A stretch of 64,000 nucleotides of DNA from Rhodovibrio salinarum DSM 9154. GTDB lineage: Bacteria; Pseudomonadota; Alphaproteobacteria; Kiloniellales; Rhodovibrionaceae. Numbering within the stretch: position 1 is the first letter of the stretch; each line of letters starts with the position of its first letter. The translations under genes and the position numbers were made by a program. Positions 1-64,000 of this stretch are shown piece after piece. The stretch spans positions 3,766,693 through 3,830,692 of the forward strand of contig NZ_KI911559.1 in the NCBI RefSeq assembly GCF_000515255.1, read 5' to 3'. Below the pieces are notes generated by a model that saw nothing but the letters and a program-made list of their open reading frames with translations, was not told the DNA's origin and searched no databases.

Positions 1-2
1 TC

Positions 3-1139
3 GGCTTGCACCAGAAGAAGCGTCGGCAAGCGACCTTGCAGGCCCGTCTCGACGCGGCCCGGGCCGAAGCGCGTCGATCCGTCCCGAAGATCTGCTTTGG
101 CGGCCGTGGGAAACTGCGCCGGGGCGAGATCGGTGAATGGCGTGAGCGACGTACCCGCATGATCACGCTGGTCGGCTCGAAGGATGAGGCGGCCGGCAAC
201 CAGACGGTGGAGACCCTCACGGTCCGTCTCCCGGATGCGCTGGGCGGCGGCTTCAAGACGTTGCACGGCGTGCAGTTCCGTTACGGTCAGGCGGAGATGC
301 GCGCCGCCCTGGACCTGGGCGCGGGTATCACGTGGCGTTTTTATCGCCGGGACGACGGCGCCTGGCAGGCCAACGCGACCATCGAGGAACCGGCGCCGGC
401 CGTCACCGCCACGACCCGCGCCGGCACGATAGGGCTGGATCTGAACGTGGAGCACGTGGCGGTGATGGTGGTGGACCGGTACGGCAATGCGGTCGAGCGC
501 TGGTCCGAGCCGTTCCCCACGGCCGGTACGGACACGAACGAAGCCGCGGCGATGATCGGCGATGCGGTGAAGCGGATCGTCGACGCGGCGTGGGCCCGCG
601 GCATGGCTGTGGCGTGCGAGAACCTGGACTTCCAGCAGAAAAAGGCGGGTCTGCACAACGTCTCGAAGCATCATGCCCGGCGCCTGAGCGGGTTCGAGTA
701 CACGCAGTTCCACGCCAGGCTGGCCGCCCGCTGGGGGCGCTGCGGGGTGGAGCTTCACGCGGTGAACCCAGCGTACTCATCGCTCATCGGCGAGAAGAAA
801 TACGCCCGGGGCTTGAACCTGACGCGCCATCACGCGGCGGCGCTCGTTCTGGCCCGCCGGGCGATGGGATACGGCGAGCGTCTCGTCTGCATGCGCCGTG
901 ACGCCCTCGTCTCAGCCGCGCAGCATGAGGCGAGGCACGTATGGCCCCGATGGCGGGGCGCTCGCCCGAGGCGTTCGCGGGAGACGCACCGTCCCACCGC
1001 GACGTCGGCGCCCGGACGCACCCGGACCGGGGCGGCTCGCCGGAGCCGGGCCTGCGCGGTGGCCTCGCCACCGGCTGTGTCCACCCGCTCCGACCGGACG
1101 TCAGCCGGGGCTGCTGTTCCCCCGGCGAACCCTGTCTGA
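3..1139 (+). CDS. TnpB-related (IS200/IS605 accessory) protein, 5' end outside the window
   Basis: The reading frame is open to the left edge, so the N-terminus is missing. RuvC-like motifs can be seen: IGLDLNVEHVAV (first Asp, about residue 143) and ACENLDFQQKK (Glu, about residue 205). The third segment reads LNLTRHHAAALVLARR. In active TnpB this position normally carries a catalytic Asp in a DxNAA-type motif; here there is His and no CxxC zinc finger precedes it. The C-terminal tail is Arg/Pro-rich. This subfamily (TnpB-related, with VNPAYSS and HxAAAxVxARR motifs) is known from IS605-type elements. No TnpA partner is visible. Whether the protein still cuts DNA with a guide RNA is unclear. 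Confidence 0.8.
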   Translation, partial: GLHQKKRRQATLQARLDAARAEARRSVPKICFGGRGKLRRGEIGEWRERRTRMITLVGSKDEAAGNQTVETLTVRLPDALGGGFKTLHGVQFRYGQAEMRAALDLGAGITWRFYRRDDGAWQANATIEEPAPAVTATTRAGTIGLDLNVEHVAVMVVDRYGNAVERWSEPFPTAGTDTNEAAAMIGDAVKRIVDAAWARGMAVACENLDFQQKKAGLHNVSKHHARRLSGFEYTQFHARLAARWGRCGVELHAVNPAYSSLIGEKKYARGLNLTRHHAAALVLARRAMGYGERLVCMRRDALVSAAQHEARHVWPRWRGARPRRSRETHRPTATSAPGRTRTGAARRSRACAVASPPAVSTRSDRTSAGAAVPPANPV

Positions 1140-1307
1140 TACGTCAGATACGGGATTCAGGAACGGTTAACCGCGCAGTCTTCTATCTGATTCGCCCGTC
1201 ACCGTTCGTTCAGCGCGCCCGGCGCAATCAAAGGCGGTTTTCCCGCCGATGCCGAACGTTGCCCGGAGCGGTGATGTTCACGATCGCGCGAAGCACACGG
1301 TCGGGGC

Positions 1308-1336
1308 TTGGGAAAAAGTGAAGGATTTGTGATACA
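1308..1336 (+). promoter_or_regulatory. Possible sigma-70-type promoter for the ceramide operon
   Basis: TTGGGA (1308-1313) is followed after exactly 17 bases by GATACA (1331-1336). The match to consensus is only moderate (4/6 and 3/6), but it sits just upstream of the first ribosome binding site of the operon. Confidence 0.3.
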
Positions 1337-1359
1337 GACTGTTCGCGGAGGGGACCCGA

Positions 1360-1404
1360 ATGAGACGACACGCTGCGCCGCTATGGCTTAGCCGTCGAAA
1401 ATGA
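1360..1404 (+). CDS. Possible 14-residue leader peptide
   Basis: A 14-codon frame (MRRHAAPLWLSRRK) starts 6 bases after a strong Shine-Dalgarno stretch, GGAGGGG. Its stop TGA overlaps the ATG at 1401 (ATGA), which is in frame with the acyl-AMP ligase. This could be a translated leader coupled to a longer ligase start, or chance. It is too short to assess by composition. Confidence 0.2.
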   Translation: MRRHAAPLWLSRRK

Positions 1405-1526
1405 CAAGCTCCGCCCCGCGGACGGCCTCAGGTGAAAAGGGGGATAGCCGCGCCGTACACCTGCCCGAAGCGTCCGGTCGGCGCGGCTCACGCGCCGGCG
1501 GACACGCTGAACACCAGCTGAGAGCG

Positions 1527-3359
1527 ATGAGGCAACCACAAGAGAGCCATGCCGTGGCTAATAAGCCTATGCCTGCCACCCCCGCCTCGGGGGCGCCAGA
1601 GGTAACACCCACCAGCGACCCGTCCCTGGCATACCGCCCTGCCGATTTCGCCAACCTGACCGACGCCCTGGACTACGCAGCCCGGGGTGAGACCGGGCTC
1701 AATTTCTACGACCGCCGGGGCCGAGTGGCGACCGTTGTGAGCTACGCCGCGTTGCGGCGGCGCGCACTTGAGGTGGCGCGCGGGCTCCTTGCCCAGGGGC
1801 TGGAGCGCGGCGAGCGCGTCGCGCTGGTTGCGGAGATGGCCCCAGCGTTCGCCGTCGGGTTTTTCGCCTGTCAATACGCGGGCCTTCACGCGGTGCCTGT
1901 GCCCGCGCAGGCCGGCCTGGGCAACTCGGCGGGTTACGTCGACGGTTTGCGGCGCATCCTTGTTAGTGCGCGCGCCCGGATCGCACTGGGCGGAGAGAGG
2001 GACCTCGAACCGCTTAAGGCGGCGGTGGCCGGACTGCAGGTCGGCCGTGTAACCACCGTCGCAGCGCTACTGGACGAGGCCGGTTCGGGGCCTGGGGAAG
2101 GCGCGCTGCAGCCGCTCGGCCCGGCGGAGATCAGCCACGTCCAGTACTCCTCGGGCAGCACGCGCGATCCCGTCGGCATACAGATCGATCAGCACGGGTT
2201 GATGGCGAACGCCGCACGCGCGGTGCGCGACGGGCTGGCCATCGGCGCCGACGACCGTGCGGTGTCCTGGTTGCCGTTTTACCATGATATGGGCCTCATC
2301 GGCTTTCTGGCGATGCCGGTAACCTGTCAGATGTCAGTGGATTATCTGGCGCCGGAGGCGTTCGCCCTGCGGCCCACGTTGTGGCTGGAGCTGATCTCGG
2401 CGAACCGCGGCACAGTGGCGTTCAGCCCGACCTTCGGCTACGAGCTCTGCACCCGCCGCGCGCCCGGGCTGAAAGAGCTAGATCTCAGCAGCTGGCGAAT
2501 CGCGGGGGTTGGTGGCGAGCGCGTGCGCCCGGAAACGCTGGAGGCCTTCGCCGCGACCTTCGCGCCGGCCGGCTTCCACGCGACGGCCTTCACGCCGTCC
2601 TACGGGCTGGCGGAAGCGACGCTTGCCGTAAGCTTCCACGCCACGAGGCACGCCCCGGTGGTCGACACGGTGGATGCCACGGCGCTGATGCGGGACGGTG
2701 AAGCCCGGCCGGTGTCGGCTGGCGACACCGCGCAGGCATGCCGTTTCGTTGCGTGTGGCCGGCCGCTGACCGACCATCAGGTCCAGATTCGGGACAGCGC
2801 CGGGCGCCGTCTTGCCGAGCGCGCGGTGGGCCGGATCTTCGTCGCTGGCCCCAGCCTGATGCGGGGCTACGTCGACAACGATGCGAACAGTGTCGGCGCG
2901 CCGCAGCCTGATGGGTGGCCGGACGGCTGGCTGGACACGGGCGATCTCGGCTACCTTGCCGACGGTGCCCTCTACGTCACCGGCCGCCGGAAGGATCTGA
3001 TCATCGTCAACGGCCGCAACATCCCACCGCAGGACCTGGAGTGGGTTGCTGAACAGGCGGTCGATAGGTTGTCCGACCGCGACACCGCCGCCTTCTCGGT
3101 GCTTGATTCGGCGGGGCGGGAAACACCGGTCTTGCTTGCGCAGATTCGCGCACGGGACCCGCAGGTCCGCAAGCGCCTGCGCGAGCGCATCCAGGCCGCG
3201 CTGTTCCAGAGCTTAGCTATCACCTGCCGTGTCATACTTGTCCCGCCGCGTAGCTTGCCGTTCACAAGCTCGGGTAAGCTCAGTCGGACCAAGGCGCGCG
3301 AGTTGTACCTTTCCGGCAGCTTGGGCAATGCCGGCCCGGCGGCAACAGCTGGCGAGTGA
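1527..3359 (+). CDS. aasR: Fatty acyl-AMP ligase / acyl-ACP synthetase of ceramide synthesis
   Basis: This adenylate-forming enzyme of about 610 residues should activate a fatty acid and load it onto the acyl carrier protein encoded two genes downstream. The AMP-binding loop reads YSSGSTRDPVGI, the Lys-less form typical of fatty acyl-AMP ligases. Further motifs are PSYGLAEATLA, WLDTGDLGYL, GRRKDLIIVNGRN and a C-terminal SSGKLSR holding the catalytic Lys. The start is uncertain: ATG 1527 follows GAGAG closely, but the frame stays open back to ATG 1401, and GTG 1554 is also possible. The stop is followed directly by the start of the next gene. In Caulobacter the equivalent enzyme, AasR, is one of five proteins needed for ceramide, and the same gene neighbours occur here. 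Confidence 0.8.
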   Translation: MRQPQESHAVANKPMPATPASGAPEVTPTSDPSLAYRPADFANLTDALDYAARGETGLNFYDRRGRVATVVSYAALRRRALEVARGLLAQGLERGERVALVAEMAPAFAVGFFACQYAGLHAVPVPAQAGLGNSAGYVDGLRRILVSARARIALGGERDLEPLKAAVAGLQVGRVTTVAALLDEAGSGPGEGALQPLGPAEISHVQYSSGSTRDPVGIQIDQHGLMANAARAVRDGLAIGADDRAVSWLPFYHDMGLIGFLAMPVTCQMSVDYLAPEAFALRPTLWLELISANRGTVAFSPTFGYELCTRRAPGLKELDLSSWRIAGVGGERVRPETLEAFAATFAPAGFHATAFTPSYGLAEATLAVSFHATRHAPVVDTVDATALMRDGEARPVSAGDTAQACRFVACGRPLTDHQVQIRDSAGRRLAERAVGRIFVAGPSLMRGYVDNDANSVGAPQPDGWPDGWLDTGDLGYLADGALYVTGRRKDLIIVNGRNIPPQDLEWVAEQAVDRLSDRDTAAFSVLDSAGRETPVLLAQIRARDPQVRKRLRERIQAALFQSLAITCRVILVPPRSLPFTSSGKLSRTKARELYLSGSLGNAGPAATAGE

Positions 3360-4340
3360 GTGGTGGCACCGTCTGCCGACACCACCGCCGGACCGGGGAC
3401 TTCCGCCCGGGCGACGCGGGTCGCGGTGACCGGGGCGGGCGGATTTCTCGGGCGGCGCGTCGTCGCCCAGCTGGCTAGGACGGGGTATTCCGTCCGCGCG
3501 CTCTACCACAGGCGCGGGCCTGACGGCACTGCGGACGTGGAGCCCGTTCGCGGCAGCCTGGCGGATGCGGAGGCCCTGGACCGACTCGTCGCGGGCTGCG
3601 ATGCGGTGATCCACTTGGCCGGTCTAGTCGCCGCTGACCGGCCGGGCCGGTTCGACGCGGTCAACCACGCCGGAACCGTCCGGCTGGCCGAGCGCGCGGC
3701 CGCCGCACGGGTTGGCCGCTTCCTTTTCGTCTCCAGTCTTGCGGCGCGGCATCCGGCGTTGTCGCCCTACGCGGCAAGCAAGCGCGCCGGAGAGCGGGCG
3801 TTGACCGGGCGCATGGATCTGCCGGTCGACGTGCTCCGGCCGCCGGCGGTGTACGGGCCGGGAGACCCGCAGATCCTTATGTTCCTGCGGTTGCTCCGGC
3901 TGCGGATCGCCCCGCTTCCCGGTCCGCCCACGGCCCGGGTCTGTCTCATCCACGCCGACGACGCGGCCTCAGCCATCGCCGCCTGGCTCGCGGGCCCGGG
4001 CGCGTCCGGGGCGATTTACGAGATCGCCGATGACCGGCCTGACGGCTACAGCTGGCGCGAGCTGATGGAGATAGCCGCATGTGCCTGTGGCGTGCGGCCG
4101 TGGTATTTGCGTCTCGGGCGGCCAGCCCTTATCCCGTTGGGGGCACTAGGCGAGGGGGTGGCGCGTCTCACCGGGCGGGCCGCGCCGTTATCGCGCGGCA
4201 AGGTGCGCGAGCTGACCCATCCCGATTGGCGGACCGACTGGACGGCCTTTGGCCGGCGAACCGGCTGGGGGCCCACTGTCGAGTTGCGCGCCGGGCTAAC
4301 CCGGACGGTCGACTGGTACCGGGCGCACGGCTGGCTCTAG
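3360..4340 (+). CDS. cerR: CerR-type NAD-dependent epimerase/reductase of ceramide synthesis
   Basis: A 326-residue extended short-chain dehydrogenase. The dinucleotide-binding motif TGAGGFLG is at residues 24-31, and the catalytic Ser is near 125 with YAASK at 137-141. In bacteria with this gene set CerR reduces the 3-keto group of the long-chain base or of oxidised ceramide. The GTG start is immediately adjacent to the TGA of the ligase gene, so translation is probably coupled. The family also contains sugar epimerases, so the assignment rests on context: ligase before, ACP and Spt after. Confidence 0.75.
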   Translation: MVAPSADTTAGPGTSARATRVAVTGAGGFLGRRVVAQLARTGYSVRALYHRRGPDGTADVEPVRGSLADAEALDRLVAGCDAVIHLAGLVAADRPGRFDAVNHAGTVRLAERAAAARVGRFLFVSSLAARHPALSPYAASKRAGERALTGRMDLPVDVLRPPAVYGPGDPQILMFLRLLRLRIAPLPGPPTARVCLIHADDAASAIAAWLAGPGASGAIYEIADDRPDGYSWRELMEIAACACGVRPWYLRLGRPALIPLGALGEGVARLTGRAAPLSRGKVRELTHPDWRTDWTAFGRRTGWGPTVELRAGLTRTVDWYRAHGWL

Positions 4341-4377
4341 GCGAGCCGGCGACCCCGCAACAACTGGAGCCGCAGCC

Positions 4378-4668
4378 ATGACCGAAAATACGGTTGGGAC
4401 GCCGACCCCGGAGCACCGCGAGATTGTTGAGGCCGTGTGCGCAGAACTGGAAAAACACAACACGACCGGCATTCAACTCCACGAAGATACCGACGTCACC
4501 GGCGAACTAGCGATCGACTCGGTCGCCGTGATGGATCTGATGTTCGAATTGGAAGAGCGGTTCGACATCGCGGTGCCATTGAACCAACTGGGGAGTGTAC
4601 GCACGATCGGGCAGATTGCGGACCTTGTCCGGTCGCAGGCCAAATCCGGGGGGCAGCAAACCGAATGA
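4378..4668 (+). CDS. acpR: Acyl carrier protein for serine palmitoyltransferase
   Basis: A 96-residue acidic carrier protein. The phosphopantetheine attachment motif is IDSVAVMDL with Ser48, and the helix II region LEERFDIAVP is clear. It probably carries the acyl chain loaded by the upstream ligase and hands it to the downstream Spt or to the ceramide synthase. The gene ends in an ATGA overlap with spt (4665-4668), a strong sign of coupled translation. Confidence 0.85.
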   Translation: MTENTVGTPTPEHREIVEAVCAELEKHNTTGIQLHEDTDVTGELAIDSVAVMDLMFELEERFDIAVPLNQLGSVRTIGQIADLVRSQAKSGGQQTE

Positions 4669-5873
4669 AAGATCTACTCGCCAAGTTCACCGCCGTCGGG
4701 CGCCAGCATGCTGAGCTCTTGGCCCAGGTTGGTAGCGATCCGCTCGGGGTCCGCGTCGATCGCGTGATCGGGCCAACAGAAGCGGAGATTGAGGGCCGTC
4801 GCTGCGTGCTCCTGGGCTCCAACAACTACCTGGGGCTGACCTTCGAGCCGACGGCGCTTGAGGGCGCGCACGCCGCCCTCGACGCAGCTGGAACTGGGAC
4901 CACCGGGTCGCGGGTGGCAAACGGCTCCTACAGTCTGCACCAGGACCTGGAGCGCCAGCTTGCGGCCTTCTTTGGGCGCCGGCACGCGCTGTTGTTCAGC
5001 ACCGGTTACCAGGCGAATGTCGGCATGCTCTCCGCGATCGCCGGCCGAGACGACACTGTCCTGATCGACTCCGACTGCCACGCCAGCATCTACGACGGCT
5101 GCAAACTGAGTGATGCCACGGTCCAGCGCTTCCGCCACAACGACCCGGAGAACCTGGACCGCCGTCTGGCCCGCCTGCAGGCGCCAGGCAACGCGCTGGT
5201 GGTGATCGAGGGGATTTACTCAATGCTGGGTGACCGCGCTCCCGTGCGGGAAATCGCCGAGGTCACCCGGCGTCACGGCGCCTATCTTATGGTGGACGAG
5301 GCGCATTCCCTGGGCGTGACCGGACCGGGCGCCCGTGGCGTCGCGGCGGAAGCGGGCGTCGCGGACAAGGTCGACTTCATCGTCGGCACCTTTTCCAAGA
5401 GTGTGGGCACGATCGGCGGGTTTTGCGCCGCCGACCACGACGCACTGGAAGCGATCCGCCTGTCGGCGCGCGCCTATCTCTTCACCGCATCCCTGCCCCC
5501 CGCTGTGGTAGCGTCGGCCAGGTGCACGCTGGAGCGAATGCGTACCGATCCCGGTTTGCGCGACCGGCTGTGGGCCAACGCCGAGATTGTCTACGACGGG
5601 CTCGCTCGAATGGGATTTGAGCTCGGGCCGGAGAAGACGCCGGTAATCGCCGTGCGCATGCCGGACACGCAGACCGGCCTCACCACTTGGCGCGACCTGC
5701 TGGACGACGGCGTGTACGTAAACCTAGCGCTACCCCCGGCAACCCCGAACGGCAACTGCCTGCTGCGCTGTTCCGTCTGCGCCGCGCACTCAGCCGACCA
5801 ACTGGACCACGTGCTTGCTGCATTCGCGCGGGTGGCGGACGCGCCCGATTGGCGCGGCACGGCCGCAGAGTAG
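4665..5873 (+). CDS. spt: Serine palmitoyltransferase
   Basis: A 402-residue alpha-oxoamine synthase that condenses serine with an acyl thioester to give 3-keto long-chain base, the committed step of sphingolipid synthesis. Visible features are GTGTTGSRVANGSY near 77-90, the PLP-stacking His139, Asp211 in DEAHSLG, and Lys245 in GTFSKSVGT, which forms the Schiff base with PLP. Length and motifs fit soluble bacterial Spt. Related enzymes (KBL, BioF, ALAS) share the fold, but the adjoining ACP, CerR and acyl ligase favour Spt strongly. The ATG start overlaps the ACP stop. Confidence 0.88.
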   Translation: MKDLLAKFTAVGRQHAELLAQVGSDPLGVRVDRVIGPTEAEIEGRRCVLLGSNNYLGLTFEPTALEGAHAALDAAGTGTTGSRVANGSYSLHQDLERQLAAFFGRRHALLFSTGYQANVGMLSAIAGRDDTVLIDSDCHASIYDGCKLSDATVQRFRHNDPENLDRRLARLQAPGNALVVIEGIYSMLGDRAPVREIAEVTRRHGAYLMVDEAHSLGVTGPGARGVAAEAGVADKVDFIVGTFSKSVGTIGGFCAADHDALEAIRLSARAYLFTASLPPAVVASARCTLERMRTDPGLRDRLWANAEIVYDGLARMGFELGPEKTPVIAVRMPDTQTGLTTWRDLLDDGVYVNLALPPATPNGNCLLRCSVCAAHSADQLDHVLAAFARVADAPDWRGTAAE

Positions 5874-5894
5874 CGTCTGCGACGGGCGCCGCCC

Positions 5895-6848
5895 TCAACG
5901 CAGCCCGCCGGCCCGGTAGATACGCCACAAAAGCGGCCAGCCGCCGATCAGCGGGTGCCGGCGCTGGAAAGGCGTTGGCCGAACCGCTACGCCGCTGTGC
6001 CGCTCGATCTTGGCGCATACGTAATCCACACCGCCGTCGAAGGTAAACGTGGCCTTGATCGCCCGGGCGAGCGACAGCACTTTGCCCGCCGGTCGGGCGA
6101 CTTGGCTCGCCAGCTGGGCGCGCCCGCGCTGCCAGCGTGTCAGATGCACCCGCACGCGGCCATCATCGCTCAGGGACGCATGCGGCGAGAGGCAGCGGAT
6201 AGCCGTTGGCGTGCGGGCCGTCAGCGCGGTACCCCCCGCCGCCACGATCGCCCGGGCCCGTGCCGGCGCCTCGCTGCGCAGCTCCCGGGCGTAGGTCTCG
6301 GTTAGGCCGGCCTGCCAGAGATCGTGCGGGGTCGTGCGGTCGGGCAAAATGCCTAGAAGCTTGCGGTGAAAGCTCACGGTAGCAGCCGTCAGGGCGTCGA
6401 GGATCGCCGACCGGGTCGCCTCGTCGCGGGCGTATATCAGCCGGCACGGCTGGGCGAACCGGGCCCAGATGGAAGGGGTCGCCGACCGCCCAGCGGTCCC
6501 ACGCGCAAACTGCGTCCAAGTGACCACGGCCACCTTCGCTCCGACGAGTGTCCCGTCTTTGCATACGGTGGTTTCAAGATAGATCACGTTGGGCGGCAGG
6601 AGCCGATTAAGGCCGGCCAGTACCGGACCGAAACCGGTCGCGGATGGGGTGTCGACAAGCAGATACAGGTCGATCAAGTCGGCGTGACGCGGCGCCCACA
6701 GACTGCTACCGTAGAACAGTACCCCTACCACCTGCTCGCGCCGGCACCGCGCCAGCAGGGCGTCGACCGCCGCGCGAACCTGGGCGTCGACGGCGGTCTC
6801 CGCAGCTTCAACCACGAGGGCGCGCAAATCGGTCCACCCCTCGGACAT
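5895..6848 (-). CDS. TAM41-like nucleotidyltransferase, probable CDP-lipid or head-group enzyme
   Basis: A 317-residue protein. Near residue 40 it has YGSSLWAPRHADLIDLYLLVD spread over about 20 positions, a GS motif followed by an acidic strand as in polymerase-beta-fold transferases. The pattern GS-x-D-h-x-h-h-V resembles the mitochondrial CDP-diacylglycerol synthase TAM41. The sequence around TWTQFARGT and IWARFAQPCRLIY also recalls TAM41. In this operon it could convert ceramide-1-phosphate to a CDP-activated lipid; that is inference. It is the last gene of a leftward operon, starting 11 bases after the kinase stop, and converges on spt with a 21-base gap. Caulobacter has a comparable set of cpg genes next to spt. 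Confidence 0.5.
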   Translation of the reverse strand: MSEGWTDLRALVVEAAETAVDAQVRAAVDALLARCRREQVVGVLFYGSSLWAPRHADLIDLYLLVDTPSATGFGPVLAGLNRLLPPNVIYLETTVCKDGTLVGAKVAVVTWTQFARGTAGRSATPSIWARFAQPCRLIYARDEATRSAILDALTAATVSFHRKLLGILPDRTTPHDLWQAGLTETYARELRSEAPARARAIVAAGGTALTARTPTAIRCLSPHASLSDDGRVRVHLTRWQRGRAQLASQVARPAGKVLSLARAIKATFTFDGGVDYVCAKIERHSGVAVRPTPFQRRHPLIGGWPLLWRIYRAGGLR

Positions 6849-6859
6849 GATCGTAGGCC

Positions 6860-7819
6860 TCACGCCACGACGAAGCGGAGCGAGCTGTCCGACTGCACCG
6901 TAAGGGTGGCGTCGGCCGGACCGTCGAGCGGCTCCCCGTCTAGCACCCAGTCTTCGGTCGCGCTCAGCGCGACCGATCGGCAGCGGCATGCCGCGAACGG
7001 TTTCGACTCGATGGCCGTAAAGGACGGCCAAGGGCGCCATAGCGCGGACGGCGCACGCCGCCAGAGGCCTGGGACGTGGGCGTTGATCACCGCCACGCCG
7101 ACGCCATCGCCGGGCGATACCGGGCGTAAACCGAGCAGCAGCCGTTCAAGGCTGGTGACAATCACGGCGATGCGGGGTGCGGTCGCGCCCGGACTGTCGT
7201 TGCAGACGATCCGCACGTCGGCCGGTCGGAGGAGGGGCGTGGTTTTGAGCCCACCACACGCCAGGCGCCAAAGGCTCCAGATCAGGGCGAGCGACCACGC
7301 GAGTGGGCCAGCAATGCCGCGGGCATACAGACCGCGCCGCGCGGCTGCCGTTACCCGCGGGATCCCCACGCCGCCGAGGAAGAACCCGTAGGACGGCGGC
7401 GCGCCCGCGCTCCGCACCAGAAGCGGACGCCGCGTAACTATTGGCAGCTGGCCGTCGGTCGTGTCCCAGTGTTTGAGCAGGCGTGCAAGAGCGGCCGCGG
7501 GCGCGCCTGGGCAGCCGGCATCGCGGGCGATCATGTTGGTGCTGCCGCCGGACAAAACCGCAAGAATCGGCTCGCGAGTGAAAGGCTTGTGCCGGCGCAG
7601 CGCGGTCACGACTGCGACCACCGTGCCGTCGCCGCCGTCGATCGCGAGCACGCGAGTGTTCCGCGCCGCGAGGGTGCGCAGCGCGTTGGGAAGTTCCCGT
7701 AGCCTCGCCGGTTGTAGATGGTCGATCCCGCGGGCGCGGGTGAGCGCCTCGAGCTCGCGGCGAGCGCGCGTGCGGTTGTTGCCGCTGGCCGGGTTGGACA
7801 AGACCGCGATATCGCTCAT
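6860..7819 (-). CDS. cpgB: Diacylglycerol-kinase-family lipid kinase, probable ceramide kinase
   Basis: A 319-residue protein of the DAGK catalytic family. The nucleotide-binding motif DGGDGT is at 61-66 and LSGGSTNMIARD is near 90. Such kinases phosphorylate a lipid hydroxyl. Placed beside spt and between a CDP-alcohol transferase and a nucleotidyltransferase, it fits the role of Caulobacter CpgB, which makes ceramide-1-phosphate. The start codon overlaps the stop of the upstream gene by four bases (ATGA). A generic diacylglycerol or sphingosine kinase cannot be excluded from sequence alone. Confidence 0.65.
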   Translation of the reverse strand: MSDIAVLSNPASGNNRTRARRELEALTRARGIDHLQPARLRELPNALRTLAARNTRVLAIDGGDGTVVAVVTALRRHKPFTREPILAVLSGGSTNMIARDAGCPGAPAAALARLLKHWDTTDGQLPIVTRRPLLVRSAGAPPSYGFFLGGVGIPRVTAAARRGLYARGIAGPLAWSLALIWSLWRLACGGLKTTPLLRPADVRIVCNDSPGATAPRIAVIVTSLERLLLGLRPVSPGDGVGVAVINAHVPGLWRRAPSALWRPWPSFTAIESKPFAACRCRSVALSATEDWVLDGEPLDGPADATLTVQSDSSLRFVVA

Positions 7820-9018
7820 ACTGGTGCCTTGAGCCAAGATGCGACTGGCTGTCCACGGGTGTTCGCCCGCTCCGCTTGCACGGTCCGGAGGAGATGGATG
7901 ACAGCGGAGGCCAGGATCCATGCGGTCGTGGCCAGGATTCCTAGATCTGGGCGGCCGGCGAGCCAGGCCAGTGTCAGCAGCACGAGGCACGGGTTACGGC
8001 GGGCGGTGATTTGTCGGAACCCGGAATCGAACCGTGTCCAGACGAACAACTCAAAGCCGAACCGACGGGTGAAATACCCTTCCGGCAGCCGGCCCAAGAC
8101 GTAGCCAACGAAAATCGCCGCCACGGTCCAATCGAGCCACGGCTGTGGCAGCGCGTGACCGGTCTCCACCAGCCCGTAAGCCCAGGCCGCGTACCACAGC
8201 GGCGGGTGCACAAGATCAATGCCATGGTCGAACAGGTTACCGAACTTCGATGACGACAGGGTAACGCGTGCCAGCTTGCCGTCAACGGTATCGAGGAAGG
8301 TCATCAACCAAGCTGCGAGCAACCCCCAACCGTAAGCACTCGTAGCGAACGCCCACAGCGCGGCCAACACCAGTACCGCGCTCAAAAGCGTGACCGCGTT
8401 CGGGGTCACGCCCAGGCGGACGCAGCCGCGTGTCGCCCACATCGCCGGTACCGGCCAGACGTGTTTGGTGACGGCGTCCGTTATACCCTTGTAGGCAGCC
8501 ATGTACACACGCCGCTCCACCGCGCGCTGTGTGGCGCGATCAACTTGCAGGCAGTAGGGGGGCTCGCGCTTACGCAGCTTCCCGCGGTAGGCGTCCCCGG
8601 CGTGCTCCGGCGCGCACGGAGTGGTACCGTCCGGTGGCAGGCCTTCGCCTGTCAGCCATGCTCGCGCTTGCTCGGTCTGGCGGGCGGGGACGTGAACGGC
8701 CAGGCGCACCGTGCCGTTGTCGGTCGGGCGCTCCAGGCGCGTTCCCGGCTGGTTCAGCAGGGCCGACAGGAGAGGCGTGTCGTACACGACGTCGCCGCGC
8801 AGCAGCAGGACGCGCTTGGTCCGGGGGTACGATCCACGTGCCGCCCACGACACGTCCGCCACGCTGAGGCCCTTGAACTGGCGGTGAATCCGCTGTTCCG
8901 GTTCGAGCCCCCAAACCTTGACCGGCTCTTCGGACCTCACGACATAAACCGTTACGGCGGAGTTGTTAGGCTCGGTGGTATGTGTCACCAATGAAAATCC
9001 CGCCTTGCTTCCGGACAT
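7816..9018 (-). CDS. CDP-alcohol phosphatidyltransferase with an N-terminal nucleotidyltransferase-like domain
   Basis: A 400-residue integral membrane enzyme. Residues 1-175 look like a worn nucleotidyltransferase domain: it keeps LLLRGDVVYD near 71-80 but lacks a clear GxGxR loop. From about 185 the CDP-alcohol transferase begins, with the full signature D243-x2-DG-x2-AR-x8-G-x3-D264-x3-D268 and several hydrophobic helices. The two-domain layout resembles the IPCT/DIPPS enzymes that make phosphodiester polyols. Here it probably joins a CDP-activated partner to ceramide phosphate or adds a polyol phosphate head group; the substrate is unknown. It is the first gene of the leftward three-gene operon. 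The start was chosen at ATG 9018; an in-frame ATG at 9060 would overlap the divergent gene. Confidence 0.75.
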   Translation of the reverse strand: MSGSKAGFSLVTHTTEPNNSAVTVYVVRSEEPVKVWGLEPEQRIHRQFKGLSVADVSWAARGSYPRTKRVLLLRGDVVYDTPLLSALLNQPGTRLERPTDNGTVRLAVHVPARQTEQARAWLTGEGLPPDGTTPCAPEHAGDAYRGKLRKREPPYCLQVDRATQRAVERRVYMAAYKGITDAVTKHVWPVPAMWATRGCVRLGVTPNAVTLLSAVLVLAALWAFATSAYGWGLLAAWLMTFLDTVDGKLARVTLSSSKFGNLFDHGIDLVHPPLWYAAWAYGLVETGHALPQPWLDWTVAAIFVGYVLGRLPEGYFTRRFGFELFVWTRFDSGFRQITARRNPCLVLLTLAWLAGRPDLGILATTAWILASAVIHLLRTVQAERANTRGQPVASWLKAPV

Positions 9019-9040
9019 CTGAATGTCGCCGAACGCCCCG

Positions 9041-9904
9041 ATGAGGCTTTTCGCACACATTTCCGATTTGCACCTACCGCCGCTGCCAGCGATCCGGCCG
9101 CGCGAATTCACGGGCAAGCGTCTGCTGGGATACGTGGTCTGGCACCGACGGCGCAAGTATGAACATCGCGTCGAGGTGTTAGACGCTTTGCTCCACGAGC
9201 TGGCCTGTCAGGCGCCCGATCATGTCGTAATCACCGGCGATCTAACCAACCTCGGCTTGGCCGCGGAGTTTGAGGGCGTTGCGCGCTGGCTCAGACGTCT
9301 CGGGCCCACGAGGGCCGTCACCCTGATTCCGGGTAACCACGATGCCTACGTCCAAGCGAGCGAAGAGGCGATGCGATTGGCGTTGCGGCCCTGGCTGCTG
9401 GACGACGACGGGGCGGCCGAGTTTCCGCTCCTGCAAGTCCGTGGCGGGGTCGCTTTCATCGGGGTTTCGACGGCGATACCAACGGGCATCGGGCAGGCCC
9501 ATGGCCGGGTTGGATGCGAGCAGATGTCGCGACTGGCGGCGATTCTCCGCACCGCTTTGGCTCGCGGACTCACACGCGTGGTGGCTTTGCACCATCCACC
9601 CCAGTGGGGCGCCGAAAACTGGCGCCGGGGCTTGGACGATGCTTCGGCCTTGCGCGCGATAATCGCCAAGGAGGGCGCGGACTTGGTTCTGCACGGCCAT
9701 GCCCATGGGCCCCGTCAAGCCGACCTGCCGGGCCCGCACGCGCCTGTCCCGGTTTACGGGGTGGCTTCCGCGTCGTTGCTGAAAAACAGGACGCACCAGA
9801 CTGGGCACTACCGCCTTTTCCGGCACCGCGCTGGTGGCCACTTCGCCGTCGAGGAGCGATGCTTCGATCCAGCGATCGGGACGTTCACTGCAGCCCGGGT
9901 ATAA
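9041..9904 (+). CDS. Metallophosphoesterase (Icc-like), possible lipid-phosphate phosphatase
   Basis: A 287-residue calcineurin-like phosphoesterase with all metal-binding blocks: SDLHL near residue 8, GDLTN, GNHD, HHPPQW and GHAHG. The start ATG 9041 gives the usual MRLFAHISDLHL beginning; ATG 9023 is in frame and only 4 bases from the divergent start codon. In phospholipid synthesis a phosphatase removes a terminal phosphate after CDP-dependent head-group transfer, so a similar role on ceramide head groups is possible but inferred. Cyclic-nucleotide phosphodiesterase activity is the default family prediction. Confidence 0.7.
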   Translation: MRLFAHISDLHLPPLPAIRPREFTGKRLLGYVVWHRRRKYEHRVEVLDALLHELACQAPDHVVITGDLTNLGLAAEFEGVARWLRRLGPTRAVTLIPGNHDAYVQASEEAMRLALRPWLLDDDGAAEFPLLQVRGGVAFIGVSTAIPTGIGQAHGRVGCEQMSRLAAILRTALARGLTRVVALHHPPQWGAENWRRGLDDASALRAIIAKEGADLVLHGHAHGPRQADLPGPHAPVPVYGVASASLLKNRTHQTGHYRLFRHRAGGHFAVEERCFDPAIGTFTAARV

Positions 9905-9975
9905 GCCTTGGGTATAAGCCTGCAGCCGCGCGCTTCGAGGCGGCGGCGCTCGCGACGGTGTGAGCCGACAACTGT

Positions 9976-10004
9976 TTGACATTCACCGACCCGGTATTTA
10001 CCGA
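9976..10004 (+). promoter_or_regulatory. Possible promoter before the LicC-like nucleotidyltransferase
   Basis: A perfect TTGACA (9976-9981) is followed after 17 bases by TACCGA (9999-10004). The -35 box is perfect, the -10 box is weak. It lies 45 bases upstream of the start codon in a 144-base gap. Confidence 0.35.
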
Positions 10005-10048
10005 ATTCTCCTTAGCGGTCAGCGCCGCCATGGGTCAACGGGGTTTTC

Positions 10049-10804
10049 ATGAAAGCGATCATCCTGAGCGCTGGACAGGGTAAGCGGTGTCTCCCATTGA
10101 CGAGCGAGACGCCCAAGTGTCTATTGCCGGTCGATCTTGATCACACCATTCTGACGTGGCAAATCTCGGTGCTCACGGCTGCGGGCATTACTGAATGCGT
10201 TGTCGTGTCGGGCTTCGAAGCCGGTCGTATTGATGAAGAACTAGCCCGGAAGCGTCTGTCGTCAGCGCGCACGATCTACAATCCCTTCTACGATGTCTCG
10301 GACAACCTAGCATCGGTCTGGTGCGCCCTTCCGGAAGCCACGGAGGATTTTCTGCTGATCAACGGCGATACCCTGTTCGCACCGGCCACCGTGCGCCGGT
10401 TGTTGGCCTCTCATGCAACGATCACCGTCACGATTTCGCAGAAAGCGCGCTACGATGCCGACGACATGAAGGTGCGAGTGTCCGATGAGTTGGTATGCCA
10501 AATCGGCAAGCACCTCAACCCGACCTGTGCGGACGGCGAGGCGATTGGTATGACCCTGTTTCGCGGCTCCGGCCGCGACTGCTTTGCCGAGACCGTGTAT
10601 CGAAGCTTGCGCCGGCCCGGCGGCCGTGATTTGTGGTACCCAGCCGCGTTAGACGAACTAGCGCGCGGGGACGGGCTGACCGTATCGCATTGTAGTACGG
10701 ACGCGTGGTGCGAGGTTGATGTGCCAAGCGACCTACAACAGGCCCGCCAGGCCGTGCAGCGTTGGCGCAGCACGGGGGCGCCTCACCTGGCCGCCGTGTC
10801 GTGA
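10049..10804 (+). CDS. LicC-like sugar/alcohol-phosphate nucleotidyltransferase
   Basis: A 251-residue nucleotidyltransferase of the GT-A fold. The start MKAIILSAGQGKRCLPLT is the NTP-binding loop, followed by PKCLLPV. INGDTLF near 108 supplies the metal-binding Asp. The segment YNPFYDVSDNLASVW resembles the phosphocholine and inositol-phosphate cytidylyltransferases (LicC, IPCT) more than sugar enzymes. It could supply the CDP- or NDP-activated head group for the CDP-alcohol transferase, whose own N-terminal nucleotidyltransferase domain looks inactive. Its 3' end overlaps the converging next gene by 22 bases. Confidence 0.7.
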   Translation: MKAIILSAGQGKRCLPLTSETPKCLLPVDLDHTILTWQISVLTAAGITECVVVSGFEAGRIDEELARKRLSSARTIYNPFYDVSDNLASVWCALPEATEDFLLINGDTLFAPATVRRLLASHATITVTISQKARYDADDMKVRVSDELVCQIGKHLNPTCADGEAIGMTLFRGSGRDCFAETVYRSLRRPGGRDLWYPAALDELARGDGLTVSHCSTDAWCEVDVPSDLQQARQAVQRWRSTGAPHLAAVS

Positions 10805-11610
10805 GCGCCCGGGCCCTGTCGCGCGATCCGGCGGACGAGCGCGAGGTCAGCTGGCGTATCGACATCGATCGCCGCTTCGGGCTGTTCCAGCAAAACCGGC
10901 GCAACTCGGCAGCCGATCTGTGCGGAAAGCCGCTCCAGCGCCTGCGCAAGGGTCCAACGGCGCAGAAGATAACCAACCAGGCTCGCCGGGCCGAGTCGCG
11001 CGGCGATACGATGCGGGGCCTTACGGCTCTGTTCCAGCTCGCGCCAGAAGGTCACGGCGCGCGACCCGGCCGGGCGCATCATGGCGTAAAGGTTACATCC
11101 GCTGTACACTCCGTCGCGCATCCGTAGCCTGCTGCAGCGCACTTCCGGGTAGCGTTGCGCCAGGATCTGAACCTGGTTCATGGCAACTGCGAAGTCACAG
11201 GCAGCCCGCTGTGCGCCGACCAAGACGTCGTCTACCATGGCGGCCGTTAGCAGCGGATGGTCTGCGGTGACGATCAGCAGCGGCCGGTCACCGGGTGCTA
11301 CGGCGGCGCCGTCGAGTGCGCTGGCCGCGCGCGAGGGTCCCGGTTCGCGTAAGCTCACCGACCCCGCGCGAATGTGCGCGGGCAATTCCGTGAGGTGGGC
11401 CGTCGTCACGGCGTCTCGGCTCAGACTCAGCGTGACGTGGGTGATCCGATCGCTGGCGAGGAGGGCCGCAACCACCCGCTCGACCATTGCGGTGCCGGCC
11501 ACTCGCGCGAATGGCTTGGCCGCGACCGAGTCGGCCTGGGCCACGGGATGGGTCCGATCGACGCCGCCTGCGAGCACGAGCGCGTGCGCTCTTGCACCGT
11601 CGTTCGTCAT
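10783..11610 (-). CDS. MobA-like NTP transferase in the ceramide synthase operon
   Basis: A 275-residue nucleotidyltransferase. It opens with HALVLAGGVDR and an AKPFARVAGTAMVERV segment, and has LLIVTADHPLLT near residue 115 as the metal-binding region; IDVDTPADLALV lies at the C-terminus. The loop lacks the usual GxG-R-M, so the nucleotide used is unclear. It is the last gene of the leftward operon starting with the HIT gene, and its ATG overlaps the ceramide synthase stop by four bases. It is a second candidate for making the activated head group. Confidence 0.6.
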   Translation of the reverse strand: MTNDGARAHALVLAGGVDRTHPVAQADSVAAKPFARVAGTAMVERVVAALLASDRITHVTLSLSRDAVTTAHLTELPAHIRAGSVSLREPGPSRAASALDGAAVAPGDRPLLIVTADHPLLTAAMVDDVLVGAQRAACDFAVAMNQVQILAQRYPEVRCSRLRMRDGVYSGCNLYAMMRPAGSRAVTFWRELEQSRKAPHRIAARLGPASLVGYLLRRWTLAQALERLSAQIGCRVAPVLLEQPEAAIDVDTPADLALVRRIARQGPGAHDTAAR

Positions 11611-12749
11611 CTCAATGCCTTGCGATAGAGCCGGTAACGTTTGTCCTCCTCAGCCCTCAACAGCTCGAGTAAGCGGATCATCGGTTCGTTGTCCTCCAGA
11701 ATCCACGACAGTTCGAACTCGGCCATGTTTAGGCCGCGGGCGGCCTCATGGAGGCGTTGCATCATCAGTGCGCTCAGCCCGGCGGCAAGGTTGCCGCCTT
11801 GGTAACGCCGTCGCACGCCCATAAGCATAACCCTGCCGTGTTCCGGTGGGCGGAACTTAATCCGCCACAGCAGCCACGCCCAACCGAACGGCAGCAGCCG
11901 GCCGCGCAACTCGCGCAGAACTATGTAGAGGTCAGGCACGGCGACGATCATTGCCACCGGCTCGCCGTCGTATTCCGAGATACGGACCAACTCCGGGCGG
12001 ATAATCGGTTTCAGGCTTCGGGTCATGTGGCGGACTTCCGCCTCTGTCATCTGGACAAAGCCCCAATTACCGGACCAGGCATCGTTGAACACGTTGGCGA
12101 CCCGACGCATCTCCGCATTGAGGTCGCGCATATCGAGTTGCCGTTCCCGAACGCGCGGGTCAGCGGCGGCGCTACGGGCGACGAGCGCGGCTCTTGCGGG
12201 AAAGCTCTGATTAACGTTCGCCCGGTACGCGAGCAGGTCCTTGGCCTTGATGTAGCCGGCCTTCTCTAGGGCCTTGGCGTACCATGCAGGGCCGTAGTTC
12301 ATTAGCACCCTTGGCGGGCGGTCGTGCCCCACCACGAGAAGCCCAGTCTCATCGTTGCTGGACAGGCTGTACGGGCCCTCCGACAGCGCTGCGCCCTCGT
12401 CCAGGAGCCAGGCTTCCGCCGCCTCCAGGAGCGCGTGCAGAACCTCTTGGTCGGCGGCCTCAACCAGGCCGAAATGGCCGATCGGCGTACCGAGATCCGG
12501 TTGCGCAAGCCAGTCGATCTGCGCGCTTATCCGGCCCACCGGCCGTCGGTTCCGGCATGCGAGGAAGAATCGTGCGCGGGCGTGCTCGAAATAGGGGTTG
12601 GCTGTGCCGAAATGCTGGCGCCGCTCGAATTGCAGCGGCGGAACCCAGTTCGGATCGTTGTGATAAAGCGCGAAGGGGACGCGAACGAACGCGCGCAGGT
12701 CTCGCCGGCTGTCGACCGGTCGCACCGCGATCTCTTCAGGTTCCGTCAT
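11607..12749 (-). CDS. bcerS: Bacterial ceramide synthase (GNAT-fold N-acyltransferase)
   Basis: A 380-residue protein that should N-acylate the sphingoid base to give (dihydro- or keto-)ceramide. It matches the family annotated as a large GNAT-like acyltransferase: an N-terminal part with FVRVPFALYHNDPNWVPPL, a middle part with EGPYSLSSNDETGLLV, and a C-terminal acyl-CoA-fold region with RRRYQGGNLAAGLS. FALYxxDPxWVPPL is characteristic of the group that includes Caulobacter bCerS. It sits 4 bases after the permease gene and overlaps the next gene by 4. The assignment is strengthened by spt, acpR, cerR and aasR nearby. Confidence 0.75.
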   Translation of the reverse strand: MTEPEEIAVRPVDSRRDLRAFVRVPFALYHNDPNWVPPLQFERRQHFGTANPYFEHARARFFLACRNRRPVGRISAQIDWLAQPDLGTPIGHFGLVEAADQEVLHALLEAAEAWLLDEGAALSEGPYSLSSNDETGLLVVGHDRPPRVLMNYGPAWYAKALEKAGYIKAKDLLAYRANVNQSFPARAALVARSAAADPRVRERQLDMRDLNAEMRRVANVFNDAWSGNWGFVQMTEAEVRHMTRSLKPIIRPELVRISEYDGEPVAMIVAVPDLYIVLRELRGRLLPFGWAWLLWRIKFRPPEHGRVMLMGVRRRYQGGNLAAGLSALMMQRLHEAARGLNMAEFELSWILEDNEPMIRLLELLRAEEDKRYRLYRKALR

Positions 12750-12753
12750 TGCC

Positions 12754-13830
12754 TCAGCTTTCCGCCATAATCAGCGACCAAAACGCTAGGGCGGCGAACA
12801 TGACTGCCGGGGCCCAGGCCGCGAAGGCGGGCGGCAGCACGGCAGTCTCACCCAGCGGGATCAGCAACCGTTCCAAGCCGAAGTAAAGCGCGCCCGCGGC
12901 CAGGGTTGCCAGCCCCAGTAGCACGAGTTGCCGCCGGCGCGCATGCTGATATGCCATGTGTGCCGGAAGCAGCGCCATCACCAAGCACGAGACAGGTTGA
13001 GCCAATTTGCGGTGCGTCCAAAACCGGTAATACCGGGGTGTGCGTTCGCTGTAGCCTGCGTCCTTGCGCAAGGACCATGCTTCGCCGAACGACAGTTCCT
13101 CGGGGCCCTGGCCAAAATTGCCGAAACGACTGGGATCCCACCGGAACGCAGGGATAGGTGTTTCTTGCGCAGGACCGCTGTCGCGCGCAGCGACCAGTCG
13201 CTCGACCCCGTCCAAGCGCCAGCGCCCGTCGACAAATCGGGCTTTTTGCGCTTTGAAGAACGCCTCGAGCCCGCCGGCGGGATCGCGCTGGATAACAACC
13301 ACGTCGTGCAGCCTTTGTCCGTCAGCTGATGCCAGTCCGATGTGCACGATGGCGCTGTCCGCGGCCAGCCAGAGCCCCTGCTCCTCCGAGCGCGCGCCTG
13401 GAGGCAGCCCGGCGTAACCGCGCGCCTGCCAGGTCGCCAGCCTGCCGGCGGTCTCGACCGCGACCAGGTTGGCGAACAGGAAGTGCGCGCCAGCAACCAG
13501 CGCGGCGCCTATCAGAAGGATCCCGGTGATCTGCGTACCGGAAACACCGGCGGCACGCGCGACCACGAGCTCTTGGGAGGCGACTAGCGCGATCAGGGTC
13601 AGAAGCGCGCCGATCAGCACGGCGAGAGGAACCAGCAGGACCACCAGCGTGGGCAGCCTGAGACTGGCATAGGCAATCAAGCCAAGCCCGATGGGCGCGC
13701 CGCCGTCCAGCACGGCGTGGATGTGCGCAAGTGTGTCGAAAACCGTCAGCACAAGACCCAGTGCGGCGAGGGCGAGAGCGAAGCGCGCAAAGAACGTGAC
13801 CAGAAGGTAGCGGGCAAAGGTCAACGGCAT
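12754..13830 (-). CDS. LptF/LptG-family permease (second of pair)
   Basis: A 358-residue membrane protein with three N-terminal helices (about 10-35, 50-80, 95-115), a periplasmic beta-rich middle of about 150 residues and three C-terminal helices, the LptF/LptG layout. In canonical Lpt machines two such subunits with the ATPase LptB extract lipopolysaccharide from the inner membrane. Here the gene is not beside lptD but between another LptF-like gene and the ceramide synthase. This suggests a paralogue dedicated to sphingolipid export; that is inference. The ATG follows the previous stop by two bases. Confidence 0.75.
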   Translation of the reverse strand: MPLTFARYLLVTFFARFALALAALGLVLTVFDTLAHIHAVLDGGAPIGLGLIAYASLRLPTLVVLLVPLAVLIGALLTLIALVASQELVVARAAGVSGTQITGILLIGAALVAGAHFLFANLVAVETAGRLATWQARGYAGLPPGARSEEQGLWLAADSAIVHIGLASADGQRLHDVVVIQRDPAGGLEAFFKAQKARFVDGRWRLDGVERLVAARDSGPAQETPIPAFRWDPSRFGNFGQGPEELSFGEAWSLRKDAGYSERTPRYYRFWTHRKLAQPVSCLVMALLPAHMAYQHARRRQLVLLGLATLAAGALYFGLERLLIPLGETAVLPPAFAAWAPAVMFAALAFWSLIMAES

Positions 13831-13832
13831 CG

Positions 13833-14978
13833 TCAGGCGGCCTTTGAAACGGACGCGTGGCGGCGGCGCAGGGGCCCGAGGTTGCCAGCTTGAGCGATCC
13901 GCAGAAGACCCGCCGCTAGAAGCGCAAACGCAGCCACGACCCCCCATTGGCCGCCCCACGGTGGCAGCGTCCCGGACGCGACCAGTCCTTCCGCGAGCGC
14001 CAGCAGCTTCTGATAGAGGACCAGCACGCCAATCCCCACGGCGAAGCGCGTCAAGCGGCTGACACGCCCGGCGCGCAGGACCGGTATTGGTGCGGCCAGA
14101 ACCGCGAGCAGCGGGATCGACACTGCCGACACCAAGCGTTTGTTCAGTTCCGCAACACGGACCTCCTGGCTGAGATCGCCGCCGGCTGCCGGGGTGTCGG
14201 AAAGCAGTTCCGGTACTGTAAGTTCGCGCTCGTCCTTGCCGCGCGGACCGCGCGAGGTGGTCCCCTGGACCGGTAGCGGCCAGATGTAGTGCTCGAAGTC
14301 GACTTTCTCCACGCCGCTGGCACCTCCTCGGTCGCGGATCAGGGTGCCTTGAGCCATCCGTACAACCAGCCGTTCGGTTTCGCGATCGGTGCTAAGCGTT
14401 CCTGCCTTGGCCAGCACGTAGGTACGTCCGTCGCCCGGCCGATCGCGGGCGGCGAAGACCCGCTCAAAATTTTGCCCGCGAGGACCGACTGCCCCCGCCC
14501 GCAGCACCGTGCCGTCGCCAATGTCGTAGAACACCCCGGGCAGGATCCGCATCGGCAAACGGGAAGCCATCACGTCGCGCAACGTGTCTCGGTAGGCGTA
14601 CCGGCCGTAAGGTTGCAGGAAGGCCGTGTTAACGGCCATCAATGCCGCCAACAGCAGAGCCGCGACCACCAGCGGGCGTAGCAGGCGGGTCAGCGGTATG
14701 CCGGCGGCATGCATCACCGACAACTCGCTGTCGTGGCGCATTTGGTGGAGAGAAGTCAGGACGGCCAGGAACGCGGCTGCCGGCACGGCCAGCCCGAGGT
14801 AGTGGGGAAGCAGCGCGACGATCATGTCGAGCGCGCGCCCAACTGACGCACCTCGATCGGTTACCGTTCGGGTGATCTCGAGCAGACGCTCCAAGGTGAG
14901 GGCCAGAAGCATCACGGCCAGCATGACCGTGAAGTGGAAGGCCGCACGACGCAGCAGGTACCGAGATAGAACCGTCAT
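13833..14978 (-). CDS. LptF/LptG-family permease (first of pair)
   Basis: A 381-residue membrane protein with the same layout as its downstream partner: helices near 10-32, 50-75 and 90-112, a soluble periplasmic region to about 270, then three helices. The segment MHAAGIPLTRLLRPL after helix 2 is typical of LptF-type coupling helices contacting LptB. The start ATG 14978 was preferred to TTG 15026, which would overlap the HIT gene. No lptB, lptC or lptA gene was found in the window, so it must borrow these or use others. Its position in the ceramide synthase operon suggests lipid export. Confidence 0.75.
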   Translation of the reverse strand: MTVLSRYLLRRAAFHFTVMLAVMLLALTLERLLEITRTVTDRGASVGRALDMIVALLPHYLGLAVPAAAFLAVLTSLHQMRHDSELSVMHAAGIPLTRLLRPLVVAALLLAALMAVNTAFLQPYGRYAYRDTLRDVMASRLPMRILPGVFYDIGDGTVLRAGAVGPRGQNFERVFAARDRPGDGRTYVLAKAGTLSTDRETERLVVRMAQGTLIRDRGGASGVEKVDFEHYIWPLPVQGTTSRGPRGKDERELTVPELLSDTPAAGGDLSQEVRVAELNKRLVSAVSIPLLAVLAAPIPVLRAGRVSRLTRFAVGIGVLVLYQKLLALAEGLVASGTLPPWGGQWGVVAAFALLAAGLLRIAQAGNLGPLRRRHASVSKAA

Positions 14979-15013
14979 CGGAGTGCGGATGGGGGCGTGG
15001 ACGTCCCCATCGC

Positions 15014-15448
15014 TTAGTCTGGCCAAGCCGCAACGAGCCGGGCGTGCAGCCTGTCCGTCGTCACGGCGGGCAGCTCGACGCTGTGTGCCAAGTCAGGCGG
15101 ACCGGGCCAGCCCGGGTCCGAACAGCTGATCTCGTCGAAAACGCGCGTTTGCGCGTAGCGCGGCAACACATGGTAGTGCACATGGGGATCCTTCATCATC
15201 AACATCAGGTAGTTGATTTTGTCGTACGCCAGGGCATCCGTTAGGGCCCGCTCGATCGCCCGGACCACCGTTGCAGCCTCGGCGAACGCCGCGTCAGGAA
15301 GCTGGGCGAACGCGGTCGCCTCCGCCTTGGCGATCAGGACGAGCGCACCGAGCGTCGCCTGCCGCGGGCGCCGTTGAACCGTCCAGTGCGTATAGTCCGC
15401 GATCACTGTATCCGGGTAGCCAAATTCGGTCATCGTCCCGTGAGCCAT
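15014..15448 (-). CDS. HIT-family hydrolase
   Basis: A 144-residue protein with the histidine triad HVHYHVL near residue 92. HIT proteins hydrolyse or transfer nucleotides from phosphoramidates, dinucleoside polyphosphates or NDP-alcohols. It is the first gene of the five-gene operon leading to the ceramide synthase, preceded by GGTGGGAGC. A role in handling nucleotide by-products of head-group transfer is possible but not shown by sequence. Confidence 0.8.
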   Translation of the reverse strand: MAHGTMTEFGYPDTVIADYTHWTVQRRPRQATLGALVLIAKAEATAFAQLPDAAFAEAATVVRAIERALTDALAYDKINYLMLMMKDPHVHYHVLPRYAQTRVFDEISCSDPGWPGPPDLAHSVELPAVTTDRLHARLVAAWPD

Positions 15449-15593
15449 GCTCCCACCCCCTTTTGACGCCCCTGTCGTAAGATACGCTGCTGTCCAAGAT
15501 AGCTCGTCTGCTAGATTGGGAACTTAAAGACCGCGCCTCAACCGCCCAGCGACACCGCCCACCGCGAGAGACGGGTCCGCAGCAGAGTCCACG

Positions 15594-16295
15594 TCAAGTG
15601 AAATCCGCTGCTGGCTGCATCACGATCCGGGAGCCGTCGTCGTGCTGGAATGCAACCCGGAGCAGTAGCCCCCGGTCATCGTACCAGACGTCCCGCTGCA
15701 CCTCGCCGCCCAGGCGGTAGTGCCGGGCCGTCTGACGTGTGTCGCCGATCCGGACGGCTTCGCGCCCGATGTCCTGCGTGGCGTTGGTTTTCATCCAGCC
15801 GTCCTCGACCTCCAGAAGCTGTGGTGCCTGTGGGGTCCGGGGGTGCCAGAGCGTCGTCGTGAGGGGGCTTTCCGGGAACGTTCTGCGTTCACCCTTATGG
15901 TTCTCCAGCACCAGCGGACCGTCGCCGTCGCGTACGCCCGCCAGGCTTTTCTCTTTGCCGTTCTTGCGGGTTTGACTGTCGAGACCAATCAGGGTGTCGC
16001 CTCGCCAGCGTTCGACAGAGGTATGGCGGTAGCTGTATAAAGGGACGGAGAACAGTGTGACCACAAGATCAATCTCGGTGGTTACCGCCAGAATGTCGCC
16101 GTTCTGGCGTAGCGTACGAATGTGTGCGCCGATCGGGCGGCCTTCGCGCAGAACCGTATATCGGTACCGGCCAACGGGAGGCTCGACCGCAGCCCGTGCG
16201 TGGACATTCCCCAGGACTGCCAGGCATGCCCCGACCGCGCCGATACGGAGGGCAAAACCGCGTCGCGTGAAACCGCGTCGTGCCAAGGTAATCAC
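15594..16295 (-). CDS. DUF6134-type exported protein with Tat-like signal
   Basis: About 233 residues. The N-terminus carries TRRGFALRIGAVGACLAVLG followed by an ARA cleavage site, close to the twin-arginine pattern. The mature part is beta-rich with YRYTVLREGRPIGAH and RDVWYDDRGLLLRVAF, resembling DUF6134/DUF3108 periplasmic proteins. Start GTG 16295 places the signal at the N-terminus; ATG 16367 in frame would add 24 residues before it. The function is not known. A periplasmic protein next to a lipid-export operon might help carry lipid. A 145-base gap separates it from the HIT gene. Confidence 0.6.
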   Translation of the reverse strand: MITLARRGFTRRGFALRIGAVGACLAVLGNVHARAAVEPPVGRYRYTVLREGRPIGAHIRTLRQNGDILAVTTEIDLVVTLFSVPLYSYRHTSVERWRGDTLIGLDSQTRKNGKEKSLAGVRDGDGPLVLENHKGERRTFPESPLTTTLWHPRTPQAPQLLEVEDGWMKTNATQDIGREAVRIGDTRQTARHYRLGGEVQRDVWYDDRGLLLRVAFQHDDGSRIVMQPAADFT

Positions 16296-16453
16296 TAACC
16301 TGCCGATGGTTGCTGGAACGGGTGGCCAGGATTTCAAGATTGTATCTGAACCGGTATACTTAACCATGCCCCAACGCAATTGTTATCGGTGCGTGAGTGC
16401 ACCTTGACCGCATGCGCACGCCAGCCCGCGGTCCCCGCTCCAGTGCTCGGGAG

Positions 16454-17557
16454 ATGGCCCCAGTGAGCACTGTCGACCCGACGCGGCGCTCCGATAGCCG
16501 CGAAGATTTACCGGTCTGGGCGCTGCTCGGCCCCAAGGCAGGCGACAACGAGCAGGTCATCGCGCTGGCGGAGGCGCTGGAGCGGCCGTACCGAATCGTT
16601 CGGCTCCGCTACACGGGCGCCTACCGTCTGCCCAACCGGCTGCTCGGCGCGACATTGCACAGTCTTGCGGCAGCCGATCCGGACTTGACGCCTCCCTGGC
16701 CGAAGCTTGTCTTGGCGGCCGGCCGGCGAAGCGTGCCGGTCGCCCGTTGGATTCAGCGCGTCGCGGGCCACCGTGTCCGACTGGTGCAGATCGGGCGGCC
16801 GCGTGCGCCGCTTGGCTGGTTTGATTTGGTGCTGGCGCCGCCGCAATATCATCTGCCCGCGCGCAGAAATCTGGTCCGTCTGCCCCTGCCCCTCGTAAGA
16901 GCGCAGCGCGCGGACGACCCGCATCCAGCGTGGACGGCGCGGATCGCAGATCTTCCCGCGCCGCGTGCCGCCGTCCTGATCGGCGGCGACGCCCGCGCCC
17001 GCGATCTAACACGCGCGACCGTCTGGAAAACCCTGGATGCCGCCGCCGAACGCGTCGGCCACGGCGGGTCGCTGATGGTCACTACCAGTCCACGCACGGA
17101 GGAGGGGCGTCTGCCGGATCTGCAAACCTCCTGCGCAACGTTGGTCTACCGCTGGCATGCGCAGAGCGGCCGCGACAATCCGATGGATGCGTTCCTCGAT
17201 AAGGCCGACCGGATTGTCGTCACGGGGGACAGCGTGTCGATGCTGGCCCGAGCGGTGGCAACTGGGAAGCCGGTCACCGTCGTGCCGGTGCCCCGGCGCG
17301 CACCGTACAGCTCGCGTGCCGGCGCTGGGCTAGACCTCTTGCGGCTGTGGCAACGCGGCCTGGCCAACGCGCCGCTGCTGACGCCGCCGCCGGACCCGGA
17401 TGCGGTGTTCGAGGCGCTCGTCGCCGACGGCCGGGCCGCGTGGACAGAAGGGCTTCTGGACCTGCCCGGCCGGCCAGGGGTGAACAGCGCGCTCATCGCC
17501 CCCGTGTGCGCTCGAATACTCAGCCTGATCGACGGGAACGGCGCCGGCGGCGCGTAA
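16454..17557 (+). CDS. ELM1-family (mitochondrial fission ELM1-like) protein
   Basis: A 367-residue protein of the ELM1/DUF1022 family, which has a glycosyltransferase-like two-domain fold. Family blocks visible are VWALLGPKAGDNEQ near the start, LVLAAGRRSVPVARW, ALIGGDAR, SLMVTTSPRT and VTGDSVSMLARAVATGKPV. The biochemical role in bacteria is not settled. It diverges from the DUF6134 gene and heads a run of glycan genes. ATG 16454 was chosen; GTG 16463 has a better-spaced GGGAG. Confidence 0.75.
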   Translation: MAPVSTVDPTRRSDSREDLPVWALLGPKAGDNEQVIALAEALERPYRIVRLRYTGAYRLPNRLLGATLHSLAAADPDLTPPWPKLVLAAGRRSVPVARWIQRVAGHRVRLVQIGRPRAPLGWFDLVLAPPQYHLPARRNLVRLPLPLVRAQRADDPHPAWTARIADLPAPRAAVLIGGDARARDLTRATVWKTLDAAAERVGHGGSLMVTTSPRTEEGRLPDLQTSCATLVYRWHAQSGRDNPMDAFLDKADRIVVTGDSVSMLARAVATGKPVTVVPVPRRAPYSSRAGAGLDLLRLWQRGLANAPLLTPPPDPDAVFEALVADGRAAWTEGLLDLPGRPGVNSALIAPVCARILSLIDGNGAGGA

Positions 17558-17760
17558 CCCCGCCGGGCGCCCGGTTACCTTGAGCTTGTTCGTCATGTGG
17601 CCATAATGGCTCCGCCGCGATCCTCGACGAGCGTGTCCCCACCAGACTGCACTGGAGGTATCAGGCGCACCGCCAGGGCATGATGCACCCTGCCAGTACG
17701 CACCCCCGGATACGTCGGCATCATCACCGTCTGAGACCCTGCAAGGAGTCGCGTCGACCG

Positions 17761-18531
17761 ATGCGAAGCCCCCAAGACCAACGCCAAGCCGAAGCTTACG
17801 CCTTCCCTTACCATCATCTGCCTGCCCTGACCCCAGTGCCCACGATCTCTAGGTACTGGAGCTTTGCGCCCTCCTACGTTGCCGGTCTCTGGATCGTCAC
17901 CGACTGGATGGACCGAAACCTGAGCTCAAACCCGAACGCGCGAGCATGGCGGCACGTGGATATCGGTTGCGGCGACGGTGCGCTTCTGCGCCACCTCAGC
18001 CGTCGCGTGCCAGCGGACCGGCTGAACCTCACCGGTGTCGATACCGACCGTCGGGCCATCGCCTGGGCACGGATGTTCAACGACGCATCTGTCGATATCG
18101 TCTGCGACGCTCACACGAATATGGAACCGGGGCACTTCGACTCGGCCAGCTTGGTGGAGGTCCTCGAGCACGTGCCGCCGGAATGCGTGCCGGCGTTCGT
18201 GAGCGGGGCGGCGCGGCTGTTGCGGAACGGCGGTCGGTTGATGGTTACCGTACCAAGCGTCGCAAAACCCACCGAAGCCAAGCACTACCAGCACTTCTCT
18301 CGGGGCGGTTTGCTTGCGGCGCTCGCCGACGATTTCGATGTCGACGCCGTGGCCGGATTTGAGAATCGGCTCTGGCCTGCACGGGTGCTGCGTAAGTTGG
18401 TCTGGCGAAAGCGCTTCCGACTCGACTGGCCACCAACCACCCACCTGCTGGTCTCCGCCATGGCGCGACGACGTTCGAACACGGAGTGTTGCGGGCGCAT
18501 TCTGGCCGAAGCGACACGGCGGTCGGCTTGA
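17761..18531 (+). CDS. Class I SAM-dependent methyltransferase
   Basis: A 256-residue methyltransferase with the SAM motif VDIGCGDGALL near residue 67, an acidic post-II residue in GVDTDRRAIAW, and SLVEVLEHVPP as motif II. The start ATG 17761 has AAGGAG twelve bases upstream. EVLEHVP is typical of methyltransferases of the Hen1/UbiE type that act on small molecules, RNA ends or lipid-linked glycans. The target is unknown; neighbours suggest a cell-surface glycan or lipid. Confidence 0.75.
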   Translation: MRSPQDQRQAEAYAFPYHHLPALTPVPTISRYWSFAPSYVAGLWIVTDWMDRNLSSNPNARAWRHVDIGCGDGALLRHLSRRVPADRLNLTGVDTDRRAIAWARMFNDASVDIVCDAHTNMEPGHFDSASLVEVLEHVPPECVPAFVSGAARLLRNGGRLMVTVPSVAKPTEAKHYQHFSRGGLLAALADDFDVDAVAGFENRLWPARVLRKLVWRKRFRLDWPPTTHLLVSAMARRRSNTECCGRILAEATRRSA

Positions 18532-18606
18532 GCGCGGTGCTCGTCTAACCCCCGCTGGCCTGCTGACGCGCGCCCTAGATCGTGGACCGACACAGACGTT
18601 TCCCTC

Positions 18607-19752
18607 ATGGATATTCGCTACTTCGCCGGCTCAACTATCCCGTCGCCAGCCGCCAACACTGTGCACGTCGTGCACATGAGCCAGGCGTTAGGCGCGCGCG
18701 GCCATGCCGTAACCCTGTATGCCCGGCGCGGCCCGGGAGGGCGCGCCGGACTGGCCGATTACCTTGATGCCCCGGCCAGATTCCGACTGCGTTTTCTGGG
18801 CGATCACCGAGTTCCTCGACTGCGCAAGCCGCTGGAGGCCACCGCCGCTCACTGGCTGGCCCGCAGCCTGGTCCGAGGCGGAGGGCGGGTCGTCTACGGT
18901 CGCCACCTCGCCATGCTGCTGCGGCTGGCGACACGAGGGCATCCGGTGGTCGCGGAAGTTCACCGCCCCCCAGATCGCACCGCGAAAGATGAAGCCAAGT
19001 TCGCACGCTTGCTGGCGGCGCCAGGGTTTCGGGGGCTGGTGGCGATCTCGGCTGAGCTGGCGCGCGAGATCGAAGGGCGTTTCCCGAGGCTGGCGCGCGG
19101 ACGGGTCCACGTCATCCATGACGCCGCACCACAGCCGCCGGCGGTCAAACTAGACTATACCACACGTGATCCGGTTCGTGTGCTGTACGCTGGCAGCCTG
19201 CATCCTGGAAAGGGCGCCGACGCCCTGGTGCGCGCGGCGTGCGCTCTTCCGGAGCTGGAGGTCCATTTGTACGGCGGCTATCCCGACCAGATCGCGGCGC
19301 TGGCCGCGCACGCACCGGCCAACGTGATCTTTTATGGACACCGACCGCACCGACAGATCGTCGCCGGTCTCGCGGACTTCGACATCGCCGCCGCACCGTA
19401 CGCCGCGACGGTCATGGGCGAAGCCGCCTACCGACGGGGAACCGGCCAAGCAGACGACATTGCCGCATGGATGTCGCCGCTGAAGCTGTTCGAGTATATG
19501 AGTGCTGGGCTACCCATCGTCACGGCTGACCTGGCGGTCCTACGCGAGGTGCTGGTCGACGGCGAAACGGCGGACCTCGTCGCGCCGGGCGACGATGCGG
19601 CCCTGGTGCGTGCCCTACGGCGACTTGCCGCGGATCCGCGGCGGCGCCGGCGGTTGGGAATCGCGGCACATTCTCGTTTCCAAGCACGGCATTCCTGGGA
19701 CGCCCGCGCTGCCGTACTGGAGGCGCTCTTGGTGGACACGGTTAGCATGTGA
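18607..19752 (+). CDS. GT4-family glycosyltransferase
   Basis: A 381-residue glycosyltransferase of the GT-B fold. The N-terminal domain starts YFAGSTIPSPAANTVHVVHM. The C-terminal domain has VLYAGSLHPGKGADALV and the donor-binding block LKLFEYMSAGLPIVTADL near 295, followed by LVAPGDDAALVRAL. It likely transfers a sugar from a nucleotide donor at the inner face of the membrane. It lies 75 bases after the methyltransferase in the same direction and may be co-transcribed with it. Confidence 0.85.
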   Translation: MDIRYFAGSTIPSPAANTVHVVHMSQALGARGHAVTLYARRGPGGRAGLADYLDAPARFRLRFLGDHRVPRLRKPLEATAAHWLARSLVRGGGRVVYGRHLAMLLRLATRGHPVVAEVHRPPDRTAKDEAKFARLLAAPGFRGLVAISAELAREIEGRFPRLARGRVHVIHDAAPQPPAVKLDYTTRDPVRVLYAGSLHPGKGADALVRAACALPELEVHLYGGYPDQIAALAAHAPANVIFYGHRPHRQIVAGLADFDIAAAPYAATVMGEAAYRRGTGQADDIAAWMSPLKLFEYMSAGLPIVTADLAVLREVLVDGETADLVAPGDDAALVRALRRLAADPRRRRRLGIAAHSRFQARHSWDARAAVLEALLVDTVSM

Positions 19753-19847
19753 GAGGGCCTGCCCGAGGTCAGCGCCGACGAAAGGGAGTTGGCCCCGGAG
19801 ACTGGCCGACGAGACGCGGTCCCACGATGCCTTCGGTCGCCGGGCCA

Positions 19848-21068
19848 TCAGGCGGTTGGCGTCGGCGGGGTCGCCGACTCGAGGCCCGTCCCTACCGTGT
19901 CGCCGGCTGCGACGCAGAGGAGCGTGTCAAGGTAAGCTTTAACGGCACGCTCAACGGCGAACGTTCCGGCGTGTGCCTCTAGCGTCGCGGCTTCGGGCGG
20001 CGCATCGAGCGTCCGCAGCATCGCGACCGCGAGCGCCTCGTCATCGCCCACCGGTACCAATGCGCCGTGACGCCCGTCGTCGAGGACTTCCCGAGCGCCG
20101 CACGGGCAGTCGGTGCTGACCGTCGGGCAGCCGCAGGCCAAGGCCTCGATTAAAGCGTTGCACATACCTTCGCGGATCGACGAAAGCACAAACAGCGACG
20201 CCTGCGCCATATGGCTGTAGGGGTTGTTATGGAACCCGACTAGATCGACGTCGCCGCCAACGCCCAAATCGTCGGCGAAGGCGCGCAGCGCCTCCCCCTG
20301 GCCCATGTCCTGGCCGAATATCACGAGGCGCACCGGTCGGTCGGCGCGGACGCGGGCGAACGCCCGGATCAGCGTCGCCTGGTCCTTTTGCGGTGCCAGC
20401 CGGCCCACGTTGACGATCACCGGGGGGGCACCGTTGGCGAACCAAGGATGGTCAGATGGCTTGGCCGCGGCATCAGCGATTTCGGTCAGGTCCACGGCGT
20501 TCGGCACTGCACGTACACGCCTCGCCGGAAGGTCGGTGGCTAGACGAACGGTTTCAGCGACCCCCTCGGAGACAGCAATGATGCCGGCCGCGTCTGGCCA
20601 CAGGGTGGGGATCCATCGATCACGCCGGCGTTCCAGGATGCCATCGTAATCCGGGTGGCCAGGGACGCGCAGCGGGTCGCTCTGCCGGATCACCATGCGG
20701 GTCGCTACGCCGCTCAGGCGCTGAGCCAGAATCGCCGCGATCCCGGGTGGCACCGACGCGGCGAGCAGGACGTCCGGCCGGGCGCGACGCAGATAGCGGG
20801 CCAAGGTCGGCACGGCTAAATACGTTCGGCGCTTGGCACGAGCGTGTTGGCGCTCCGGTCCCATCCACCAACCGCTCAGGTCGATCAGGTTGGCACCTGA
20901 GGGCAGGGCTGAACGGAGCCACGCGGCGCTGGAAGGCGTCAGCAAATCCACCGAGTGACCGTCGGCGAGCGCCTGCCGGGTGATCGCAAGCAACAGGCGC
21001 TCGCGCCCAAGCAGACCGACCGGCAGGAAGAAGATCGCTATGCGGCGTTTCGAGGCCACGGCGGACAT
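19848..21068 (-). CDS. GT4-family glycosyltransferase
   Basis: A 406-residue GT-B glycosyltransferase. Motifs include AIFFLPVGLLGRERLLLAIT near the N-terminus, VNVGRLAPQKDQATLIRAF at the start of the donor domain, and FVLSSIREGMCNALIEALAC with the conserved EGxxNxLxEAxA. ATG 21068 was chosen because the frame upstream is low-complexity. It converges with the preceding glycosyltransferase with a 95-base gap and diverges from the flippase gene. The acceptor is unknown. Confidence 0.85.
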   Translation of the reverse strand: MSAVASKRRIAIFFLPVGLLGRERLLLAITRQALADGHSVDLLTPSSAAWLRSALPSGANLIDLSGWWMGPERQHARAKRRTYLAVPTLARYLRRARPDVLLAASVPPGIAAILAQRLSGVATRMVIRQSDPLRVPGHPDYDGILERRRDRWIPTLWPDAAGIIAVSEGVAETVRLATDLPARRVRAVPNAVDLTEIADAAAKPSDHPWFANGAPPVIVNVGRLAPQKDQATLIRAFARVRADRPVRLVIFGQDMGQGEALRAFADDLGVGGDVDLVGFHNNPYSHMAQASLFVLSSIREGMCNALIEALACGCPTVSTDCPCGAREVLDDGRHGALVPVGDDEALAVAMLRTLDAPPEAATLEAHAGTFAVERAVKAYLDTLLCVAAGDTVGTGLESATPPTPTA

Positions 21069-21260
21069 TCCAACATACGGGGTTACTGCGGCAGGTATAA
21101 AGGTGGGTGTCGGGATGGTGTCGGGGCGGGCGCCGCGCTTGGGCGGCCGGCACTCCGACCCTAAGAGAGGTAGAGGGGCAGAAGGCCCGAGCACGTCGCA
21201 CCTGGCCGCTTTCGGATTTCTGCTCCGCGGCGGCAAGGAGCGCCCTAAGAGCCGTGGGAG

Positions 21261-22667
21261 TTGACGGACCCGACCGCCTGCCTTTCATTGGCGTCCTTCG
21301 ATCTCTTGGAGGCCCTGCCTGCTTTGTCGATACGGTCCGTATTCGCCCGCCTGTCTAGCGGTCTCGCCGCTACCGCGAGCAAAGACTGGTTCGAGCCGCT
21401 ACGCCACGCGGGGATCCTCGCGGTCGGGCGAAGCGGCCAGGGCGTATTAAAGCTCGCCGCCGTGGCCGTCGCCGCCCAGACCCTCGGCGCGAGCGTCTAC
21501 GGCAGTCTGGTTATGATCAACGCGATGCGCAAGGTTTTGGCCGCGCTGGTGTTCGTCCGCTCGACGCATCTCGTGATGCGCTACGGCGCCCCGGCCCTGG
21601 AAGCGGACGATCCGGAGGGCTTTGGCCGGACGGTCGCGTTCGGGGTCTGGTTGGATGCGCTGAGCGCGGTCCTGGCCACGGCCACGGTCCTGGCGGTTAC
21701 CGGTTGGGTCGGCGGCTTGCTCAACCTGCCGCCCGATACGTTGAGCGCGGCGCGGGTGTTCGGGCTCTGCACTGTGTTCCCAGCGCTGACGATAACCGCG
21801 CATGCATTACTCCAGCTGTTCGGCATGTTCCGGTTTATAGCCCTGCAGGGAGTTGTCCTGCCGGGTCTGCAGCTGGCTGGAGGTGGGCTGGCGTTCGCAC
21901 TGGAGGGCGGCCTGGTCACGTTTCTGGTTGTCTGGTTCTCGGCGATCGCCCTGGCACGGGTGTGCTTGCTCGCGGCCTGCGTGATAGAACTCCGGCACCG
22001 TGGCCTGCTGGCGCATGTTGCTGCCAGCTTGCACCGGCCAAGGCGGCCGGGCGGCGGGGCCTGGCGCTACCTTTTTGGCGTCAACGCGCAGGCGTCGATG
22101 CGCCAAGTGCAGGATCGTGGCGGCGTTCTCGCCGCAGGTGCCCTTTTCGATCCAGGTGCGGCCGCGCTGGTCCAAGTTGCGCGCCAGCTGGGCGGCGCCT
22201 TGCGGCGCCCGGTAAAGACTGTCCTTTCGCCCGCGATCCTCCCGGTACTGATGCGCCAAACCGCCGGCAACCGATGGGAGACCCGACGTAAAACCTTACG
22301 CACCTTCTCGTTAGCCTCGCTCTGGGTTGCCCTAGGCTTGGTTGGCGGGCTTGGGGCGTTGGGTCAATCGATCCTGGTAACACTGTTCGGCCCCTCGTTC
22401 GAGGCGGCATATTGGGTCATGCTGATATTCGCGATCGGCGGGGGTATCCGCATGGCGACTGTTACCTTCGAGCCGCTGCTGGCGAGTGCGGGCCGTGTGA
22501 AAATCTTGTTGTCGGCGCAGGCAACCGCGCTTGGGGCGCACGTCGTGCTCTTGTTCACGCTAATACCTTTCGTTGGTGTAACGGGCGCAGCGTTGGCCGA
22601 GGCGTTCGCGCTGGCACTGCACGCCACGATGCTCTGGGTTTTGGGGCGGCAGGAATTTAGTCGATGA
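21261..22667 (+). CDS. MOP-superfamily lipid/polysaccharide flippase
   Basis: A 468-residue hydrophobic protein with about 12 predicted helices and the LGASVYGSLVMINAMRKVL segment typical of Wzx/polysaccharide transporters. It probably flips a lipid-linked glycan across the inner membrane. Given the glycosyltransferases nearby, its substrate may be their product. The start is unusual: TTG 21261 directly preceded by GGGAG; no convincing ATG lies near. It ends the glycan module. Confidence 0.7.
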   Translation: MTDPTACLSLASFDLLEALPALSIRSVFARLSSGLAATASKDWFEPLRHAGILAVGRSGQGVLKLAAVAVAAQTLGASVYGSLVMINAMRKVLAALVFVRSTHLVMRYGAPALEADDPEGFGRTVAFGVWLDALSAVLATATVLAVTGWVGGLLNLPPDTLSAARVFGLCTVFPALTITAHALLQLFGMFRFIALQGVVLPGLQLAGGGLAFALEGGLVTFLVVWFSAIALARVCLLAACVIELRHRGLLAHVAASLHRPRRPGGGAWRYLFGVNAQASMRQVQDRGGVLAAGALFDPGAAALVQVARQLGGALRRPVKTVLSPAILPVLMRQTAGNRWETRRKTLRTFSLASLWVALGLVGGLGALGQSILVTLFGPSFEAAYWVMLIFAIGGGIRMATVTFEPLLASAGRVKILLSAQATALGAHVVLLFTLIPFVGVTGAALAEAFALALHATMLWVLGRQEFSR

Positions 22668-22944
22668 ATGCTCACGGGATTGGGTAGCCGGAGCGGTTCG
22701 CCCGTCGCCAGGATCGGGACACCGTCCGGGCGCGGGCTGATAAGAAGCGTGGCGTGGGAGATCGTCTGTAGGAACATCAACCCACGTTGGTGCGGTTAGA
22801 CGGGACGCATCGAAGACGTTACCGAAGCCCCGCACGGCTTGCAAAGGCCGAGCGTGGGCGCGACCACAGACGCGATGCCCGAGGCGCGCGGGGGCCGTGT
22901 CGCCGGGAAGCGTGCCGGCGTCGCGGGGCTGCGTCGGTTGTGTC

Positions 22945-24315
22945 CTAGCCGTTGAGCACAAGGCGGATCCGGCGGACCAGCCAACGGGCGGGGCCGGGCA
23001 GCCGGCGTTCCCGGTCGCGCGTCATCGGCCGGCCCGTGCGTCGGCCGTCGAGCAGGGCGTCGGTATGTTGGCCCAGCGCGGCCATCTCCGCCTGGATCCG
23101 GCGCTGTTGCCGCTCGGGCAAGTTGTCCACGCCCAGGGCCTCGATGGCGTCCCGGGCCATGCGGAGATGGTGCACCACGCGTTCGGGCCCCAGGTAGGTG
23201 TCCTCGTTGCCCTTCAGGGTGTCGATCAGCCCCATGACGCCGCGCGCGGTGCGCTGCGCGTCCGCCGGCTCATCGATCCGCGCGCGCAGCGTGTCGGCCA
23301 AGGCTTGGTTGACCGGTCGGACCTGGCCGGGCTCCGGCGGGTCGGTCAGGCCGTACTCCGCGGCCAACGCGCGCGGGACCCACTGGACGATTGCCTGCGG
23401 CGCCGGCTTCGCGAAGGGAAAATAGTGGTCGATGTCCCGGTCAAGGCCGTCCTGCGCGCGCAGCATGGCGAAGCCGATCCGTGTCCAGAGCGCCGCCATG
23501 TGCGGCGCATTGATCGCGTCGAGGCGCGCGTTGAGCTGGACGAAACGCTGCTCCTGATCGGCCACGTGTTCGTACCGGTCCGGGGTGCCCCGCCAGGCGA
23601 GGTAGCTTTCGGCGAGCGCGAGCTCCGCCAACTCGGTGTCGATCGCCGAGGGGTCGGCCAAGCGATACGCCTTGGCGACGCGCGCGCGGTCGAGGTCGGC
23701 GACATGCTGGCGCAGTTTCAGGCGCCGGTTGATCCAGCTGTAGGGCAGCTTGAGCTCGGGCGCCATCTGCAGCGCCGCTTCGATGTACTCCAGGCGGTCC
23801 CGCCCGACGTTCTCCGGCAGCACGGCCGCGGCCACCTGCGCGAAGCCCGCGTAGGCGTCGGGGTCCTGGGCCCGCAGCGCCCGCATGGCGGCCAACCGAC
23901 GGTTGCCGTTGACCACGACTCCGGTGCGGTCGACCAGCAGGGGCTCCGTCTGATGGGCGTAGCGCGCCAGCTCGGCGTAGATCGGCCCGTCCGGGTCGCG
24001 CGCCTTCTCCAGCAGGATGCCGCCAAGCAGCGCCTGGACGTCCGCGCTTTCGCTTCGCGCTTTCAGGTCGTCCACCGTCGTATCGTGTGCATGCCCCGCG
24101 TCGACGAGCTCGGATAGGATCCGGCCGTTGTCGGCCCGGTAGACCAAGGCGTCCGGGGGCAGGCTCACGACGGGCAGCGTCAGGTAGCCGTCGTCGGTCG
24201 GCACGGAATGCTGTCCGCTGGCACCTTCAGCGAGCGCCCGGTGGATCGCCTGCGCGCGGTCCGATTCGCCCATGGCGCGGGCCGCTGTGGCGGTGGCAGG
24301 GTCGTTGACGGCCAT
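22945..24315 (-). CDS. ParB-like (ParB/sulfiredoxin-fold) domain protein
   Basis: A 456-residue protein. Around residue 130 it has LLVDRTGVVVNGNRRLAAMR, the ParB/Srx nuclease-fold signature in which RR is a nucleotide- or DNA-handling pair. The remainder is helical, with a ParB-like helix region near 200-250, and ends in basic residues. No ParA and no obvious parS are nearby, so it is not a standard partition gene. The GGAAAGG ribosome site supports the ATG at 24315. Such stand-alone ParB-fold proteins occur in accessory DNA and their roles are largely unknown. Confidence 0.65.
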   Translation of the reverse strand: MAVNDPATATAARAMGESDRAQAIHRALAEGASGQHSVPTDDGYLTLPVVSLPPDALVYRADNGRILSELVDAGHAHDTTVDDLKARSESADVQALLGGILLEKARDPDGPIYAELARYAHQTEPLLVDRTGVVVNGNRRLAAMRALRAQDPDAYAGFAQVAAAVLPENVGRDRLEYIEAALQMAPELKLPYSWINRRLKLRQHVADLDRARVAKAYRLADPSAIDTELAELALAESYLAWRGTPDRYEHVADQEQRFVQLNARLDAINAPHMAALWTRIGFAMLRAQDGLDRDIDHYFPFAKPAPQAIVQWVPRALAAEYGLTDPPEPGQVRPVNQALADTLRARIDEPADAQRTARGVMGLIDTLKGNEDTYLGPERVVHHLRMARDAIEALGVDNLPERQQRRIQAEMAALGQHTDALLDGRRTGRPMTRDRERRLPGPARWLVRRIRLVLNG

Positions 24316-24667
24316 GATCGTGCCTTTCCAATTGAGCCCGTCGGCCTGGTCCCGCCCACGACGCGCCGCACCGGCACGGCCGCCGCGGCTGTCCGGGTGG
24401 CGAACCGCGGATGGCGTGCCGTGACGGCGTCTGGCGACCCACCGTCCGCACGCCGGCCGGTGGGACCGGCTTACGTCGTGCCGCGCGCTGTCGCAACACC
24501 TCCAAGCGGTTCGGTCGGGTAGACGAGCGGCGCAAGCCGCTCGTCTACCCGACGCATCAATAGGGCCCCCACGCTCGCATTGGGGGCCGAAGTCGGGCCA
24601 GCTCGGTGGGGGATGCGGGGGCGTACCGTGTCCAGCAGCGCCGGGTGGCCGGCGTCCGCGGCGGCGC
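24316..24667. other. Intergenic region with a strong hairpin
   Basis: This 352-base gap lies upstream of the ParB-like gene and downstream of the HD-domain gene. Apart from the ribosome site GGAAAGG and the 18-bp inverted repeat listed separately, no gene or known RNA was recognised. Confidence 0.6.
24514..24553. repeat. Perfect 18-bp inverted repeat with GCAA loop
   Basis: Arms 24514-24531 and 24536-24553 are exact reverse complements (GTCGGGTAGACGAGCGGC and its complement) around GCAA, a GNRA-type tetraloop. No T-run follows on either strand, so it is not a typical intrinsic terminator. It could be a strong RNA stem at the end of the HD-gene transcript or a mobile repeat. Confidence 0.85.
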
Positions 24668-25405
24668 CTAAGCCGTCAGCGGGGGCAACCCGGCCCCGGT
24701 TTGGCGCCAGACCTCGGCCGCGGACCCGGCGAGCGCACGCGCCACGGCATCCACCCGGGCCCGCGGGTCCGGCGCGAGCCCCATTCGGCGAGCCGGCGGG
24801 TCGAAGACGAACAGACGGTCCAGACCGGGTTTGCCGCCGCCGTGAAGCGTGTAGCTGCCGGCGTCGCAGCAGAAGTACAGTTCAATCCACGCCAGGAAGG
24901 CAAGCGGGTCCAGGTCGGCTTCGTTGGCTCCGGCCCGTATGCTCTCGGCTGCCGCCAGCGTGGCGCCGGTTTTGATCAGATGCCCGATCGGATCACGGCC
25001 GACCAGCGCCTGGGCGCGGCGCACCGCCGCACGCGGAAACAGCAGCCGGTCCAGCACGTGCCCCGCGTCGACCCGGTTGAAGTCATGCTGATCCGCCTTG
25101 TTCCCGTTGGCGATCGCGGCCGGTTTGCCGATGTCGTGGAGCAGGAGGATCAGGCGCATGAAGTCGGGATCGACCGGGGAGGGCAACAGGTCGCGGTGGG
25201 CGAAATAAGTGTCGAACAGCCCCAGAACCATCAATACGTGTTCGCCCAGGCGGTAGCCCTGACCGACCCCCGCCGGCTGGGCGAGCACGGGGCCGAGGTC
25301 GCGATCGACCGCGGCGAGGAGGCCCGGTGGCGTGTAGCGCCGCCGGAAGAGCGCGTCCACCTCGTGGCGCGAGAGCTTCAGCCGAGTCGGCACGCGTCGG
25401 ACCAT
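24668..25405 (-). CDS. HD-domain phosphohydrolase-like protein
   Basis: A 245-residue protein. The HD signature is visible as LGEHVLMVLGLF followed by LLLHDIGKPAAIANGNKADQ, with a further His in QHDFNRV. HD proteins hydrolyse phosphate esters of nucleotides; the HDIGKP form occurs in tRNA nucleotidyltransferase-related and second-messenger hydrolases. No second domain was recognised. It lies between the ParB-like gene and the membrane protein gene, all reading left. Confidence 0.7.
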   Translation of the reverse strand: MVRRVPTRLKLSRHEVDALFRRRYTPPGLLAAVDRDLGPVLAQPAGVGQGYRLGEHVLMVLGLFDTYFAHRDLLPSPVDPDFMRLILLLHDIGKPAAIANGNKADQHDFNRVDAGHVLDRLLFPRAAVRRAQALVGRDPIGHLIKTGATLAAAESIRAGANEADLDPLAFLAWIELYFCCDAGSYTLHGGGKPGLDRLFVFDPPARRMGLAPDPRARVDAVARALAGSAAEVWRQTGAGLPPLTA

Positions 25406-25481
25406 GCGGCCCTCCAGAACCGATGGCTGGCCGGCGATTCGCGGCGGGGCATCAGCCGCCGGCGCCCCACGCGGGTCCGCG

Positions 25482-26261
25482 TCAGGTGCCGCGGACCCGG
25501 GCGACCAGCCGCAGGACTGAGATATTCAGCCAGATGAACGTCGTCGTCGTGGCCAAGGCCACGTACCATTCCCCGGCGCGGGGCACGCGCCGGTCTTCGA
25601 GGGTGTCGATGCGCTGCAGATCGACGGCGAAATTGAGGCTGGCCACCAGAACGATGAACCCGGTCCACAGGACGCCGCCCCAGCCAGCCCCGTGGATCAC
25701 GGGCAGCCTCAGGTCAACGAGCCACAGGACGAACCTGGCGGCATAGACCAGCGCAATCACAACGGCCCCGATCATGGCCATGGCCCGGAAGCGCGCGGTC
25801 ACCTGGATCACACCGGTCGTGTAGCCGCCCACGAGCACGGCCAGGACCACGCTCGTCACGACCATGGACTGCATGGCGATGCCCGGGTAGCGCTGCTCGA
25901 AGGCGAGGGCGAGGCCGCCGCCGAACACCCCGCCCAGCACAGCCACCGCCGGTGCGACGTAGGGCGCCAGCCGGGGCTTGTACGCCGTGGCGCACGCCCC
26001 GCCGAACGCCGCAACCCCGCAGGCGAAGGCGACGTTGCGCACCCCTTCCACCGTCGCCTGAGCGCCTTGCGCGAGGGCGGGGTAGAAGCTCACCCAGAGC
26101 AGGGCGTAGCCGGCCACGAACAAAACGGCGCAGATGACCGTCGCGCGAAGGGCGCCGGCCCGGGTGGCCGTGGCCTCGCCGGGCCGGAACGCCCAGCCAC
26201 CGCCGCTGGCCGGGGCCTTGGGCGCCATGAGCGGCGAACCAAGTGGAATCTGTCCGATCAT
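25482..26261 (-). CDS. Bax inhibitor-1/YccA-like membrane protein
   Basis: A 259-residue protein with about seven helices. The segments YKPRLAPYVAPAVAVLGGVF, FEQRYPGIAMQSMVVTS and YTTGVIQVTARFRAMAMIG match the BaxI_1 (YccA-like) group, as does the C-terminal EWYVALATTTTFIWLNISVL. Members of this family are thought to affect ion leak and membrane stress. The start ATG 26261 is preceded by GAAGGAT. The family is common in proteobacteria, so this may be native rather than accessory. Confidence 0.75.
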   Translation of the reverse strand: MIGQIPLGSPLMAPKAPASGGGWAFRPGEATATRAGALRATVICAVLFVAGYALLWVSFYPALAQGAQATVEGVRNVAFACGVAAFGGACATAYKPRLAPYVAPAVAVLGGVFGGGLALAFEQRYPGIAMQSMVVTSVVLAVLVGGYTTGVIQVTARFRAMAMIGAVVIALVYAARFVLWLVDLRLPVIHGAGWGGVLWTGFIVLVASLNFAVDLQRIDTLEDRRVPRAGEWYVALATTTTFIWLNISVLRLVARVRGT

Positions 26262-26419
26262 GGCAGATCCTTCGGTCGATCCGGCTCCAGGATCGGGGAT
26301 GCGGCTGGTCGAGGCAACGCCCACGTGATCCTGCCCCGCCGCGCAAAGACGCGGCCGCGTCCGCATCCGACGCGGGCCGCGTCCGTGTCGAGCCAACCGG
26401 CTCGGCGAGTCGCGATGGC

Positions 26420-26962
26420 ACGGGCCGTGGTGGTTCCCCGGCGCGTCTGGACGGCATCTACGTCGTGCGCACCAACGTGCCCGCCGAGAGTCTGTCCGCC
26501 GCGCAGGCGGTCGGGGCGTACAAATCGCTCGGCCAGGTGGAGCGGGCGTTCCGCAGCCTGAAGACCGTCGACCTGGAGATCCGGCCAGTGTTCCACTGGG
26601 CCGCTGATCGGGTCCGTGCGCACGTCTTTTTGTGCATGCTGGCCTACTACGTCTAGGCGCACATGCGCCAGCGCCTGGCGCCGCTCCTGTTCGACGACCA
26701 CGATCCCGAGGGCGCCGAGGCCGAACGCGCTTCCGTCGTCGCGCCGGCGGAACCCTCGCCGGCGGCCACGCGCAAGGCCGCCACCCGGCGGACCGACGAC
26801 GACCTGCCCGTGCACAACTTTCAGAGCCTGCTCGATGACTTGGGCACGCTGTGCCTCAACACCGTCACCATGCCCAGCAACCCGGCTTACAGCTTCGATC
26901 AGCCGACCCAGCCCACGCCGCTGCAGGCCAAGGCCTTCGATTCGCTCGGCGTCAGCCCATGA
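26420..26962 (+). pseudogene. IS1634-type transposase remnant, 5'-truncated with an internal stop
   Basis: The frame shows the C-terminal third of a DDE transposase of the IS1634 (IS4-related) group: LDGIYVVRTNVPAES, YKSLGQVERAFRSLKTVDLE, IRPVFHWAADRVRAHVFLCM and LAYYV. A TAG at 26654-26656 then interrupts it where intact relatives continue with Glu and HMR. After the stop the same frame resumes with AHMRQRLAPLLFDDHDPEGA and ends at 26962. The catalytic N-terminal two thirds are absent. Confidence 0.8.
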
Positions 26963-27440
26963 TGTAGCCAGAGCGGACTCGCCCGTAGCGCCGATTTTTC
27001 CCTGTTAATCCGATTTATCAGCCATTTTCCCCGCCCGGCCCCACCAGCCAGGCTGGATAGCCAAGGATCCGCGATAGCGGTGTCGGTGGCGTCAACCACG
27101 CCGGGTGTTGATCGGCGAGGGGGCAAAGTGCCGATCGGCGTGCCAAGCTTCTGATTTCGGGGAGTTCTTGTCGGATCACTTTGGCGCCGATCCGCAATTT
27201 TGGGGGTGTGCATTGCCGTAACTGCCCCTGGCTTCGCCAATGGACCGACAGCCCGTGGTGGTCATCGCAGAACGTGGTTCGCGATCACTACCGGAACTCG
27301 TCCAAGCCGGCTGGGAGATCGTTGGCTTCAACGTACACAACGGTGAGAACACCATACGTCGAGACCATATACTCAACAAAGATCCCGGCAAGCCCGGCGC
27401 ATGGCATTGCCAGGGGAATCGCATTAGGCCGAGGCCGGCC
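26963..27440. other. Non-coding stretch between two transposon remnants
   Basis: No convincing gene was recognised. GTAGCC-GAGCGG-type sequence just after the transposase stop (26964-26991) resembles a segment at 22684-22708. A 72-residue open frame at 27240-27458 runs into the left end of the insertion sequence; it has no ribosome site and no recognised relatives. Confidence 0.5.
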
Positions 27441-28653
27441 GGTTCTGGGGTAGCGTAGGCGGGTTTTGACGATTCGAATGTCGGGGACACGAATCCAGAG
27501 GAGGTCCCCGTTGTCCTGGTTCGAGTTGACCTTCGCCGAGCTGCCAGATCCGCGGACCGGCAATGCCACGCAGCATGATTTGATGGAGGTGCTGACGATC
27601 GCGCTCACGGCGTCGATCGCCGGTGCGCAAAACTGTACCGAGTTCGCGGCTTTCGGTGTCGATCGCAAAGACCTGTTCGACGAGTTCCTGGATCTGAACA
27701 ACGGCATCCCCAGTCACGACACCTTCTCCCGGGTGTTTCGGCTGTTGGACCCCGAGGCTTTCACCGAGTGTTTCGGCCGGTTCCTGGAGGAGATGAACCA
27801 GGACAGCCGCGGGATCATGGCGATCGATGGCAAGACCCTGCGCCGGTCGTTCGACGCGGCGGCCAACCGGTCGCCACTCGAGGCGGTGACCGCGTTCTCC
27901 GCGGAGGGAGGCGTCGTCCTGGGCCAGAAAGGTTTCCGGTCGGGCGACGGCGATAGCGAGATCACGGCCGCGCGGGCGCTTCTGGCGTGCCTGGATCTGC
28001 GCGGGGTTCTGGTCACCGCGGATGCGATCCACTGCCAGGACGAGACCGTCCGGACGGTGCTGGAGCAGGGCGGCGACTATCTCCTGGCGTTGAAGGACAA
28101 TCGCCCCGCGTTGCACAGCGAGGTGGCGAAGCTCTTTGAAGCTGCCGAAGGCCACGGCATCGAACCGCTGGTGACGACCGACAAGGGCCACGGGCGGATC
28201 GAGGTCCGGCGACACTATGTCAGCCATGATCTCAGCTGGCTCAACGGACCCAAAACCGCCGCAGGGCTGCCAGAGCTACCGCCTGGGCTGGGCTGCCTCG
28301 CGATGGTGGAGGCCGAGGTGACACGCAACGGCCAGACCACCATAACGCGGCGCTACTACCTTGGGTCCGCAAAGATGACCGCCCAACGCTTCGCCGAGGC
28401 CGTGCGCGGTCATTGGCGGATTGAGAACAGCCTACATTGGGTCCTCGACGAAACCTTCGATGAGGACAGAGCCCGCAACCGGGCCGACAACGCCCCCGAG
28501 AACCTCGCTGTGTTGCGCAAGCTGGCCCTCAACTTGCTACGCAACGCGCGACGGGATCTCTCCATCAGCCTGAAACGCAAGCGGGTCGGCTGGTCCAACC
28601 AGATCGCCTACGACATCCTCGGCCAAATGCGATAGCCCTGCGTCCCCAGAACC
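27441..28653 (+). mobile_element. ISAs1-family insertion sequence
   Basis: One intact transposase gene is bounded by imperfect inverted ends: GGTTCTGGGG at 27441-27450 and CCCCAGAACC at 28644-28653. Similarity continues with gaps outside and inside these cores (GCC before, GCG-AGG after). No flanking target duplication could be assigned by eye, so the exact ends are approximate. Confidence 0.7.
27511..28635 (+). CDS. ISAs1-family DDE transposase
   Basis: About 374 residues, full family length. The first catalytic Asp is in MAIDGKTLRRSFD, the second in LVTADAIHCQ, and the Glu in RGHWRIENSLHWVLDETFDED, the typical ISAs1 signature. The N-terminal FAELPDPRTGN and IPSHDTFSRVF blocks are also present. 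Start TTG 27511 was chosen because GAGGAGG lies six bases upstream, even though the frame opens earlier. The gene seems intact, so the element could be active. Confidence 0.9.
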   Translation: MSWFELTFAELPDPRTGNATQHDLMEVLTIALTASIAGAQNCTEFAAFGVDRKDLFDEFLDLNNGIPSHDTFSRVFRLLDPEAFTECFGRFLEEMNQDSRGIMAIDGKTLRRSFDAAANRSPLEAVTAFSAEGGVVLGQKGFRSGDGDSEITAARALLACLDLRGVLVTADAIHCQDETVRTVLEQGGDYLLALKDNRPALHSEVAKLFEAAEGHGIEPLVTTDKGHGRIEVRRHYVSHDLSWLNGPKTAAGLPELPPGLGCLAMVEAEVTRNGQTTITRRYYLGSAKMTAQRFAEAVRGHWRIENSLHWVLDETFDEDRARNRADNAPENLAVLRKLALNLLRNARRDLSISLKRKRVGWSNQIAYDILGQMR

Positions 28654-28662
28654 TGGCTTGGC

Positions 28663-28773
28663 ATGCAGATGGACTACGACCTGGCGCAGGCCGAAGCCAA
28701 GGCCGATGCGATCGAGGTGACGGCCATCCCCCGACCGGCCGACGATGGGGAGACAAACGGTTCGCGCCGCTGA
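28663..28773 (+). CDS. 36-codon open frame beside the insertion sequence, possible gene remnant
   Basis: The frame encodes a 36-residue acidic peptide starting MQMDYDLAQAEAKADAIEV. It lacks a ribosome site and no family was recognised. It may be the tail of a gene interrupted by the insertion sequence. Confidence 0.15.
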   Translation: MQMDYDLAQAEAKADAIEVTAIPRPADDGETNGSRR

Positions 28774-28853
28774 GCCCAGCCGCCTATGGAGACCCCCGAA
28801 GTCCGAGCCCGCCGCCACTGCCCCGTACGAGTTCGGCACACGGCACACAGAAA

Positions 28854-28880
28854 GCCCCGGCGCAGCGATGGCGCCGGGGC
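28854..28880 (-). terminator. Intrinsic terminator of the PEP-CTERM gene
   Basis: Perfect 10-bp arms GCCCCGGCGC (28854-28863) and GCGCCGGGGC (28871-28880) surround a 7-base loop. Reading leftwards the stem is followed by TTTCTGTG. It lies 55 bases past the stop codon of the PEP-CTERM gene. Confidence 0.75.
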
Positions 28881-28935
28881 GGCAAATCGCCGGTCGAGCC
28901 AGGCGGATCGCGCCGCGACCCGCCTGGTTTAGAGG

Positions 28936-29646
28936 CTAGACCGTCTTGCGGCGGCGGGCCACGACGCCCAGCCCCGCAAGGCCGAGGCCGAGCAGGCCCA
29001 GGGTCGCCGGGACCGGAACGGCCGTGCCGGTGCGGAAGTTATCGAACGCGAGACCGATGCCGGTCTGCTTCGAGCCGGAGAAGACAAAGTCGATCCGGTC
29101 GAACGCCGAGCCCGAGTACTCGAACAGCCACGGCAGGCCGTCCAGCGAGCTGGCGCCGTTGGTCGTGCCCTCGGGACTTTCCAGCGTGGCGACCACGCCG
29201 CCGGCCAGGCTGAACACGACGTCCCACTTCTCGGTACCCTGAGAGCTATTGCCGTCGATGTCCCAGATCTCGCCGGAAGCGGCGCTCGATGGCGTATCGT
29301 AGACAACGCTCAGAAAGGTGTCGCCGGGGCCGCGATTCGAGAAATCGTCATTGGTCCGCAGGAAGTAGCTCCCAAGCCCCGGCGTCGGCGTCCCGGTCTC
29401 CGCATCGCGCGCATTCAACTGGTCGTTCAGAAAGCCGTCCGGCCGGTTCGTGCCGCTCTCCTCAAGGACCGCGCCGCTGAACGTCACGCCGTCCGTCGCC
29501 TGGTACTGGCCGGTGAGGGTGTCGTTGTCGGACAGGCCGCGCGACGGGGCATCCTCGAAGTCAATGAAACCGGCCAGAGCCGGCGACGACATCGCCACCG
29601 TGCCCAGCAGGACAGCGGCGAAGGCGGTTTTCGAGCGGTTGGGCAT
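28936..29646 (-). CDS. PEP-CTERM sorting-domain protein
   Basis: A 236-residue exported protein. It has an N-terminal signal peptide (about 1-25, ending SSPALA), a beta-rich low-cysteine body and a C-terminal sorting signal: VPVP, then the hydrophobic stretch ATLGLLGLGLAGLGVVA and RRRK. Such tails are recognised by exosortase, which removes them during export to the surface or exopolysaccharide matrix. No exosortase gene is in the window. A sigma-54-like promoter and tandem repeats lie upstream, fitting the PrsK/PrsR/RpoN control known for PEP-CTERM genes. A terminator follows. Confidence 0.88.
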   Translation of the reverse strand: MPNRSKTAFAAVLLGTVAMSSPALAGFIDFEDAPSRGLSDNDTLTGQYQATDGVTFSGAVLEESGTNRPDGFLNDQLNARDAETGTPTPGLGSYFLRTNDDFSNRGPGDTFLSVVYDTPSSAASGEIWDIDGNSSQGTEKWDVVFSLAGGVVATLESPEGTTNGASSLDGLPWLFEYSGSAFDRIDFVFSGSKQTGIGLAFDNFRTGTAVPVPATLGLLGLGLAGLGVVARRRKTV

Positions 29647-29699
29647 CTTGGTATCCCACTGTTGTCGGTGTTCCGCACGGATGCGGCTCACCCGTTGGC

Positions 29700-29716
29700 A
29701 TTCAATAAGCGTGCCA
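29700..29716 (-). promoter_or_regulatory. Sigma-54-type promoter of the PEP-CTERM gene
   Basis: Reading leftwards from 29716 the sequence is TGGCACG-CTTA-TTGAAT. The consensus is TGGCACG-N4-TTGC, so only the C of the -12 box differs. The predicted start of transcription is about 40-45 bases before the start codon at 29646. Confidence 0.65.
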
Positions 29717-29778
29717 ATCGAGCAGGACCTTGATCGGAAACGCAAAAACGACACCAGCCCGCATACTGCAATAACCGC

Positions 29779-29836
29779 TGTAAACCACCACGACGTCCGC
29801 GATAAGCAGATCGAAAGATGTGTAAACCACCCCGAC
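29779..29836. repeat. Two 16-base direct repeats, possible activator sites
   Basis: TGTAAACCACCACGAC (29779-29794) and TGTAAACCACCCCGAC (29821-29836) differ by one base and start 42 bases apart, close to four helical turns. They lie 65-120 bases upstream of the sigma-54-like promoter, where an enhancer-binding activator such as PrsR would bind. Confidence 0.6.
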
Positions 29837-29897
29837 ACCGCTAGTGGTATTCCCCAAATACCTTAGCCATGCATCATGCCGGTCGGGTTAACCTACG

Positions 29898-29920
29898 CCT
29901 GAACGCCCATCGGCCCCATG
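29898..29920 (+). repeat. 23-base motif, copy 1
   Basis: CCTGAAC-GC-CCATCGGCCCCATG. A second copy at 42295-42317 differs only at two adjacent bases. This copy lies 38 bases before the helicase start codon. Confidence 0.6.
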
Positions 29921-29957
29921 GCGGCGCGTTTCAGCGATCCCTATACTCGCGCGCACC

Positions 29958-32753
29958 ATGACCGCAGCTGAGCCGCCCGCCCCCTCCCCATCCGAAAGTC
30001 GTCCCCAGGCCCGCCTGCGGGTGCCGCGCGCGCCCGCGTTGGCCCCCGGGCTGTCGGGGGCCGGCTGGCTGGAAACCGATGGCGAGGTGCTGCGCCTTAG
30101 CCACGACGACGCGCTGGCCAAGGCGCGCGCCTCAGCGCCGTTGGTTTGCCACGCGCCGGCAACCGCCCGGCGGCTGGGCGCACGGCCGGATTTCGAGTTC
30201 TTCGATGTGCTGGAACTCTACGCCTTCGTCCGGCCGGCCAGCTTCTGCACGCCGACCCCACGTGGACTGGCCGACGCGCTCGACCTGCCCCGCCCGGACG
30301 AGCTGGAGGACGCGGCGAACACCATCCACCGCGCGATGGCGCAGTTGCTGCGCGAACTGGCGGCGAGCGGCGCGCGCGACCGGGACGCGGCCGGCATCGC
30401 CTGGCCGATGGCGCGCGCGGGCTGGAAATGGGGCCCCTACGTCCTGGGCGCGCTGGGCGTGGAAGACAGCGAAGCCGGCCCGCCGCGCCGCGGTGTCGGC
30501 CTGCGGGTGTGGGAGCGGTTCGGCGAGTGGTCGGACTCCGCGCCCGAGGCCCCACCCGGGAACGACGGCGTCAGCGCGCAGGAGGCCCGCTGGCGGCTGT
30601 CGCAGCTACTCGGCCCCAACGCCGAGGCACGCCCGCAGCAGGCGGACTATGCCAGCGCCGTCTCGCAGGCGTTCCAGCCCCGCGAAGCCGAGGACAGCCC
30701 GAACCTGGTACTGGCGGAGGCCGGCACCGGGGTGGGCAAGACGCTGGGCTACGTCGCCCCCGCCAGCGTCTGGGCGCAGAAGAACCAGGGTCCGGTCTGG
30801 CTGTCGACCTTCACCCGCAACCTGCAGCACCAGATCGACACCGAACTCGACCGCCTGTTCCCGGAGATGCGGGACAAGCAGCGCAAGGTCGTGGTGCGCA
30901 AGGGCCGCGAGAACTACCTCTGCCTGCTGAACTACGAGGAGGCAGTGCGCGGCATCGAGGTACGCCCGCAGGACGCGCTCGCGGTCGGGCTGATGGCGCG
31001 CTGGACCCAGCGCACGCGCGACGGCGACATGGTCGGCGGCGACTTCCCCGGCTGGCTGCCGGACTTGGTCGGGCGCGGGCGCACACTAGGCCTGACCGAC
31101 CGGCGCGGCGAATGCATCTATGCCGCCTGCCCGCACTACAAGAAGTGCTTCATCGAAGGCTCGATCCGCCGCGCGCGCCGGGCGGAGATCGTGGTCGCCA
31201 ACCACGCGCTGGTGATGATCCAGGCCGCGCTGGGCGGCGGCGAAGAAGGCACGATCCCGCCGCGCACCGTGTTCGACGAGGGGCACCATGTCTTCGATGC
31301 CGCCGACAGCGCATTTTCCGCGCACTTGAGCGGGCGCGAGACGGTGGAGCTGCGTCGCTGGCTCTTGGGCGCCGATCGCTCCAGCCGCTCGTCCAGCCGG
31401 ATCCGCGGCCTGAAGCGCCGGGTAGAGGATCTGCTGGGAGAAGATCCGGACGTCCCGGAGGCGCTGGAAGAGACGCTGCGCGCGGCCCGCTGCCTGCCGG
31501 CTGAGGGCTGGCACGGGCGCCTGACCGAGGATGCCGCGGCTGGCCCGGCCGAACGCTTCCTGGCGGCTGTGCGCCAGCAGGTCTACGCCCGCGTCAGCCG
31601 TCCGGGCGATCCCTACAGCCTGGAAACCGAGCTGCGGCCGGCGATCCAGCCGCTGGTCGACGGCGCGGGCGAACTGGACACGGCACTGGAGGCGCTCTAC
31701 CGGCCGATGAAGCGCCTGCACGACGGGCTGTACGCCCGCCTGGACGCGGACGCCGAAGACCTGGACAGCGACACCCGCCGGCGGATCGAGGCGACCTGCC
31801 GTTCCTTGACCCGCCGCGGGCTGCTACAGGTCGGCGCCTGGCGACAGATGCTGCAGGCCGCGCAGGACGCCGCCAGTCCGGAAGCCTACGTTGACTGGCT
31901 GATGGTCGAACGCGCCGACGGCCGGGACATCGACGTCGGTCTGCACCGCCACTGGGTCGATCCAACGCAGCCGTTCGCGCAGTACGTCGCCCAGCCGAGC
32001 CAGGGCATGGTGATCACCTCCGCCACGCTGACCGACGGCTCCGGCGACCGGGAGAGCGACTGGCAGGCCGCCGAACTGCGCACCGGCGCCAGCCACCTGC
32101 CCGCCCCCGCGATCCGGGCGGAGGTGAAGTCGCCGTTCGACTACGCCGCCAACACCCGTGTCCTGGTGGTGACCGACGTCCGCAAGGATGACATGACCCA
32201 GGTCGCCGCCGCCTACCGCGAGCTGTTCCTGGCCGCCCACGGCGGCGCGCTCGGCCTGTTCACCGCGATCAGCCGTTTGCGCAAGGTCCACGAGCAGATC
32301 GGCCCGGCGCTGGAGGAAACCGGCCTGTCACTGTTCAGCCAGCACGTCGACGGGCTCGACGTCTCGACCCTGGTCGACATCTTCCGGGCGGAGGAAGACG
32401 CCTGCCTGCTCGGCACCGACGCGGTGCGCGACGGCGTCGACGTGCCGGGACGCAGCTTGCGCCTGATCGTGTTCGACCGGGTGCCCTGGCCGCGCCCGGA
32501 CATCCGGCACAAGGCCCGGCGGGAGCTGTTCGGCAAGCGGCGTTACGACGACATGCTGACCCGCCTGCGCCTGAAGCAGGCGTTCGGTCGCCTGATCCGC
32601 AAGGGCGACGACCACGGCGTGTTCGTCCTGCTCGATCCGATGATGCCGAGCCGCCTGGCCGGCGCCTTCCCCGAAGGCGTCGAGGTCGAACGCGTCGGCC
32701 TGGCGGAGGCAGTGCGGCGGACACGCGGGTTCCTTGGTAGCGAGGACGGCTAG
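29958..32753 (+). CDS. DinG/Rad3-family ATP-dependent DNA helicase
   Basis: A 931-residue superfamily 2 helicase. The Walker A motif AEAGTGVGKT is at 253-262 and the Walker B/DEAH-type FDEGHH at 439-444. Four cysteines suited to an iron-sulphur cluster lie at 322, 386, 391 and 397, as in XPD and DinG. The C-terminal half has GLFTAISRLRKVHEQ, LLGTDAVRDGVDVPGRSLR and KQAFGRLIRKGDD, the motifs IV-VI. An N-terminal extension of about 220 residues precedes the helicase core. It probably unwinds R-loops or forked DNA during repair. Confidence 0.85.
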   Translation: MTAAEPPAPSPSESRPQARLRVPRAPALAPGLSGAGWLETDGEVLRLSHDDALAKARASAPLVCHAPATARRLGARPDFEFFDVLELYAFVRPASFCTPTPRGLADALDLPRPDELEDAANTIHRAMAQLLRELAASGARDRDAAGIAWPMARAGWKWGPYVLGALGVEDSEAGPPRRGVGLRVWERFGEWSDSAPEAPPGNDGVSAQEARWRLSQLLGPNAEARPQQADYASAVSQAFQPREAEDSPNLVLAEAGTGVGKTLGYVAPASVWAQKNQGPVWLSTFTRNLQHQIDTELDRLFPEMRDKQRKVVVRKGRENYLCLLNYEEAVRGIEVRPQDALAVGLMARWTQRTRDGDMVGGDFPGWLPDLVGRGRTLGLTDRRGECIYAACPHYKKCFIEGSIRRARRAEIVVANHALVMIQAALGGGEEGTIPPRTVFDEGHHVFDAADSAFSAHLSGRETVELRRWLLGADRSSRSSSRIRGLKRRVEDLLGEDPDVPEALEETLRAARCLPAEGWHGRLTEDAAAGPAERFLAAVRQQVYARVSRPGDPYSLETELRPAIQPLVDGAGELDTALEALYRPMKRLHDGLYARLDADAEDLDSDTRRRIEATCRSLTRRGLLQVGAWRQMLQAAQDAASPEAYVDWLMVERADGRDIDVGLHRHWVDPTQPFAQYVAQPSQGMVITSATLTDGSGDRESDWQAAELRTGASHLPAPAIRAEVKSPFDYAANTRVLVVTDVRKDDMTQVAAAYRELFLAAHGGALGLFTAISRLRKVHEQIGPALEETGLSLFSQHVDGLDVSTLVDIFRAEEDACLLGTDAVRDGVDVPGRSLRLIVFDRVPWPRPDIRHKARRELFGKRRYDDMLTRLRLKQAFGRLIRKGDDHGVFVLLDPMMPSRLAGAFPEGVEVERVGLAEAVRRTRGFLGSEDG

Positions 32754-32793
32754 GCTCCCGTGACCCCGGCGCCAACAGTCCCGGCGACCGGGC

Positions 32794-33993
32794 TCAGCCT
32801 GCCGGGATTTCCGGGATATCTACCGCCTTGCCCCGGGGGATGTCCCGGTTGCGGTCGTACATCGGCAGTTCGCAGGTCTCGCCCGCCCGGGTCTGGTCGT
32901 CCTGGCAGAGGACGTCGAGCGCCGTGCCCGGCGCGATCTCGGGATCGTCGAGCCGGACGATCGCGACCCCGCACTGCAGAAAGGGCGACCAGGCCGACGA
33001 GCAGACGCGGCCGACCGACACGCCGTCCTTGATCAGGTTCCGGCCGATCCGGGCCACGCCGCCCGGAACCCGCAGGCCCCAGGTACGGCAGCGCTGGTCC
33101 GCTTTCTCCAGCGCGGCCTTGCCGATGAACTCGCCCTTGTCCAGCCGGACCATCGCGCCGAGGCCGGCTTCGTAGGGCGTGACCGTCTCGTCGAAATCGG
33201 ACCCCGCGTTAAGCAGCCCACCTTCGATCCGCCGCGCGCCGCCAACCGCGACCGGCGTGAGGTCGTAGGGTTTCCCGGCCTCCAAAATACGCGCCCCCAC
33301 CGCGCGCACATCGATCTCAGGGCCAAGATAGACCTCCCACCCGAGTTCGTTGGTAAAGCCGGTGCGGGTCACGACGACGTCCTGGCCGGCAATCGTCACC
33401 CACGCGGCATCGAAATAGCGGAACGGCTCCGGGTAGGGACCGTCGACCGCGGCCTCCAGGACTTTGAGCGAGTCGGGGCCCTGGACCTGACTGATCCAGA
33501 CATCCGGGTCGAAAATCTCGACATCCAGGCCGCGGGCGTGCGCCTTCAGCCACTGCGTCAGGTCGCCGTCGGCCTGTCCGTACCAGAAACGGTCGTCGGC
33601 GAGGCGAACGAGCACGCCATCCATCATCACCCCGCCGGCGTCGTCGCAAGCGATCTGGTAGCTGCATCGCCCGACCTTCACCTTGGCGATGTCGCGGGTG
33701 AAGACGGCATTCAACAGCCGTTCCGCATCCGGGCCACGCACCTCGATCGGCAGCTCGCCGGTATGCCGGAGGATGACCTCGCGCCGCAGCTTCCAGTAGG
33801 CCTCTTCAGCCGAACCGCTGGTCATGGTCATCGCGGTCAGCCGTCGGTTGTACATCGTGTATTCGGGGTCGTAGGGCAGCTCCTGATGGACCAGCGGGTG
33901 CGGCGCCAACGTGCGCGCGAACTCGCTGGCGCGCGTTGCATCGCTCGCCAGCGGCAGGACGGCGAAGCGAACGTTTTCCTGAAGCTTTGACAT
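32794..33993 (-). CDS. GcvT-family folate-dependent methyltransferase
   Basis: A 399-residue protein of the aminomethyltransferase (GcvT/DmdA/sarcosine-dehydrogenase) fold. Visible blocks are LPIEVRGPDAERLLNAVFTR, DGVLVRLADDRFWYGQADGD, ISQVQGPDSLKVLEAA and TGFTNELGWEVYLGPE. Members use tetrahydrofolate to accept one-carbon units from glycine, betaine derivatives or dimethylsulfoniopropionate. No glycine cleavage partner is nearby, so a stand-alone demethylase such as a DmdA-like enzyme is plausible but not proven. ATG 33993 was chosen as start. Confidence 0.7.
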   Translation of the reverse strand: MSKLQENVRFAVLPLASDATRASEFARTLAPHPLVHQELPYDPEYTMYNRRLTAMTMTSGSAEEAYWKLRREVILRHTGELPIEVRGPDAERLLNAVFTRDIAKVKVGRCSYQIACDDAGGVMMDGVLVRLADDRFWYGQADGDLTQWLKAHARGLDVEIFDPDVWISQVQGPDSLKVLEAAVDGPYPEPFRYFDAAWVTIAGQDVVVTRTGFTNELGWEVYLGPEIDVRAVGARILEAGKPYDLTPVAVGGARRIEGGLLNAGSDFDETVTPYEAGLGAMVRLDKGEFIGKAALEKADQRCRTWGLRVPGGVARIGRNLIKDGVSVGRVCSSAWSPFLQCGVAIVRLDDPEIAPGTALDVLCQDDQTRAGETCELPMYDRNRDIPRGKAVDIPEIPAG

Positions 33994-34327
33994 GCGTTCC
34001 GTCCGATCTGTCGTGTGCGGTTGGTTGCCTACTCGGGCGCGGGTGCCAGGCAGCAAGAATGCCTGACGTGCCGCACATCCCCCGAGGACAGCCGAAATAG
34101 CCTCAGACGTTCATTTAGACTGAACGTTCTGTCCATAAAATCGACGAAGCCTTGACGATGCAACCGCCGCAGCGTGGCAACCGGTCGCCTTCCGTCTAAC
34201 ATAACGCGCAAACGTGCCACGCACGGCCCAGACGTATAACGGACACGCCTGCTGCATTGACGCGGGTGCCAGCGGCGGGCGATAGCTGCCGCGCGATGAC
34301 AACGAACGAAGCGAGCAGCACCGCGTC
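33994..34327. other. Divergent intergenic region with a palindromic operator candidate
   Basis: This 334-base gap separates the GcvT-family gene and the TerB-like gene. Apart from the palindrome at 34107-34127 no gene or RNA was recognised. Confidence 0.5.
34107..34127. promoter_or_regulatory. Palindromic operator candidate ACGTTCA-N7-TGAACGT
   Basis: Perfect 7-base arms are separated by 7 bases, about 114 bases upstream of the GcvT-family start. TGAACGTTC-type sequences occur in TetR-family operators such as BetI boxes, so regulation by a TetR-type protein is possible. Confidence 0.45.
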
Positions 34328-34732
34328 ATGATCGACCATCACGCCGCCCTGATCTACACCATGGTCCTCGTCTCCGCCGCCGACCGCGAGATGAGCGACG
34401 ACGAACTGGAGCACATCGGTAACGTCGTCAGCCACTGGCCGGTGTTCCACGACTTCGACCGCGACAAGCTGTCGACCTACGCGCAGGACTGCGCCGAACT
34501 GTTGCGCGGCGAGAATGGTCTCGACACCGCGATCGAGACCATTCGGGCAGCCCTGCCGCACAAGCTGATCGAGACGGCCTATGCGCTCGCCTGCGACATC
34601 GCGGCCGCCGACGGCTTCGCCTCGCAGGAAGAACTGCGCCTGCTGGAGATGCTGCGCCACGAACTCGCCGTCGGCCGGCTGGAAGCCGCCGCGATCGAGC
34701 GTGCGACCCGCGCCCGCCAAATGACCCTTTAG
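34328..34732 (+). CDS. TerB-like (tellurite resistance TerB) domain protein
   Basis: A 134-residue, all-helical acidic protein. The two short acidic repeats VSAADREMSDDELEHI and IAAADGFASQEELRLLEML are the hallmark of the TerB fold. It lacks the rest of a ter operon, so a role in tellurite resistance is unlikely to be complete here. Such single TerB proteins are common in alphaproteobacteria and their function is unclear. Confidence 0.8.
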   Translation: MIDHHAALIYTMVLVSAADREMSDDELEHIGNVVSHWPVFHDFDRDKLSTYAQDCAELLRGENGLDTAIETIRAALPHKLIETAYALACDIAAADGFASQEELRLLEMLRHELAVGRLEAAAIERATRARQMTL

Positions 34733-34806
34733 GGGCGCCAACACGCCGCGCTCGATGCAGGGCGGCTGCGCTATTCCTACACGTGCATGACAGGGCTGGA
34801 CGTACT

Positions 34807-34823
34807 ATGCTGCGGCGCAGCAT
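34807..34823. repeat. Inverted repeat ATGCTGC-GGC-GCAGCAT before the ATPase gene
   Basis: Perfect 7-base arms with a 3-base centre lie 14 bases before the ATPase start codon. It could be an operator or an mRNA hairpin close to the ribosome site. Confidence 0.45.
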
Positions 34824-34837
34824 CGTGAGGCCTTGTC

Positions 34838-37564
34838 ATGCCCGATTCCCAACCTGTTCCCGACAGCAACACCCCCGCCAGCCAACCACCGCATGCCCGC
34901 CCAGCGGACGCGGTCGCTGCGGACCTCGCCACCGATACCGAATCCGGCTTATCAGCTAGCGAGGCCCGCGAGCGGCTCACCCGGCACGGTCCCAACCGCC
35001 TGCCCACGGCGGCACGGCGCGGGCCGCTCAAGCGTTTCGCACAGCAGTTCAACAACGTCCTGATCTACGTCCTGCTGGCTGCCGGTGCGGTCACGGGCGC
35101 GCTCGGCCACTGGATCGACACCGGCGTGATCCTGGGCGTGGTGCTGATCAACGCGGTGATCGGTTTCCTGCAGGAGGGCAAGGCGGAGAACGCACTGGCC
35201 GCGATCGCGGCCATGCTGTCGCCGCAGGCCAACGTCACCCGCGGCGGCCAGCGCCAGCAGGTGCCGGCGGAAGATCTGGTACCGGGCGACCTCGTTCACC
35301 TGGCGAGCGGCGACAAGGTACCGGCCGACCTGCGGCTGGTGCGCGCCCGCTCCCTGCAGGTGCAGGAAGCTGCCCTGACCGGCGAATCGCTGGCGGTCGA
35401 CAAGGACCCGCAGCCGGTCGCCGTCGACGCGGATCTGGGCGACCGGCGCGGCATCGCCCATTCCGGCACGCTGGTCGTCTCCGGACGCGGCACCGGCGTG
35501 GTGGTCGCCACCGGAGCGGCGACCGAAATCGGCCGAATCTCCAGCATGCTGTCGCGGGTGGAGACCCTGACCACCCCGCTACTCCAACAGATGGCGGTGT
35601 TCGGCCGCTATCTCACCGCCGGCATTCTGGGGCTGGCGGCGATCGCCTTCGGTTTCGGCGTGCTGGCACGCGGCTACGGTCTGGACGAAATGTTCCTGGC
35701 CGCCGTCGGCCTGGCAGTGGCGGCGATCCCCGAGGGCCTGCCCGCGATCATGACGATCACGCTGGCGATCGGGGTCAGTGCGATGGCCCGGCGCAACGCG
35801 ATCATCCGCCGCCTGCCGGCGGTCGAGACGTTGGGCGCGGTCACGGTGATCTGTTCGGACAAGACGGGCACCCTGACCCGCAACGAAATGACCGTGCGCC
35901 GGGTGGCCACGCAGGACGCCACCTTCGCCGTCACCGGCGAGGGCTACGGCGCCGACGGCGAGATCACACGCGACGACACGCCGGTGGCAGCCGTCGACCA
36001 CCCCGCACTCACCGCGGCGATCTGCGCCGGCGATGCCTGCAACGACGCGGAGCTCTCGCCCGACCCCGAAGTCCCGGGCGACATGCGCCTCAGCGGCAAT
36101 CCGGTGGATGGCGCCCTCAAGGCGCTGGCGCTCAAGAGCGGTGGCACGCCTGCCGGCCGACGGGCCGACACCATCCCGTTCGAAAGCGCGCACAAGTTCA
36201 TGGCCAGCCTGCAGGACCGTGGCGACGGCCAGCGGGTGGTCTGGCTGAAGGGCGCGCCGGAACGTGTGCTCGCCCTGTGCGATCAGGCGCGCAGCGACGG
36301 CGGGGATGTGCCCCTCGATCCGGAGGCTTGGCAGGCCCGGATGGACACACTCGCCGGCCAGGGCTACCGCCTGCTGGCGGTCGCCGAGCGCGCGACCCAC
36401 GACGGTCACCAAGAGCTCTCCTTCCCGGACATCGAGCGCGGCGGCTTCACGCTGCTCGCCCTGTTCGCGCTGCTCGACCCCGCACGCTCGGAAGCGGCCG
36501 ACGCCGTGGCTGACTGCCGGTCGGCCGGAATCGCGGTGAAGATGATCACCGGCGACCATGCCGCCACGGCTGGCGCGGTCGCGCGCGAACTCGGCATCGG
36601 CGGCGACCGGCCGGCGCTCACCGGGCGCGAGCTGGACCAGATGGACGACGCGCAGCTGGCCGAGGCGGTGGCGCACACCGACGTGTTCGCCCGGACCACG
36701 CCGGAACACAAGCTGCGCCTGGTCAGTGCCCTGCAGGCCAAAGGCCAGGTCGCCGCGATGACCGGCGACGGCGTCAACGACGCCCCGGCGCTAAAGCGCG
36801 CCGACGTTGGCGTCGCAATGGGTCAGCGCGGCACCGAGGCGGCCAAGGAGGCCGCGGAGATGGTGCTGGGCGACGACAACTTCGCCTCGATCGCCGCGGC
36901 GGTGCGCGAGGGGCGGATCGTCTACGACAACCTGAAGAAGGCGATCCTGTTCATCCTGCCCACCAACGGCGGCGAGGCCTTCACGCTGTTGGCCGCGATC
37001 GCGTTCGGCACGCTGCTGCCGATCACCCCGGTGCAGATCCTATGGGTGAACATGGTGACGGCCGTGACGCTGGCGCTCGCGCTGGCGTTCGAAGCGGGGG
37101 AGCCGGGCGTCATGCGCCGGCCGCCGCGCCGGCGCGACGAGCCGATTTTGTCAGGCTTCCTGGTCTGGCGGGTGGCGTTCGTCTCCGCCCTGCTGGTGCT
37201 GGCGGTGTTCGGGCTGTTCGCGCTCGCCCGCGACCGCGGCATGGCGATCGAGGAAGCGCGCACGCTCGCGGTCAACATGCTGGTGGCGGGCGAGATCGTC
37301 TACCTGTTCAACGCCCGACGGCTGAACGGCCCGGCCCTGTCCCGCGACGCGCTCGCAAGCGCCGGCCCGGCAGGCCTATCGGTGGTGCTGGTGCTGGCGA
37401 TCCAGATGCCGTTCACCTACTGGGGGCCGATGCAGACGCTGTTCGGCACGGCTGGCCTGTCCGCGGGGTCCTGGATCACCATCGCCGCCGCCGGGCTTGC
37501 CCTGTTCGCCGTGGTCGAGGTGGAAAAAACCCTGCTGCGACGTTTCGCCCGCGCGCGCCGGTAG
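34838..37564 (+). CDS. P-type cation-transporting ATPase (P2-like)
   Basis: A 908-residue ion pump. The N-terminal cation-ATPase domain (about 15-80) is followed by helices and the actuator motif LTGESLAV. PEGLP in helix 4 is typical of P2-type (calcium-like) pumps. The phosphorylation motif CSDKTGTLT is near 345 and the hinge motif MTGDGVNDAPALKRADVG near 640. Six C-terminal helices follow. The ion transported is not certain; calcium or other divalent or monovalent cations are possible. Confidence 0.88.
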   Translation: MPDSQPVPDSNTPASQPPHARPADAVAADLATDTESGLSASEARERLTRHGPNRLPTAARRGPLKRFAQQFNNVLIYVLLAAGAVTGALGHWIDTGVILGVVLINAVIGFLQEGKAENALAAIAAMLSPQANVTRGGQRQQVPAEDLVPGDLVHLASGDKVPADLRLVRARSLQVQEAALTGESLAVDKDPQPVAVDADLGDRRGIAHSGTLVVSGRGTGVVVATGAATEIGRISSMLSRVETLTTPLLQQMAVFGRYLTAGILGLAAIAFGFGVLARGYGLDEMFLAAVGLAVAAIPEGLPAIMTITLAIGVSAMARRNAIIRRLPAVETLGAVTVICSDKTGTLTRNEMTVRRVATQDATFAVTGEGYGADGEITRDDTPVAAVDHPALTAAICAGDACNDAELSPDPEVPGDMRLSGNPVDGALKALALKSGGTPAGRRADTIPFESAHKFMASLQDRGDGQRVVWLKGAPERVLALCDQARSDGGDVPLDPEAWQARMDTLAGQGYRLLAVAERATHDGHQELSFPDIERGGFTLLALFALLDPARSEAADAVADCRSAGIAVKMITGDHAATAGAVARELGIGGDRPALTGRELDQMDDAQLAEAVAHTDVFARTTPEHKLRLVSALQAKGQVAAMTGDGVNDAPALKRADVGVAMGQRGTEAAKEAAEMVLGDDNFASIAAAVREGRIVYDNLKKAILFILPTNGGEAFTLLAAIAFGTLLPITPVQILWVNMVTAVTLALALAFEAGEPGVMRRPPRRRDEPILSGFLVWRVAFVSALLVLAVFGLFALARDRGMAIEEARTLAVNMLVAGEIVYLFNARRLNGPALSRDALASAGPAGLSVVLVLAIQMPFTYWGPMQTLFGTAGLSAGSWITIAAAGLALFAVVEVEKTLLRRFARARR

Positions 37565-37653
37565 CCCGGACGCGGTTGTGGCGCGCCTCTCCCGCCGCCA
37601 CCTAACAGGCGGTTGGTTTGAACAATCACGTTCGGGAAAGGAAAACACGCGCG

Positions 37654-38559
37654 ATGACCAAGCAGCACGTCGGCTTCGTCGGCCTGGGCGCCATGGGCCG
37701 GCCGATGGCGGAGAACCTGCTGAAGGCTGGCTTCGACGTTACCGTCTGGAACCGCTCGCCCGACAAGATGCAGGCGCTGGTCGACCAGGGCGCCCGCAAG
37801 GCAGAGCGGCTCGCGGAAGTCGCCAAGCCGCATGGCATCGTTCTCAGCATGCTGGCCGACGACGCCGCGCTGGAGGAGGTCGCGCTCGGCGACGGCGGCC
37901 TGGTCGAGGCGCTGAGCCCCGGCGGGCTGCACGTCTCGATGTCGACCATTCATCCCGAAACCGCGCGCAAGCTGGCGGACGCGCACGCCGAGCATGAGGT
38001 CGGTTACCTCGCCGCCCCGGTGTTCGGCCGGCCGGACATGGCGGCCGCGGGCAAACTGTTCGTCACCTGGTCGGGCTGGCACAGCTACAAGGAGCGCGCG
38101 CAGCCAGTGTGCGCGGCGTTCGCGCAGGGCTTCTACGACTACGGCAGCGACGACGTCGCCGCCGCCAATGTGGTCAAGCTGGCCGGCAACTTCATGCTGG
38201 CGAGCGCCATGGAGGCGATGGGCGAGGCCTACGCCTTCTGCGAGCAACAGGGGATCGCCCGGGAGCAGGTCAACGCCCAGATGACCGAGACGCTGTTCGC
38301 CTGCCCCGCCTATAAGAACTACGGCGACCTGATCGCCCGGCACGCCTACGCGCCCGCCGGCTTCACCGCGACGCTCGGCCTCAAGGACATCGGTCTGGCG
38401 CTGGACGCGGGCCGGCAGGCGAAGGTGCCGATGCCGCTCGCCAGCCTGCTGCGCGACCGCCTGCTTTCCCTGACCGCCCGGGGCCACGGCGACAAGGACT
38501 GGTCCGCCCTCGGCCTCGCCATCGCCCACGACGCCGGCAACGATCCAACGGAGCGGTAA
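37654..38559 (+). CDS. NAD(P)-dependent beta-hydroxyacid dehydrogenase family protein
   Basis: A 301-residue enzyme of the 3-hydroxyisobutyrate/6-phosphogluconate dehydrogenase family. The Rossmann motif GFVGLGAMGRPMAENL is near residue 7, the substrate loop STIHPETA near 105, and the catalytic Lys lies in NVVKLAGNFML near 173. The substrate cannot be told from sequence. ATG 37654 has GGGAAAGGAAA upstream. Confidence 0.82.
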   Translation: MTKQHVGFVGLGAMGRPMAENLLKAGFDVTVWNRSPDKMQALVDQGARKAERLAEVAKPHGIVLSMLADDAALEEVALGDGGLVEALSPGGLHVSMSTIHPETARKLADAHAEHEVGYLAAPVFGRPDMAAAGKLFVTWSGWHSYKERAQPVCAAFAQGFYDYGSDDVAAANVVKLAGNFMLASAMEAMGEAYAFCEQQGIAREQVNAQMTETLFACPAYKNYGDLIARHAYAPAGFTATLGLKDIGLALDAGRQAKVPMPLASLLRDRLLSLTARGHGDKDWSALGLAIAHDAGNDPTER

Positions 38560-38575
38560 GGGGTCTTGGAAGGTT

Positions 38576-38602
38576 CACCACCAAGACACGATGACACCAA
38601 GG
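38576..38602 (+). repeat. 27-base terminal repeat of the GxxExxY cassette, left
   Basis: CACCACCAAGACACGA-TGA-CACCAAGG. Its reverse complement occurs at 39065-39091 with three mismatches. Repeats of this CACCAAGACACGAAG type are often found around GxxExxY genes. Confidence 0.8.
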
Positions 38603-38628
38603 TGGTGGTATCGCATCAACGAAGTACC

Positions 38629-39015
38629 TTACAGAGCAATCCGGTGAATGCCATCCTTGATCACCGGCACATTGAAATTGATCAATAGACCCAGCCGGTG
38701 GCCTGTTAGCTTTAGGTATGTAAGCAGTTGAGCGCGGTGCACCGGTAGCACCGCCTCAACCGCCTTTATCTCGACCACGAGCTGATTGCTCACCAACAGA
38801 TCGATCCTCAAGTCGCTGTCGAGTTTCACGCCGTCATAATAAATCGGTACAGTGAACTGCCGGGCACACTCGATACAACGTTGCCCAAGCTCATATACCA
38901 GACAACGTTCATAAACCTGCTCCAAGAGGCCCGGACCGAGAGCACGGTGAACCTTGAGCGCACTGTCGACGCAAGCGCGGGCAAGTTGATCTGTTTCTGC
39001 CGGAATCGGTTCCAC
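38629..39015 (-). CDS. GxxExxY protein (PD-(D/E)XK nuclease-like)
   Basis: A 128-residue protein with the family motif GPGLLEQVYERCL near residue 27 and nuclease-fold residues in DLRIDLLVSNQLVVEIKAVE (Asp near 72, E-x-K near 82-84). The family has a predicted restriction-nuclease fold but no established activity. It sits as a single gene between the dehydrogenase and mutL, inside a pair of inverted 27-base repeats. This supports a small inserted cassette. Confidence 0.88.
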   Translation of the reverse strand: MEPIPAETDQLARACVDSALKVHRALGPGLLEQVYERCLVYELGQRCIECARQFTVPIYYDGVKLDSDLRIDLLVSNQLVVEIKAVEAVLPVHRAQLLTYLKLTGHRLGLLINFNVPVIKDGIHRIAL

Positions 39016-39064
39016 CCCCGCCCCCTCCTCTTATTCGGCGAAACCTAAGCAAATCCGCACGGCC

Positions 39065-39091
39065 TCTTGGTGCCTTCGTGTCTTGGTGGTG
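39065..39091 (-). repeat. 27-base terminal repeat of the GxxExxY cassette, right
   Basis: TCTTGGTGCCTTCGTGTC, then TTGGTGGTG. It matches the left copy in inverted orientation at 24 of 27 positions and ends five bases before the mutL stop codon. Confidence 0.8.
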
Positions 39092-39096
39092 CCCGT

Positions 39097-40956
39097 CTAA
39101 CGCCGGCCGAAGAGTTTTTCGATCTCGTCCAGGCCGAGTTCGATGTAGGTCGGGCGGCCGTGGTTGCATTGACCGCTCTTGGGGGTCGCCTCCATCTGGC
39201 GCAGCAGCGCGTTCATTTCGTCGATGGTGAGCCGGCGGCCGGAGCGGACAGAGCCGTGGCAGGCCATCCGCGAACACACGCTGTGCAGGCGGTCTTCCAG
39301 GCTGAGCGTGTCGTCGCTCTCCTCAAGCTCGTCGGCGAGATCGCGGATCAGGCCCTGTACGTCGACCTCGCCTAGCAGCGCCGGCACCTCGCGCACCACC
39401 AGCGCGCCACCGCCGAACGCCTCGACCGTCAGCCCCAGACGTTGCAGTTCCTCGGCACGGTCGGCGACGCGTTGGGCGGCGCGCGCTTCCAGCTCGACCA
39501 CTTCCGGGATCAACAAGCCCTGGCGGGCGACGCCGCGCGCGGCCAGCTCAGCCTTCATGCGCTCGTAGACCAAACGCTCGTGTGCGGCATGCTGGTCGAC
39601 CAGCACCAACCCACGCTCGGTCTGCGCCACGATATAGTTCTCGTGCAGTTGCGCGCGGGCCGCGCCCAGCGGATGCTCCGTGCCAGTGGCCGGTGCCTCG
39701 GCGGCCGGCGCTTCCGCCCTGGCGCTCGGTGCCTGGTCCATCTGTGGCAGGGGCGCGTGATAGGCCGCCGCGGTCTCCTGCATCCCGGCTGAAGCGTAAG
39801 CCGGCTGCCCGGGAGCATACGCGGCGCCCCCCGAACCGCCGCGCGGCGCGTACGCATACGCCCCGCTGCCGCCGCCAGGCGGGACACCCGCACCTTCCGG
39901 GCGAAACGCGCCCAACGCCTGCTCCGCAACGCTGCCAGAGGCACGATGACCAGCTTCTGCCAGCTTGTGGCGGATCGCGGAGACGATCAGGCCACGCACC
40001 AGCCCGGGCTCGCGGAAGCGCACCTCGGCCTTGGCCGGGTGGACGTTGACGTCGACCTCCGCCGCCGGCAGCTCCAGGAACAGCGCCGCCATCGGGTGGC
40101 GGTCACGCGCGAGCACATCCTGATAGGCGCCGCGCAGCGCCCCCTGCAGCAGCCGATCCTTCACGGGCCGACCGTTGACGAACAGGAACTGACTTTGCGC
40201 GTTCGCCTTGTTCAGGGTTGGCAGGCCGGCATAGCCGGTCAGACGCACGCCCTCCCGCTCCGCCTGGATCGCCATGGCGTTGTCGGCGAACTGCTTGCCC
40301 ATCACCGCGGACAGACGGGTCAGGCGGGCATCGAACAGATCGCCGGCCTCGGCCGGGGGATAGCGCAGCACCTGCCGGTCGCCGTCGGCCAGGGTGAAGC
40401 CGACCTGCGGGTGCGCCATCGCCAGGCGCTGCAGCGTGTCCTGTACGTGGCTGAGCTCGGTCCGGGGCTGCTTCAGGAACTTGAGCCGCGCCGGGGTGGC
40501 GTAGAATAGATCGCGCACCTCGACCCGCGTCCCGCTTGGCAGGCGCGCCGGTTCAACCGGGCCCGCAGCCCCCGCTTCGACCCGGATCTGCCAGGCGGCG
40601 TCGCCCCCTTGCGCCCGACTGGCCAGCGTCAGACGCGAGACCGCGCCGATCGAGGGCAGCGCCTCCCCCCGGAAACCGAGCGAGCCGATGTTGACCAGAT
40701 CGTCGCCGTCCAGCTTGGAGGTGCAGTGCCGGTCGATCGCGAGCTGCAGCTCGTCGGCCTCCATGCCATGGCCATCATCGGCGACCAGGATCAGCGCCCG
40801 CCCGCCGTCGCGCAGCGTCACATCGACCTGCCGGGCGCCCGCGTCCAGGCTGTTCTCGACCAGCTCCTTCACCGCCGAGGCCGGGCGCTCCACCACCTCG
40901 CCGGCGGCGATCCGATTGATCAGGCCGTCGGGCAACCGCCGCAGCATCGTCGCCAA
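39097..40956 (-). CDS. mutL: DNA mismatch repair protein MutL
   Basis: A 619-residue protein. The GHKL ATPase domain starts with [20 protein letters not shown], followed by DDGHGM and [10 protein letters not shown]. The C-terminal domain holds [13 protein letters not shown], the endonuclease metal motif, and near the end CNHGRP (usual form CPHGRP). It links mismatch recognition by MutS to strand nicking. Between the domains lies a Pro/Ala/Gly-rich linker with repeated tyrosines near 375-415. It is 6 bases downstream of pgi and probably co-transcribed. Confidence 0.95.
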
Positions 40957-40962
40957 GGCGCC

Positions 40963-42267
40963 CTACCCTTTGCGTTCGCGCATGAACGCCTTGGTACGTT
41001 GCTTGCCGTCCTCGACCGCCGGCTGGTCGTAGGCGTCGACACCCAGCAGGTCGGCGGCGATCGCGGTTTCCAGCATGAAGTGCTGGAACAGCGCGCCCAG
41101 ACGGGTTTCGTCAAGCGCCTGCAGGTCGAGCGTGCGCACCGGCCGGCCGTGCGCCAGCAGCGAGTCGCGAGTGGCCCGCGCCTCCGCCTCGAAAAGCTGG
41201 CCCATTGTTGCGTCGGCAAGGTAGTCGGCGCCGGGCACAAGATAGGGGTCGACCGCGGCTCCAAGCTCGCCGGCCGGCACATTAACGAGCGTGAACAGCT
41301 TGTCCGCCGGCCCGTCGAGGTAGAGCTGCAGCTGGCTGTGCTGGTCGACCGTGCCGATGGCGTCGATCGGTGTGGTCCCGTTGCCCTGCTTGCCCAGGCT
41401 TTCCGCCCACAGCTGGCGGTACCAGCGGGCGAACCAGAACAGCCGGTCGCAGTAGGGCATCAGCACGGACTGGCTGACCCCAGCCTCGCGCGCCAGCGCC
41501 ACCTGCACCGCCGCCCCCTGTGCCGGCGGGGCCATTGTCGGATCGTCGGTTTCGAACGCGGCGGCGTTCACAGCCGCTGCACCCGCGCGCAGTGCGTGCA
41601 CGTCCAGGCCCAGCAGCATCGCCGGCAGCGCCCCGGTCGAGAGCACGGAGAAGCGCCCGCCCAGATTGGGATCGTGATCGAGCACCCCCAGCCCATGGTC
41701 ACGGGCGATCTGGCCGAGCGGGCTGTCCAGGTTTTCCGTCATCACGGCGACGTGCTGGCACAGATGCGAATCGCCGTTCGCCGCGCCCAGCCAAGCCATC
41801 ACGATGGCCAACTGACACAGCGTCTCGGCCGTGCCGCCGGACTTGGAGATCGCCAAAACACCGGTCTCCGCCGGATCGAGACGGGCAGCCATCGCATGGA
41901 AAGTGTCCGGGTCGACGTTGTCCAGGAAGCGCACCTCGGGCGCCCCCTGCGGCGGGCCGAATCCCCGCTGCGCCAACGCCGCGACCGCTTGCCCGCCGAG
42001 CGACGAGCCGCCGGTGCCGAGCACCAGCATCGTGTCGAATCCGGTGCCGAAATGGCGGGCCAAACGCTGGACCGGCTCCAGGTCGTCAGCCCGCTCGGCT
42101 AACTGGATGAACGCTGGCGCACTGCCGTCTCCGCACGCGGCGCGCAAGCGTGCCAGCGATTCCCCGGCACGGGTCAACCACGGCTTCAAACGTTCCGGCG
42201 GCAACCCCTCTGGAGCGGAGCCGCGTGCGAAACAACCATCGATGTCTTGAGTATAGGGCACTGTCAT
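40963..42267 (-). CDS. pgi: Glucose-6-phosphate isomerase
   Basis: A 434-residue enzyme, shorter than the 550-residue enterobacterial form but usual for this alphaproteobacterial group. Signatures: LVLGTGGSSLGG near residue 95, ISKSGGTAETL near 155 (sugar-phosphate loop), and QHSQLQLYLDGPADK near 305 with the catalytic His region. It interconverts glucose-6-phosphate and fructose-6-phosphate. It is the first gene of the pgi-mutL pair. Confidence 0.93.
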   Translation of the reverse strand: MTVPYTQDIDGCFARGSAPEGLPPERLKPWLTRAGESLARLRAACGDGSAPAFIQLAERADDLEPVQRLARHFGTGFDTMLVLGTGGSSLGGQAVAALAQRGFGPPQGAPEVRFLDNVDPDTFHAMAARLDPAETGVLAISKSGGTAETLCQLAIVMAWLGAANGDSHLCQHVAVMTENLDSPLGQIARDHGLGVLDHDPNLGGRFSVLSTGALPAMLLGLDVHALRAGAAAVNAAAFETDDPTMAPPAQGAAVQVALAREAGVSQSVLMPYCDRLFWFARWYRQLWAESLGKQGNGTTPIDAIGTVDQHSQLQLYLDGPADKLFTLVNVPAGELGAAVDPYLVPGADYLADATMGQLFEAEARATRDSLLAHGRPVRTLDLQALDETRLGALFQHFMLETAIAADLLGVDAYDQPAVEDGKQRTKAFMRERKG

Positions 42268-42294
42268 GATGCTTCATAACCTAGCAGACTGCTG

Positions 42295-42317
42295 CCTGAA
42301 CTGCCATCGGCCCCATG
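42295..42317 (+). repeat. 23-base motif, copy 2
   Basis: CCTGAAC-TG-CCATCGGCCCCATG, identical to the copy at 29898-29920 at 21 of 23 positions. It lies in the divergent region between pgi and the ethylene-receptor-like kinase. Confidence 0.6.
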
Positions 42318-42337
42318 TCCTGATCCGCTGGATCAAC

Positions 42338-42384
42338 ACACGCGTAACACGCGTTTTACACCACACCTTAACCTCTACGCGTGT
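42338..42384. promoter_or_regulatory. Three ACACGCGT motifs upstream of the ethylene-receptor-like kinase
   Basis: Direct copies lie at 42338-42345 and 42347-42354 and an inverted copy at 42377-42384, 75-121 bases before the kinase start. Clustered sites in a divergent promoter region suggest binding of a regulator, otherwise unknown. Confidence 0.4.
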
Positions 42385-42458
42385 TTCGTGTCGTGATAAC
42401 GCGGCCACCGCGCACCAAACTGCGACATAGCCGCCTGTGAACCAGCAACGGACAGCTC

Positions 42459-43775
42459 ATGCTCATCGATTCCCTCGCGGGCTTTTTCTCGTCCGACAGC
42501 TTCATGCCGCACGGCATGTGCTACCTGTGGGACCCGCTTGTACTTTGGCTGCACGCGGGGTCGGACCTCCTGATCGGGGCGGCGTACTTCTCCATCCCCG
42601 TGGTCCTGGCGCTGTTCACGATCAAGCGCCGGGACCTGCAGTATCGCTGGGTGGCCGGGCTGTTCATGCTGTTCATTGTCGCCTGCGGCACCACGCACCT
42701 GTTCGGCGTATGGACGATCTGGAACCCGGACTACGCGATCGAGGGCCTGCTGAAGGCGATCACCGCTCTTGTCTCGCTCGCCACCGCGATCGTGCTATGG
42801 CCGCTTCTGCCCAAGCTGCTCGCCTTGCCGAGCCCATCCATGCTGGCGCAGTCCAACGCCGAGCTGCAGGCGGAAATTGACCGGCGTCGGGCAGCAGAAA
42901 CGCGGTTGCAAAACCTCAACGCGGAGTTGGAAAGACGGGTCGCCGAACGTACGGCGGAACTCGAAAACAAGAATACGGCGTTTGAAGCCGAAATCGCCCA
43001 GCGCCAGGAAGTCGAACGCCAACTGGTTGCCGAACGCGACCGCGCGGAAGTCGCCAACCAAACCAAATCACAGTTTCTGGCCCTGATGAGCCACGAGTTG
43101 CGCACCCCTTTGAACGCCATCATGGGCTTTTCGGAGATGATCAAGACGGAAGCCTTCGGTCCGCTCGGCCAAGCGCGCTACCGCGAGTACGCCCACGACA
43201 TTCACGCCAGCGGCGAACACCTGTTGCAGTTGATCACCGAGATCCTCGACCTTTCGAAGATCGAAGCCGGCAAGATGGAGCTGCGAGAAGAGCAAGTTGT
43301 CCTGAACGAAGTCTCCCAGGAGACCCAACGGCTGTTCCATGACAAGGCGGCGGAACACACCCTCACCTTCGCGACCGAAACGACCGAAGCGGTCACCATC
43401 ACCGCAGACCGTCTGGCGTTGAAGCAAATGCTGATCAACCTGATATCCAATGCCCTCAAGTTCACGCCACTCGGCGGGCGCATCGACGTGTCCACCGACG
43501 TCGCCGACGATGGCAACCTCGAGATCGCGGTCACCGACACAGGCCCTGGGATGGACCAGACGGAACTCGAACAAGCGGTCCGCGCGTTCGGTCAGACCTC
43601 GGCAGGGCGCAAGGCTGGCGGCACAGGCCTGGGATTAACCCTGACCGCCGCGCTCGCCCATCTGCACGGCGGCCGGCTGGATATCGATAGCGAACCCGGC
43701 CACGGCACCACGATCACGATCGTCCTGCCCGGCGCGCGCATTCATAACTCTGTCACCGACACGGCCACAGCGTAG
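42459..43775 (+). CDS. Histidine kinase with an ETR1-like ethylene-binding domain
   Basis: A 438-residue membrane sensor kinase. Three N-terminal helices (about 25-115) align without gaps to the plant ethylene receptor ETR1: Asp36, Tyr43, Ile46, Pro47, Cys76 and His80 correspond to ETR1 Asp25, Tyr32, Ile35, Pro36, Cys65 and His69, each shifted by 11. Cys and His bind the copper ion needed for ethylene. A coiled coil (130-200) joins this to HisKA with phosphoacceptor His212 (MSHELRTPLN) and a HATPase domain with NLISNALKF, DTGPGM and GGTGLGLT. No response regulator is adjacent. There is no GAF domain, unlike plant receptors. Confidence 0.88.
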   Translation: MLIDSLAGFFSSDSFMPHGMCYLWDPLVLWLHAGSDLLIGAAYFSIPVVLALFTIKRRDLQYRWVAGLFMLFIVACGTTHLFGVWTIWNPDYAIEGLLKAITALVSLATAIVLWPLLPKLLALPSPSMLAQSNAELQAEIDRRRAAETRLQNLNAELERRVAERTAELENKNTAFEAEIAQRQEVERQLVAERDRAEVANQTKSQFLALMSHELRTPLNAIMGFSEMIKTEAFGPLGQARYREYAHDIHASGEHLLQLITEILDLSKIEAGKMELREEQVVLNEVSQETQRLFHDKAAEHTLTFATETTEAVTITADRLALKQMLINLISNALKFTPLGGRIDVSTDVADDGNLEIAVTDTGPGMDQTELEQAVRAFGQTSAGRKAGGTGLGLTLTAALAHLHGGRLDIDSEPGHGTTITIVLPGARIHNSVTDTATA

Positions 43776-43819
43776 GCGCAGACCGGACGCCCACGCCGAC
43801 ACCCAGGCGTTTTCCGCGC

Positions 43820-45202
43820 CTAGCTTGCCCCGTCGCCGATCTGCGGCGCTTCGCGCGTTGGCTCGACGCCTTCCGGCTGACCGACCACGACCACGGCCAA
43901 ATCATCCGGGTGCAGCAACTCGCCGGCCACACGCTTGGCCTGATCCAGGGTGACGCTTTCAATCAGCTGCTTGCGTTTGTCCATGTAGTCCATGCCCAGG
44001 TTCTCCTGCTGCATGGCCACCAGGATCGAGGCGATGTTGGACGTCGACGAGAGGCGCAGCGGGAAGGACCCGGTCATGTACGTCTTGGCGTCAGCCAGTT
44101 CTTCCTGCGTGGGGCCTTCCTCAGCCATCCGGCGCCATTCCTGGCGCACCACCTCCAACGCCTTGCCAACACTGGCGTTGCCGGTGCCGAGCCCGCCGCC
44201 CATCACCGAGGCGTGGTCGAGGGGGTGCAGATAGCTGTACACGGAATACACCAGACCGCGCTTCTCTCGTACCTCCGTGAACAGGCGGGACGCGAACTGG
44301 CCGCCGCCAAGGACGTAGTTCACCAAACTGGCGGCATAGTAATCCGGATCGTCACGCGCGATGCCGTCATGGCCAAGCACGACCCAGGACTGCGGCACGC
44401 TTTTCTCGACCACGACCGTCTCGCCCGCGCCCTTGGGCGCGACATCGGTGACCTGCGGCACGTCGCCGGTGGTTTCCGGCAGATCGGCGAAGGCGCGGTC
44501 GAGCAGCGGTTTCAGCTCTTCCGGCGTGATGTCGCCGACCACACCCACCATCAACCGGTCGCGCGCGAACCGGGTTTCCACGAAGTCGTGCAGATCCTGG
44601 CGCGTGATCCGCTGCAAGCTGGCTTGCGTGCCCGAGGTCGGCTGGCCGTAGGGATGGTCGGGAAACATCAGCTTATCCAGCGTCAGGTTCGCCACCGACC
44701 GGGGATCCTGCGAACGCCGCGCCAGACTGGCTTGAATCTGGCTCTTGATTCGCTGCACCGGCTCGGCGTCGAACCGCGGCTGGGTCAACGCGAGAGCCAT
44801 CAACTCGAAGGCGCGCGCGCGATTTTCGCTCAGCGTCTTGAGTGAGCCGTAGAAGGCATCCAAGCTGGCGTCGAACGACAGCTTGATCGCCTTCTGGGAA
44901 AGTGCCTGCTGGAAGTCCTGGCTGGACATCTCCCCCGCGCCCTCGTCAATCGTGGAGGCGACGAGGTTGGCGAGACCCGGCTTGTCCTCCGGATCCAATG
45001 CGGCGCCACCCCGGAAAGCCATCCGGAGCGACAGGATCGGGTTGGAGTGATCCTCGACCAGCCAGGCAGTGATCCCCTGATCGGAGACGACCTTTTGAAC
45101 TTCCGCAGCACGCACCGGGGCCGGCTGCAGGGCGACAAGCGCGGCTACCACCAACCCGGCCAAGGCACAGCGCGCCGGGGTCGTCGTCAGCGTCTTCAGC
45201 AT
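43820..45202 (-). CDS. M16 peptidase family protein, catalytically inactive partner
   Basis: A 460-residue exported protein with a signal peptide (about 1-32). It has the M16 fold: the segment LANLVASTIDEGAGEMSSQD stands where the active subunit has HxxEH, so zinc residues are missing. The C-terminal half has YSVYSYLHPLDHASVMGGG and SFPLRLSSTSNIAS. It probably pairs with the adjacent active M16 protein, as in other two-subunit periplasmic M16 peptidases. The gene starts 30 bases after that gene's stop. Confidence 0.88.
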   Translation of the reverse strand: MLKTLTTTPARCALAGLVVAALVALQPAPVRAAEVQKVVSDQGITAWLVEDHSNPILSLRMAFRGGAALDPEDKPGLANLVASTIDEGAGEMSSQDFQQALSQKAIKLSFDASLDAFYGSLKTLSENRARAFELMALALTQPRFDAEPVQRIKSQIQASLARRSQDPRSVANLTLDKLMFPDHPYGQPTSGTQASLQRITRQDLHDFVETRFARDRLMVGVVGDITPEELKPLLDRAFADLPETTGDVPQVTDVAPKGAGETVVVEKSVPQSWVVLGHDGIARDDPDYYAASLVNYVLGGGQFASRLFTEVREKRGLVYSVYSYLHPLDHASVMGGGLGTGNASVGKALEVVRQEWRRMAEEGPTQEELADAKTYMTGSFPLRLSSTSNIASILVAMQQENLGMDYMDKRKQLIESVTLDQAKRVAGELLHPDDLAVVVVGQPEGVEPTREAPQIGDGAS

Positions 45203-45232
45203 CGTGAATGTTCCTGCTTTGGGTAAAGCGGA

Positions 45233-46603
45233 TTAGCTGGTCGGTTCGGGCTTCAGCACCGCGGTGACCGAGGAATCCGGGTCGAGCACCTGCTTCGCCG
45301 CGGCCTCGACCTGCTCCGGCGTGACCTCGGAAATGCGCTGTGGCCAAGCCTCAATGTCCTCGACCGTGCGGCCGGTCACCAGCGACTGGCCGATCACCCG
45401 GGGGGCGGTGTTGACATCGTCCTGGGCGTAGACGGCATCCGCGCGCAGCCGGTCGATCGCGTTGGCGACCTCTTGCTTGGTGACGCCTTCGCTCAACAGC
45501 GTCTCGATCTCCGCGCGCAAGGCCTGCTCGGCCTTGGCGAGATCGATATCCGGGCGCGGCGAAATGTAGAAACCGAAGTCGGTGGTATCGACCGAGCTGG
45601 GCGAATACCAACTGCCAGCGGACACCGCGACGGCATCTTCCACCACCAGACGTTCGTACAGCCGGCTGGTCGGGCCACCGCCCAACACCTCGCTCAGGAG
45701 CTGCAAGGCGTAGGGCGTCACCGCGTCGTCCGCGGTGTTGTAGCTGGGCGCCAGATAGCGGATCGACAGGGAGGGTTGGCGCACCCGCGAACTCTCCAAC
45801 TCAACCCGGCGCGGGGCGTTCTGCTTCGGCTCGGCGATCCGGTCGCGGTCGGGCACCTCGGCTTTTGGGATCGGCCCGTAATACTTCTCCGCGAGCGGCC
45901 GGACCTCCTCGGCCGTGACGTCGCCAGCGATCACCAACACCGCATTGTTCGGTGCGTACCACCGCTCGTAGAACGCCTGCATGTCGTCGGCCGACACGGT
46001 TTCCAGCGTCTGCTTCCAACCGATGATCGGCGTGCCGTAGGGGTGGTGCAGAAACAGCGAGGCGTTCGCCATCTCAGACAACTTGCCGGACGGGTTGGTC
46101 TCCACCCGCTGGGCGCGCTCTTCCATGACCACCTGGCGTTCGGTCTTCACGTCTTCGGGCTGGAGCTCCAGGTTCTCCATCCGGTCGGCCTCAAGCTCCA
46201 TGATCAGCCCGAGCCGATCCTTGGCGACCGTCTGGTAATAGCCCGTGTAATCGTAGCTGGTGAAGGCGTTCTCGCGCCCGCCATTGCGCGCGACGATGTC
46301 GGAGAACTCGCCGTCCGGGTGCTTCTCCGTACCCTTGAACATCATGTGTTCGAGGATGTGGGCGATACCGGCCTTTTGGATCGGCTCGTCGGCGCTGCCG
46401 ACCTTGTACCAGAGCATCTGGGTGACGATCGGCGCGCGGCGGTTGGTGACCACCACCACCTGCAACCCATTGTCGAGCGTGAAAGTCTCCGGATTAAAGA
46501 TCTGGGCGCGCCCCTGGCCGGGGGCGGCAACTGCAGCGACCGCGAGCGCGAACACGCCCAGGGCGGCCGTCAACAAACGGGGAAATCGGTGCATCGGATC
46601 CAC
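45233..46603 (-). CDS. M16 zinc peptidase, active subunit
   Basis: A 456-residue exported protein with an N-terminal signal (about 1-33). The inverted zinc motif HILEH is at 82-86, and the third zinc ligand Glu lies in IMELEADRMENL near 155. It should degrade peptides or misfolded proteins in the periplasm together with the inactive partner encoded next. An alternative start is Met4. It lies downstream of ileS, lspA and the DUF3035 gene in one direction. Confidence 0.9.
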   Translation of the reverse strand: MDPMHRFPRLLTAALGVFALAVAAVAAPGQGRAQIFNPETFTLDNGLQVVVVTNRRAPIVTQMLWYKVGSADEPIQKAGIAHILEHMMFKGTEKHPDGEFSDIVARNGGRENAFTSYDYTGYYQTVAKDRLGLIMELEADRMENLELQPEDVKTERQVVMEERAQRVETNPSGKLSEMANASLFLHHPYGTPIIGWKQTLETVSADDMQAFYERWYAPNNAVLVIAGDVTAEEVRPLAEKYYGPIPKAEVPDRDRIAEPKQNAPRRVELESSRVRQPSLSIRYLAPSYNTADDAVTPYALQLLSEVLGGGPTSRLYERLVVEDAVAVSAGSWYSPSSVDTTDFGFYISPRPDIDLAKAEQALRAEIETLLSEGVTKQEVANAIDRLRADAVYAQDDVNTAPRVIGQSLVTGRTVEDIEAWPQRISEVTPEQVEAAAKQVLDPDSSVTAVLKPEPTS

Positions 46604-46776
46604 GAACCTCGCGCGGGTGAACGGGCACGGGTCACACCGGCAGGTCGCGACGCCCGATCAAACGGGCCACGATGCACGCCGGCGTTCCGAGCGACCATAT
46701 GGCGACCGCGCCGCCCGTGGGCAACACGATCAAACATGACGATCTTGGGGCAGCCGGCACGACAGTCCGGCCGGCG

Positions 46777-47361
46777 CTACAGACCGCCCAGGATCCCGCG
46801 GTCTTCGCGCTCCTGAATGGGCACCTCGCCGTCCTCGAGCGGCTTGCCCTGGGCACGGTTCTCGCGCAGGCGTCTGGCTTCCGCCTGGGCATCGACGACC
46901 TCACCCGGCTGCTCGGGATCGCGCCAGAAAATATAGTCGTCGAGCGGCCCCTGCAGGTCTTCCGCCCGCTCCGCCGCCTCGCGGGCCACGGTCTGGCGGA
47001 TGTCGGCAGGCGCCGCCCCGGCGTTGGCGTTGGCGAGCAGCCGCTGCTCGCCGTCACTCAGACCGCCACGACCGCCCGGCATCCCCGGTTGTTCCTGGCC
47101 TGTGGCCGGCGATGCCAACAGAGCCTGCTGGGCGCGCACCCGCGGGCTGGTCGCCTGCGGCCGCCCGCCGCCGGCACGTGGTGGCGGCAGCTCGCTCAAG
47201 CTGGGCGGCATTTCGAGCGGCTCATGCTCCGCGACCTTGAACTCGTCAGGCGCGGTCTGCTTGAGCCCCAGGCTGGTGCGCCAGCTGTCGCTGCAGCCGG
47301 CAAGCGCAGGCAGCGCCAGCAGCAGGACCGTGACGAGGCGGATTGGGCGGCGGTGTGTCAT
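46777..47361 (-). CDS. DUF3035 lipoprotein
   Basis: A 194-residue lipoprotein. The signal peptide ends in the lipobox LAGC (Cys near 22). The mature protein is Pro/Gln-rich and has LEMPPSLSELPPP and LDDYIFWRDPEQPGEVVDAQ. DUF3035 proteins are regularly encoded between lspA and the M16 genes in alphaproteobacteria. The function is unknown. ATG 47361 was chosen because the frame upstream is not signal-like. Confidence 0.85.
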   Translation of the reverse strand: MTHRRPIRLVTVLLLALPALAGCSDSWRTSLGLKQTAPDEFKVAEHEPLEMPPSLSELPPPRAGGGRPQATSPRVRAQQALLASPATGQEQPGMPGGRGGLSDGEQRLLANANAGAAPADIRQTVAREAAERAEDLQGPLDDYIFWRDPEQPGEVVDAQAEARRLRENRAQGKPLEDGEVPIQEREDRGILGGL

Positions 47362-47447
47362 GGCGCGGCTCGGCGCTCCATCAATCGGCATCAGTGGGCG
47401 GGGCTCGGCGCACGGGCGTCCCAGAGAGGGGTGCACGCGCCTGACTG

Positions 47448-47918
47448 TTACGCGCTTTCCCGGTCCCGGCGCAAGAAGGCGTCGAGCAAGAGCACGCCAA
47501 CTCCAACCACGATCGCGCTGTCAGCGACATTGAAGGCGGGCCAGTGCCAGCCGGCAGCGTGGACATCCAGGAAATCGACCACGGCGCCGAAGCGCAGACG
47601 ATCGATCACGTTGCCGATCGCCCCGCCCACGATCAACCCGATGGCAAGCGCGGTCCAACGCCCGTGCCTCCCGGTGTGGAGCCAGTACAGCAGCCCACCG
47701 GCGACGATCGTGGCGAACGCCGACAGAAGCCACGGCTGCCAAGGATTCCCAGCCCCCAGCAAACCGAACGACACGCCGGGGTTCCAGACCAGCACGAGGT
47801 TGAAGAACCCAGTGACCTCGATCCGCCGCGGCGGCTGCATCAGGTCCAGAATCCACAGCTTGCTGACCTGGTCGGCGACCAGAACCACCGCCGCCATGAC
47901 GAGGCCGAACCGGAACAT
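47448..47918 (-). CDS. lspA: Lipoprotein signal peptidase
   Basis: A 156-residue membrane aspartyl peptidase with four helices. Conserved blocks: VADQVSKLWI near 16, NPGVSFGLL near 46, GNVIDRLRFGAVVDFLD with a catalytic Asp near 105-115, and FNVADSAIVVG with the second. It cleaves the signal peptide of lipoproteins after diacylglyceryl transfer, including the DUF3035 lipoprotein next door. It follows ileS by 57 bases, a common gene order. Confidence 0.95.
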   Translation of the reverse strand: MFRFGLVMAAVVLVADQVSKLWILDLMQPPRRIEVTGFFNLVLVWNPGVSFGLLGAGNPWQPWLLSAFATIVAGGLLYWLHTGRHGRWTALAIGLIVGGAIGNVIDRLRFGAVVDFLDVHAAGWHWPAFNVADSAIVVGVGVLLLDAFLRRDRESA

Positions 47919-47975
47919 GGTAGATGCCCTTGCGCGCTTACCGAGAGAAGCAGGTATTTCGCATCGACCCGCCGG

Positions 47976-50822
47976 CTATTCCGCCGCCGCGCCCAAGGCG
48001 TGGACAGCGTCGGCACAGCGCGCGCAAGTCTCCGGCGCCTTGGGATCACGATCGACCTCGGGCAGCACCTGCCAACAGCGCTGACACTTCTGCCCCTCGG
48101 CCAGGCCGGGCTTGACCGCCACGCCGGGCACCTCCTCCAGGCGGTAGGCATCCTCCGGTCCGGCGCCCTGCTCGACCGTGATCTGCGAGGTGATGCAGAC
48201 CAGCGCCAGGTCGACGTCGGCGACCGCGTCCAGCAACGCGTCGTCGTTGATGTAGACGGTCGGGTGCGCCTGCAGGCTGGCGCCGATGCGCTTGGCCTCC
48301 CGCTCGCGTTCCAGCGCGCCGGTAACCACCCGGCGAACCTTGCGGACCTTGGCCCACTTGTCCGCCAGCGGCTGATCCGCCCAGGCGTCGGCCACCTCCG
48401 GGAACAGGCGCTCGTGCACGCTCGCTTCCGGTCCCGTGCCGCGCGCCCACCAGGCCTCCTCTGCGGTGAACGCCAGGATCGGCGCCAGCCAGGCGGTCAG
48501 GTGGTGGAACAGCGCGTCCAGCACCGTCCGGCAGGCCTTGCGCCGGATGCTGTCCGGCCGGTCGCAGTAGAGCACGTCCTTGCGGATGTCGAAGTAGAAG
48601 GCCGACAGGTCGATCTCGCAAAAGCGGTACAGCTCGCGGTAGACGCTCATCAGGTCGTAGCGCCGGATCGCCGGCATGATCGCCCGATCGATCTCCCACA
48701 GGCGGTGCAGCACCCAGCGCTCCAGCTCCGGCATCTCGGCCGGCTGGACGCGCTCGCTCTCGGTGAAGCCGTCCAGGTTGCCGATCAGGAAGCGCAAGGT
48801 GTTGCGCATCCGCCGATAGGCATCGGCCTGGTAGCGCAGGATCTCGTCGCCGATCCGCAGATCCTCGCTGTAGTCCGAGGCGACCACCCAGAGACGCAGG
48901 ATGTCCGCGCCCTTCTCCGCCATGATGTCTTGCGGGGCGATCACGTTGCCGAGCGACTTCGACATCTTGCGCCCGTGCGGGTCGAGCACGAAGCCGTGGG
49001 TCAGCACGCCCTCGTAGGGCGCATGCCCGCGCGTGCCCGCGCTTTCCAGCATGGAGGTGTGGAACCAGCCGCGATGCTGGTCGGAGCCCTCCAGGTACAG
49101 GCTGGCCGGCCACTTCAGGTCGTCGCGCGCCTCCAGCACGAAAGCGTGGGTGGAACCGCTGTCGAACCAGACCTCGACGACGTCGAAGACCTGCTCGTAG
49201 TCCTGGGCGTCGTAGGCATTGCCCAGGAATCGCTGAGCGTCCGAGTTGAACCAGGCATCGCCGCCTTCCTGTTCGAACACCTGCGCGATGCGCTCGATCA
49301 CTTGGGCGTCGCGCAGCGGCTCGCCCGTCTGCTTGTGCACGAAGATCGGCAGCGGCACGCCCCACTTGCGCTGACGCGACACGCACCAGTCGGGGCGGTT
49401 CTCGATCATCGAGTAGAGGCGGGTCTTGCCCGAGGCCGGATAGAAGTCGGTCTCCTCGATCGCCGCCAGGGCCTTCTTCCGCAGGTCGTTCGTCTCCATC
49501 GAGATGAACCACTGCGGGGTGTTGCGGAAGATCAGCGGCACCTTGGAGCGCCAGGAGTGCGGGTAGGAGTGGCGCAGCTTGCCCTGCGTGACCAACTTGC
49601 CCGCGTCCTTGAGCGCGTCGATCACCCGGCCGTTGGCGTCGCCGTGCTTGCCCTCGGGCGTGTAGACGCGCGCGCCGGCGAACAGCGGTACGCTCTCGAC
49701 GAAGTAGCCGTCGGCGTCGACGTTGTGCGGCATCGCCAGGCCGTGCTGACGGCCCAGCAGCCAGTCGTCTGTGCCGTGCCCGGGGGCGACGTGCACGAAG
49801 CCGGTGCCCTGGTCCATCGTGACGAACCCGCCGGCCAGCAGCGGCACGTCGAACTCGTAGCCCTGGCCGCGGAAGGGGTGCGCCGCCAGCGTCCCGTCAA
49901 GCTCGGCGCCCTTGAACTCGGCGACCACCTTATAGCCGTCGATCGCGGTGTCGCTCGCCACCTGTTCTACCAGGGCCTTACCGACGACCAGCTTCTCGCC
50001 CGTCTGCGCCAGACTGCCCTCGCCCGGCTCGGTTACCTCGATCACCGCATAGGTCTCCTCGGCGTCGTAGGCGATCGCGCGGTTGCCCGGGATGGTCCAG
50101 GGCGTGGTGGTCCAGATCACCACACTGGCGTCGGACAGCGCCGCGTGGCTGGCGGTGACGACCGGAAAGCGCACCCAGATCGTGCGCGAGGTGTGCTCGT
50201 GGTACTCGACCTCCGCGTCGGCGAGCGCGGTCTTCTCCGCAACCGACCAGAGGACCGGGCGGTCGCCGCGATACATCCCGCCGTTCTGCAGGAACTTGCC
50301 GATCTCGCGGACGATCTGCGCCTCGACCGGGTAGGACATCGTCAGGTACGGGTCCGCCCAATTGCCGACCACGCCGAAACGCTTGAACTCCTCGATCTGC
50401 TGGGAGATCCAGTAGTCCGCGAACTCCCGGCACTCCCGGCGGAACTCGACCGGATCGATGCTGTCCTTGTCCTGGCCCTGTTTGCGGTAGCCCTCCTCGA
50501 CCTTCCATTCGATCGGCAGGCCGTGGCAGTCCCAACCAGGAACGTAGTGGGCGTCGTAGCCCAGCATCTGCATCGAGCGGTTGATCGCGTCCTTCAGGAT
50601 CTTGTTGAGCGCGTGGCCCATGTGCAGATGGCCGTTGGCATAGGGCGGGCCGTCGTGCAGGACGAACTTCTCCCGGCCCTTGGACTGTTCGCGCAGCCGC
50701 CCGAACAGGTCCATCTCGTCCCAGGCCTTAAGCGTTTCCGGCTCGCGCTGCGGCAGGCGCGCGCGCATCGGGAAATTGTCGGCGCGGGGCAGGAAGACGG
50801 TCGATTTGTAGTCGACGCTCAT
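47976..50822 (-). CDS. ileS: Isoleucyl-tRNA synthetase
   Basis: A 948-residue class I synthetase. HMGH is at 67-70, KMSKSLGN near 605-612, the editing domain between them holds GTGFVHVAPGHGTDDW, and the C-terminal zinc motif is CQRCWQVLPEVD with CARCADAV. Start ATG 50822 gives the usual MSVDYKSTVFLP beginning. No T-box leader was seen. It is the first gene of a leftward run with lspA, the DUF3035 lipoprotein and two M16 peptidases. Confidence 0.96.
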   Translation of the reverse strand: MSVDYKSTVFLPRADNFPMRARLPQREPETLKAWDEMDLFGRLREQSKGREKFVLHDGPPYANGHLHMGHALNKILKDAINRSMQMLGYDAHYVPGWDCHGLPIEWKVEEGYRKQGQDKDSIDPVEFRRECREFADYWISQQIEEFKRFGVVGNWADPYLTMSYPVEAQIVREIGKFLQNGGMYRGDRPVLWSVAEKTALADAEVEYHEHTSRTIWVRFPVVTASHAALSDASVVIWTTTPWTIPGNRAIAYDAEETYAVIEVTEPGEGSLAQTGEKLVVGKALVEQVASDTAIDGYKVVAEFKGAELDGTLAAHPFRGQGYEFDVPLLAGGFVTMDQGTGFVHVAPGHGTDDWLLGRQHGLAMPHNVDADGYFVESVPLFAGARVYTPEGKHGDANGRVIDALKDAGKLVTQGKLRHSYPHSWRSKVPLIFRNTPQWFISMETNDLRKKALAAIEETDFYPASGKTRLYSMIENRPDWCVSRQRKWGVPLPIFVHKQTGEPLRDAQVIERIAQVFEQEGGDAWFNSDAQRFLGNAYDAQDYEQVFDVVEVWFDSGSTHAFVLEARDDLKWPASLYLEGSDQHRGWFHTSMLESAGTRGHAPYEGVLTHGFVLDPHGRKMSKSLGNVIAPQDIMAEKGADILRLWVVASDYSEDLRIGDEILRYQADAYRRMRNTLRFLIGNLDGFTESERVQPAEMPELERWVLHRLWEIDRAIMPAIRRYDLMSVYRELYRFCEIDLSAFYFDIRKDVLYCDRPDSIRRKACRTVLDALFHHLTAWLAPILAFTAEEAWWARGTGPEASVHERLFPEVADAWADQPLADKWAKVRKVRRVVTGALEREREAKRIGASLQAHPTVYINDDALLDAVADVDLALVCITSQITVEQGAGPEDAYRLEEVPGVAVKPGLAEGQKCQRCWQVLPEVDRDPKAPETCARCADAVHALGAAAE

Positions 50823-51144
50823 TATGCGAAAACTCTCGAAAACAGCGCGGATGACGACGGGCGCGCGCTCGAAGCGCAACTAAAGCCGGTGGCGTGCAGG
50901 CAGCTGACGGCCGTGCGCGCTTTGAGCGCGCGCGACTGTATCAACGCCCTGAAAGCGGTCAAGGCACAGGCGGTGCCCACCGATCCGAAACCGCCGTCCG
51001 CCTTGCGACCTCGCCAGCCATCCCTGCGACCGAAACGCCACAGAGGCGTCATCCCTGGACGCTTGCGTTGCGGGATCAACTGTGGATATTGCATGCGGTC
51101 TTAACGCCACCGCAAGAAATCGTTCGCTTTCGCGGGACAACTCA
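50823..51144. other. Divergent intergenic region between ileS and the PmtA-like gene
   Basis: This 322-base gap contains a GC-rich hairpin GCGCGCT-TTG-AGCGCGC (50915-50931) and alternating GC runs. No gene, tRNA or riboswitch was recognised. Confidence 0.5.
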
Positions 51145-51741
51145 ATGGCCAAAAAGCCGACTGAACTGTCGCTGTTCCTGCGCCGCTGGATCGCGCACCC
51201 GCTGCGCGTTGGCGCGGTACTGCCTTCATCACCCAGCCTGTGCCGGATGGTCGCACGCAATACGGTAACCAGCCCCGATGAGCTGGTGATGGAACTGGGG
51301 GCGGGCACCGGCACGGTGACCGATTACCTGATCGCCGCCGGCCTACCGGAAGAACGGCTGATCCTGGTCGAGCTGGACCCGGACTACGTCGCTTACCTGC
51401 GCACGCGTTTCCCCAAGGCGACCGTGATCGAGGGCGACGCCAGCCAGCCGCGCAAACTGCTCGAGCCCGACTTGGTCGGCAAGCTGGACACGGTCATCTC
51501 CGGCATTCCCGCGCTGCAGTTCCCGCTGGCCAAGCAGCGCGCCTACATGGACGAGTGCTTTTCGATCCTGCGCGAAGGCGGGCAGGTGCTGCAGTACACC
51601 TATTCGCTGAAATCGCCGCTGCCCTACGAGAAGCTGCAGATGACCGGCCGGCGGCTGGGTCTGACGTTGGCCAACCTCCCGCCAGCACACCTCTGGTGCT
51701 ACCTGCGCCCCGAGCCGGCACTCGCCGCCGCGGCAGAGTAG
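51145..51741 (+). CDS. Phospholipid N-methyltransferase-like protein (PmtA-like)
   Basis: A 198-residue SAM-dependent methyltransferase. The SAM motif VMELGAGTGTVTDYL is near residue 48, LILVELDPDYVAYL holds the acidic loop, and SGIPALQFPL the catalytic region. The beginning WIAHPLRVGAVLPSSPSLCR is typical of the Sinorhizobium-type phosphatidylethanolamine methyltransferases, which also match the rRNA adenine dimethylase fold. It may make phosphatidylcholine or its precursors. It diverges from ileS and is closed by a strong terminator. Confidence 0.75.
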   Translation: MAKKPTELSLFLRRWIAHPLRVGAVLPSSPSLCRMVARNTVTSPDELVMELGAGTGTVTDYLIAAGLPEERLILVELDPDYVAYLRTRFPKATVIEGDASQPRKLLEPDLVGKLDTVISGIPALQFPLAKQRAYMDECFSILREGGQVLQYTYSLKSPLPYEKLQMTGRRLGLTLANLPPAHLWCYLRPEPALAAAAE

Positions 51742-51787
51742 CCGAACCGTCGGCGTGAACGCGCCCCATCCTGTTTGAAGCGAGGAC

Positions 51788-51825
51788 CAGGTCGGGCAAG
51801 GTCAAGGCACCTTGCCCGACCTGGC
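51788..51825. terminator. Bidirectional intrinsic terminator between converging genes
   Basis: Perfect 16-bp arms CCAGGTCGGGCAAGGT (51788-51803) and its complement (51810-51825) flank a 6-base loop. CTTTAG follows on the + strand. It lies between the PmtA-like gene and the stop codon of bluB. Confidence 0.75.
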
Positions 51826-51826
51826 T

Positions 51827-52513
51827 TTAGCGCCGGATTATGACCTCGTCGTCATCCGCCCGGGCTTCCCACCCGTAACGGGCCAGTTCGGGGTCGCTGT
51901 GCTCCTCCTGCGGATAGCCGACGCAGAGGTAGGCGACCAGCGACCAGCTCTCCGGCACTTCCAGGGTACGGCGGACGAGCTCTGGTTCCAGGATCGACAC
52001 CCAGCCAACACCGATCCCCTGTGCCCGCGCGGCGAGCCAGAGGGTATAAACGGCCGTCACCACCGAGTAGCGCAGCGTCTCCGGCATCGTCTGCCGGCCC
52101 ACGCCGTGGCCCCGCTGCGTGGCTTCCGCGGCGAACACGGCCAGATGCTCCGGCGCTTCGCGCAGGCCAGAGAGCTTGAGGCGGGCATAGGCCCGTGCCC
52201 GGTCACCCGAGTAGGCCTGCAAGGCTTCCGCGTTACAGCGTTCGAAGTTCTCCGCGACAGCCGCCCGGCGGTCGGGATCATGCACCGTGACAAAGCGCCA
52301 CGGCTGCGAGAAACCGACCGACGGCGCCAGGGTCGCCTGCCGGATCAGCGCGTCGAGCGCGCCCTCGGGCAAGGAATCCGGCCTGAACCGACGCACGTCG
52401 CGCCGCCAGGCGAACAGCTCGGCAAGTTGCGCGCGGAACGCGGCATCAAACTGCGGCGGACCATCCGCGGAAACATCGGCATTCGGCTGAGCGGGGGAAG
52501 TGCTGGGTGTCAT
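51827..52513 (-). CDS. bluB: 5,6-dimethylbenzimidazole synthase
   Basis: A 228-residue flavin-dependent enzyme of the nitroreductase fold that cleaves reduced FMN to give the lower ligand of vitamin B12. Family blocks: WRRDVRRFRPDSL near 35, APSVGFSQPWRFVTV near 62, GVGRQTMPETLRYSVV near 135, and GIGVGWVSILEPELV near 165. ATG 52513 is preceded by AAGGAG. A proline- and alanine-rich N-terminal tail of about 30 residues precedes the core. No cobalamin riboswitch was recognised upstream. Confidence 0.9.
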   Translation of the reverse strand: MTPSTSPAQPNADVSADGPPQFDAAFRAQLAELFAWRRDVRRFRPDSLPEGALDALIRQATLAPSVGFSQPWRFVTVHDPDRRAAVAENFERCNAEALQAYSGDRARAYARLKLSGLREAPEHLAVFAAEATQRGHGVGRQTMPETLRYSVVTAVYTLWLAARAQGIGVGWVSILEPELVRRTLEVPESWSLVAYLCVGYPQEEHSDPELARYGWEARADDDEVIIRR

Positions 52514-52690
52514 CGGCGCGCTCGACTCCTTCGCATCCTTGGTCGGGGCGCATGACAGCCGAGTTCGTGCCGCCTCGCAAGCCGGGATGGCGCGTGCAAT
52601 CGACGCCATGGGCGCGCGTACGCGTATTCGATTGGCGTGTGTGCCGAACTGGATATCACCTGCCTGTTCGCCACGGCCACCGCCCAAACA

Positions 52691-52727
52691 CAGAACGCCA
52701 CGCCCTGAGGGCGGGCGTGGCGTTCTG
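52691..52727 (-). terminator. Intrinsic terminator of the entericidin-like gene
   Basis: Arms CAGAACGCCACGCC and GGCGTGGCGTTCTG are perfect over 14 bp, 15 with the next pair. Reading leftwards TGTTT follows. It lies 27 bases past the stop of the small lipoprotein gene. Confidence 0.65.
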
Positions 52728-52753
52728 TCAAAGCGGCGCTTTCGTGTTGCGCC

Positions 52754-52891
52754 CTACATGTCGTCGGTTTCTTCCTCGACCTCGTCGCCGGCGTTCTCAA
52801 CATCCTGCTGCATGCCGTCCCAGGTGTTGGAGCAGGCCCCCAGCGCGATCAGGGCCGTAACCGACAGAACGCTGGCGAATTTGCGAAACAT
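52754..52891 (-). CDS. Entericidin A/B-family small lipoprotein
   Basis: A 45-residue gene found by reading the sequence by eye. The product begins MFRKFASVLSVTALIALGAC, a signal peptide with a lipobox ending at Cys20, then SNTWDGMQQDVENAGDEVEE and a short acidic end. This matches entericidin-type lipoproteins in length and in the CxNTWxGxxxDxxxxG pattern. A good ribosome site, AAGGGAGGA, lies just upstream, and a strong terminator follows. Entericidins are tiny envelope lipoproteins linked to stress and stationary phase in enterobacteria. Confidence 0.85.
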   Translation of the reverse strand: MFRKFASVLSVTALIALGACSNTWDGMQQDVENAGDEVEEETDDM

Positions 52892-53039
52892 GGTGTCCTC
52901 CCTTGTCATGGTGCGCAGTTAAACGTGACTGCGCTTACGAGGGACCAGATGCGCGCCTAGAAATTCCCCACAAGGCTTGCCATAGCCCATAAACGCAGTT
53001 GTCACGTAAGCGGGATGCGGGCCTAGGGTCTGCTCCGCC

Positions 53040-53387
53040 CTACGTCACGCACAACACGGCCGCGATGATCACGGCAAGCCAGCGCAAACCCCGTGCGACG
53101 CCTGGGTCGCCATCGGAGTTCTCCGCCGACCGCCAGACACCGATCATGGCGAGCAGGTTGTACGGCACGGAGATGGCATAGCCGACCACCAGTCCCGTGA
53201 TCGGGAGATCCCGCGTCACCAGGACCAGATTGAGCGCGGTGGTCATGCCATTGACCAGCACGCCGCCCAGGATCAGCCAGCCCCAAAACGCCGCGCCCAG
53301 GGCAACCTCGCCGCGCCAAAGGCGTTTGATGTCGCTCAGAATATTAGACGCTCCCCGGTTGGTCGGATGATCGCCGCAGAAGGACAT
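53040..53387 (-). CDS. Small membrane protein, unknown function
   Basis: About 115 residues with three helices: WGWLILGGVLVNGMTTALNL, LVVGYAISVPYNLLAMIG and LRWLAVIIAAVLCV. The pattern GYAISVPYNLLAMIGVWRSA recurs in small proteobacterial membrane proteins with no known role. The start is uncertain: ATG 53387 is used, and ATG 53411 is also in frame. Confidence 0.55.
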   Translation of the reverse strand: MSFCGDHPTNRGASNILSDIKRLWRGEVALGAAFWGWLILGGVLVNGMTTALNLVLVTRDLPITGLVVGYAISVPYNLLAMIGVWRSAENSDGDPGVARGLRWLAVIIAAVLCVT

Positions 53388-53555
53388 GGCTCCGGCGCCA
53401 AACTCCGTCATCCCTATGCGCGATGACTAGGCGCGGCCCTCCCTGCCACAGCCCGGTGGCGACCATATGTCGCACCCCAGTATCCGGTCTGACGTCTTGC
53501 GACAGCCCGATGATCCCGAGTGTCATCGGACTTTAACATTTGACCGGATATTCCC

Positions 53556-55880
53556 GTGGCGACGACGCAGTTCAACCAAAGTGATGATCCCTTTGCCCGG
53601 GCGCGCGACCTGCTTCGGCGGGGGCAACTGCGCAGCGCCGAGTCCGTTTGCCGCCAGGCTCTGAGGCGCACGCCCGATCAGCCCAGCGGTCTCATGATGC
53701 TGGGCGTGATCGCCCAGCAGCGCGGCGCCCCGCAACGCAGCCTCACGTACTTGCGCCGTGCCGCCAGCAAGGCCCCGACAAACGCCGAAATCCAGTTCAA
53801 TCTCGGCGTCGCCCATCAGCATCTGTCCGAGTGGCACGAAGCTGCGGAATGCTATCGCCGGACGTTGGCACTGCAGCCACGCCATCCCGGGGCGCTGAAC
53901 AATCTGGCAATGGCCTATTGGGCGACCGGGGAAATCGACGCCGCCATCCAAACGTTCGAACAGTTGTTGGCGCTCAAGGGAGAGGACCCCGCCACACTCA
54001 CAAATCTCGGCATGGCGCTCAGGTCCGCAGGACGCGCCGAAGCAGCCGTGGCCTGCCACCAACGGGCGATCGCAGCACAGCCGAGCCTGGCGCAAGCGCA
54101 TAACAACCTCGGCAACGCGCTGCTCGACCTGCACCATCCGCAACAGGCGATGGACGCCTTTCGCGCCGCGCTGGCTCACCGACCTGACTACGCCGATGCC
54201 TGGAGCAACCTCGGCACCGCACAGGCTGCGTGCGGCCACCACCAGGACGCCGTCGCCGCGCAGTGCGCGGCGCTTGAGCGGGCGCGCGATAACGACCGTT
54301 TCTGGCAGCGTTTCGCGGCCACCCTGGAGCCGTGCACCTATGACACCGCCTCCCCGGAAATCGAGCAATGGATCGTGCAGCTGCTCGACCGCCGGTACTG
54401 CGACCCGGTGCGACTGACCCGGCCGATCCTAAGCCTATTGGAAACACATGCAGCGTTCCGTGAACTGCTGTCGCTGACCGACCCCTCGCACGATCCGGCC
54501 CGGGTATCGTTTAACGAGCTTGCGGCCCGACTCGGCCGGATTGCGCTGTTCGACCGCTTCGCGTGGTTGACCCCGATCTGCAGTCCCCAGGTGGAAGACG
54601 CCCTGGCACGCTTCCGGCAGATGCTCGTGTCGCAGGCGCGTGCCGAAGAACAGTTGTCCGCCCCGGCGCTGGCGTGTGCCGCCGCCGTGGCGGCCCAGAG
54701 CTTCCTCAGCGAATACCTCGACGTGGTTGAGGCTCCGGATAACGGTCATGTTCAGGCGGCAGCGGCACAATGCACGGCCGATCTCGCAGCCGGGCGCCAA
54801 CCCACCCCCGAAATCGTCGCTGCGGTTGCCGCCTATCAGCCGCTCCATCAACTGGAAAATGGAGAGCGCCTCAACCGCTTCGATTGGCCCGAACCGATCG
54901 CGCGCCTGATCGAGCTGCAGCTCAATGAACCCGCACGGGAAGCAAATCTGCGCGCATCCCTCCCGACGCTGACCCCCATCACCGACGAAACGTCATGTGC
55001 CGTGCAGGCACAATACGAGTCCCACCCCTATCCGCGCTGGCGAAAGCTCGATGTCCCGACGGTGCCGTTGTCTCTCGATCGTTATCTGAGAGAGAACGTC
55101 GGGACCGGTCCGGTCCACGCCCTGCCCGCGCAGACAGGCGCGCGCGTGCTCGTCGCAGGCTGCGGAACCGGTCGTCACGCCATCCGCACCGCCTTTCGGT
55201 TCACAGGCTGCGAGGTGCTGGCGATCGACCTAAGCCGGAGCAGCCTCGGCTATGCGCGTCGCCAGAGCGAGGCGCTGGGCCTGGCGAACGTCTCCTATGC
55301 TCAAGCCGATCTGCTGGAGCTTGAGCAGATGGACGAGACGTTCGACGTCATCGAGAGCGTCGGAGTCCTGCACCACCTGGCCGATCCCACGGCCGGGTTG
55401 GGACAGCTTGTGAAACGCCTCCGGCCCGGGGGACTGCTCAAGCTCGGCCTGTACAGCCGCGCCGGGCGGGCGGACATCAACTGGGCACGCGCATGGACCG
55501 AACAGAACGCCATCCAAGGCGATGCGCGTGGCATCCAGCGGTTACGCGCCTGGGTCCGTGAACGGGCCGAAGCCGGCGATCCGCACGCGCGCAGTCTGTT
55601 GCGGCGGTCCGATTTCTTCGCCACCAGCCTGGTGCGGGATATGCTCCTGCATGTGTGCGAGCATCAGTTCGACTTTATGCAAATCCAACGGATGCTCGCG
55701 GAATGCGACTTGGCGTTCCTCGGCCTGGAACCCGCCAATATGGCAAGCTATCGCCGTTTCCGCACCCGGTATCCGGAGCCTGACAAACTCACGGATCTGG
55801 CGGCCTGGGCCGCGTTTGAACGCGAGCACCCGGAGATGTTTCGAGGCATGTACCAGTTCTGGTGCCAGAAACCCGGGTGA
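53556..55880 (+). CDS. TPR-repeat protein fused to a SAM-dependent methyltransferase
   Basis: A 774-residue two-part protein starting at GTG. Residues 10-240 contain about six tetratricopeptide repeats, for example AEIQFNLGVAHQHLSEWHEA and PGALNNLAMAYWATGEIDAA. After a helical linker, residues 520-690 form a class I methyltransferase with VLVAGCGTGRHAI and FDVIESVGVLHHLADP. The repeats probably recruit the protein substrate. Similar proteins occur near flagellar or glycan genes, but none are adjacent here. Confidence 0.82.
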   Translation: MATTQFNQSDDPFARARDLLRRGQLRSAESVCRQALRRTPDQPSGLMMLGVIAQQRGAPQRSLTYLRRAASKAPTNAEIQFNLGVAHQHLSEWHEAAECYRRTLALQPRHPGALNNLAMAYWATGEIDAAIQTFEQLLALKGEDPATLTNLGMALRSAGRAEAAVACHQRAIAAQPSLAQAHNNLGNALLDLHHPQQAMDAFRAALAHRPDYADAWSNLGTAQAACGHHQDAVAAQCAALERARDNDRFWQRFAATLEPCTYDTASPEIEQWIVQLLDRRYCDPVRLTRPILSLLETHAAFRELLSLTDPSHDPARVSFNELAARLGRIALFDRFAWLTPICSPQVEDALARFRQMLVSQARAEEQLSAPALACAAAVAAQSFLSEYLDVVEAPDNGHVQAAAAQCTADLAAGRQPTPEIVAAVAAYQPLHQLENGERLNRFDWPEPIARLIELQLNEPAREANLRASLPTLTPITDETSCAVQAQYESHPYPRWRKLDVPTVPLSLDRYLRENVGTGPVHALPAQTGARVLVAGCGTGRHAIRTAFRFTGCEVLAIDLSRSSLGYARRQSEALGLANVSYAQADLLELEQMDETFDVIESVGVLHHLADPTAGLGQLVKRLRPGGLLKLGLYSRAGRADINWARAWTEQNAIQGDARGIQRLRAWVRERAEAGDPHARSLLRRSDFFATSLVRDMLLHVCEHQFDFMQIQRMLAECDLAFLGLEPANMASYRRFRTRYPEPDKLTDLAAWAAFEREHPEMFRGMYQFWCQKPG

Positions 55881-55900
55881 TCCGACCCAACGACAGTCGG

Positions 55901-55919
55901 GGCTCTAGGGGAGCCTTCT
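55901..55919 (+). terminator. Weak intrinsic terminator after the TPR-methyltransferase gene
   Basis: GGCTC-TAGGG-GAGCC is followed by TTCT. The stem is only 5 bp. It lies between the converging TPR-methyltransferase and ribF genes and overlaps the ribF stop. Confidence 0.35.
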
Positions 55920-56889
55920 AGCTTCCCGCGCCCTCGATCGGCACCGGCGGCTCGTTTTCCAGCACCCGGCGGGCGTGGCGGCAGTCCTCGGCAATTTGCA
56001 GGGAGAGTGCCTGCATGCTGTCGAACGTATGGTCGCCACGCAGGAACGCGATCAGCTGCACGCGCAGATGCTTGTTGTAGAGATCCGGGCTGACGTCGAA
56101 CAGCGAGACCTCGAGCAGAACGTTGTCACCGTGCACCGACGGGCGGGTGCCGATGTAGCCCGCGCCGTCCATCCAGAAGGTGTCCGGCCCGTTGTCGACG
56201 CCCGCACGCACGGCGTAGATGCCGTGCATCGGCTCCAGGTATTCGCCGAGCGGCACGTTGGCGGTCGGAAAGCCGATCTCGCGGCCGCGCTTGGCGCCAT
56301 GCTCGACGCGCCCCTCGACCTCCCAGGGCCGCCCCAGCAAACGCTGCGCCTCGCGCACCTCGCCTGCCTGCAGGCAGGCGCGCACGCGCGAGGAGGAGAT
56401 CGTCTCGCCATGCTCGTCCTGCACCGCATCGAGTGCGGAGACGCCAAAGCCGTGCGTCTCGCCCAGCCGGGTCAACAGGTCGATGTCACCCTGGCGCTTG
56501 TAGCCGAAGCGGAAGCCACGCCCGACCACCACATGCGCCGCCTGCAGATCACGGACGAGCAGGTTGGTGACGAAATCTTCCGCAGGGATCTTGGCGAAGT
56601 CCCAGTCGAACTGCAGGACGAACACATTGTCGATGCCGAGCGCCTCCATCAGCCGCAACCGGGTGCGCAGAGCACTCAGCCGGAAGGGCGGCTGGTCCGG
56701 CTTGAACAGCCGACGCGGGTGCGGCTCGAAGGTCATCACGTTGCACGGCACGCCAAGCGCGCGGGCACGCGCCTGCGCCTCGGCCAGCACCCCCCGATGG
56801 CCGCGGTGCAGCCCGTCGAAGTTGCCGATCGCGACGACGCCGCCGCGCGCACTGTCGGGCAGGTCGTGGGTATGCCGGTAGACGTCCAT
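55918..56889 (-). CDS. ribF: Bifunctional riboflavin kinase/FAD synthetase
   Basis: A 323-residue enzyme that makes FMN then FAD. The adenylyltransferase domain starts VVAIGNFDGLHRGHRGVL near residue 18 and has SSSRVRACLQAGEV at 165. The kinase domain follows with VEHGAKRGREIGFPTANV and the C-terminal GDHTFDSMQALSLQI. ATG 56889 was chosen because the frame upstream lacks protein-like composition. It is downstream of the MaoC gene but separated by a terminator. Confidence 0.93.
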   Translation of the reverse strand: MDVYRHTHDLPDSARGGVVAIGNFDGLHRGHRGVLAEAQARARALGVPCNVMTFEPHPRRLFKPDQPPFRLSALRTRLRLMEALGIDNVFVLQFDWDFAKIPAEDFVTNLLVRDLQAAHVVVGRGFRFGYKRQGDIDLLTRLGETHGFGVSALDAVQDEHGETISSSRVRACLQAGEVREAQRLLGRPWEVEGRVEHGAKRGREIGFPTANVPLGEYLEPMHGIYAVRAGVDNGPDTFWMDGAGYIGTRPSVHGDNVLLEVSLFDVSPDLYNKHLRVQLIAFLRGDHTFDSMQALSLQIAEDCRHARRVLENEPPVPIEGAGS

Positions 56890-56970
56890 CGTCGCTCGCT
56901 TTGCGCGCTGTCCCAGGGGCATGCCAGCCGCCGTTGGCGTGGGCGGCTCCGGTGTAGCGCGCCTTCGCTC

Positions 56971-57016
56971 AAGAAAAAAGGGGCCGGCGCCCGTCTGCCA
57001 CAGGCACCGGCCCCTT
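56971..57016 (-). terminator. Intrinsic terminator of the MaoC-family gene
   Basis: The 10-bp core pairs AAGGGGCCGG (56978-56987) with CCGGCCCCTT (57007-57016), extended by three more pairs across one mismatch. Reading leftwards a run of TTTTTTCTT follows. It lies about 40 bases past the MaoC stop. Confidence 0.85.
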
Positions 57017-57058
57017 CCCGAGCCTCGTGTTCCCCCGCCGCAAGCGAGGGGCGTGCGG

Positions 57059-57598
57059 TTACTCCGCCGCGTTGGTGTGGCTGTGCGGCGGCGGGACCGC
57101 GCCGACCTCTTCCTCGGGGCGGCCACGGACCTCCGCGCGGCTATTGACCATCAGGCGGGCCTCGCCATCGAGCACCGTCTTGCCGTCGACGGTGCAGACG
57201 GTGTCGACCTTGACCCGCTTCTTCTCGCGGTTGACCTCGGTCACCGTAACGCGGGCGCGCACGGTGTCGCCGATCTTGACCGGCGCCTTGAAGTTCAGGG
57301 TCTGCCCCAAGTAGATGCACCCCGGCCCCGGCAAGCGCGTGCCCAGCACCGTGGAAATGAAGCTCGCCGCCAGCATGCCGTGAGCGATCCGGCCCTTGAA
57401 CATCGTCTGCTCGGCAAAGTTCTGGTTCAGGTGGACCGGATTGGTGTCGCCGGAAATCCCTGCGAACATGACCACATCGGCCTCGGTCACCGTCTTGCCG
57501 TAGCTGTCGGTCATGCCGACCTCCAGGTCCTCGATGAAGTAACCATGGAGGTCCTGCATCGCCCGCATCGGCGCGTCGCCCTTGCGCTCGTCCGTCAT
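57059..57598 (-). CDS. MaoC-family (R)-enoyl-CoA hydratase-like protein
   Basis: A 179-residue single-hotdog protein. The hydratase motif FAGISGDTNPVHLNQNFAEQ, with catalytic Asp and His, is near residue 45, and GRIAHGMLAASFISTVLG follows. The segment IYLGQTLNFKAPVKIGD completes the fold. Such enzymes hydrate enoyl-CoA for polyhydroxyalkanoate or side pathways. ATG 57598 is preceded by GGAAGG. Confidence 0.88.
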   Translation of the reverse strand: MTDERKGDAPMRAMQDLHGYFIEDLEVGMTDSYGKTVTEADVVMFAGISGDTNPVHLNQNFAEQTMFKGRIAHGMLAASFISTVLGTRLPGPGCIYLGQTLNFKAPVKIGDTVRARVTVTEVNREKKRVKVDTVCTVDGKTVLDGEARLMVNSRAEVRGRPEEEVGAVPPPHSHTNAAE

Positions 57599-57823
57599 CG
57601 AACGCTGCCCTTCCTTGTTGCAGTGCCGCAATTCCATGCTGCAGCGCACACTACTAGTCCCACGTGACCGGAGCAAGCGTTTCAACCGCAACGCGCCGCC
57701 GACACCCTTCTCAAACACCACGCCAACGAACGGGCTAAGAGCACCAATGTCCAGCGTCCCAGGGCGGCCCTGCAATCATACCACCGGAAGATCAGCCAAC
57801 GCGGATGGCCGTCGACCACCGGG

Positions 57824-58246
57824 TCAGCGCGCCTCTCCAACCCGCTTGCACAGGTCCTGCAGACCAGCCTGAAAAGCTTCGCGCCGGCTTTCCGGCAGAT
57901 CTGCCATGGCGGCGGCCAGCGCGATCAAGGGATCGACCTGTAGGGCACGCTCGCCTTGAGCGGTAACGCTCATCCAAGCGTCCTCAGGCCCGTTGGAATC
58001 CATCCGCAAATAGCCTTGCTCGACCAACTGGCTGATCAAGGTGGACGCGCGTCCGGGTGACAGGTGATGGGCCTTGGCGAAGCCTGCGGTCGTGCGCTGC
58101 GTCGCCTCGTGCTCGGCGAAGAAGCGCAGGGCATCGATATGATAGGGTCGCAACCCGTTGCGATTCGCCTTGGCGTCGACGACGCGGGACAAAGCCCGCA
58201 GCATACGCGCAGCCTGATAGTCCGATTCAGCAACACCCGTTGTCAT
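57824..58246 (-). CDS. MarR-family transcriptional regulator
   Basis: A 140-residue winged-helix protein. The recognition-helix region HLSPGRASTLISQLVEQGYL near residue 68 and the wing DSNGPEDAWMSVTAQGERAL follow the MarR layout. No aldehyde, drug pump or catabolic gene is adjacent, so the target is unknown. It diverges from glpR across a 400-base gap and may control itself or the MaoC gene 225 bases downstream. Confidence 0.78.
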   Translation of the reverse strand: MTTGVAESDYQAARMLRALSRVVDAKANRNGLRPYHIDALRFFAEHEATQRTTAGFAKAHHLSPGRASTLISQLVEQGYLRMDSNGPEDAWMSVTAQGERALQVDPLIALAAAMADLPESRREAFQAGLQDLCKRVGEAR

Positions 58247-58651
58247 CTTTGCAGCCCCCTCCCCGGGTGCCGAGATATCCCTGAAGCCATCTCCGGCTGT
58301 TTACGTCACGGACGATGTTCTGGATTTTTTTCATCGACCGTGACCGCTCCACGACACGCCGAGAGTGGCCGAACTTCCTGACGACATGTTTCCGGTGATT
58401 ATTCTACCATACCCATGTGATCTCGATCACACAGATGCCCGACATAGCAGGTCCGATTTGGCATGGTGTCGCGGTTGCGTCGTCTTTGAAGCTATGATTC
58501 CGAGCATGCTTGCATGCGCTGTCAAGCGCGAGGCGCACACTTCCCAGTTAGAAACTCACTCCAAACGATATCCGCGCTTTGAAACCTGCCGATTCCCACG
58601 TGCGCGCGAACCCCTTAGGGTGAAGACCGTTACGACGCAGAGAGCCGGTTG
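58247..58651. other. Divergent regulatory region between the MarR gene and glpR
   Basis: About 405 bases without a gene. It carries a perfect CRP-type palindrome, listed separately. A T-rich stretch GGATTTTTTTC lies near 58321-58331. Confidence 0.55.
58416..58431. promoter_or_regulatory. CRP-type binding site upstream of glpR
   Basis: TGTGATCTCGATCACA matches TGTGA-N6-TCACA exactly, with symmetrical TGTGAT/ATCACA arms. It lies 221 bases before the glpR start and about 170 bases before the divergent MarR gene. Glycerol genes are classic targets of CRP-family control. Confidence 0.7.
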
Positions 58652-59638
58652 ATGTCGCATTCCCTGAAGAAACCGCCAGACGCGGCCCCGGAACCGCAGA
58701 GCGACTCCGAAACGGCCGTCCGCGCGGAGGCCACCCCCCGTCCCGAGGGCGATCCGGCTCCAGCCGCCCCGTCCGATTCCGGTGCGGGCAATCAGGCGAC
58801 ATGCCGGCAGCCGACCGCGCGCCAGGAGCGCATCCTGGAACTGGTGCGCCGACGCGGCTTCGTCTCGATCGACGCGCTGGCGCGGACCTTCGAGGTAACG
58901 CCGCAAACGATCCGGCGCGACATCAACCAGTTGTGCGAATTGGAGCTGCTGCGCCGCTACCACGGCGGCGCCGGTCTGCCGTCCAGCGTGGAGAACCTCG
59001 CCTATCAGACCCGACAGGTACTGTGGCAGGGCGAGAAGCAGGCGATCGCCCGGGCGCTCGCCGAGCAGGTCCCGGACGAAGCCTCGCTGTTCATCAACAT
59101 CGGCACGACGACGGAGGAGGTCGCCAAGGCGCTGATGGGCCATCGCGGCCTGCGGGTGATCACCAACAACCTGAACGTCGCCTCGATCATGTCGTCCAAG
59201 GCGGACTTCGAGGTGACCGTGGCCGGCGGCCTGGTCCGCACCCGCGACCGTGGCATCGTCGGCGAAGCGGCGATCGACCTGATCGGCGAATTCAAGCTGG
59301 ACTTCGGGATCATCGGCATCTCCGGCATCGACGCCGACGGCACGCTGCTCGATTTCGATTACCGCGAGGTGCGCGTGGCGCGGGCGATCATGGAGAATTC
59401 GCGCCAGGTCTTCCTGGTGGCCGACCATACCAAGTTCGGCCGCAACGCCATGGTGCGCCTGGGGAGCCTGACCCAGCTCTCGGCCGTATTCACCGACCGC
59501 AGCCCGCCGGCGCCGATCCGCGACTTGCTCAAACAGTCCGAGGTACAGCTGCACATCGCCCCGGCCCCGGTCGACAGCCAGTCCGCCGCCGACGGCACCC
59601 CACGCGACCCGGACGTGGCACCCGCTGGAACGCCTTAA
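58652..59638 (+). CDS. glpR: DeoR-family glycerol-3-phosphate regulon repressor
   Basis: A 328-residue DeoR-type repressor. A disordered N-terminal tail of about 50 residues precedes the helix-turn-helix [22 protein letters not shown]. The effector domain has [14 protein letters not shown] and [20 protein letters not shown], the pattern of GlpR. It should repress glpD when glycerol-3-phosphate is low. TTG 58649 precedes ATG 58652; the ATG is preferred. Two unrelated genes separate it from glpD, both on the way to that gene. Confidence 0.87.
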
Positions 59639-59701
59639 CACGCGCAACTGGAAACCCGCCAGGAGCTCAAAACGGGTTGCACATTCTTTGGAGAGCTGAT
59701 C

Positions 59702-60184
59702 ATGACGTCGGATGACGATACGGTGACCCGAACTGTGATCGTCCCGCTCGCCCCCGCAGAAGTGTGGACGCTGTTCGTCGCCCGGTTTCAGGATTGGTGG
59801 CCACAAGCCTACTCCTTCAGTCAGGACCGGCTGTCGACGATCGGCATCGAGCCAAAGTCCGGCGGCCGCTGCTTCGAGCGTGACGTCAAAGGCCAGGAAA
59901 TCACCTGGGGCACGGTCACCAAAGCGGACCCTCCCGATCACCTGGCCTTCCTATGGCAAATCACCGCGGACCGCCGGATCGAACCAGACCCCGCCCAAGC
60001 CAGCGAGGTGGAGGTCGCTTTCGAAGCCACCGACACCAGCACGCGCGTAACCCTGACCCACCGGGCTTTCCAGCGTCACGGGGACGACTGGCGCGCCTAT
60101 CGCGACGGCATGGCTTCAGAGCAGGGATGGCACTACTGCCTGGACTGTCTTGCCGATGCCGCCCGAACTGCGGGTTACTCCTGA
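59702..60184 (+). CDS. SRPBCC (AHSA1-like) domain protein
   Basis: A 160-residue protein of the Bet v 1-like fold. It starts with TVIVPLAPAEVWTLFVARFQ and has WGTVTKADPPDHLAFLWQI and LTHRAFQRHGDDW, usual for the AHSA1 branch. These proteins bind hydrophobic ligands; the role is unknown. GGAGAG lies 7 bases before the ATG. It converges with the PAS kinase gene with a one-base gap. Confidence 0.82.
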   Translation: MTSDDDTVTRTVIVPLAPAEVWTLFVARFQDWWPQAYSFSQDRLSTIGIEPKSGGRCFERDVKGQEITWGTVTKADPPDHLAFLWQITADRRIEPDPAQASEVEVAFEATDTSTRVTLTHRAFQRHGDDWRAYRDGMASEQGWHYCLDCLADAARTAGYS

Positions 60185-60185
60185 C

Positions 60186-61850
60186 TCAGGACTTCCCATC
60201 AATCCGCGGGATGTAAATGCAGGCGCAGGCACCGCCATGCGGCCGGTTCCCGGCAACAAGCTTGCCGCGCATGCGCTCGGCCAGCGCCTTGGTGATCGCC
60301 AGCCCCAAGCCGGTCCCGGACGGCCGCACGTTCGTCAGGCCGGCCTCAACCAAGAAGGGTTCGCCTAACTTCTCCAGCAGTTTCTGCGGAAAGCCGGGTC
60401 CGCGATCCTTCACGGAAAACCGCACAGCCTGGCCGTCTTGCCCCTGTAGGTCCGACAGCGCGGCGTGTAACGAGACCTGGCCACCATCTGGCGAGAACTT
60501 CAGCGCGTTGGACAGCAGGTTGAGCAGCCCCTGGTACAGGGCGCGCCGGTCGGCGTGCACCTGCACGCCCTGCACCTCCGCCGTGTCGACCGAGATCGCG
60601 ATCGACCGCTCGGCAGCGATCGGCTGGACCGCGGCGACCGCCCCGACGACCGCCGCTTGCGCGTCCTGCGCGCCAAGATCCAGCGGAAAAGCGTCGTTTT
60701 CGATCCGGGCCAGATCGAGAATGTCGTTAATCAGATCAAGCAGATAGCTACCGCTGGCGTGAATATGCTCGACATACTCACGCAGCTTCTCCGGCGAGAG
60801 CGTCGTCTGCATGGTACGCAGCAGATCGGCGAACCCCAGGATGGCGTTGAGCGGGGTGCGCAGCTCGTGGCTCATGTGCGCCAGAAATTCGCTCTTGGCC
60901 CGGTTGGCATTCTCTGCTCGGCGCAGCGCGGCCTTGGCTTCCCACTCGGCCTGCTTGCGATCGGTGATGTCGCGCACGGTGCCTTCGTAGAACAGCGGCG
61001 CGCCGCGCGCATCGCGGACCAAGTAGGCGTTTTCGGAAATCCAGATACGCTCGCCCGTGGCGTGACGGTAGACTTCGCTTTCGAAGTCGCGCACCACCCC
61101 GTCGCGTGCCAGAATTTCGCGGAAGGTATCGCGTCGGGTGGGGTCGACGTACCACTCCCGGCCGATGTCAGTCACAGCGGCGAGCTGCTCGGCCTCGGTC
61201 GCGTAGCCGTTGAGGGCGCACAGCGCCGGGTTCGCGCGCAACTGCCGCCCGTCCGGGGAAGATCGATAAATCCCCTCGCTCGCGCGCTCGAACATCCGGC
61301 GATAGTCGACCTCGGCCTCGCGCAGACGCTGCTGCGTCTCGACCAGATCGGTCACGTCGGCGAGGCTGCCGAAATAGCCAATAACCTCGCCAGCGCGGTT
61401 AATGATCGGATTGGCGTGCTCGGATGCCCAGATGGTCGCGCCGTCGATCCGCCGAACCCGCACAATGCGCCCCTGCACGGACTGACCGCGATCGTTCAGC
61501 TCGCGCACGTAGGCCTGATCATCCGGGTCGGCGTAGAACGCATCGGCGCGCTTGCCGGCCGCCATCAACTGCTCAGCCGTGTCGAACCCGAGCAACTGGG
61601 CAAAGCAGTGGTTGGCGTAGGTATACGCACCCGTGCGCGTAGTCGCGTAGATGCCCACACCGGCATCGGCCAACATGCGCAACAACGTCTCGGGTGAAAG
61701 CTGCCCCAATGGGCCGGCTTCACTCGACTGGTCGGACGCGCGCAACGCGAATGGCGCAGAATCGTCTCCGGCGCCTGCGTGGCAGTTGCCGCCCTCACCG
61801 ATACCGTACGAACGCCGGGGCGCGTCGCCGGCGCGATCAGACGTCGTCAT
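60186..61850 (-). CDS. PAS-domain hybrid-free histidine kinase
   Basis: A 554-residue soluble kinase with no clear membrane segment. Two PAS domains (about 52-165 and 180-295) precede HisKA, with phosphoacceptor His in FLAHMSHELRTPLNAILGF near 325, and a HATPase domain with NLLSNALKFSPDGG, KDRGPGFP and SGTGLGLAI. No receiver domain is present. The signal sensed cannot be told. It diverges from glpD across a 463-base gap. Confidence 0.88.
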   Translation of the reverse strand: MTTSDRAGDAPRRSYGIGEGGNCHAGAGDDSAPFALRASDQSSEAGPLGQLSPETLLRMLADAGVGIYATTRTGAYTYANHCFAQLLGFDTAEQLMAAGKRADAFYADPDDQAYVRELNDRGQSVQGRIVRVRRIDGATIWASEHANPIINRAGEVIGYFGSLADVTDLVETQQRLREAEVDYRRMFERASEGIYRSSPDGRQLRANPALCALNGYATEAEQLAAVTDIGREWYVDPTRRDTFREILARDGVVRDFESEVYRHATGERIWISENAYLVRDARGAPLFYEGTVRDITDRKQAEWEAKAALRRAENANRAKSEFLAHMSHELRTPLNAILGFADLLRTMQTTLSPEKLREYVEHIHASGSYLLDLINDILDLARIENDAFPLDLGAQDAQAAVVGAVAAVQPIAAERSIAISVDTAEVQGVQVHADRRALYQGLLNLLSNALKFSPDGGQVSLHAALSDLQGQDGQAVRFSVKDRGPGFPQKLLEKLGEPFLVEAGLTNVRPSGTGLGLAITKALAERMRGKLVAGNRPHGGACACIYIPRIDGKS

Positions 61851-62313
61851 TCGCGACCTCTTACGACACGCGACACCAGTTGGGAGTGTAAAGTGTGCCG
61901 AATGACGCGTTAAGACTTACTTGACCATAGGAGTCAACTTCACCGGAGCGTGCATGCGAAGATCCACGTAATGGGTTCGGAAGCGAACATCTAAACGCTC
62001 CAATAAGCCGCCTATCGGCAACAATCGCGCCATCTCCTTTCGTATATGTTCGTTTTTGCATGTGCGAAGGCGCGTAAATTTTCACTTTCGAACGGCATTC
62101 GGTTGCACCCCCATGACAAATCACCTACGGTGCGACGAACAATCGCGCCACGGGACGTCCGGCTGAGCCGCCGCCCGGGCACGTGCCGCCGCAACCAACG
62201 GCGGGGATCACAAGGGCGGGGCGAACCCGTCCGGCGCGCCAGTGCCCAAGCGGGTCAGCCGCTTTTTGCAATGACGCGGCCAAACGGGGACCGACACCCC
62301 GTGGGGAGGCAAC
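61851..62313. promoter_or_regulatory. glpD control region with candidate GlpR half-sites
   Basis: This 463-base gap contains CGAACAT (61984-61990), TATGTTCG (62045-62052) and TTTCGAA (62086-62092). These resemble halves of the GlpR operator known from enterobacteria (TATGTTCG-type with inverted CGAACATA). The region is AT-richer than its surroundings. GGGGAGG at its end is the glpD ribosome site. Confidence 0.45.
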
Positions 62314-63999
62314 GTGAGTGACGCTCCGAACGCGCGTCCCGGACGCGCGCCCGCCAGCGCTGATGATACCACCTCGGCCAACCCGCGCGCCGAGGAGATG
62401 CCGGTTGACCTGCTGGTGATCGGGGGCGGGATCAATGGGGCTGGAATCGCTCGCGATGCTGCTGGGCGCGGTCTGTCGGTCGTCCTGTGTGAGCAGGCGG
62501 ACCTGGCGCAAGCGACCTCGTCGGCCAGCACGAAGCTGATCCACGGCGGTCTGCGCTACCTCGAACAGTACGAGTTCCGGCTGGTCCGCGAGGCGTTGAT
62601 CGAGCGCGAGGTGCTACTCGCCGCCGCGCCGCACATCATCTGGCCACTTACCTTCGTGCTGCCGCACGTCTCCAAGCTGCGCCCGGCGTGGCTGGTACGT
62701 CTTGGGCTGTTCCTCTACGACCACCTGGGTGGGCGCAAGCGCCTGCCGGGCTCGCGCGGGGTCGATTTCACCAAGGATCCCTACGGCGCGCCGCTGAAAC
62801 CCGAGATCACCAAGGGCTTCGCCTATTCCGACTGCTGGGTCGAGGACAGCCGTCTGGTCGTCCTCAACGCGCAGGACGCGCGCGAGCGCGGCGCGGACGT
62901 GCTGACCCGCACCGCCTGCCGACGTGCGCGGCGCGGCGCGGATGGACTGTGGCACGTCACGCTGGAAGCGACGGGTCCCGGCGGCGAAAACCGAGACTTC
63001 AAGGCACGCGCGGTGGTCAACGCAGCCGGCCCCTGGGTAACCCAGGTGCTGGGCCAGGTCACCGGACTGAACCGACCGGTCGGGCTGCGGTTGGTCAAGG
63101 GCAGCCACCTCGTCGTCCCCAAACTGTACGAGGGCGACCAAGCCTACATCCTGCAGAACGACGACCGGCGGATCGTCTTCGCGATTCCGTATGAACGCGA
63201 TTACACGCTGCTCGGGACCACCGACAAACTGTTCGAAGCCGACCCCGCGCAGGTCGAGATCGACACTGACGAGATCGAATACATCTGTCGCGCGGCGAAC
63301 CGGTACTTCAGACAGCAAGTCACACCGGCGGACGCGATCTGGCACTATTCCGGCGTGCGGCCGCTGTACGACGATGCCAACGAGAACGTCTCGGCCGTCA
63401 CCCGCGACTACGTGTTCGACGTCGACGGCGGCCTCCAGACAGACGCCGAGGGCGACGGCGGCGATGGCACCCCGCCGCTGCTCTCCGTGTTCGGCGGCAA
63501 GATCACGACCTATCGCAAGCTGGCCGAACACGCCCTGGACAAGCTGCTGCCGCTGTTGGGCGACCATGGTCAGTCCGCTGGGGCGTCCTGGACCCACGAC
63601 GCGCCGCTCCCCGGCGGCGACATCGCGGATGCCGACTTTGACGCCTACCTCGCCGACCTGCAGCGCCGCCATGCCTGGCTGCCGGATTATCTGGCGCGGC
63701 GCTACGCCCGCGCCTACGGTACCCGGACGGAACGCATTCTGGCGGGGGCACAGAGCCTGGACGACCTGGGACCGCATATCGGCGACGAGCTGTACGGGGC
63801 GGAAGTGCGTTACCTGCAGGAGCAGGAATGGGCCCGCACCGCCGACGACATCCTGTGGCGGCGCTCCAAGCTGGGCCTGCATTTGTCCGCGGCGACCCAG
63901 GACGCGCTGGCCGCCCACCTCGGCGAAACCGGTGGCGCCAGGACCGGCGACGGCGCCCGCCTGAAATCCGCGCGCAGCCAGGGGATGGCCGCGAAATGA
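62314..63999 (+). CDS. glpD: Glycerol-3-phosphate dehydrogenase
   Basis: A 561-residue FAD enzyme that oxidises glycerol-3-phosphate to dihydroxyacetone phosphate at the inner membrane. The FAD-binding motif LLVIGGGINGAGIARDAAGR is near residue 30, followed by SSASTKLIHGGLRYLEQYEF. Later blocks include YERDYTLLGTTDKLFE and VFGGKITTYRKLAEHALDK, typical of GlpD. The N-terminus has about 28 extra residues. Start GTG 62314 follows GGGGAGG. The stop lies one base before the right edge, so the gene is complete. GlpR upstream is the likely regulator. Confidence 0.95.
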   Translation: MSDAPNARPGRAPASADDTTSANPRAEEMPVDLLVIGGGINGAGIARDAAGRGLSVVLCEQADLAQATSSASTKLIHGGLRYLEQYEFRLVREALIEREVLLAAAPHIIWPLTFVLPHVSKLRPAWLVRLGLFLYDHLGGRKRLPGSRGVDFTKDPYGAPLKPEITKGFAYSDCWVEDSRLVVLNAQDARERGADVLTRTACRRARRGADGLWHVTLEATGPGGENRDFKARAVVNAAGPWVTQVLGQVTGLNRPVGLRLVKGSHLVVPKLYEGDQAYILQNDDRRIVFAIPYERDYTLLGTTDKLFEADPAQVEIDTDEIEYICRAANRYFRQQVTPADAIWHYSGVRPLYDDANENVSAVTRDYVFDVDGGLQTDAEGDGGDGTPPLLSVFGGKITTYRKLAEHALDKLLPLLGDHGQSAGASWTHDAPLPGGDIADADFDAYLADLQRRHAWLPDYLARRYARAYGTRTERILAGAQSLDDLGPHIGDELYGAEVRYLQEQEWARTADDILWRRSKLGLHLSAATQDALAAHLGETGGARTGDGARLKSARSQGMAAK

Positions 64000-64000
64000 C

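Follow-up and report, generated by a model that had tools for sequence, protein, structure and literature searches.

Rhodovibrio salinarum DSM 9154 very probably carries a phosphosphingolipid pathway of the Caulobacter type, leading from ceramide to ceramide phosphoglycerate (CPG) and CPG2 and predicted here from its genes. These lie between 1.4 and 15.4 kb of the 64,000-nucleotide stretch of DNA that was analysed (the window), where counterparts of 14 consecutive genes of the Caulobacter locus are all found within one 14 kb stretch in rearranged order, each with a family or structure match (Table 1). The new element is a phylogenetic profile that covers 69 alphaproteobacterial genomes with CerS. 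In our judgement, the chances are slightly better than even that the pathway is built of nested modules that are inherited separately (ceramide; CpgB-CpgC-NTP2 for CPG; CpgA-CpgD(-HIT) for CPG2), that CpgC makes CPG from ceramide-1-phosphate with the help of NTP2 (CC_1153), its missing partner, that CC_1157 is a CPG2 gene, and that approximately one third of the sample (24 of 69 genomes) goes no further than CPG or a similar lipid with a single phosphate. The published position of NTP2 after CPG would therefore be wrong or incomplete. The profile singles out NTP2/CC_1153 and the overlooked HIT/CC_1157 as genes for testing, and provides a simple genomic rule for predicting CPG-only versus CPG2-making bacteria.

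Gene content and order of the locus

In published work, 11 biosynthetic genes as well as LptF2/LptG2 have been mapped in Caulobacter, and the cluster has been shown in other proteobacteria (PMC11324152, PMC12275187, PMC10331486). The ceramide kinase CpgB (PMC10331486) and the CDP-glycerate synthase CpgD (PMC12275187, PMC13228409) have been assayed, and the conversion of ceramide-1-phosphate to CPG was drawn in May 2026 as an "unidentified mechanism" (PMC13228409). It was also reported that CPG2 is a partial substitute for lipopolysaccharide in Caulobacter and the presumed target of polymyxin (PMC13228409). An earlier, sequence-only reading of the window had suggested a fuller route from ceramide to an exported phospho-sphingolipid. 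The route itself is very likely right; its novelty does not hold, since the steps from ceramide to CPG and CPG2 and the presumed export are already known in Caulobacter (PMC11324152, PMC12275187, PMC13228409, PMC10331486).

All parts named in that reading were recovered by profile, structure, and synteny matches, and its gene list had overlooked the metallophosphoesterase and the HIT protein. Its three nucleotidyltransferase-like proteins comprise two of the NTP_transf_3 type and a third that lacks a Pfam match and adopts the Tam41 fold.

Table 1. Genes of the locus, with positions in the window and predicted products
Gene	Predicted product	Position	Strand	Match or remark
AasR	AasR-type fatty acyl-AMP ligase/acyl-ACP synthetase	1554..3359	+	start codon uncertain; ORF opens at 1401
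CerR	CerR-type NAD(P)-dependent reductase	3360..4340	+	Pfam Epimerase (epimerase/dehydrogenase), 2e-26
AcpR	specialised acyl carrier protein	4378..4668	+	Pfam PP-binding
Spt	serine palmitoyltransferase	4665..5873	+	NCBIfam equivalog NF047599
CpgC (CC_1161)	Tam41-fold nucleotidyltransferase, proposed CTP:ceramide-1-phosphate cytidylyltransferase	5895..6848	-	fold
CpgB (CC_1160)	ceramide kinase homologue	6860..7819	-	Pfam DAGK_cat, 1e-13
CpgA (CC_1159)	CDP-alcohol phosphotransferase with N-terminal cytidylyltransferase-like domain	7816..9018	-	Pfam CDP-OH_P_transf
Phosphoesterase (counterpart of CC_1158)	metallophosphoesterase	9023..9904	+	Pfam Metallophos, 7e-18
CpgD (CC_1152)	CTP:phosphoglycerate cytidylyltransferase homologue	10049..10804	+	Pfam NTP_transf_3
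NTP2 (CC_1153)	CofC/IspD-like nucleotidyltransferase, NTP_transf_3-type	10783..11610	-	proposed partner of CpgB/CpgC in CPG formation
CerS	bacterial ceramide synthase type N-acyltransferase (GNAT-type)	11607..12749	-	weak Pfam GNAT
LptG2	second LptG-type permease	12754..13830	-	TIGR04408, 222.6 bits (cut-off 240)
LptF2	second LptF-type permease	13833..14978	-	TIGR04407, 210.6 bits (cut-off 230)
HIT (CC_1157 counterpart by position)	HIT-domain protein, proposed member of the CPG2 module	15014..15448	-	Pfam HIT

The comparison of gene order with Caulobacter and its relatives, which had been proposed as a check, revealed the same content in a different arrangement. All 14 genes were matched in the loci of Caulobacter (L109) and Phenylobacterium (L084) at 27-54% identity, and three operons are kept with both: HIT-LptF-LptG-CerS-NTP2, CpgA-CpgB-CpgC, and AasR-CerR-AcpR-Spt. 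Relative to the CC_1168-CC_1152 region of Caulobacter crescentus, the window shares the counterparts of CC_1165-CC_1152 (AasR, CerR, AcpR, Spt, CpgC, CpgB, CpgA, phosphoesterase, HIT, LptF2, LptG2, CerS, NTP2, and CpgD), whereas the HIT-LptF-LptG-CerS-NTP2 block with CpgD is inverted and the counterparts of CC_1168-CC_1166 do not adjoin the locus; in Caulobacter, CC_1168 is a second LptC and CC_1166 a potential flippase.

Predicted ceramide and head-group enzymes

The five ceramide genes (aasR, cerR, acpR, spt, and cerS) are all present in the locus. AasR scores 696 bits against NCBIfam NF006624 (fatty acyl-AMP ligase; cut-off 600), with the fatty acyl-adenylate ligase 3pbk as its best solved structure (4e-137). 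CerR is 43% identical to CerR of the Caulobacter locus, and AcpR lies between CerR and Spt, the same arrangement as in relatives. CerS shows 43-53% identity to syntenic homologues and 43% to its Caulobacter-locus counterpart, and a search of solved structures by sequence gave no match for it. By homology to Caulobacter, AasR would load a fatty acid onto AcpR, Spt would join the fatty acid to serine, and CerS and CerR would complete dihydroceramide.

Since Spt, KBL, and BioF share ancestry and each scores on the models of the others, one might imagine ordinary LPS genes beside a KBL/BioF-type enzyme and an unrelated GNAT protein, brought together by chance. However, Spt (54% identical to Spt of the Caulobacter locus) reaches 603 bits against a serine palmitoyltransferase cut-off of 500 and stays below the cut-offs of bioF (329 vs. 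426) and glycine C-acetyltransferase (302 vs. 460), and among solved structures a bacterial serine palmitoyltransferase is best (1e-128), the next kind being KBL (1e-63). The grouping of Spt with KBL/BioF, named in the sequence-only reading as a ground for refutation, is thus contradicted by curated scores and structure matches. Because of these family scores and a gene content that is conserved in synteny across many genomes, a chance neighbourhood is refuted for practical purposes.

Homologues of CpgB and CpgC, for CPG formation, were found in the locus by synteny and by the genome-wide profile. CpgB has only 27% identity to the Caulobacter-locus homologue and would phosphorylate ceramide, as demonstrated with the Caulobacter enzyme. 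Pfam and NCBIfam searches with CpgC gave no match, so that no sequence model of the Tam41 family recognised it, and the protein is therefore classified as Tam41-like in fold only. Its AlphaFold2 model (pLDDT 92) aligns with Tam41 (7ecd) by VIA-align over 228 residues at Z 19.2 and rmsd 3.1, against Z 9.3 for the next fold. CpgC shares the fold and the GS...D nucleotidyltransferase motif with Tam41, the mitochondrial-type CDP-diacylglycerol synthase (7ecd, 6ig4), but differs in having only 16% identity and in its proposed lipid substrate, ceramide-1-phosphate, which, as read from the fold, it most likely turns into CDP-ceramide. The profile matches of NTP2 include 2dpw, IspD, and 3-phospho-D-glycerate guanylyltransferase (7p97).

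Homologues of CpgA, CpgD, CC_1153, and CC_1158, for CPG2 formation, are all present. CpgD (44% identical to CpgD of the Caulobacter locus) would form CDP-glycerate, as demonstrated for Caulobacter. In CpgA, the signature D-x2-DG-x2-AR-x8-G-x3-D-x3-D (D220, D223, G224, A227, R228, G237, D241, and D245) is invariant in 20 homologues, and the fold matches AF2299 (Z 24.4, 319 residues). HHalign yielded a weak match between CpgA and CpgD (34 columns), and the N-terminal domain of CpgA was therefore judged by fold. CpgA shares the full signature and the two-part architecture, a cytidylyltransferase-like domain plus a membrane transferase, with the CDP-alcohol phosphotransferases AF2299 and IPCT-DIPPS (4o6m, 4mnd). 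Unlike in these enzymes, the cytidylyltransferase activity would reside in a separate protein, CpgD, and the substrate would be glycerate. Given its signature and fold, CpgA is proposed to move phosphoglycerate from CDP-glycerate onto CPG, yielding CPG2 and CMP. A different head group produced by the same chemistry, such as phosphoglycerol or a phosphoryl sugar, appears improbable: specificity for glycerate has been demonstrated only with the Caulobacter CpgD (PMC12275187), and the window CpgD is 44% identical to a homologue from the Caulobacter group, but the gene set is complete and the CpgA and CpgD matches span the full length. The metallophosphoesterase and the HIT protein are 46% and 49% identical to their Caulobacter-locus homologues, respectively.

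Distribution of NTP2 and the HIT protein

The 69 genomes of the profile represent 31 families and were searched genome-wide. One of them (G032), which appeared to lack CpgA and CpgD in the first synteny table, has both further along the same contig; absence from the neighbourhood alone was therefore not taken as gene absence. CpgB, CpgC, and NTP2 occur in an identical set of 60 genomes, nested within which CpgA and CpgD share an identical set of 36. The HIT protein was detected in 30 of these 36 and in none of the other 33, while the metallophosphoesterase (45 of 69) has no tie to the CPG2 set. In tree-based tests of independent pairs, the supported changes were too few to reach significance (4 pairs on starred branches); when every branch is counted, 9 pairs differ in their CpgA/CpgD state.

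In the published account of the Caulobacter locus, the HIT protein CC_1157 was considered "probably unrelated". Its confinement to CpgA/CpgD genomes suggests that it belongs to the CPG2 module, where it might aid CpgA and CpgD, perhaps by hydrolysing a nucleotide by-product. Likewise, the occurrence of NTP2 in the same genomes as CpgB and CpgC suggests that it belongs to the step from ceramide to CPG and would be required for reaching CPG. In the published alternative, NTP2 would act after CPG, between CPG and CPG2, and would be retained in genomes without CpgA and CpgD to activate CPG for some other extension. We regard this as a real possibility at somewhat less than even odds. In Caulobacter, deletion of CC_1153 led to loss of CPG2 and a stronger thin-layer spot for the lipid taken to be CPG (PMC11324152); however, in the text available the mutant lipid spots were assigned by TLC, and the deletion also accumulates ceramide, as do the CC_1160 and CC_1161 mutants but not the CC_1152 mutant. 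The profile also argues against a role after CPG: all 24 genomes (8 families) in which CpgB and CpgC occur without CpgA, CpgD, and HIT contain NTP2, and none of the 9 genomes without CpgB and CpgC contains it. NTP2 adjoins CerS in 69 loci; in one family (f34), its neighbours are CpgB and CpgC, and CerS is far away. One point against the proposed pathway is that no condensing enzyme for CDP-ceramide and glycerate was evident in the genomes without CpgA.

Permeases and probable export

LptF2 and LptG2 both miss the equivalog cut-offs for LPS LptF and LptG proper, and a separate pair elsewhere in the genome exceeds them (LptF 241, LptG 284). The LptF2/LptG2 pair probably carries the lipid from the inner membrane towards the outer membrane. 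LptC2 (Caulobacter CC_1168) may be missing or too divergent, because just one LptC in the whole genome exceeds the Pfam cut-off.

The yghO-spt cluster of Escherichia coli resembles the window in having ceramide genes and an adjacent second LptF/LptG pair, but differs in lacking genes for CpgA, CpgB, CpgC, CpgD, NTP2, the phosphoesterase, and HIT. This combination of ceramide genes and permeases without a head-group gene therefore ties the permeases to sphingolipids. As a DNA query, the window's own spt gave no match in E. coli, and with the Stutzerimonas spt as query the gene was found in 4056 of 5426 E. coli genomes.

Locus content and relation to the Caulobacter region

The genes that a sequence-only reading had listed for 1401-15448 match the ORFs and their families. 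The inventory was incomplete, as two further genes had been overlooked (table). The grouping of Spt with KBL/BioF, which would have spoken against a ceramide locus, is not found, since Spt scores 603 bits against the 500-bit cut-off of the serine palmitoyltransferase model (NCBIfam), it does not reach the cut-offs of the bioF and glycine C-acetyltransferase models, and the closest solved structure is a bacterial Spt (1e-128), with KBL second (1e-63). Spt passes the NCBIfam cut-off named 'SerpalmtaseBetaP' and falls under 'AlphaP' (485 vs 670), though the genome is alphaproteobacterial. Genome G006 carries the main cluster and, on a different contig (L048), another Spt-CerS pair that is divergent (31-33% identity).

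Features of the locus and its flanks in the window
Feature	Position	Strand	Remark
ORF resembling TnpB-type proteins by eye	6-1139	+	just upstream of AasR
Spt	4665-5873		
CpgC	5895-6848		nucleotidyltransferase-like
Metallophosphoesterase	9023-9904	+	absent from the earlier list
CpgD	10049-10804		nucleotidyltransferase-like
NTP2	10783-11610		nucleotidyltransferase-like, CofC/IspD-like
HIT-domain protein (HIT)	15014-15448	-	absent from the earlier list
DUF6134 protein	15594-16379	-	adjoins the locus
ELM1-family protein	16397-17557	+	

All 14 window genes are present, in the same operons and with 27-54% identity, in the Caulobacter (L109) and Phenylobacterium (L084) loci, where, compared with the window, the HIT-LptF-LptG-CerS-NTP2 block together with CpgD runs in the opposite orientation. 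As described in PMC11324152, CC_1168-CC_1152 comprises LptC2/F2/G2 along with the genes for ceramide and six for the head group. The proposed fuller route from ceramide to a phospho-sphingolipid thus holds as a gene set but was already known, and the locus adds another example of the Caulobacter-type pathway, with a useful genomic rule attached. Judged by gene order, the counterparts would be CC_1157 for HIT, CC_1158 for the phosphoesterase and CC_1153 for NTP2; in that paper CC_1158 is called a phosphoesterase and CC_1153 is termed CofC-like.

Distribution of the head-group genes

The search for CerS covered 61 genomes from the order and 385 from the class, and 69 CerS-positive genomes (31 families) were searched whole with a profile of each head-group protein. 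The positive control was CpgB, a homologue of the Caulobacter protein proven to be a ceramide kinase. CpgB (lowest 182 bits, next non-fragment rival 55), CpgC (no further matches at E 0.001; gene split over two contigs in G221) and NTP2 (lowest full-length match 183 bits; G263 scored present from a gene cut at a contig end) were each detected in 60 genomes. CpgA (lowest 364 bits; next 238, in genomes already with a CpgA) and CpgD (312, next 142) each occur in 36, HIT in 30 (176, next 29) and the phosphoesterase in 45 (219, next 84). The CpgB, CpgC and NTP2 sets are identical (the latter two compared by hand), as are those of CpgA and CpgD, within which the HIT set lies entirely. CpgB, CpgC and NTP2 occur without CpgA, CpgD and HIT in 24 genomes of eight families, while nine genomes of six families have none of the six. 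A CerS tree of 59 genomes requires at least nine changes of CpgA/CpgD state and at least four of CpgB/CpgC/NTP2 state; the association is strong by counts but modest once corrected for kinship, because independent supported changes are few.

The phosphoesterase is present across all classes (27/36 with CpgA/CpgD, 15/24 with CpgB/CpgC/NTP2 only, 3/9 with neither) and is therefore tied to neither module. In L164, L165 and L166 (genomes G125, G414 and G337), compact CerS-phosphoesterase-Spt-AcpR-CerR-AasR clusters lack CpgB, CpgC and NTP2; there it goes with ceramide, not with the phosphoglycerate head group.

In G031-G033 and G260, HIT is grouped with CpgA and CpgD, and NTP2 and CpgC are located elsewhere. 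In G086, G217 and G314, which have no CpgA, CpgD or HIT, NTP2, the phosphoesterase, CpgB and CpgC fall within about 7.5 kb, distant from CerS. Among loci of at least 17 kb, NTP2 and CerS are immediate neighbours 69 times, and CpgB and CpgC 59 times. Near LptFG and CerS in L133, L110, L157, L158 and L161-L163 lies a further CDP-alcohol transferase resembling CpgA (about 205-267 bits), possibly for an extra head-group step; such a paralogue occurs in 5/6 CpgA/CpgD genomes without HIT.

Candidate head-group steps and the place of NTP2

The earlier pointer for CpgC was an InterPro CDP-DAG synthase domain (PMC11324152). Its structural model (alignment of 35 sequences, pLDDT 92) matches Tam41 CDP-DAG synthases (Z 19.2, 228 residues, rmsd 3.1), with the next fold at only Z 9.3; on the natural reading, CpgC would form CDP-ceramide. 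The short gene sets show no evident enzyme for condensing CDP-ceramide with glycerate. The CpgA model (pLDDT 93) resembles AF2299 (Z 24.4) and IPCT-DIPPS (Z 22.8), and all eight signature residues are invariant in the homologue alignment; as CpgD has been shown to make CDP-glycerate (PMC12275187), the two provide a coherent second step.

By profile comparison, NTP2 is similar to TTHA0179, IspD and a 3-phosphoglycerate guanylyltransferase, and may activate either phosphoglycerate or ceramide-1-phosphate. The available portions of PMC11324152 place CC_1153 after ceramide phosphoglycerate (CPG) on the basis of thin-layer chromatography, 'CPG' being up and CPG2 gone in the mutant. They also report that this mutant grows poorly and accumulates ceramide, like the CC_1160 and CC_1161 mutants and unlike the CC_1152 mutant. 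Later papers term the CpgC step 'unidentified' and, in the portions searched, do not mention NTP2/CC_1153. In conflict with the published placement, the genomic data predict that CPG formation needs NTP2, and an open enzymatic step in the CPG pathway becomes directly testable.

Permeases and flanking genes

Elsewhere in the genome, a single contig of 4.18 Mb, a further LptF/LptG pair (4058784-4061017) scores above the LPS equivalog cut-offs, at 241 vs 230 and 284 vs 240. The locus pair stays below both, at 210.6 and 222.6, and is therefore a paralogous second set; genome-wide, just one LptC exceeds its cut-off. In E. coli A25, aasR-cerR-acpR-spt and yghO (505 bits with the CerS profile) have an LptF/LptG pair next to them, and no head-group genes were found in this ceramide stretch, which supports the view that such pairs go with ceramide lipids and not with a particular head group. 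A YtfJ-family protein and a polysaccharide-flippase-type protein are also encoded there (L179, entry 14001-15059), and spt is present in 4056/5426 complete E. coli genomes.

Upstream of the locus, the ORF at the window's edge appears by eye to be TnpB-type and RuvC-like, without a zinc finger; a Pfam search with it gave no match. The DUF6134 protein, which recurs close to the cluster in L043, L150 and L152, has an N-terminus that by eye looks like an export signal and is possibly a periplasmic partner. ELM1 homologues occur near CerS in many members of the order; gammaproteobacterial loci, among them L116 and L090, have them too.

Follow-up and report, generated by a model that had tools for sequence, protein, structure and literature searches.

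Three genes of the window (the whole stretch of 64,000 nucleotides of Rhodovibrio salinarum DSM 9154 that was analysed here), together with their flanking genes, correspond, judged by gene content, neighbourhood and family, to the ceramide (di)phosphoglycerate cluster of Caulobacter crescentus, and do not represent a new module. The new point concerns CpgC, the enzyme of undefined chemistry among the three encoded at positions 5895-9018, whose predicted structure carries the Tam41 fold together with the Tam41 active-site signature. We regard as likely a ceramide (di)phosphoglycerate pathway that is built from two enzyme pairs, CpgB with CpgC and CpgD with CpgA, and in which the CpgC step proceeds via CDP-ceramide. 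The initial annotation had taken the three genes as the module and its head group as unknown. However, the equivalent Caulobacter genes lead to ceramide phosphoglycerate (CPG) and diphosphoglycerate, which are anionic ceramide lipids of the outer membrane (PMC11324152, PMC12275187), so that by analogy with Caulobacter the head group is phosphoglycerate, and the functional unit is not three genes but at least 11, extending over about 1.4-12.7 kb, plus lptF2/G2:

1401-3359, plus strand: aasR, fatty acyl-AMP/ACP ligase (NCBIfam fatty acyl-AMP ligase NF006624, 695.9 bits)
3360-4340, plus strand: cerR, ceramide reductase-type SDR, between aasR and acpR (PF01370, E 2.1e-26)
4378-4668, plus strand: acpR, acyl carrier protein (PF00550, E 5.1e-9)
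4662-5873, plus strand: spt, serine palmitoyltransferase (NCBIfam NF047599, 603 bits, cutoff 500)
5895-6848, minus strand: cpgC-like, nucleotidyltransferase with Tam41 fold, predicted to act as ceramide-1-phosphate cytidylyltransferase (CDP-ceramide synthase)
6860-7819, minus strand: cpgB-like, ceramide kinase of the DAGK_cat family with GGDGT (PF00781, E 9.8e-14)
7816-9018, minus strand: cpgA-like, CDP-alcohol phosphotransferase (PF01066, CDP-OH_P_transf, E 2.4e-12), predicted CDP-glycerate:CPG phosphoglycerate transferase
9023-9904, plus strand: CC_1158-like calcineurin-type phosphoesterase (PF00149, E 7.5e-18), present in 47 of 80 loci
10049-10804, plus strand: cpgD-like phosphoglycerate cytidylyltransferase, which makes CDP-glycerate (NTP_transf_3, E 1.7e-12)
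10783-11610, minus strand: CC_1153-like MobA/IspD-type nucleotidyltransferase (NTP_transf_3, E 2.1e-8), adjoining bCerS in most loci
11607-12749, minus strand: bCerS, bacterial ceramide synthase with GNAT fold (PF00583, E 3.3e-5; position and co-conservation)
12754-15026, minus strand: lptF2 and lptG2, a second LptF/LptG pair, presumed sphingolipid export (PF03739, E 1.2e-60 and 9.8e-62)

The open reading frame list of the window places three co-directional frames on the minus strand within 5895-9018, with products of 317, 319 and 400 aa for 5895-6848, 6860-7819 and 7816-9018, respectively. The stop of cpgA and the start of cpgB share a 4-nt overlap (ATGA, 7819-7816; the cpgB ATG lies one codon inside the frame boundary at 7822), cpgB and cpgC are separated by 11 nt, and 21 nt lie between the end of cpgC and the stop of the convergent spt (5873), which confirms the initial description of genes that overlap or nearly overlap and end against spt. 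Likewise, the start of the CC_1153-like gene overlaps the bCerS stop. Promoter and terminator scans yielded nothing useful above shuffled sequences.

The genes aasR, cerR, acpR, spt and bCerS stand beside cpgA, B, C and D, the whole set within 1401-12749, and the same set is found in other genomes. With the C. crescentus cpgABC/cpgD cluster (CC_1152-CC_1168) the window shares, in a common neighbourhood, the gene families aasR-cerR-acpR-spt, cpgC-cpgB-cpgA, the phosphoesterase, lptF2/G2, bCerS, the CC_1153-like gene and cpgD; the equivalents of bCerS and lptF2/G2 are CC_1154 and CC_1155/1156 (PMC11324152). The operon order may differ between the two clusters, and neither the Caulobacter flippase CC_1166 nor LptC2 was identified within the window. 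For the Caulobacter proteins, ceramide kinase activity of CpgB and CDP-glycerate synthase activity of CpgD have been proven. Genetic data from this organism reveal that CPG requires CpgB and CpgC and is still made without CpgA, and they place CpgA, CpgD, CC_1153 and CC_1158 on the way to CPG2. Papers of 2025-2026 leave open which reactions CpgC and CpgA carry out, the published wording for CpgC being 'unidentified mechanism'.

We compared 80 CpgC loci from named genomes of Alpha- and Gammaproteobacteria, Desulfobulbaceae, Nitrospirales and 'Kuenenia'. A CpgB homologue is nearby in 70 of them, Spt in 56 and CpgA in 50, while lptF2 and lptG2 are present in 55 and 53, respectively; this arrangement is not due to chance. 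Among 289 genomes, all 34 with CpgC also possess Spt, six have Spt without CpgC and 249 have neither, and the CpgB profile matches exactly the same 34 genomes, all with Spt. CpgA and CpgD occur together in 22 of 39 CpgC genomes and are both missing from the other 17, so that co-occurrence defines two separable enzyme pairs, CpgB+CpgC and CpgD+CpgA. The initial reading of a lipid kinase, a Tam41-like enzyme and a CDP-alcohol phosphotransferase on a ceramide backbone is retained, but not as a single linear CDP-lipid pathway, because CpgA pairs with CpgD. A homologue of CC_1153 is kept in 13 of the 17 loci without CpgA and CpgD, which fits poorly with its published placement between CPG and CPG2 and indicates that the scheme is incomplete.

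The AlphaFold2 model of CpgC (pLDDT 93.7) finds Tam41 as its top matches in the PDB with Foldseek (E 3.9e-9), and VIA-align gives Z 18.9 for 7ecd over 227 residues and Z 16.7 for 6ig4, the next family following at Z 9.1. The Tam41-like character that the initial annotation had proposed for the product of 5895-6848 was thus recovered by structure prediction. The window protein itself matches no Pfam model, Tam41 included, and a Pfam Tam41 search of its own genome and class peaked at 22.6 bits, short of the cut-off, with no scanned alphaproteobacterial genome above it. As the CpgC profiles gave only weak matches to PDB sequences in hmmsearch (7ecd, E 0.035), the link to Tam41 rests on structure, on the Pfam matches of relatives (Tam41_Mmp37, PF09139, in 17 of 76 CpgC proteins, best E 9.8e-7) and on motif register: the family profile runs in register with the bacterial Tam41 7ecd at YGSG..IDLI, FKYG and GRFQKP.

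Invariant residues of CpgC are Y46, G47, D60, K105, W128, R130, Q133, E189, R191, E193, K265, T269 and F270. Tam41 keeps one of the three nucleotidyltransferase acids (PMC11646218), and the CpgC family matches this single-acid pattern, with an invariant D60 that is followed at +2 by Tyr or Phe in 76 of 76 proteins. Helix 238-269 has a net charge of +7 (family median +8), as the C-terminal membrane helix of Tam41 is likewise positively charged; its amphipathicity does not exceed that of shuffles (0.13), and the positive charge alone is notable. CpgC accordingly has in common with the CDP-diacylglycerol synthases Tam41/TAMM41 (S. pombe 6ig4, Firmicutes 7ecd) the nucleotidyltransferase plus winged-helix fold, the single catalytic acid, the K and R/QP motifs and the positive C-terminal helix. 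In contrast to Tam41, it possesses a strongly conserved C-terminal block, KAAFTFxGGxDYxxWKIxRHSG, and is genomically tied to sphingolipids, with ceramide-1-phosphate as the predicted substrate. Given the structural match of the model and the retained motifs, CDP-ceramide synthesis is the best reading, and CpgC probably makes CDP-ceramide, although the likeness in fold speaks to neither nucleotide nor lipid specificity. The term 'CDP-ceramide' was absent from the literature searched.

CpgB has a DAGK_cat catalytic domain (PF00781) with GGDGT, and its solved relatives are DAGK_cat proteins of the DgkB/YegS/BmrU type. Undecaprenol kinases belong to a different family from the DAGK_cat kinases, so that a grouping with kinases of undecaprenol, which the initial annotation had named as an argument against its proposal, does not apply to CpgB. 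Following PMC10331486, GGDG without the CxxxCxxC of eukaryotic ceramide kinase was used as the criterion; in CpgB the former is present and the latter absent. The published kinase tree places CpgB in its own clade.

CpgA shows the motif DGxxARx8GxxxDxxxD in 19 of 19 orthologues, and its model has a membrane helical fold that can be aligned over the full length with AF2299 (Z 24.7) and with the IPCT-DIPPS 4mnd of Archaeoglobus fulgidus (Z 22.2). The nucleotidyltransferase-like N-terminal domain of CpgA is a remnant that lacks the NTP-transferase signature. In the bifunctional archaeal IPCT-DIPPS (NF041135) the N-terminal cytidylyltransferase half is matched by CpgD and the C-terminal CDP-alcohol phosphotransferase half by CpgA; here, however, the two are split over two genes, glycerate would replace inositol, and the acceptor would be a sphingolipid. 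In CpgD, R13, K23 and D107 are invariant in 15 orthologues, in agreement with the active-site Arg, Lys and Asp used as criterion (PMC12275187). Since CpgA resembles IPCT-DIPPS end to end and occurs exactly where CpgD does, its probable donor for the second head group is CDP-glycerate rather than CDP-ceramide, and since it pairs with CpgD and CPG is made without it in Caulobacter, it is probably not the consumer of the CpgC product.

In the proposed pathway CpgC, probably anchored at the inner membrane by its positively charged C-terminal helix, would move CMP from CTP onto ceramide-1-phosphate, yielding CDP-ceramide and pyrophosphate. A hypothetical CDP-alcohol phosphotransferase would then exchange CMP for glycerate to give CPG. 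CpgD would supply CDP-glycerate, an activity biochemically shown in Caulobacter, from which CpgA may transfer phosphoglycerate onto CPG to form CPG2. CTP would activate the lipid and then the head group, in turn on one lipid. That CpgC is a sphingolipid-dedicated Tam41-type CDP-ceramide synthase, that CDP-ceramide is a real intermediate and that an undiscovered CDP-ceramide:glycerate transferase acts between lipid and head-group activation is, taken together, a reading that we favour with some reserve.

No candidate tested for this transferase has the right distribution. CpgA is absent from 17 of the 39 CpgC genomes; ELM1 (PF06258) occurs in 232 of 289 genomes regardless of CpgC and is missing from six of the 34 with CpgC; the L033-type CDP-alcohol transferase of the genome is found in just nine of these 34; and CpgA-like paralogues between bCerS and lptF2 are limited to about 10 of the 80 loci. 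A second ELM1/PF06258 copy lies in the window at 16397-17557, and in several gammaproteobacteria cpgC is followed directly by ELM1.

The failure to find a separate transferase, here or in the literature consulted, together with CpgB and CpgC being the sole known Caulobacter genes needed for CPG, would be explained if the Tam41-fold CpgC joined glycerate to ceramide-1-phosphate directly, without free CDP-ceramide. However, a nucleotidyltransferase fold would seem to offer no obvious site for alcohol transfer, and the authors of 2024 rate direct attachment as energetically not very favourable; we consider this route improbable. A linear scheme, in which CpgB forms ceramide-1-phosphate, CpgC turns it into CDP-ceramide and CpgA passes ceramide phosphate from CDP-ceramide directly to an alcohol, has in its favour the coupling of cpgA, cpgB and cpgC in one operon and the alignment of CpgA with PIP-synthase-type phosphotransferases, which are CDP-lipid users (Z 21.6, that PDB sequence being named as an AF2299 fusion). 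It is equally improbable, because CpgA is missing from 17 of 39 CpgC genomes and always accompanied by CpgD, Caulobacter makes CPG without it, and the folds nearest to it over the full length are those of AF2299 and of the CDP-inositol enzyme IPCT-DIPPS.

Alternatively, CpgC might activate another substrate, for instance phosphatidic acid, as an extra CDP-DAG synthase, or glycerate phosphate. Characterised Tam41 proteins do act on phosphatidic acid, and in vitro the CpgB of Caulobacter phosphorylates not only ceramide but also DAG. This we hold to be unlikely, if slightly less so than the two preceding readings, given that CpgC is confined to Spt genomes (34 of 34), always together with the ceramide kinase family, and that CPG is lost in cpgC mutants.

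Anionic ceramide lipids of this kind allow Caulobacter to survive without LPS, and cationic antimicrobial peptides bind them there (PMC10331486). The assignment of the Tam41 fold, the two enzyme pairs and the named residues narrow the open CpgC step to a one-enzyme assay with CTP and ceramide-1-phosphate. If the proposed reaction is true, ceramide would join the group of lipids for which a CDP-activated form is known.

Three tightly packed genes of the window had been read in the initial annotation as a CDP-activated head-group module on ceramide, made up of a lipid kinase, a TAM41-like CDP-lipid synthase and a CDP-alcohol transferase. The genes themselves are real: cpgA and cpgB share an ATGA overlap, 11 nt separate cpgB from cpgC, and the end of cpgC lies 21 nt from the stop of the oppositely oriented serine palmitoyltransferase gene spt.

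5895-6848, minus strand: cpgC
6860-7819, minus strand: cpgB
7816-9018, minus strand: cpgA
10783-11610, minus strand: CC_1153-like nucleotidyltransferase gene
15014-15448, minus strand: HIT-domain gene beside lptG2

In the host genome (4.18 Mb, single contig), region 1401-15448 comprises aasR, cerR, acpR, spt, cpgC, cpgB, cpgA, a CC_1158-like phosphoesterase gene, cpgD, CC_1153, the bacterial ceramide synthase gene bCerS, lptF2, lptG2 and the HIT gene, which is the set described for ceramide phosphoglycerate (CPG) and ceramide diphosphoglycerate (CPG2) in Caulobacter crescentus (PMC11324152). The system as a whole is already known, and the head group, initially called unknown, is phosphoglycerate in Caulobacter. 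The divergent cpgA and phosphoesterase ORFs have listed starts just 4 nt apart, and therefore at least one true start probably lies further inside its ORF; that of the phosphoesterase is probably MRLFAHISDLH. Two ORFs of the window resemble transposase genes, judged by eye:

6-1139, plus strand: IS605 OrfB/TnpB-like ORF at the window start
27466-28635, plus strand: ISAs1-like ORF

Structure prediction supported the TAM41-like nature of CpgC, a protein that shares 97% identity with its Rhodovibrio sodomensis counterpart. In a Foldseek search of the PDB, the best four chains for its AlphaFold2 model (76 natural sequences, pLDDT 93.7) were all mitochondrial Tam41, and VIA-align gave Z 18.9 for the Firmicutes Tam41-CTP complex 7ecd (227 residues, 2.9 A) and 16.7 for Tam41 6ig4, against 9.1 for the next family, the aminoglycoside nucleotidyltransferases, aligned over residues 18-159 only. 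Pfam Tam41_Mmp37 (PF09139) is matched by 17 of the 76 family members (best E 9.8e-7); the window protein itself gave no match. Aligned to 7ecd, the family profile places YGSG on G47-S48, the D of IDLI on D60, the K of FKYG on K105 and GRFQKP on R130/Q133-P134; none of the 76 sequences deviates at D60, K105, R130 or Q133. Two residues beyond D60 there is a Tyr or a Phe, never an acid, matching Tam41, which peculiarly retains one of three nucleotidyltransferase acids (PMC11646218). The C-terminal helix, with a net charge of +7 (family median +8), resembles the membrane-binding helix of Tam41 (PMC7018664). Because structure, Pfam matches of relatives, motif register, invariant residues and helix charge agree, we regard CpgC, as modelled, as a divergent Tam41 homologue.

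The distribution of CpgC ties it to ceramide and to the ceramide kinase CpgB. Among 289 alphaproteobacterial genomes, 34 carry CpgC and 40 carry Spt (E at most 1e-90); Spt is present in all 34 CpgC genomes (Fisher p about 2e-38, relatedness ignored), and the CpgB profile matches exactly these 34. This co-occurrence suggests that the lipid phosphate receiving CMP would be ceramide-1-phosphate. Plasmids, too, carry CpgC homologues, annotated as hypothetical proteins: large ones in Roseomonas, and others in Diaphorobacter and Pseudomonas (NZ_CP025188.1, NZ_CP065408.1, NZ_CP073662.1 and others).

In Caulobacter, the ceramide kinase activity of CpgB has been proven biochemically (PMC10331486), and so has that of CpgD as a phosphoglycerate cytidylyltransferase producing CDP-glycerate (PMC12275187). 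CpgA has been proposed to use CDP-glycerate; CpgC is said to act 'through a yet unidentified mechanism'. In 2024 the Caulobacter authors described an InterPro CDP-DAG synthase domain in CpgC (CC_1161) and suggested an NDP-activated ceramide as a possible product (PMC11324152), so that the initial idea arrived independently at a suggestion already in print.

In 39 CpgC-bearing genomes, CpgA was found in 22, CpgD in the same 22 and neither in 17. Because the genomes were picked so that CpgA is present at some loci and missing at others, this count tests concordance and does not estimate a frequency; some of the genomes are related or incomplete. True orthologues scored at least 450 bits for CpgA (next best 238) and at least 330 bits for CpgD, or were split at a contig end (one genome). 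CpgD matches positions 1-217 of the bifunctional IPCT-DIPPS family model and CpgA positions 249-349; the CpgA model (pLDDT 88.8) can be superposed over its whole length on AF2299 (Z 24.7, 321 residues) and IPCT-DIPPS (Z 22.2); and the GxGxR...PK signature is present in CpgD (15/15 orthologues) and absent from the N-terminal domain of CpgA (19/19). CpgD and CpgA consequently look like an IPCT-DIPPS split in two and predicted to act on glycerate. This pairing agrees with Caulobacter genetics, where CPG forms without CpgA or CpgD, and it contradicts a simple linear scheme running from the kinase through the Tam41-like enzyme to CpgA.

If CpgC makes CDP-ceramide, an exchange of CMP for glycerate is required. 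Three candidates for the CPG-forming transferase, namely CpgA, ELM1 and a further CDP-alcohol transferase encoded in this genome, were rejected because their distribution does not fit. In several gammaproteobacterial loci (L068, L075, L078, L085, L087), cpgC is immediately followed by an ELM1 gene. This genome has one copy at 926653-927564 of its contig and a second, divergent one in the window, where either the tRNA call or the ORF is likely misread:

16397-17557, plus strand: second ELM1-family gene
17339-17428, plus strand: tRNA-Ser(GCT), called by ARAGORN within the 3' portion of this ELM1-like ORF

Of the 17 loci that lack CpgA and CpgD, 13 retain a CC_1153 homologue next to bCerS. CC_1153 may therefore work ahead of the CPG2 step or alongside it, in contrast to the published scheme, and the conversion of CPG to CPG2 is probably not its only role. 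The HIT-domain gene is conserved across Alpha- and Gammaproteobacteria, in 36 of 80 CpgC loci. In the Caulobacter paper the similarly placed CC_1157, which we take to be the HIT gene there, was termed probably unrelated.

Other loci of this set vary in content. About 10 of the 80 have a CpgA-like paralogue between bCerS and lptF2 (L046, L048, L051, L052, L064, L067, L090, L098, L100, L113; about 400 aa, 28-32% identity to the window CpgA, motif DGKxARxTxTxSxxGN), with a third copy in L098 at 16063-17403; this paralogue might attach an additional head group or another kind of head group. In Haliea, Porticoccus and related gammaproteobacterial loci (L074, 8185-11000; L105; L106), cpgB-cpgC stand with genes of two protein clusters (c33, c18) that have no Pfam match, and no spt lies within 10 kb; such loci may use a different lipid substrate or have spt elsewhere. 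A fatty-acid hydroxylase gene (PF04116), a candidate ceramide hydroxylase, adjoins bCerS in 26 of the 80 loci (e.g. L064:1828-2670); none was seen beside bCerS in the window.

The initial interpretation is thus partly supported, in the Tam41-like CpgC and the link to ceramide. What the analysis adds is a specific assignment, open to testing, for CpgC, the one enzyme whose chemistry had not been settled, and a division of the cluster into two enzyme pairs, CpgB with CpgC and CpgD with CpgA.

Follow-up and report, generated by a model that had tools for sequence, protein, structure and literature searches.

Why should a gene cluster for ceramide synthesis carry two permeases of the type known from LPS export? 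In the 64,000-nucleotide stretch of the Rhodovibrio salinarum DSM 9154 genome analysed here (the window), lptF2 and lptG2 are two intact minus-strand ORFs. They are separated from each other by 2 bases, and lptG2 from the ceramide synthase gene by 4 bases, the tight packing that a sequence-only reading of the locus had reported. The route of bacterial sphingolipids to the outer membrane was stated to be unknown in 2024 (PMC11087976 and PMC11324152), and according to the former paper no transporter of these lipids had been identified. In the same year LptC2, LptF2 and LptG2 were proposed to move phosphosphingolipids in Caulobacter, a proposal made, by its own statement, without investigating transport itself (PMC11324152). 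Mutants of Caulobacter lptF2 (CC_1156) are described there as sharing fitness with a CPG2-synthesis mutant.

Both window proteins are members of the LptF/LptG permease family (PF03739). They match the profile practically from end to end (positions 1-351 and 1-352 of 353) with scores of 206.5 and 209.7 bits against a curated cut-off of 27.9, and both possess the glutamate of the coupling helix, at the E84 position in LptF2 and at the E88 position in LptG2 (residues are numbered after Shigella LptF and the enterobacterial LptG of PDB chain 6mit_G). In sequence searches residues 3-379 of LptF2 matched the solved LptF 6s8h_F (5.4e-18), and LptG2 matched solved LptG chains, 9doh_G at 3.9e-19. Identity to the LPS pair of the same genome is 24-29%.

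The pair is embedded in a sphingolipid cluster (Table 1). The Caulobacter genes for ceramide and CPG2 synthesis, as set out in PMC11324152, correspond to the set present in the window. Like Caulobacter crescentus LptF2/LptG2 (CC_1156/CC_1155), the window pair lies directly upstream of the ceramide synthase within a cluster of the same gene content, including ceramide-kinase-like, CDP-alcohol transferase and nucleotidyltransferase genes, and is a second pair besides an lptD-linked one. The Caulobacter loci L170, L183 and L200, found by the same LptF2 profile, show the same arrangement. We infer that the plus-strand nucleotidyltransferase is probably the CpgD equivalent. The flippase-like protein matches proteins encoded in further sphingolipid clusters (best 8e-42), among them Caulobacter locus L200 at 4e-20. 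Upstream of the HIT gene lies a gene for a DUF6134 protein (15594-16379, minus strand), common only to the sister cluster in genome G058 (L052); it was considered as a periplasmic substitute for LptC and discarded, being present in this one other cluster and in 0 of the 80 named loci. An ORF just upstream of the cluster (6-1139, plus strand) reads, by its sequence alone, like a TnpB/OrfB-type transposon protein.

Table 1. The sphingolipid cluster of R. salinarum. Positions are those of the window; named loci are the 80 loci of the independent collection described in the text.
Feature	Position	Strand	Evidence and context
Acyl-AMP ligase (AasR-like)	1401..3359	+	sequence; family kept in 62/80 named loci
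CerR-like SDR reductase	3360..4340	+	PF01370 2.1e-26
Serine palmitoyltransferase (Spt)	4437..5873	+	PF00155 1.5e-54; conserved
Protein without Pfam match, probably CC_1161-like	5895..7040	-	kept beside ceramide kinase; 70/80 named loci
Diacylglycerol-kinase-fold protein, probable ceramide kinase, CC_1160-like	6860..7990	-	PF00781 1.4e-13
CDP-alcohol phosphatidyltransferase-like head-group enzyme, CC_1159-like	7816..9156	-	PF01066 2.9e-12
Metallophosphoesterase	9023..9904	+	PF00149 7.5e-18; in 70/80 named loci
Nucleotidyltransferase, probably CC_1152/CpgD (phosphoglycerate cytidylyltransferase) equivalent	10049..10804	+	PF12804/PF00483; kept in 43/80 named loci
Nucleotidyltransferase, Caulobacter CC_1153 position	10783..11610	-	PF12804; 4-bp overlap with bcerS; kept beside bcerS elsewhere
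Ceramide synthase (bCerS; GNAT fold)	11607..12749	-	weak PF00583 match; 4 bp downstream of lptG2
lptG2, LptG-type permease, sphingolipid clade	12754..13830	-	358 aa; PF03739 7.8e-61; tree; solved-LptG matches
lptF2, LptF-type permease, sphingolipid clade	13833..14978	-	381 aa; PF03739 8.4e-62; F2 profile 399.6 bits
HIT-domain protein, probably CC_1157-like	15014..15448	-	PF01230 3.2e-05; just upstream of lptF2; 54/80 named loci
MOP-type flippase-like membrane protein, related to the putative flippase encoded at the CC_1166 position	21261..22667	+	no Pfam match

A search of the 4.18 Mb genome with PF03739 returned exactly four genes, the two of the window plus another pair (G000:C1:4058784-4061017) that directly adjoins the genome's only LptD (4056683-4057789). 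Thus, the pair in the window cannot be taken for just the usual LPS exporter, as it would have been had the genome contained no further lptFG beside lptD. The two pairs also differ in descent. In a maximum-likelihood tree of 118 LptF and LptG sequences, the sphingolipid-cluster proteins formed clades of their own (SH-aLRT 97 for LptF, 95 for LptG), and the lptD-linked LptF and LptG clades reached 100 each. Both window proteins fall into the sphingolipid-cluster clades, in each case as sister to the G058 protein, and neither groups with the lptD-linked alphaproteobacterial LptF or LptG. An odd pair on a long branch, from genome G022, was placed unstably, with no stable fit to either the sphingolipid or the LPS clade. 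This locus (L083, C2:499772-501927) is a divergent second LptFG that scores 76-82 bits against PF03739, and its genome has no ceramide synthase. A weak CDP-alcohol transferase-like match lies about 3 kb away, and the pair possibly represents a third cargo type.

Co-occurrence with the ceramide synthase, which the sequence-only reading had proposed as a test, was followed in 190 alphaproteobacterial genomes sampled across the class. Relatives of bCerS occur in 26 of them; one weak local match in G184 was excluded, leaving 25 ceramide-synthase genomes. A profile of the window-type LptF (F2) splits LptF into two groups with nothing between them, 22 sequences at 399.6 bits or more and all others at 188.7 bits or less, a gap that is partly due to construction because the profile was built from the very 22 genomes that it groups. 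That no further genome joined the group is not a matter of construction. Window-type LptF is present in 22 of the 25 ceramide-synthase genomes and in 0 of the 165 others (Fisher p 7e-26), in keeping with the proposal. As an independent check, the same profile was applied to a separate named collection. It returned 80 loci, a few of them from genomes identical or nearly identical to those of the class sample, among them Niveispirillum, Azospirillum, Stella, Magnetospirillum, Caulobacter, Robiginitomaculum, Tateyamaria and Acidisoma, but also Hydrocarboniphaga, Nevskia, Lysobacteraceae and Burkholderiaceae, so that gamma- and betaproteobacteria are covered. In the loci of at least 18 kb, which were counted as complete, a ceramide synthase relative lies within 10 kb of LptF in all cases (62/62) and LptD in none (0/62).

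The genes next to the pair bear on the nature of its cargo. Head-group genes (ceramide kinase and partners) stand beside it in 20 of the 22 LptF2G2 genomes, whereas in the three ceramide-synthase genomes devoid of F2G2 (G035, G079 and G066) the examined stretches of 20 to 60 kb contain ceramide genes but none for head groups (p 0.004). This contrast points to head-grouped sphingolipids rather than ceramide as the transported lipid. The exceptions, G012 and G145 (one family, no LpxC), may be glycosphingolipid makers or have their head-group genes elsewhere.

The distribution of LPS synthesis provides a further line of evidence. With LpxC as the sole marker for LPS, the 24 ceramide-synthase genomes with Lpt genes divide into 11 with and 13 without LpxC. 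Ordinary LptFG is present in 11/11 of the former and in 0/13 of the latter (p 4e-7), and nine of the LpxC-positive genomes carry the window-type pair in addition. Each of the 13 LpxC-less genomes contains one LptD and a single LptFG pair, always window-type and located about 6 kb or less from the ceramide synthase but far from LptD. Relatives of lptC, lptA and lptB occur together at 9 of the 11 LptC/LptB sites fetched from these genomes; the other sites have LptC and LptA only (G145) or LptB only (G058). Canonical LptFG would be expected to disappear along with LPS synthesis, yet all 13 genomes retain the window-type pair. Most simply, these bacteria would have lost LPS but retained the Lpt bridge, now driven by LptF2G2 alone, in which case the cargo is not LPS. 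As the 13 genomes span ten families and are scattered over the F2 and G2 clades, the LPS extractor was probably lost more than once; on its well-supported branches the tree calls for at least 8 changes of this state, LptF and LptG counted together. One of these genomes, G093, is Desertibaculum subflavum (100% match to L154). Sphingomonas koreensis is named as a sphingolipid former without LPS in PMC11324152.

Judged from gene content and phylogeny, the window pair is quite probably an LptF2/LptG2 that would serve as a dedicated inner-membrane extractor for head-grouped (phospho- or glyco-) sphingolipids, with a shared LptB and a shared bridge to LptD. The sphingolipid would be made on the cytoplasmic side and then flipped, possibly by the MOP-type protein of the cluster. 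LptF2G2, driven by the shared LptB, would extract it from the inner membrane and pass it to the bridge ending at LptD, so that a single conduit would be loaded by either of two interchangeable extractors, one for LPS and one for sphingolipid.

How much of the machinery is shared can be graded step by step. LptC (at 1310483), LptA (about 1309632) and LptB (1308532) are encoded once each between 1.308 and 1.311 Mb, outside the sphingolipid cluster. LptB is the only match over the curated cut-off (370.9 bits versus 240; next best 178.3), and a cluster-specific LptB was rejected on the same threshold. A second pair with its own cargo would thus depend on the same LptB as the first. From the sequence-only suggestion of an extractor "sharing or replacing" LptB, the first half is thus favoured over the second by the single LptB outside the cluster and by the retained LptB-contact glutamates and ATP-contact arginines. 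For LptB, sharing is strongly indicated. For LptA and LptD it is indicated because two-pair genomes have one copy of each and genomes with F2G2 only have kept them. LptC is the least certain step since a second LptC (CC_1168) is listed for Caulobacter in PMC11324152. In R. salinarum, Pfam found one LptC, in a search that a divergent LptC2 could escape, and the DUF6134 gene lies upstream as a further difference. Species may differ in the periplasmic hand-over, or LptC2 may have diverged too far to be detected.

These considerations bear directly on the alternative that sphingolipids use a periplasmic route of their own, with a divergent LptC2 and perhaps other carriers, instead of the shared LptC-A-D bridge. 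The Caulobacter CC_1168 mutant, which shares fitness with spt and CPG-synthesis mutants according to PMC11324152, speaks for such a route. We nevertheless regard it as unlikely, because nearly all genomes, including those with F2G2 only, have one LptC and one LptD, and because lptC, lptA and lptB stay together at most fetched sites of the LpxC-less genomes. Moreover, an LptC profile made from 23 genomes was run against the ORFs from about 100 cluster loci as well as those of the window and the flank upstream of it, and gave no match even at E 10. On this basis a cluster-encoded LptC2 is improbable within the DNA covered, whose flanks end before the position of Caulobacter CC_1168.

Very unlikely, in our view, is an LPS exporter, either redundant or condition-specific, that came to lie in the sphingolipid cluster by chance. 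Membership in the same Pfam family and the full-length match to solved LPS permeases are compatible with it, as is LptF R33, a residue in contact with the 1-phosphate of lipid A in Shigella that is kept in 97% of F2, although the window LptF2 itself has E at this position. It is largely refuted by the 13 LpxC-less genomes that keep only the window-type pair, which moreover was never found without a ceramide synthase. The contact residues likewise argue against LPS as substrate. LptF E84 and LptG E88 bind LptB (PMC5082905), and LptF R292 and LptG R301 reach the bound nucleotide (PMC6744409); in sphingolipid-type pairs these residues are conserved at 100%, 85%, 99% and 95%, respectively. In contrast, LptG positions 40/41 (K40/K41), in Shigella the contact sites for the lipid A 4'-phosphate and for the inner core (PMC6744409), are basic in 8% and 8% of LptG2 versus 89% and 97% of ordinary alphaproteobacterial LptG. 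The residue pattern suggests that the coupling to the motor was kept and two LPS contacts were lost, as a statistical trend and no rule, since the R33 site of the window LptF2 deviates and the ordinary LptG of this genome also lacks the R/R pair at 40/41. Conserved features specific to LptF2 include R30, an HYLG segment, QP..RY and, close to where the periplasmic domain ends, FR.RG..EREL. Loss of LptF R212 bypasses LptC in E. coli (PMC9972910), and the residue was considered as a pointer to LptC-independence; arginine occupies this position in 33% of F2 and in 72% of ordinary LptF. Compared with canonical LptF/LptG of the LptB2FGC complex, the window type thus shares the fold family over its full length, the coupling-helix glutamates and the ATP-contact arginine positions, but it forms a separate clade away from lptD, has lost the basic residues at LptG 40/41 and persists when LPS synthesis is lost.

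That the pair handles another lipid co-occurring with sphingolipids, or regulates their synthesis instead of transporting them, is highly improbable. The substrate is a prediction from the genes, and the clusters also carry hydroxylase, DUF2141 and HIT genes, yet the pair lies directly upstream of the ceramide synthase among head-group genes in alpha-, beta- and gammaproteobacteria and is missing from three genomes whose ceramide synthase has no head-group genes as neighbours.

With transport of head-grouped sphingolipids by LptF2G2 as the preferred reading, we lean towards a modular Lpt conduit, in which one LptB, one LptC-A bridge and one LptD would accept either an LPS or a sphingolipid extractor. 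Several alphaproteobacterial lineages would have switched their outer leaflet from LPS to sphingolipid by dropping the LPS extractor and retaining the other parts, and LptD would be a sphingolipid translocon there. The sequence-only reading had regarded a dedicated sphingolipid extractor as a new use of the Lpt fold. The extractor itself is supported, but the idea had already been published for Caulobacter (PMC11324152). In the open-licence papers searched, no report was found of lineages devoid of LPS in which the LPS extractor has been replaced, or of the strict association with ceramide synthase. The comparative evidence makes the existing LptC2/F2/G2 proposal (PMC11324152) much stronger. 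The pattern offers a direct, testable answer to the transport question, namely that an LptFG paralogue brings sphingolipids to the shared Lpt bridge, and it suggests how whole lineages could live without LPS, with only the extractor swapped. If this is true, LptB, LptA and LptD act in these bacteria on a lipid that has neither glucosamine disaccharide nor core, which would show what the Lpt bridge really recognises.

Several loci deviate from the common arrangement. In the complete 5.4 Mb genome G066, which has a ceramide synthase and Spt (L087, L216 and L217; C1:1477001-1537000), no LptF/G, LptD, LptC or LpxC was detected, and G186 of the same family keeps LptF2G2 and LptD; the Lpt system of G066 appears to have been lost along with LPS. 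Ordinary lptF and lptG occupy separate genome sites in G028 (L080/L081; C1:2880986 and C1:628569), where only lptG remains beside lptD, and in G035 (L076/L077). A second, more distant ceramide synthase in G159 (L218, C6:1001-21000) has a divergent Spt-like gene as its neighbour but neither head-group genes nor LptFG in the vicinity, and may belong to a separate acyltransferase pathway. Two further protein families, neither of them found in the window cluster, recur in sphingolipid loci elsewhere: DUF2141 proteins (L170:9051-9737 and relatives) in about 40 loci and FA_hydroxylase proteins (PF04116; L053:11065-11880 and relatives) in about 42. In L053, for example, the FA_hydroxylase gene lies between lptG2 and bcerS.
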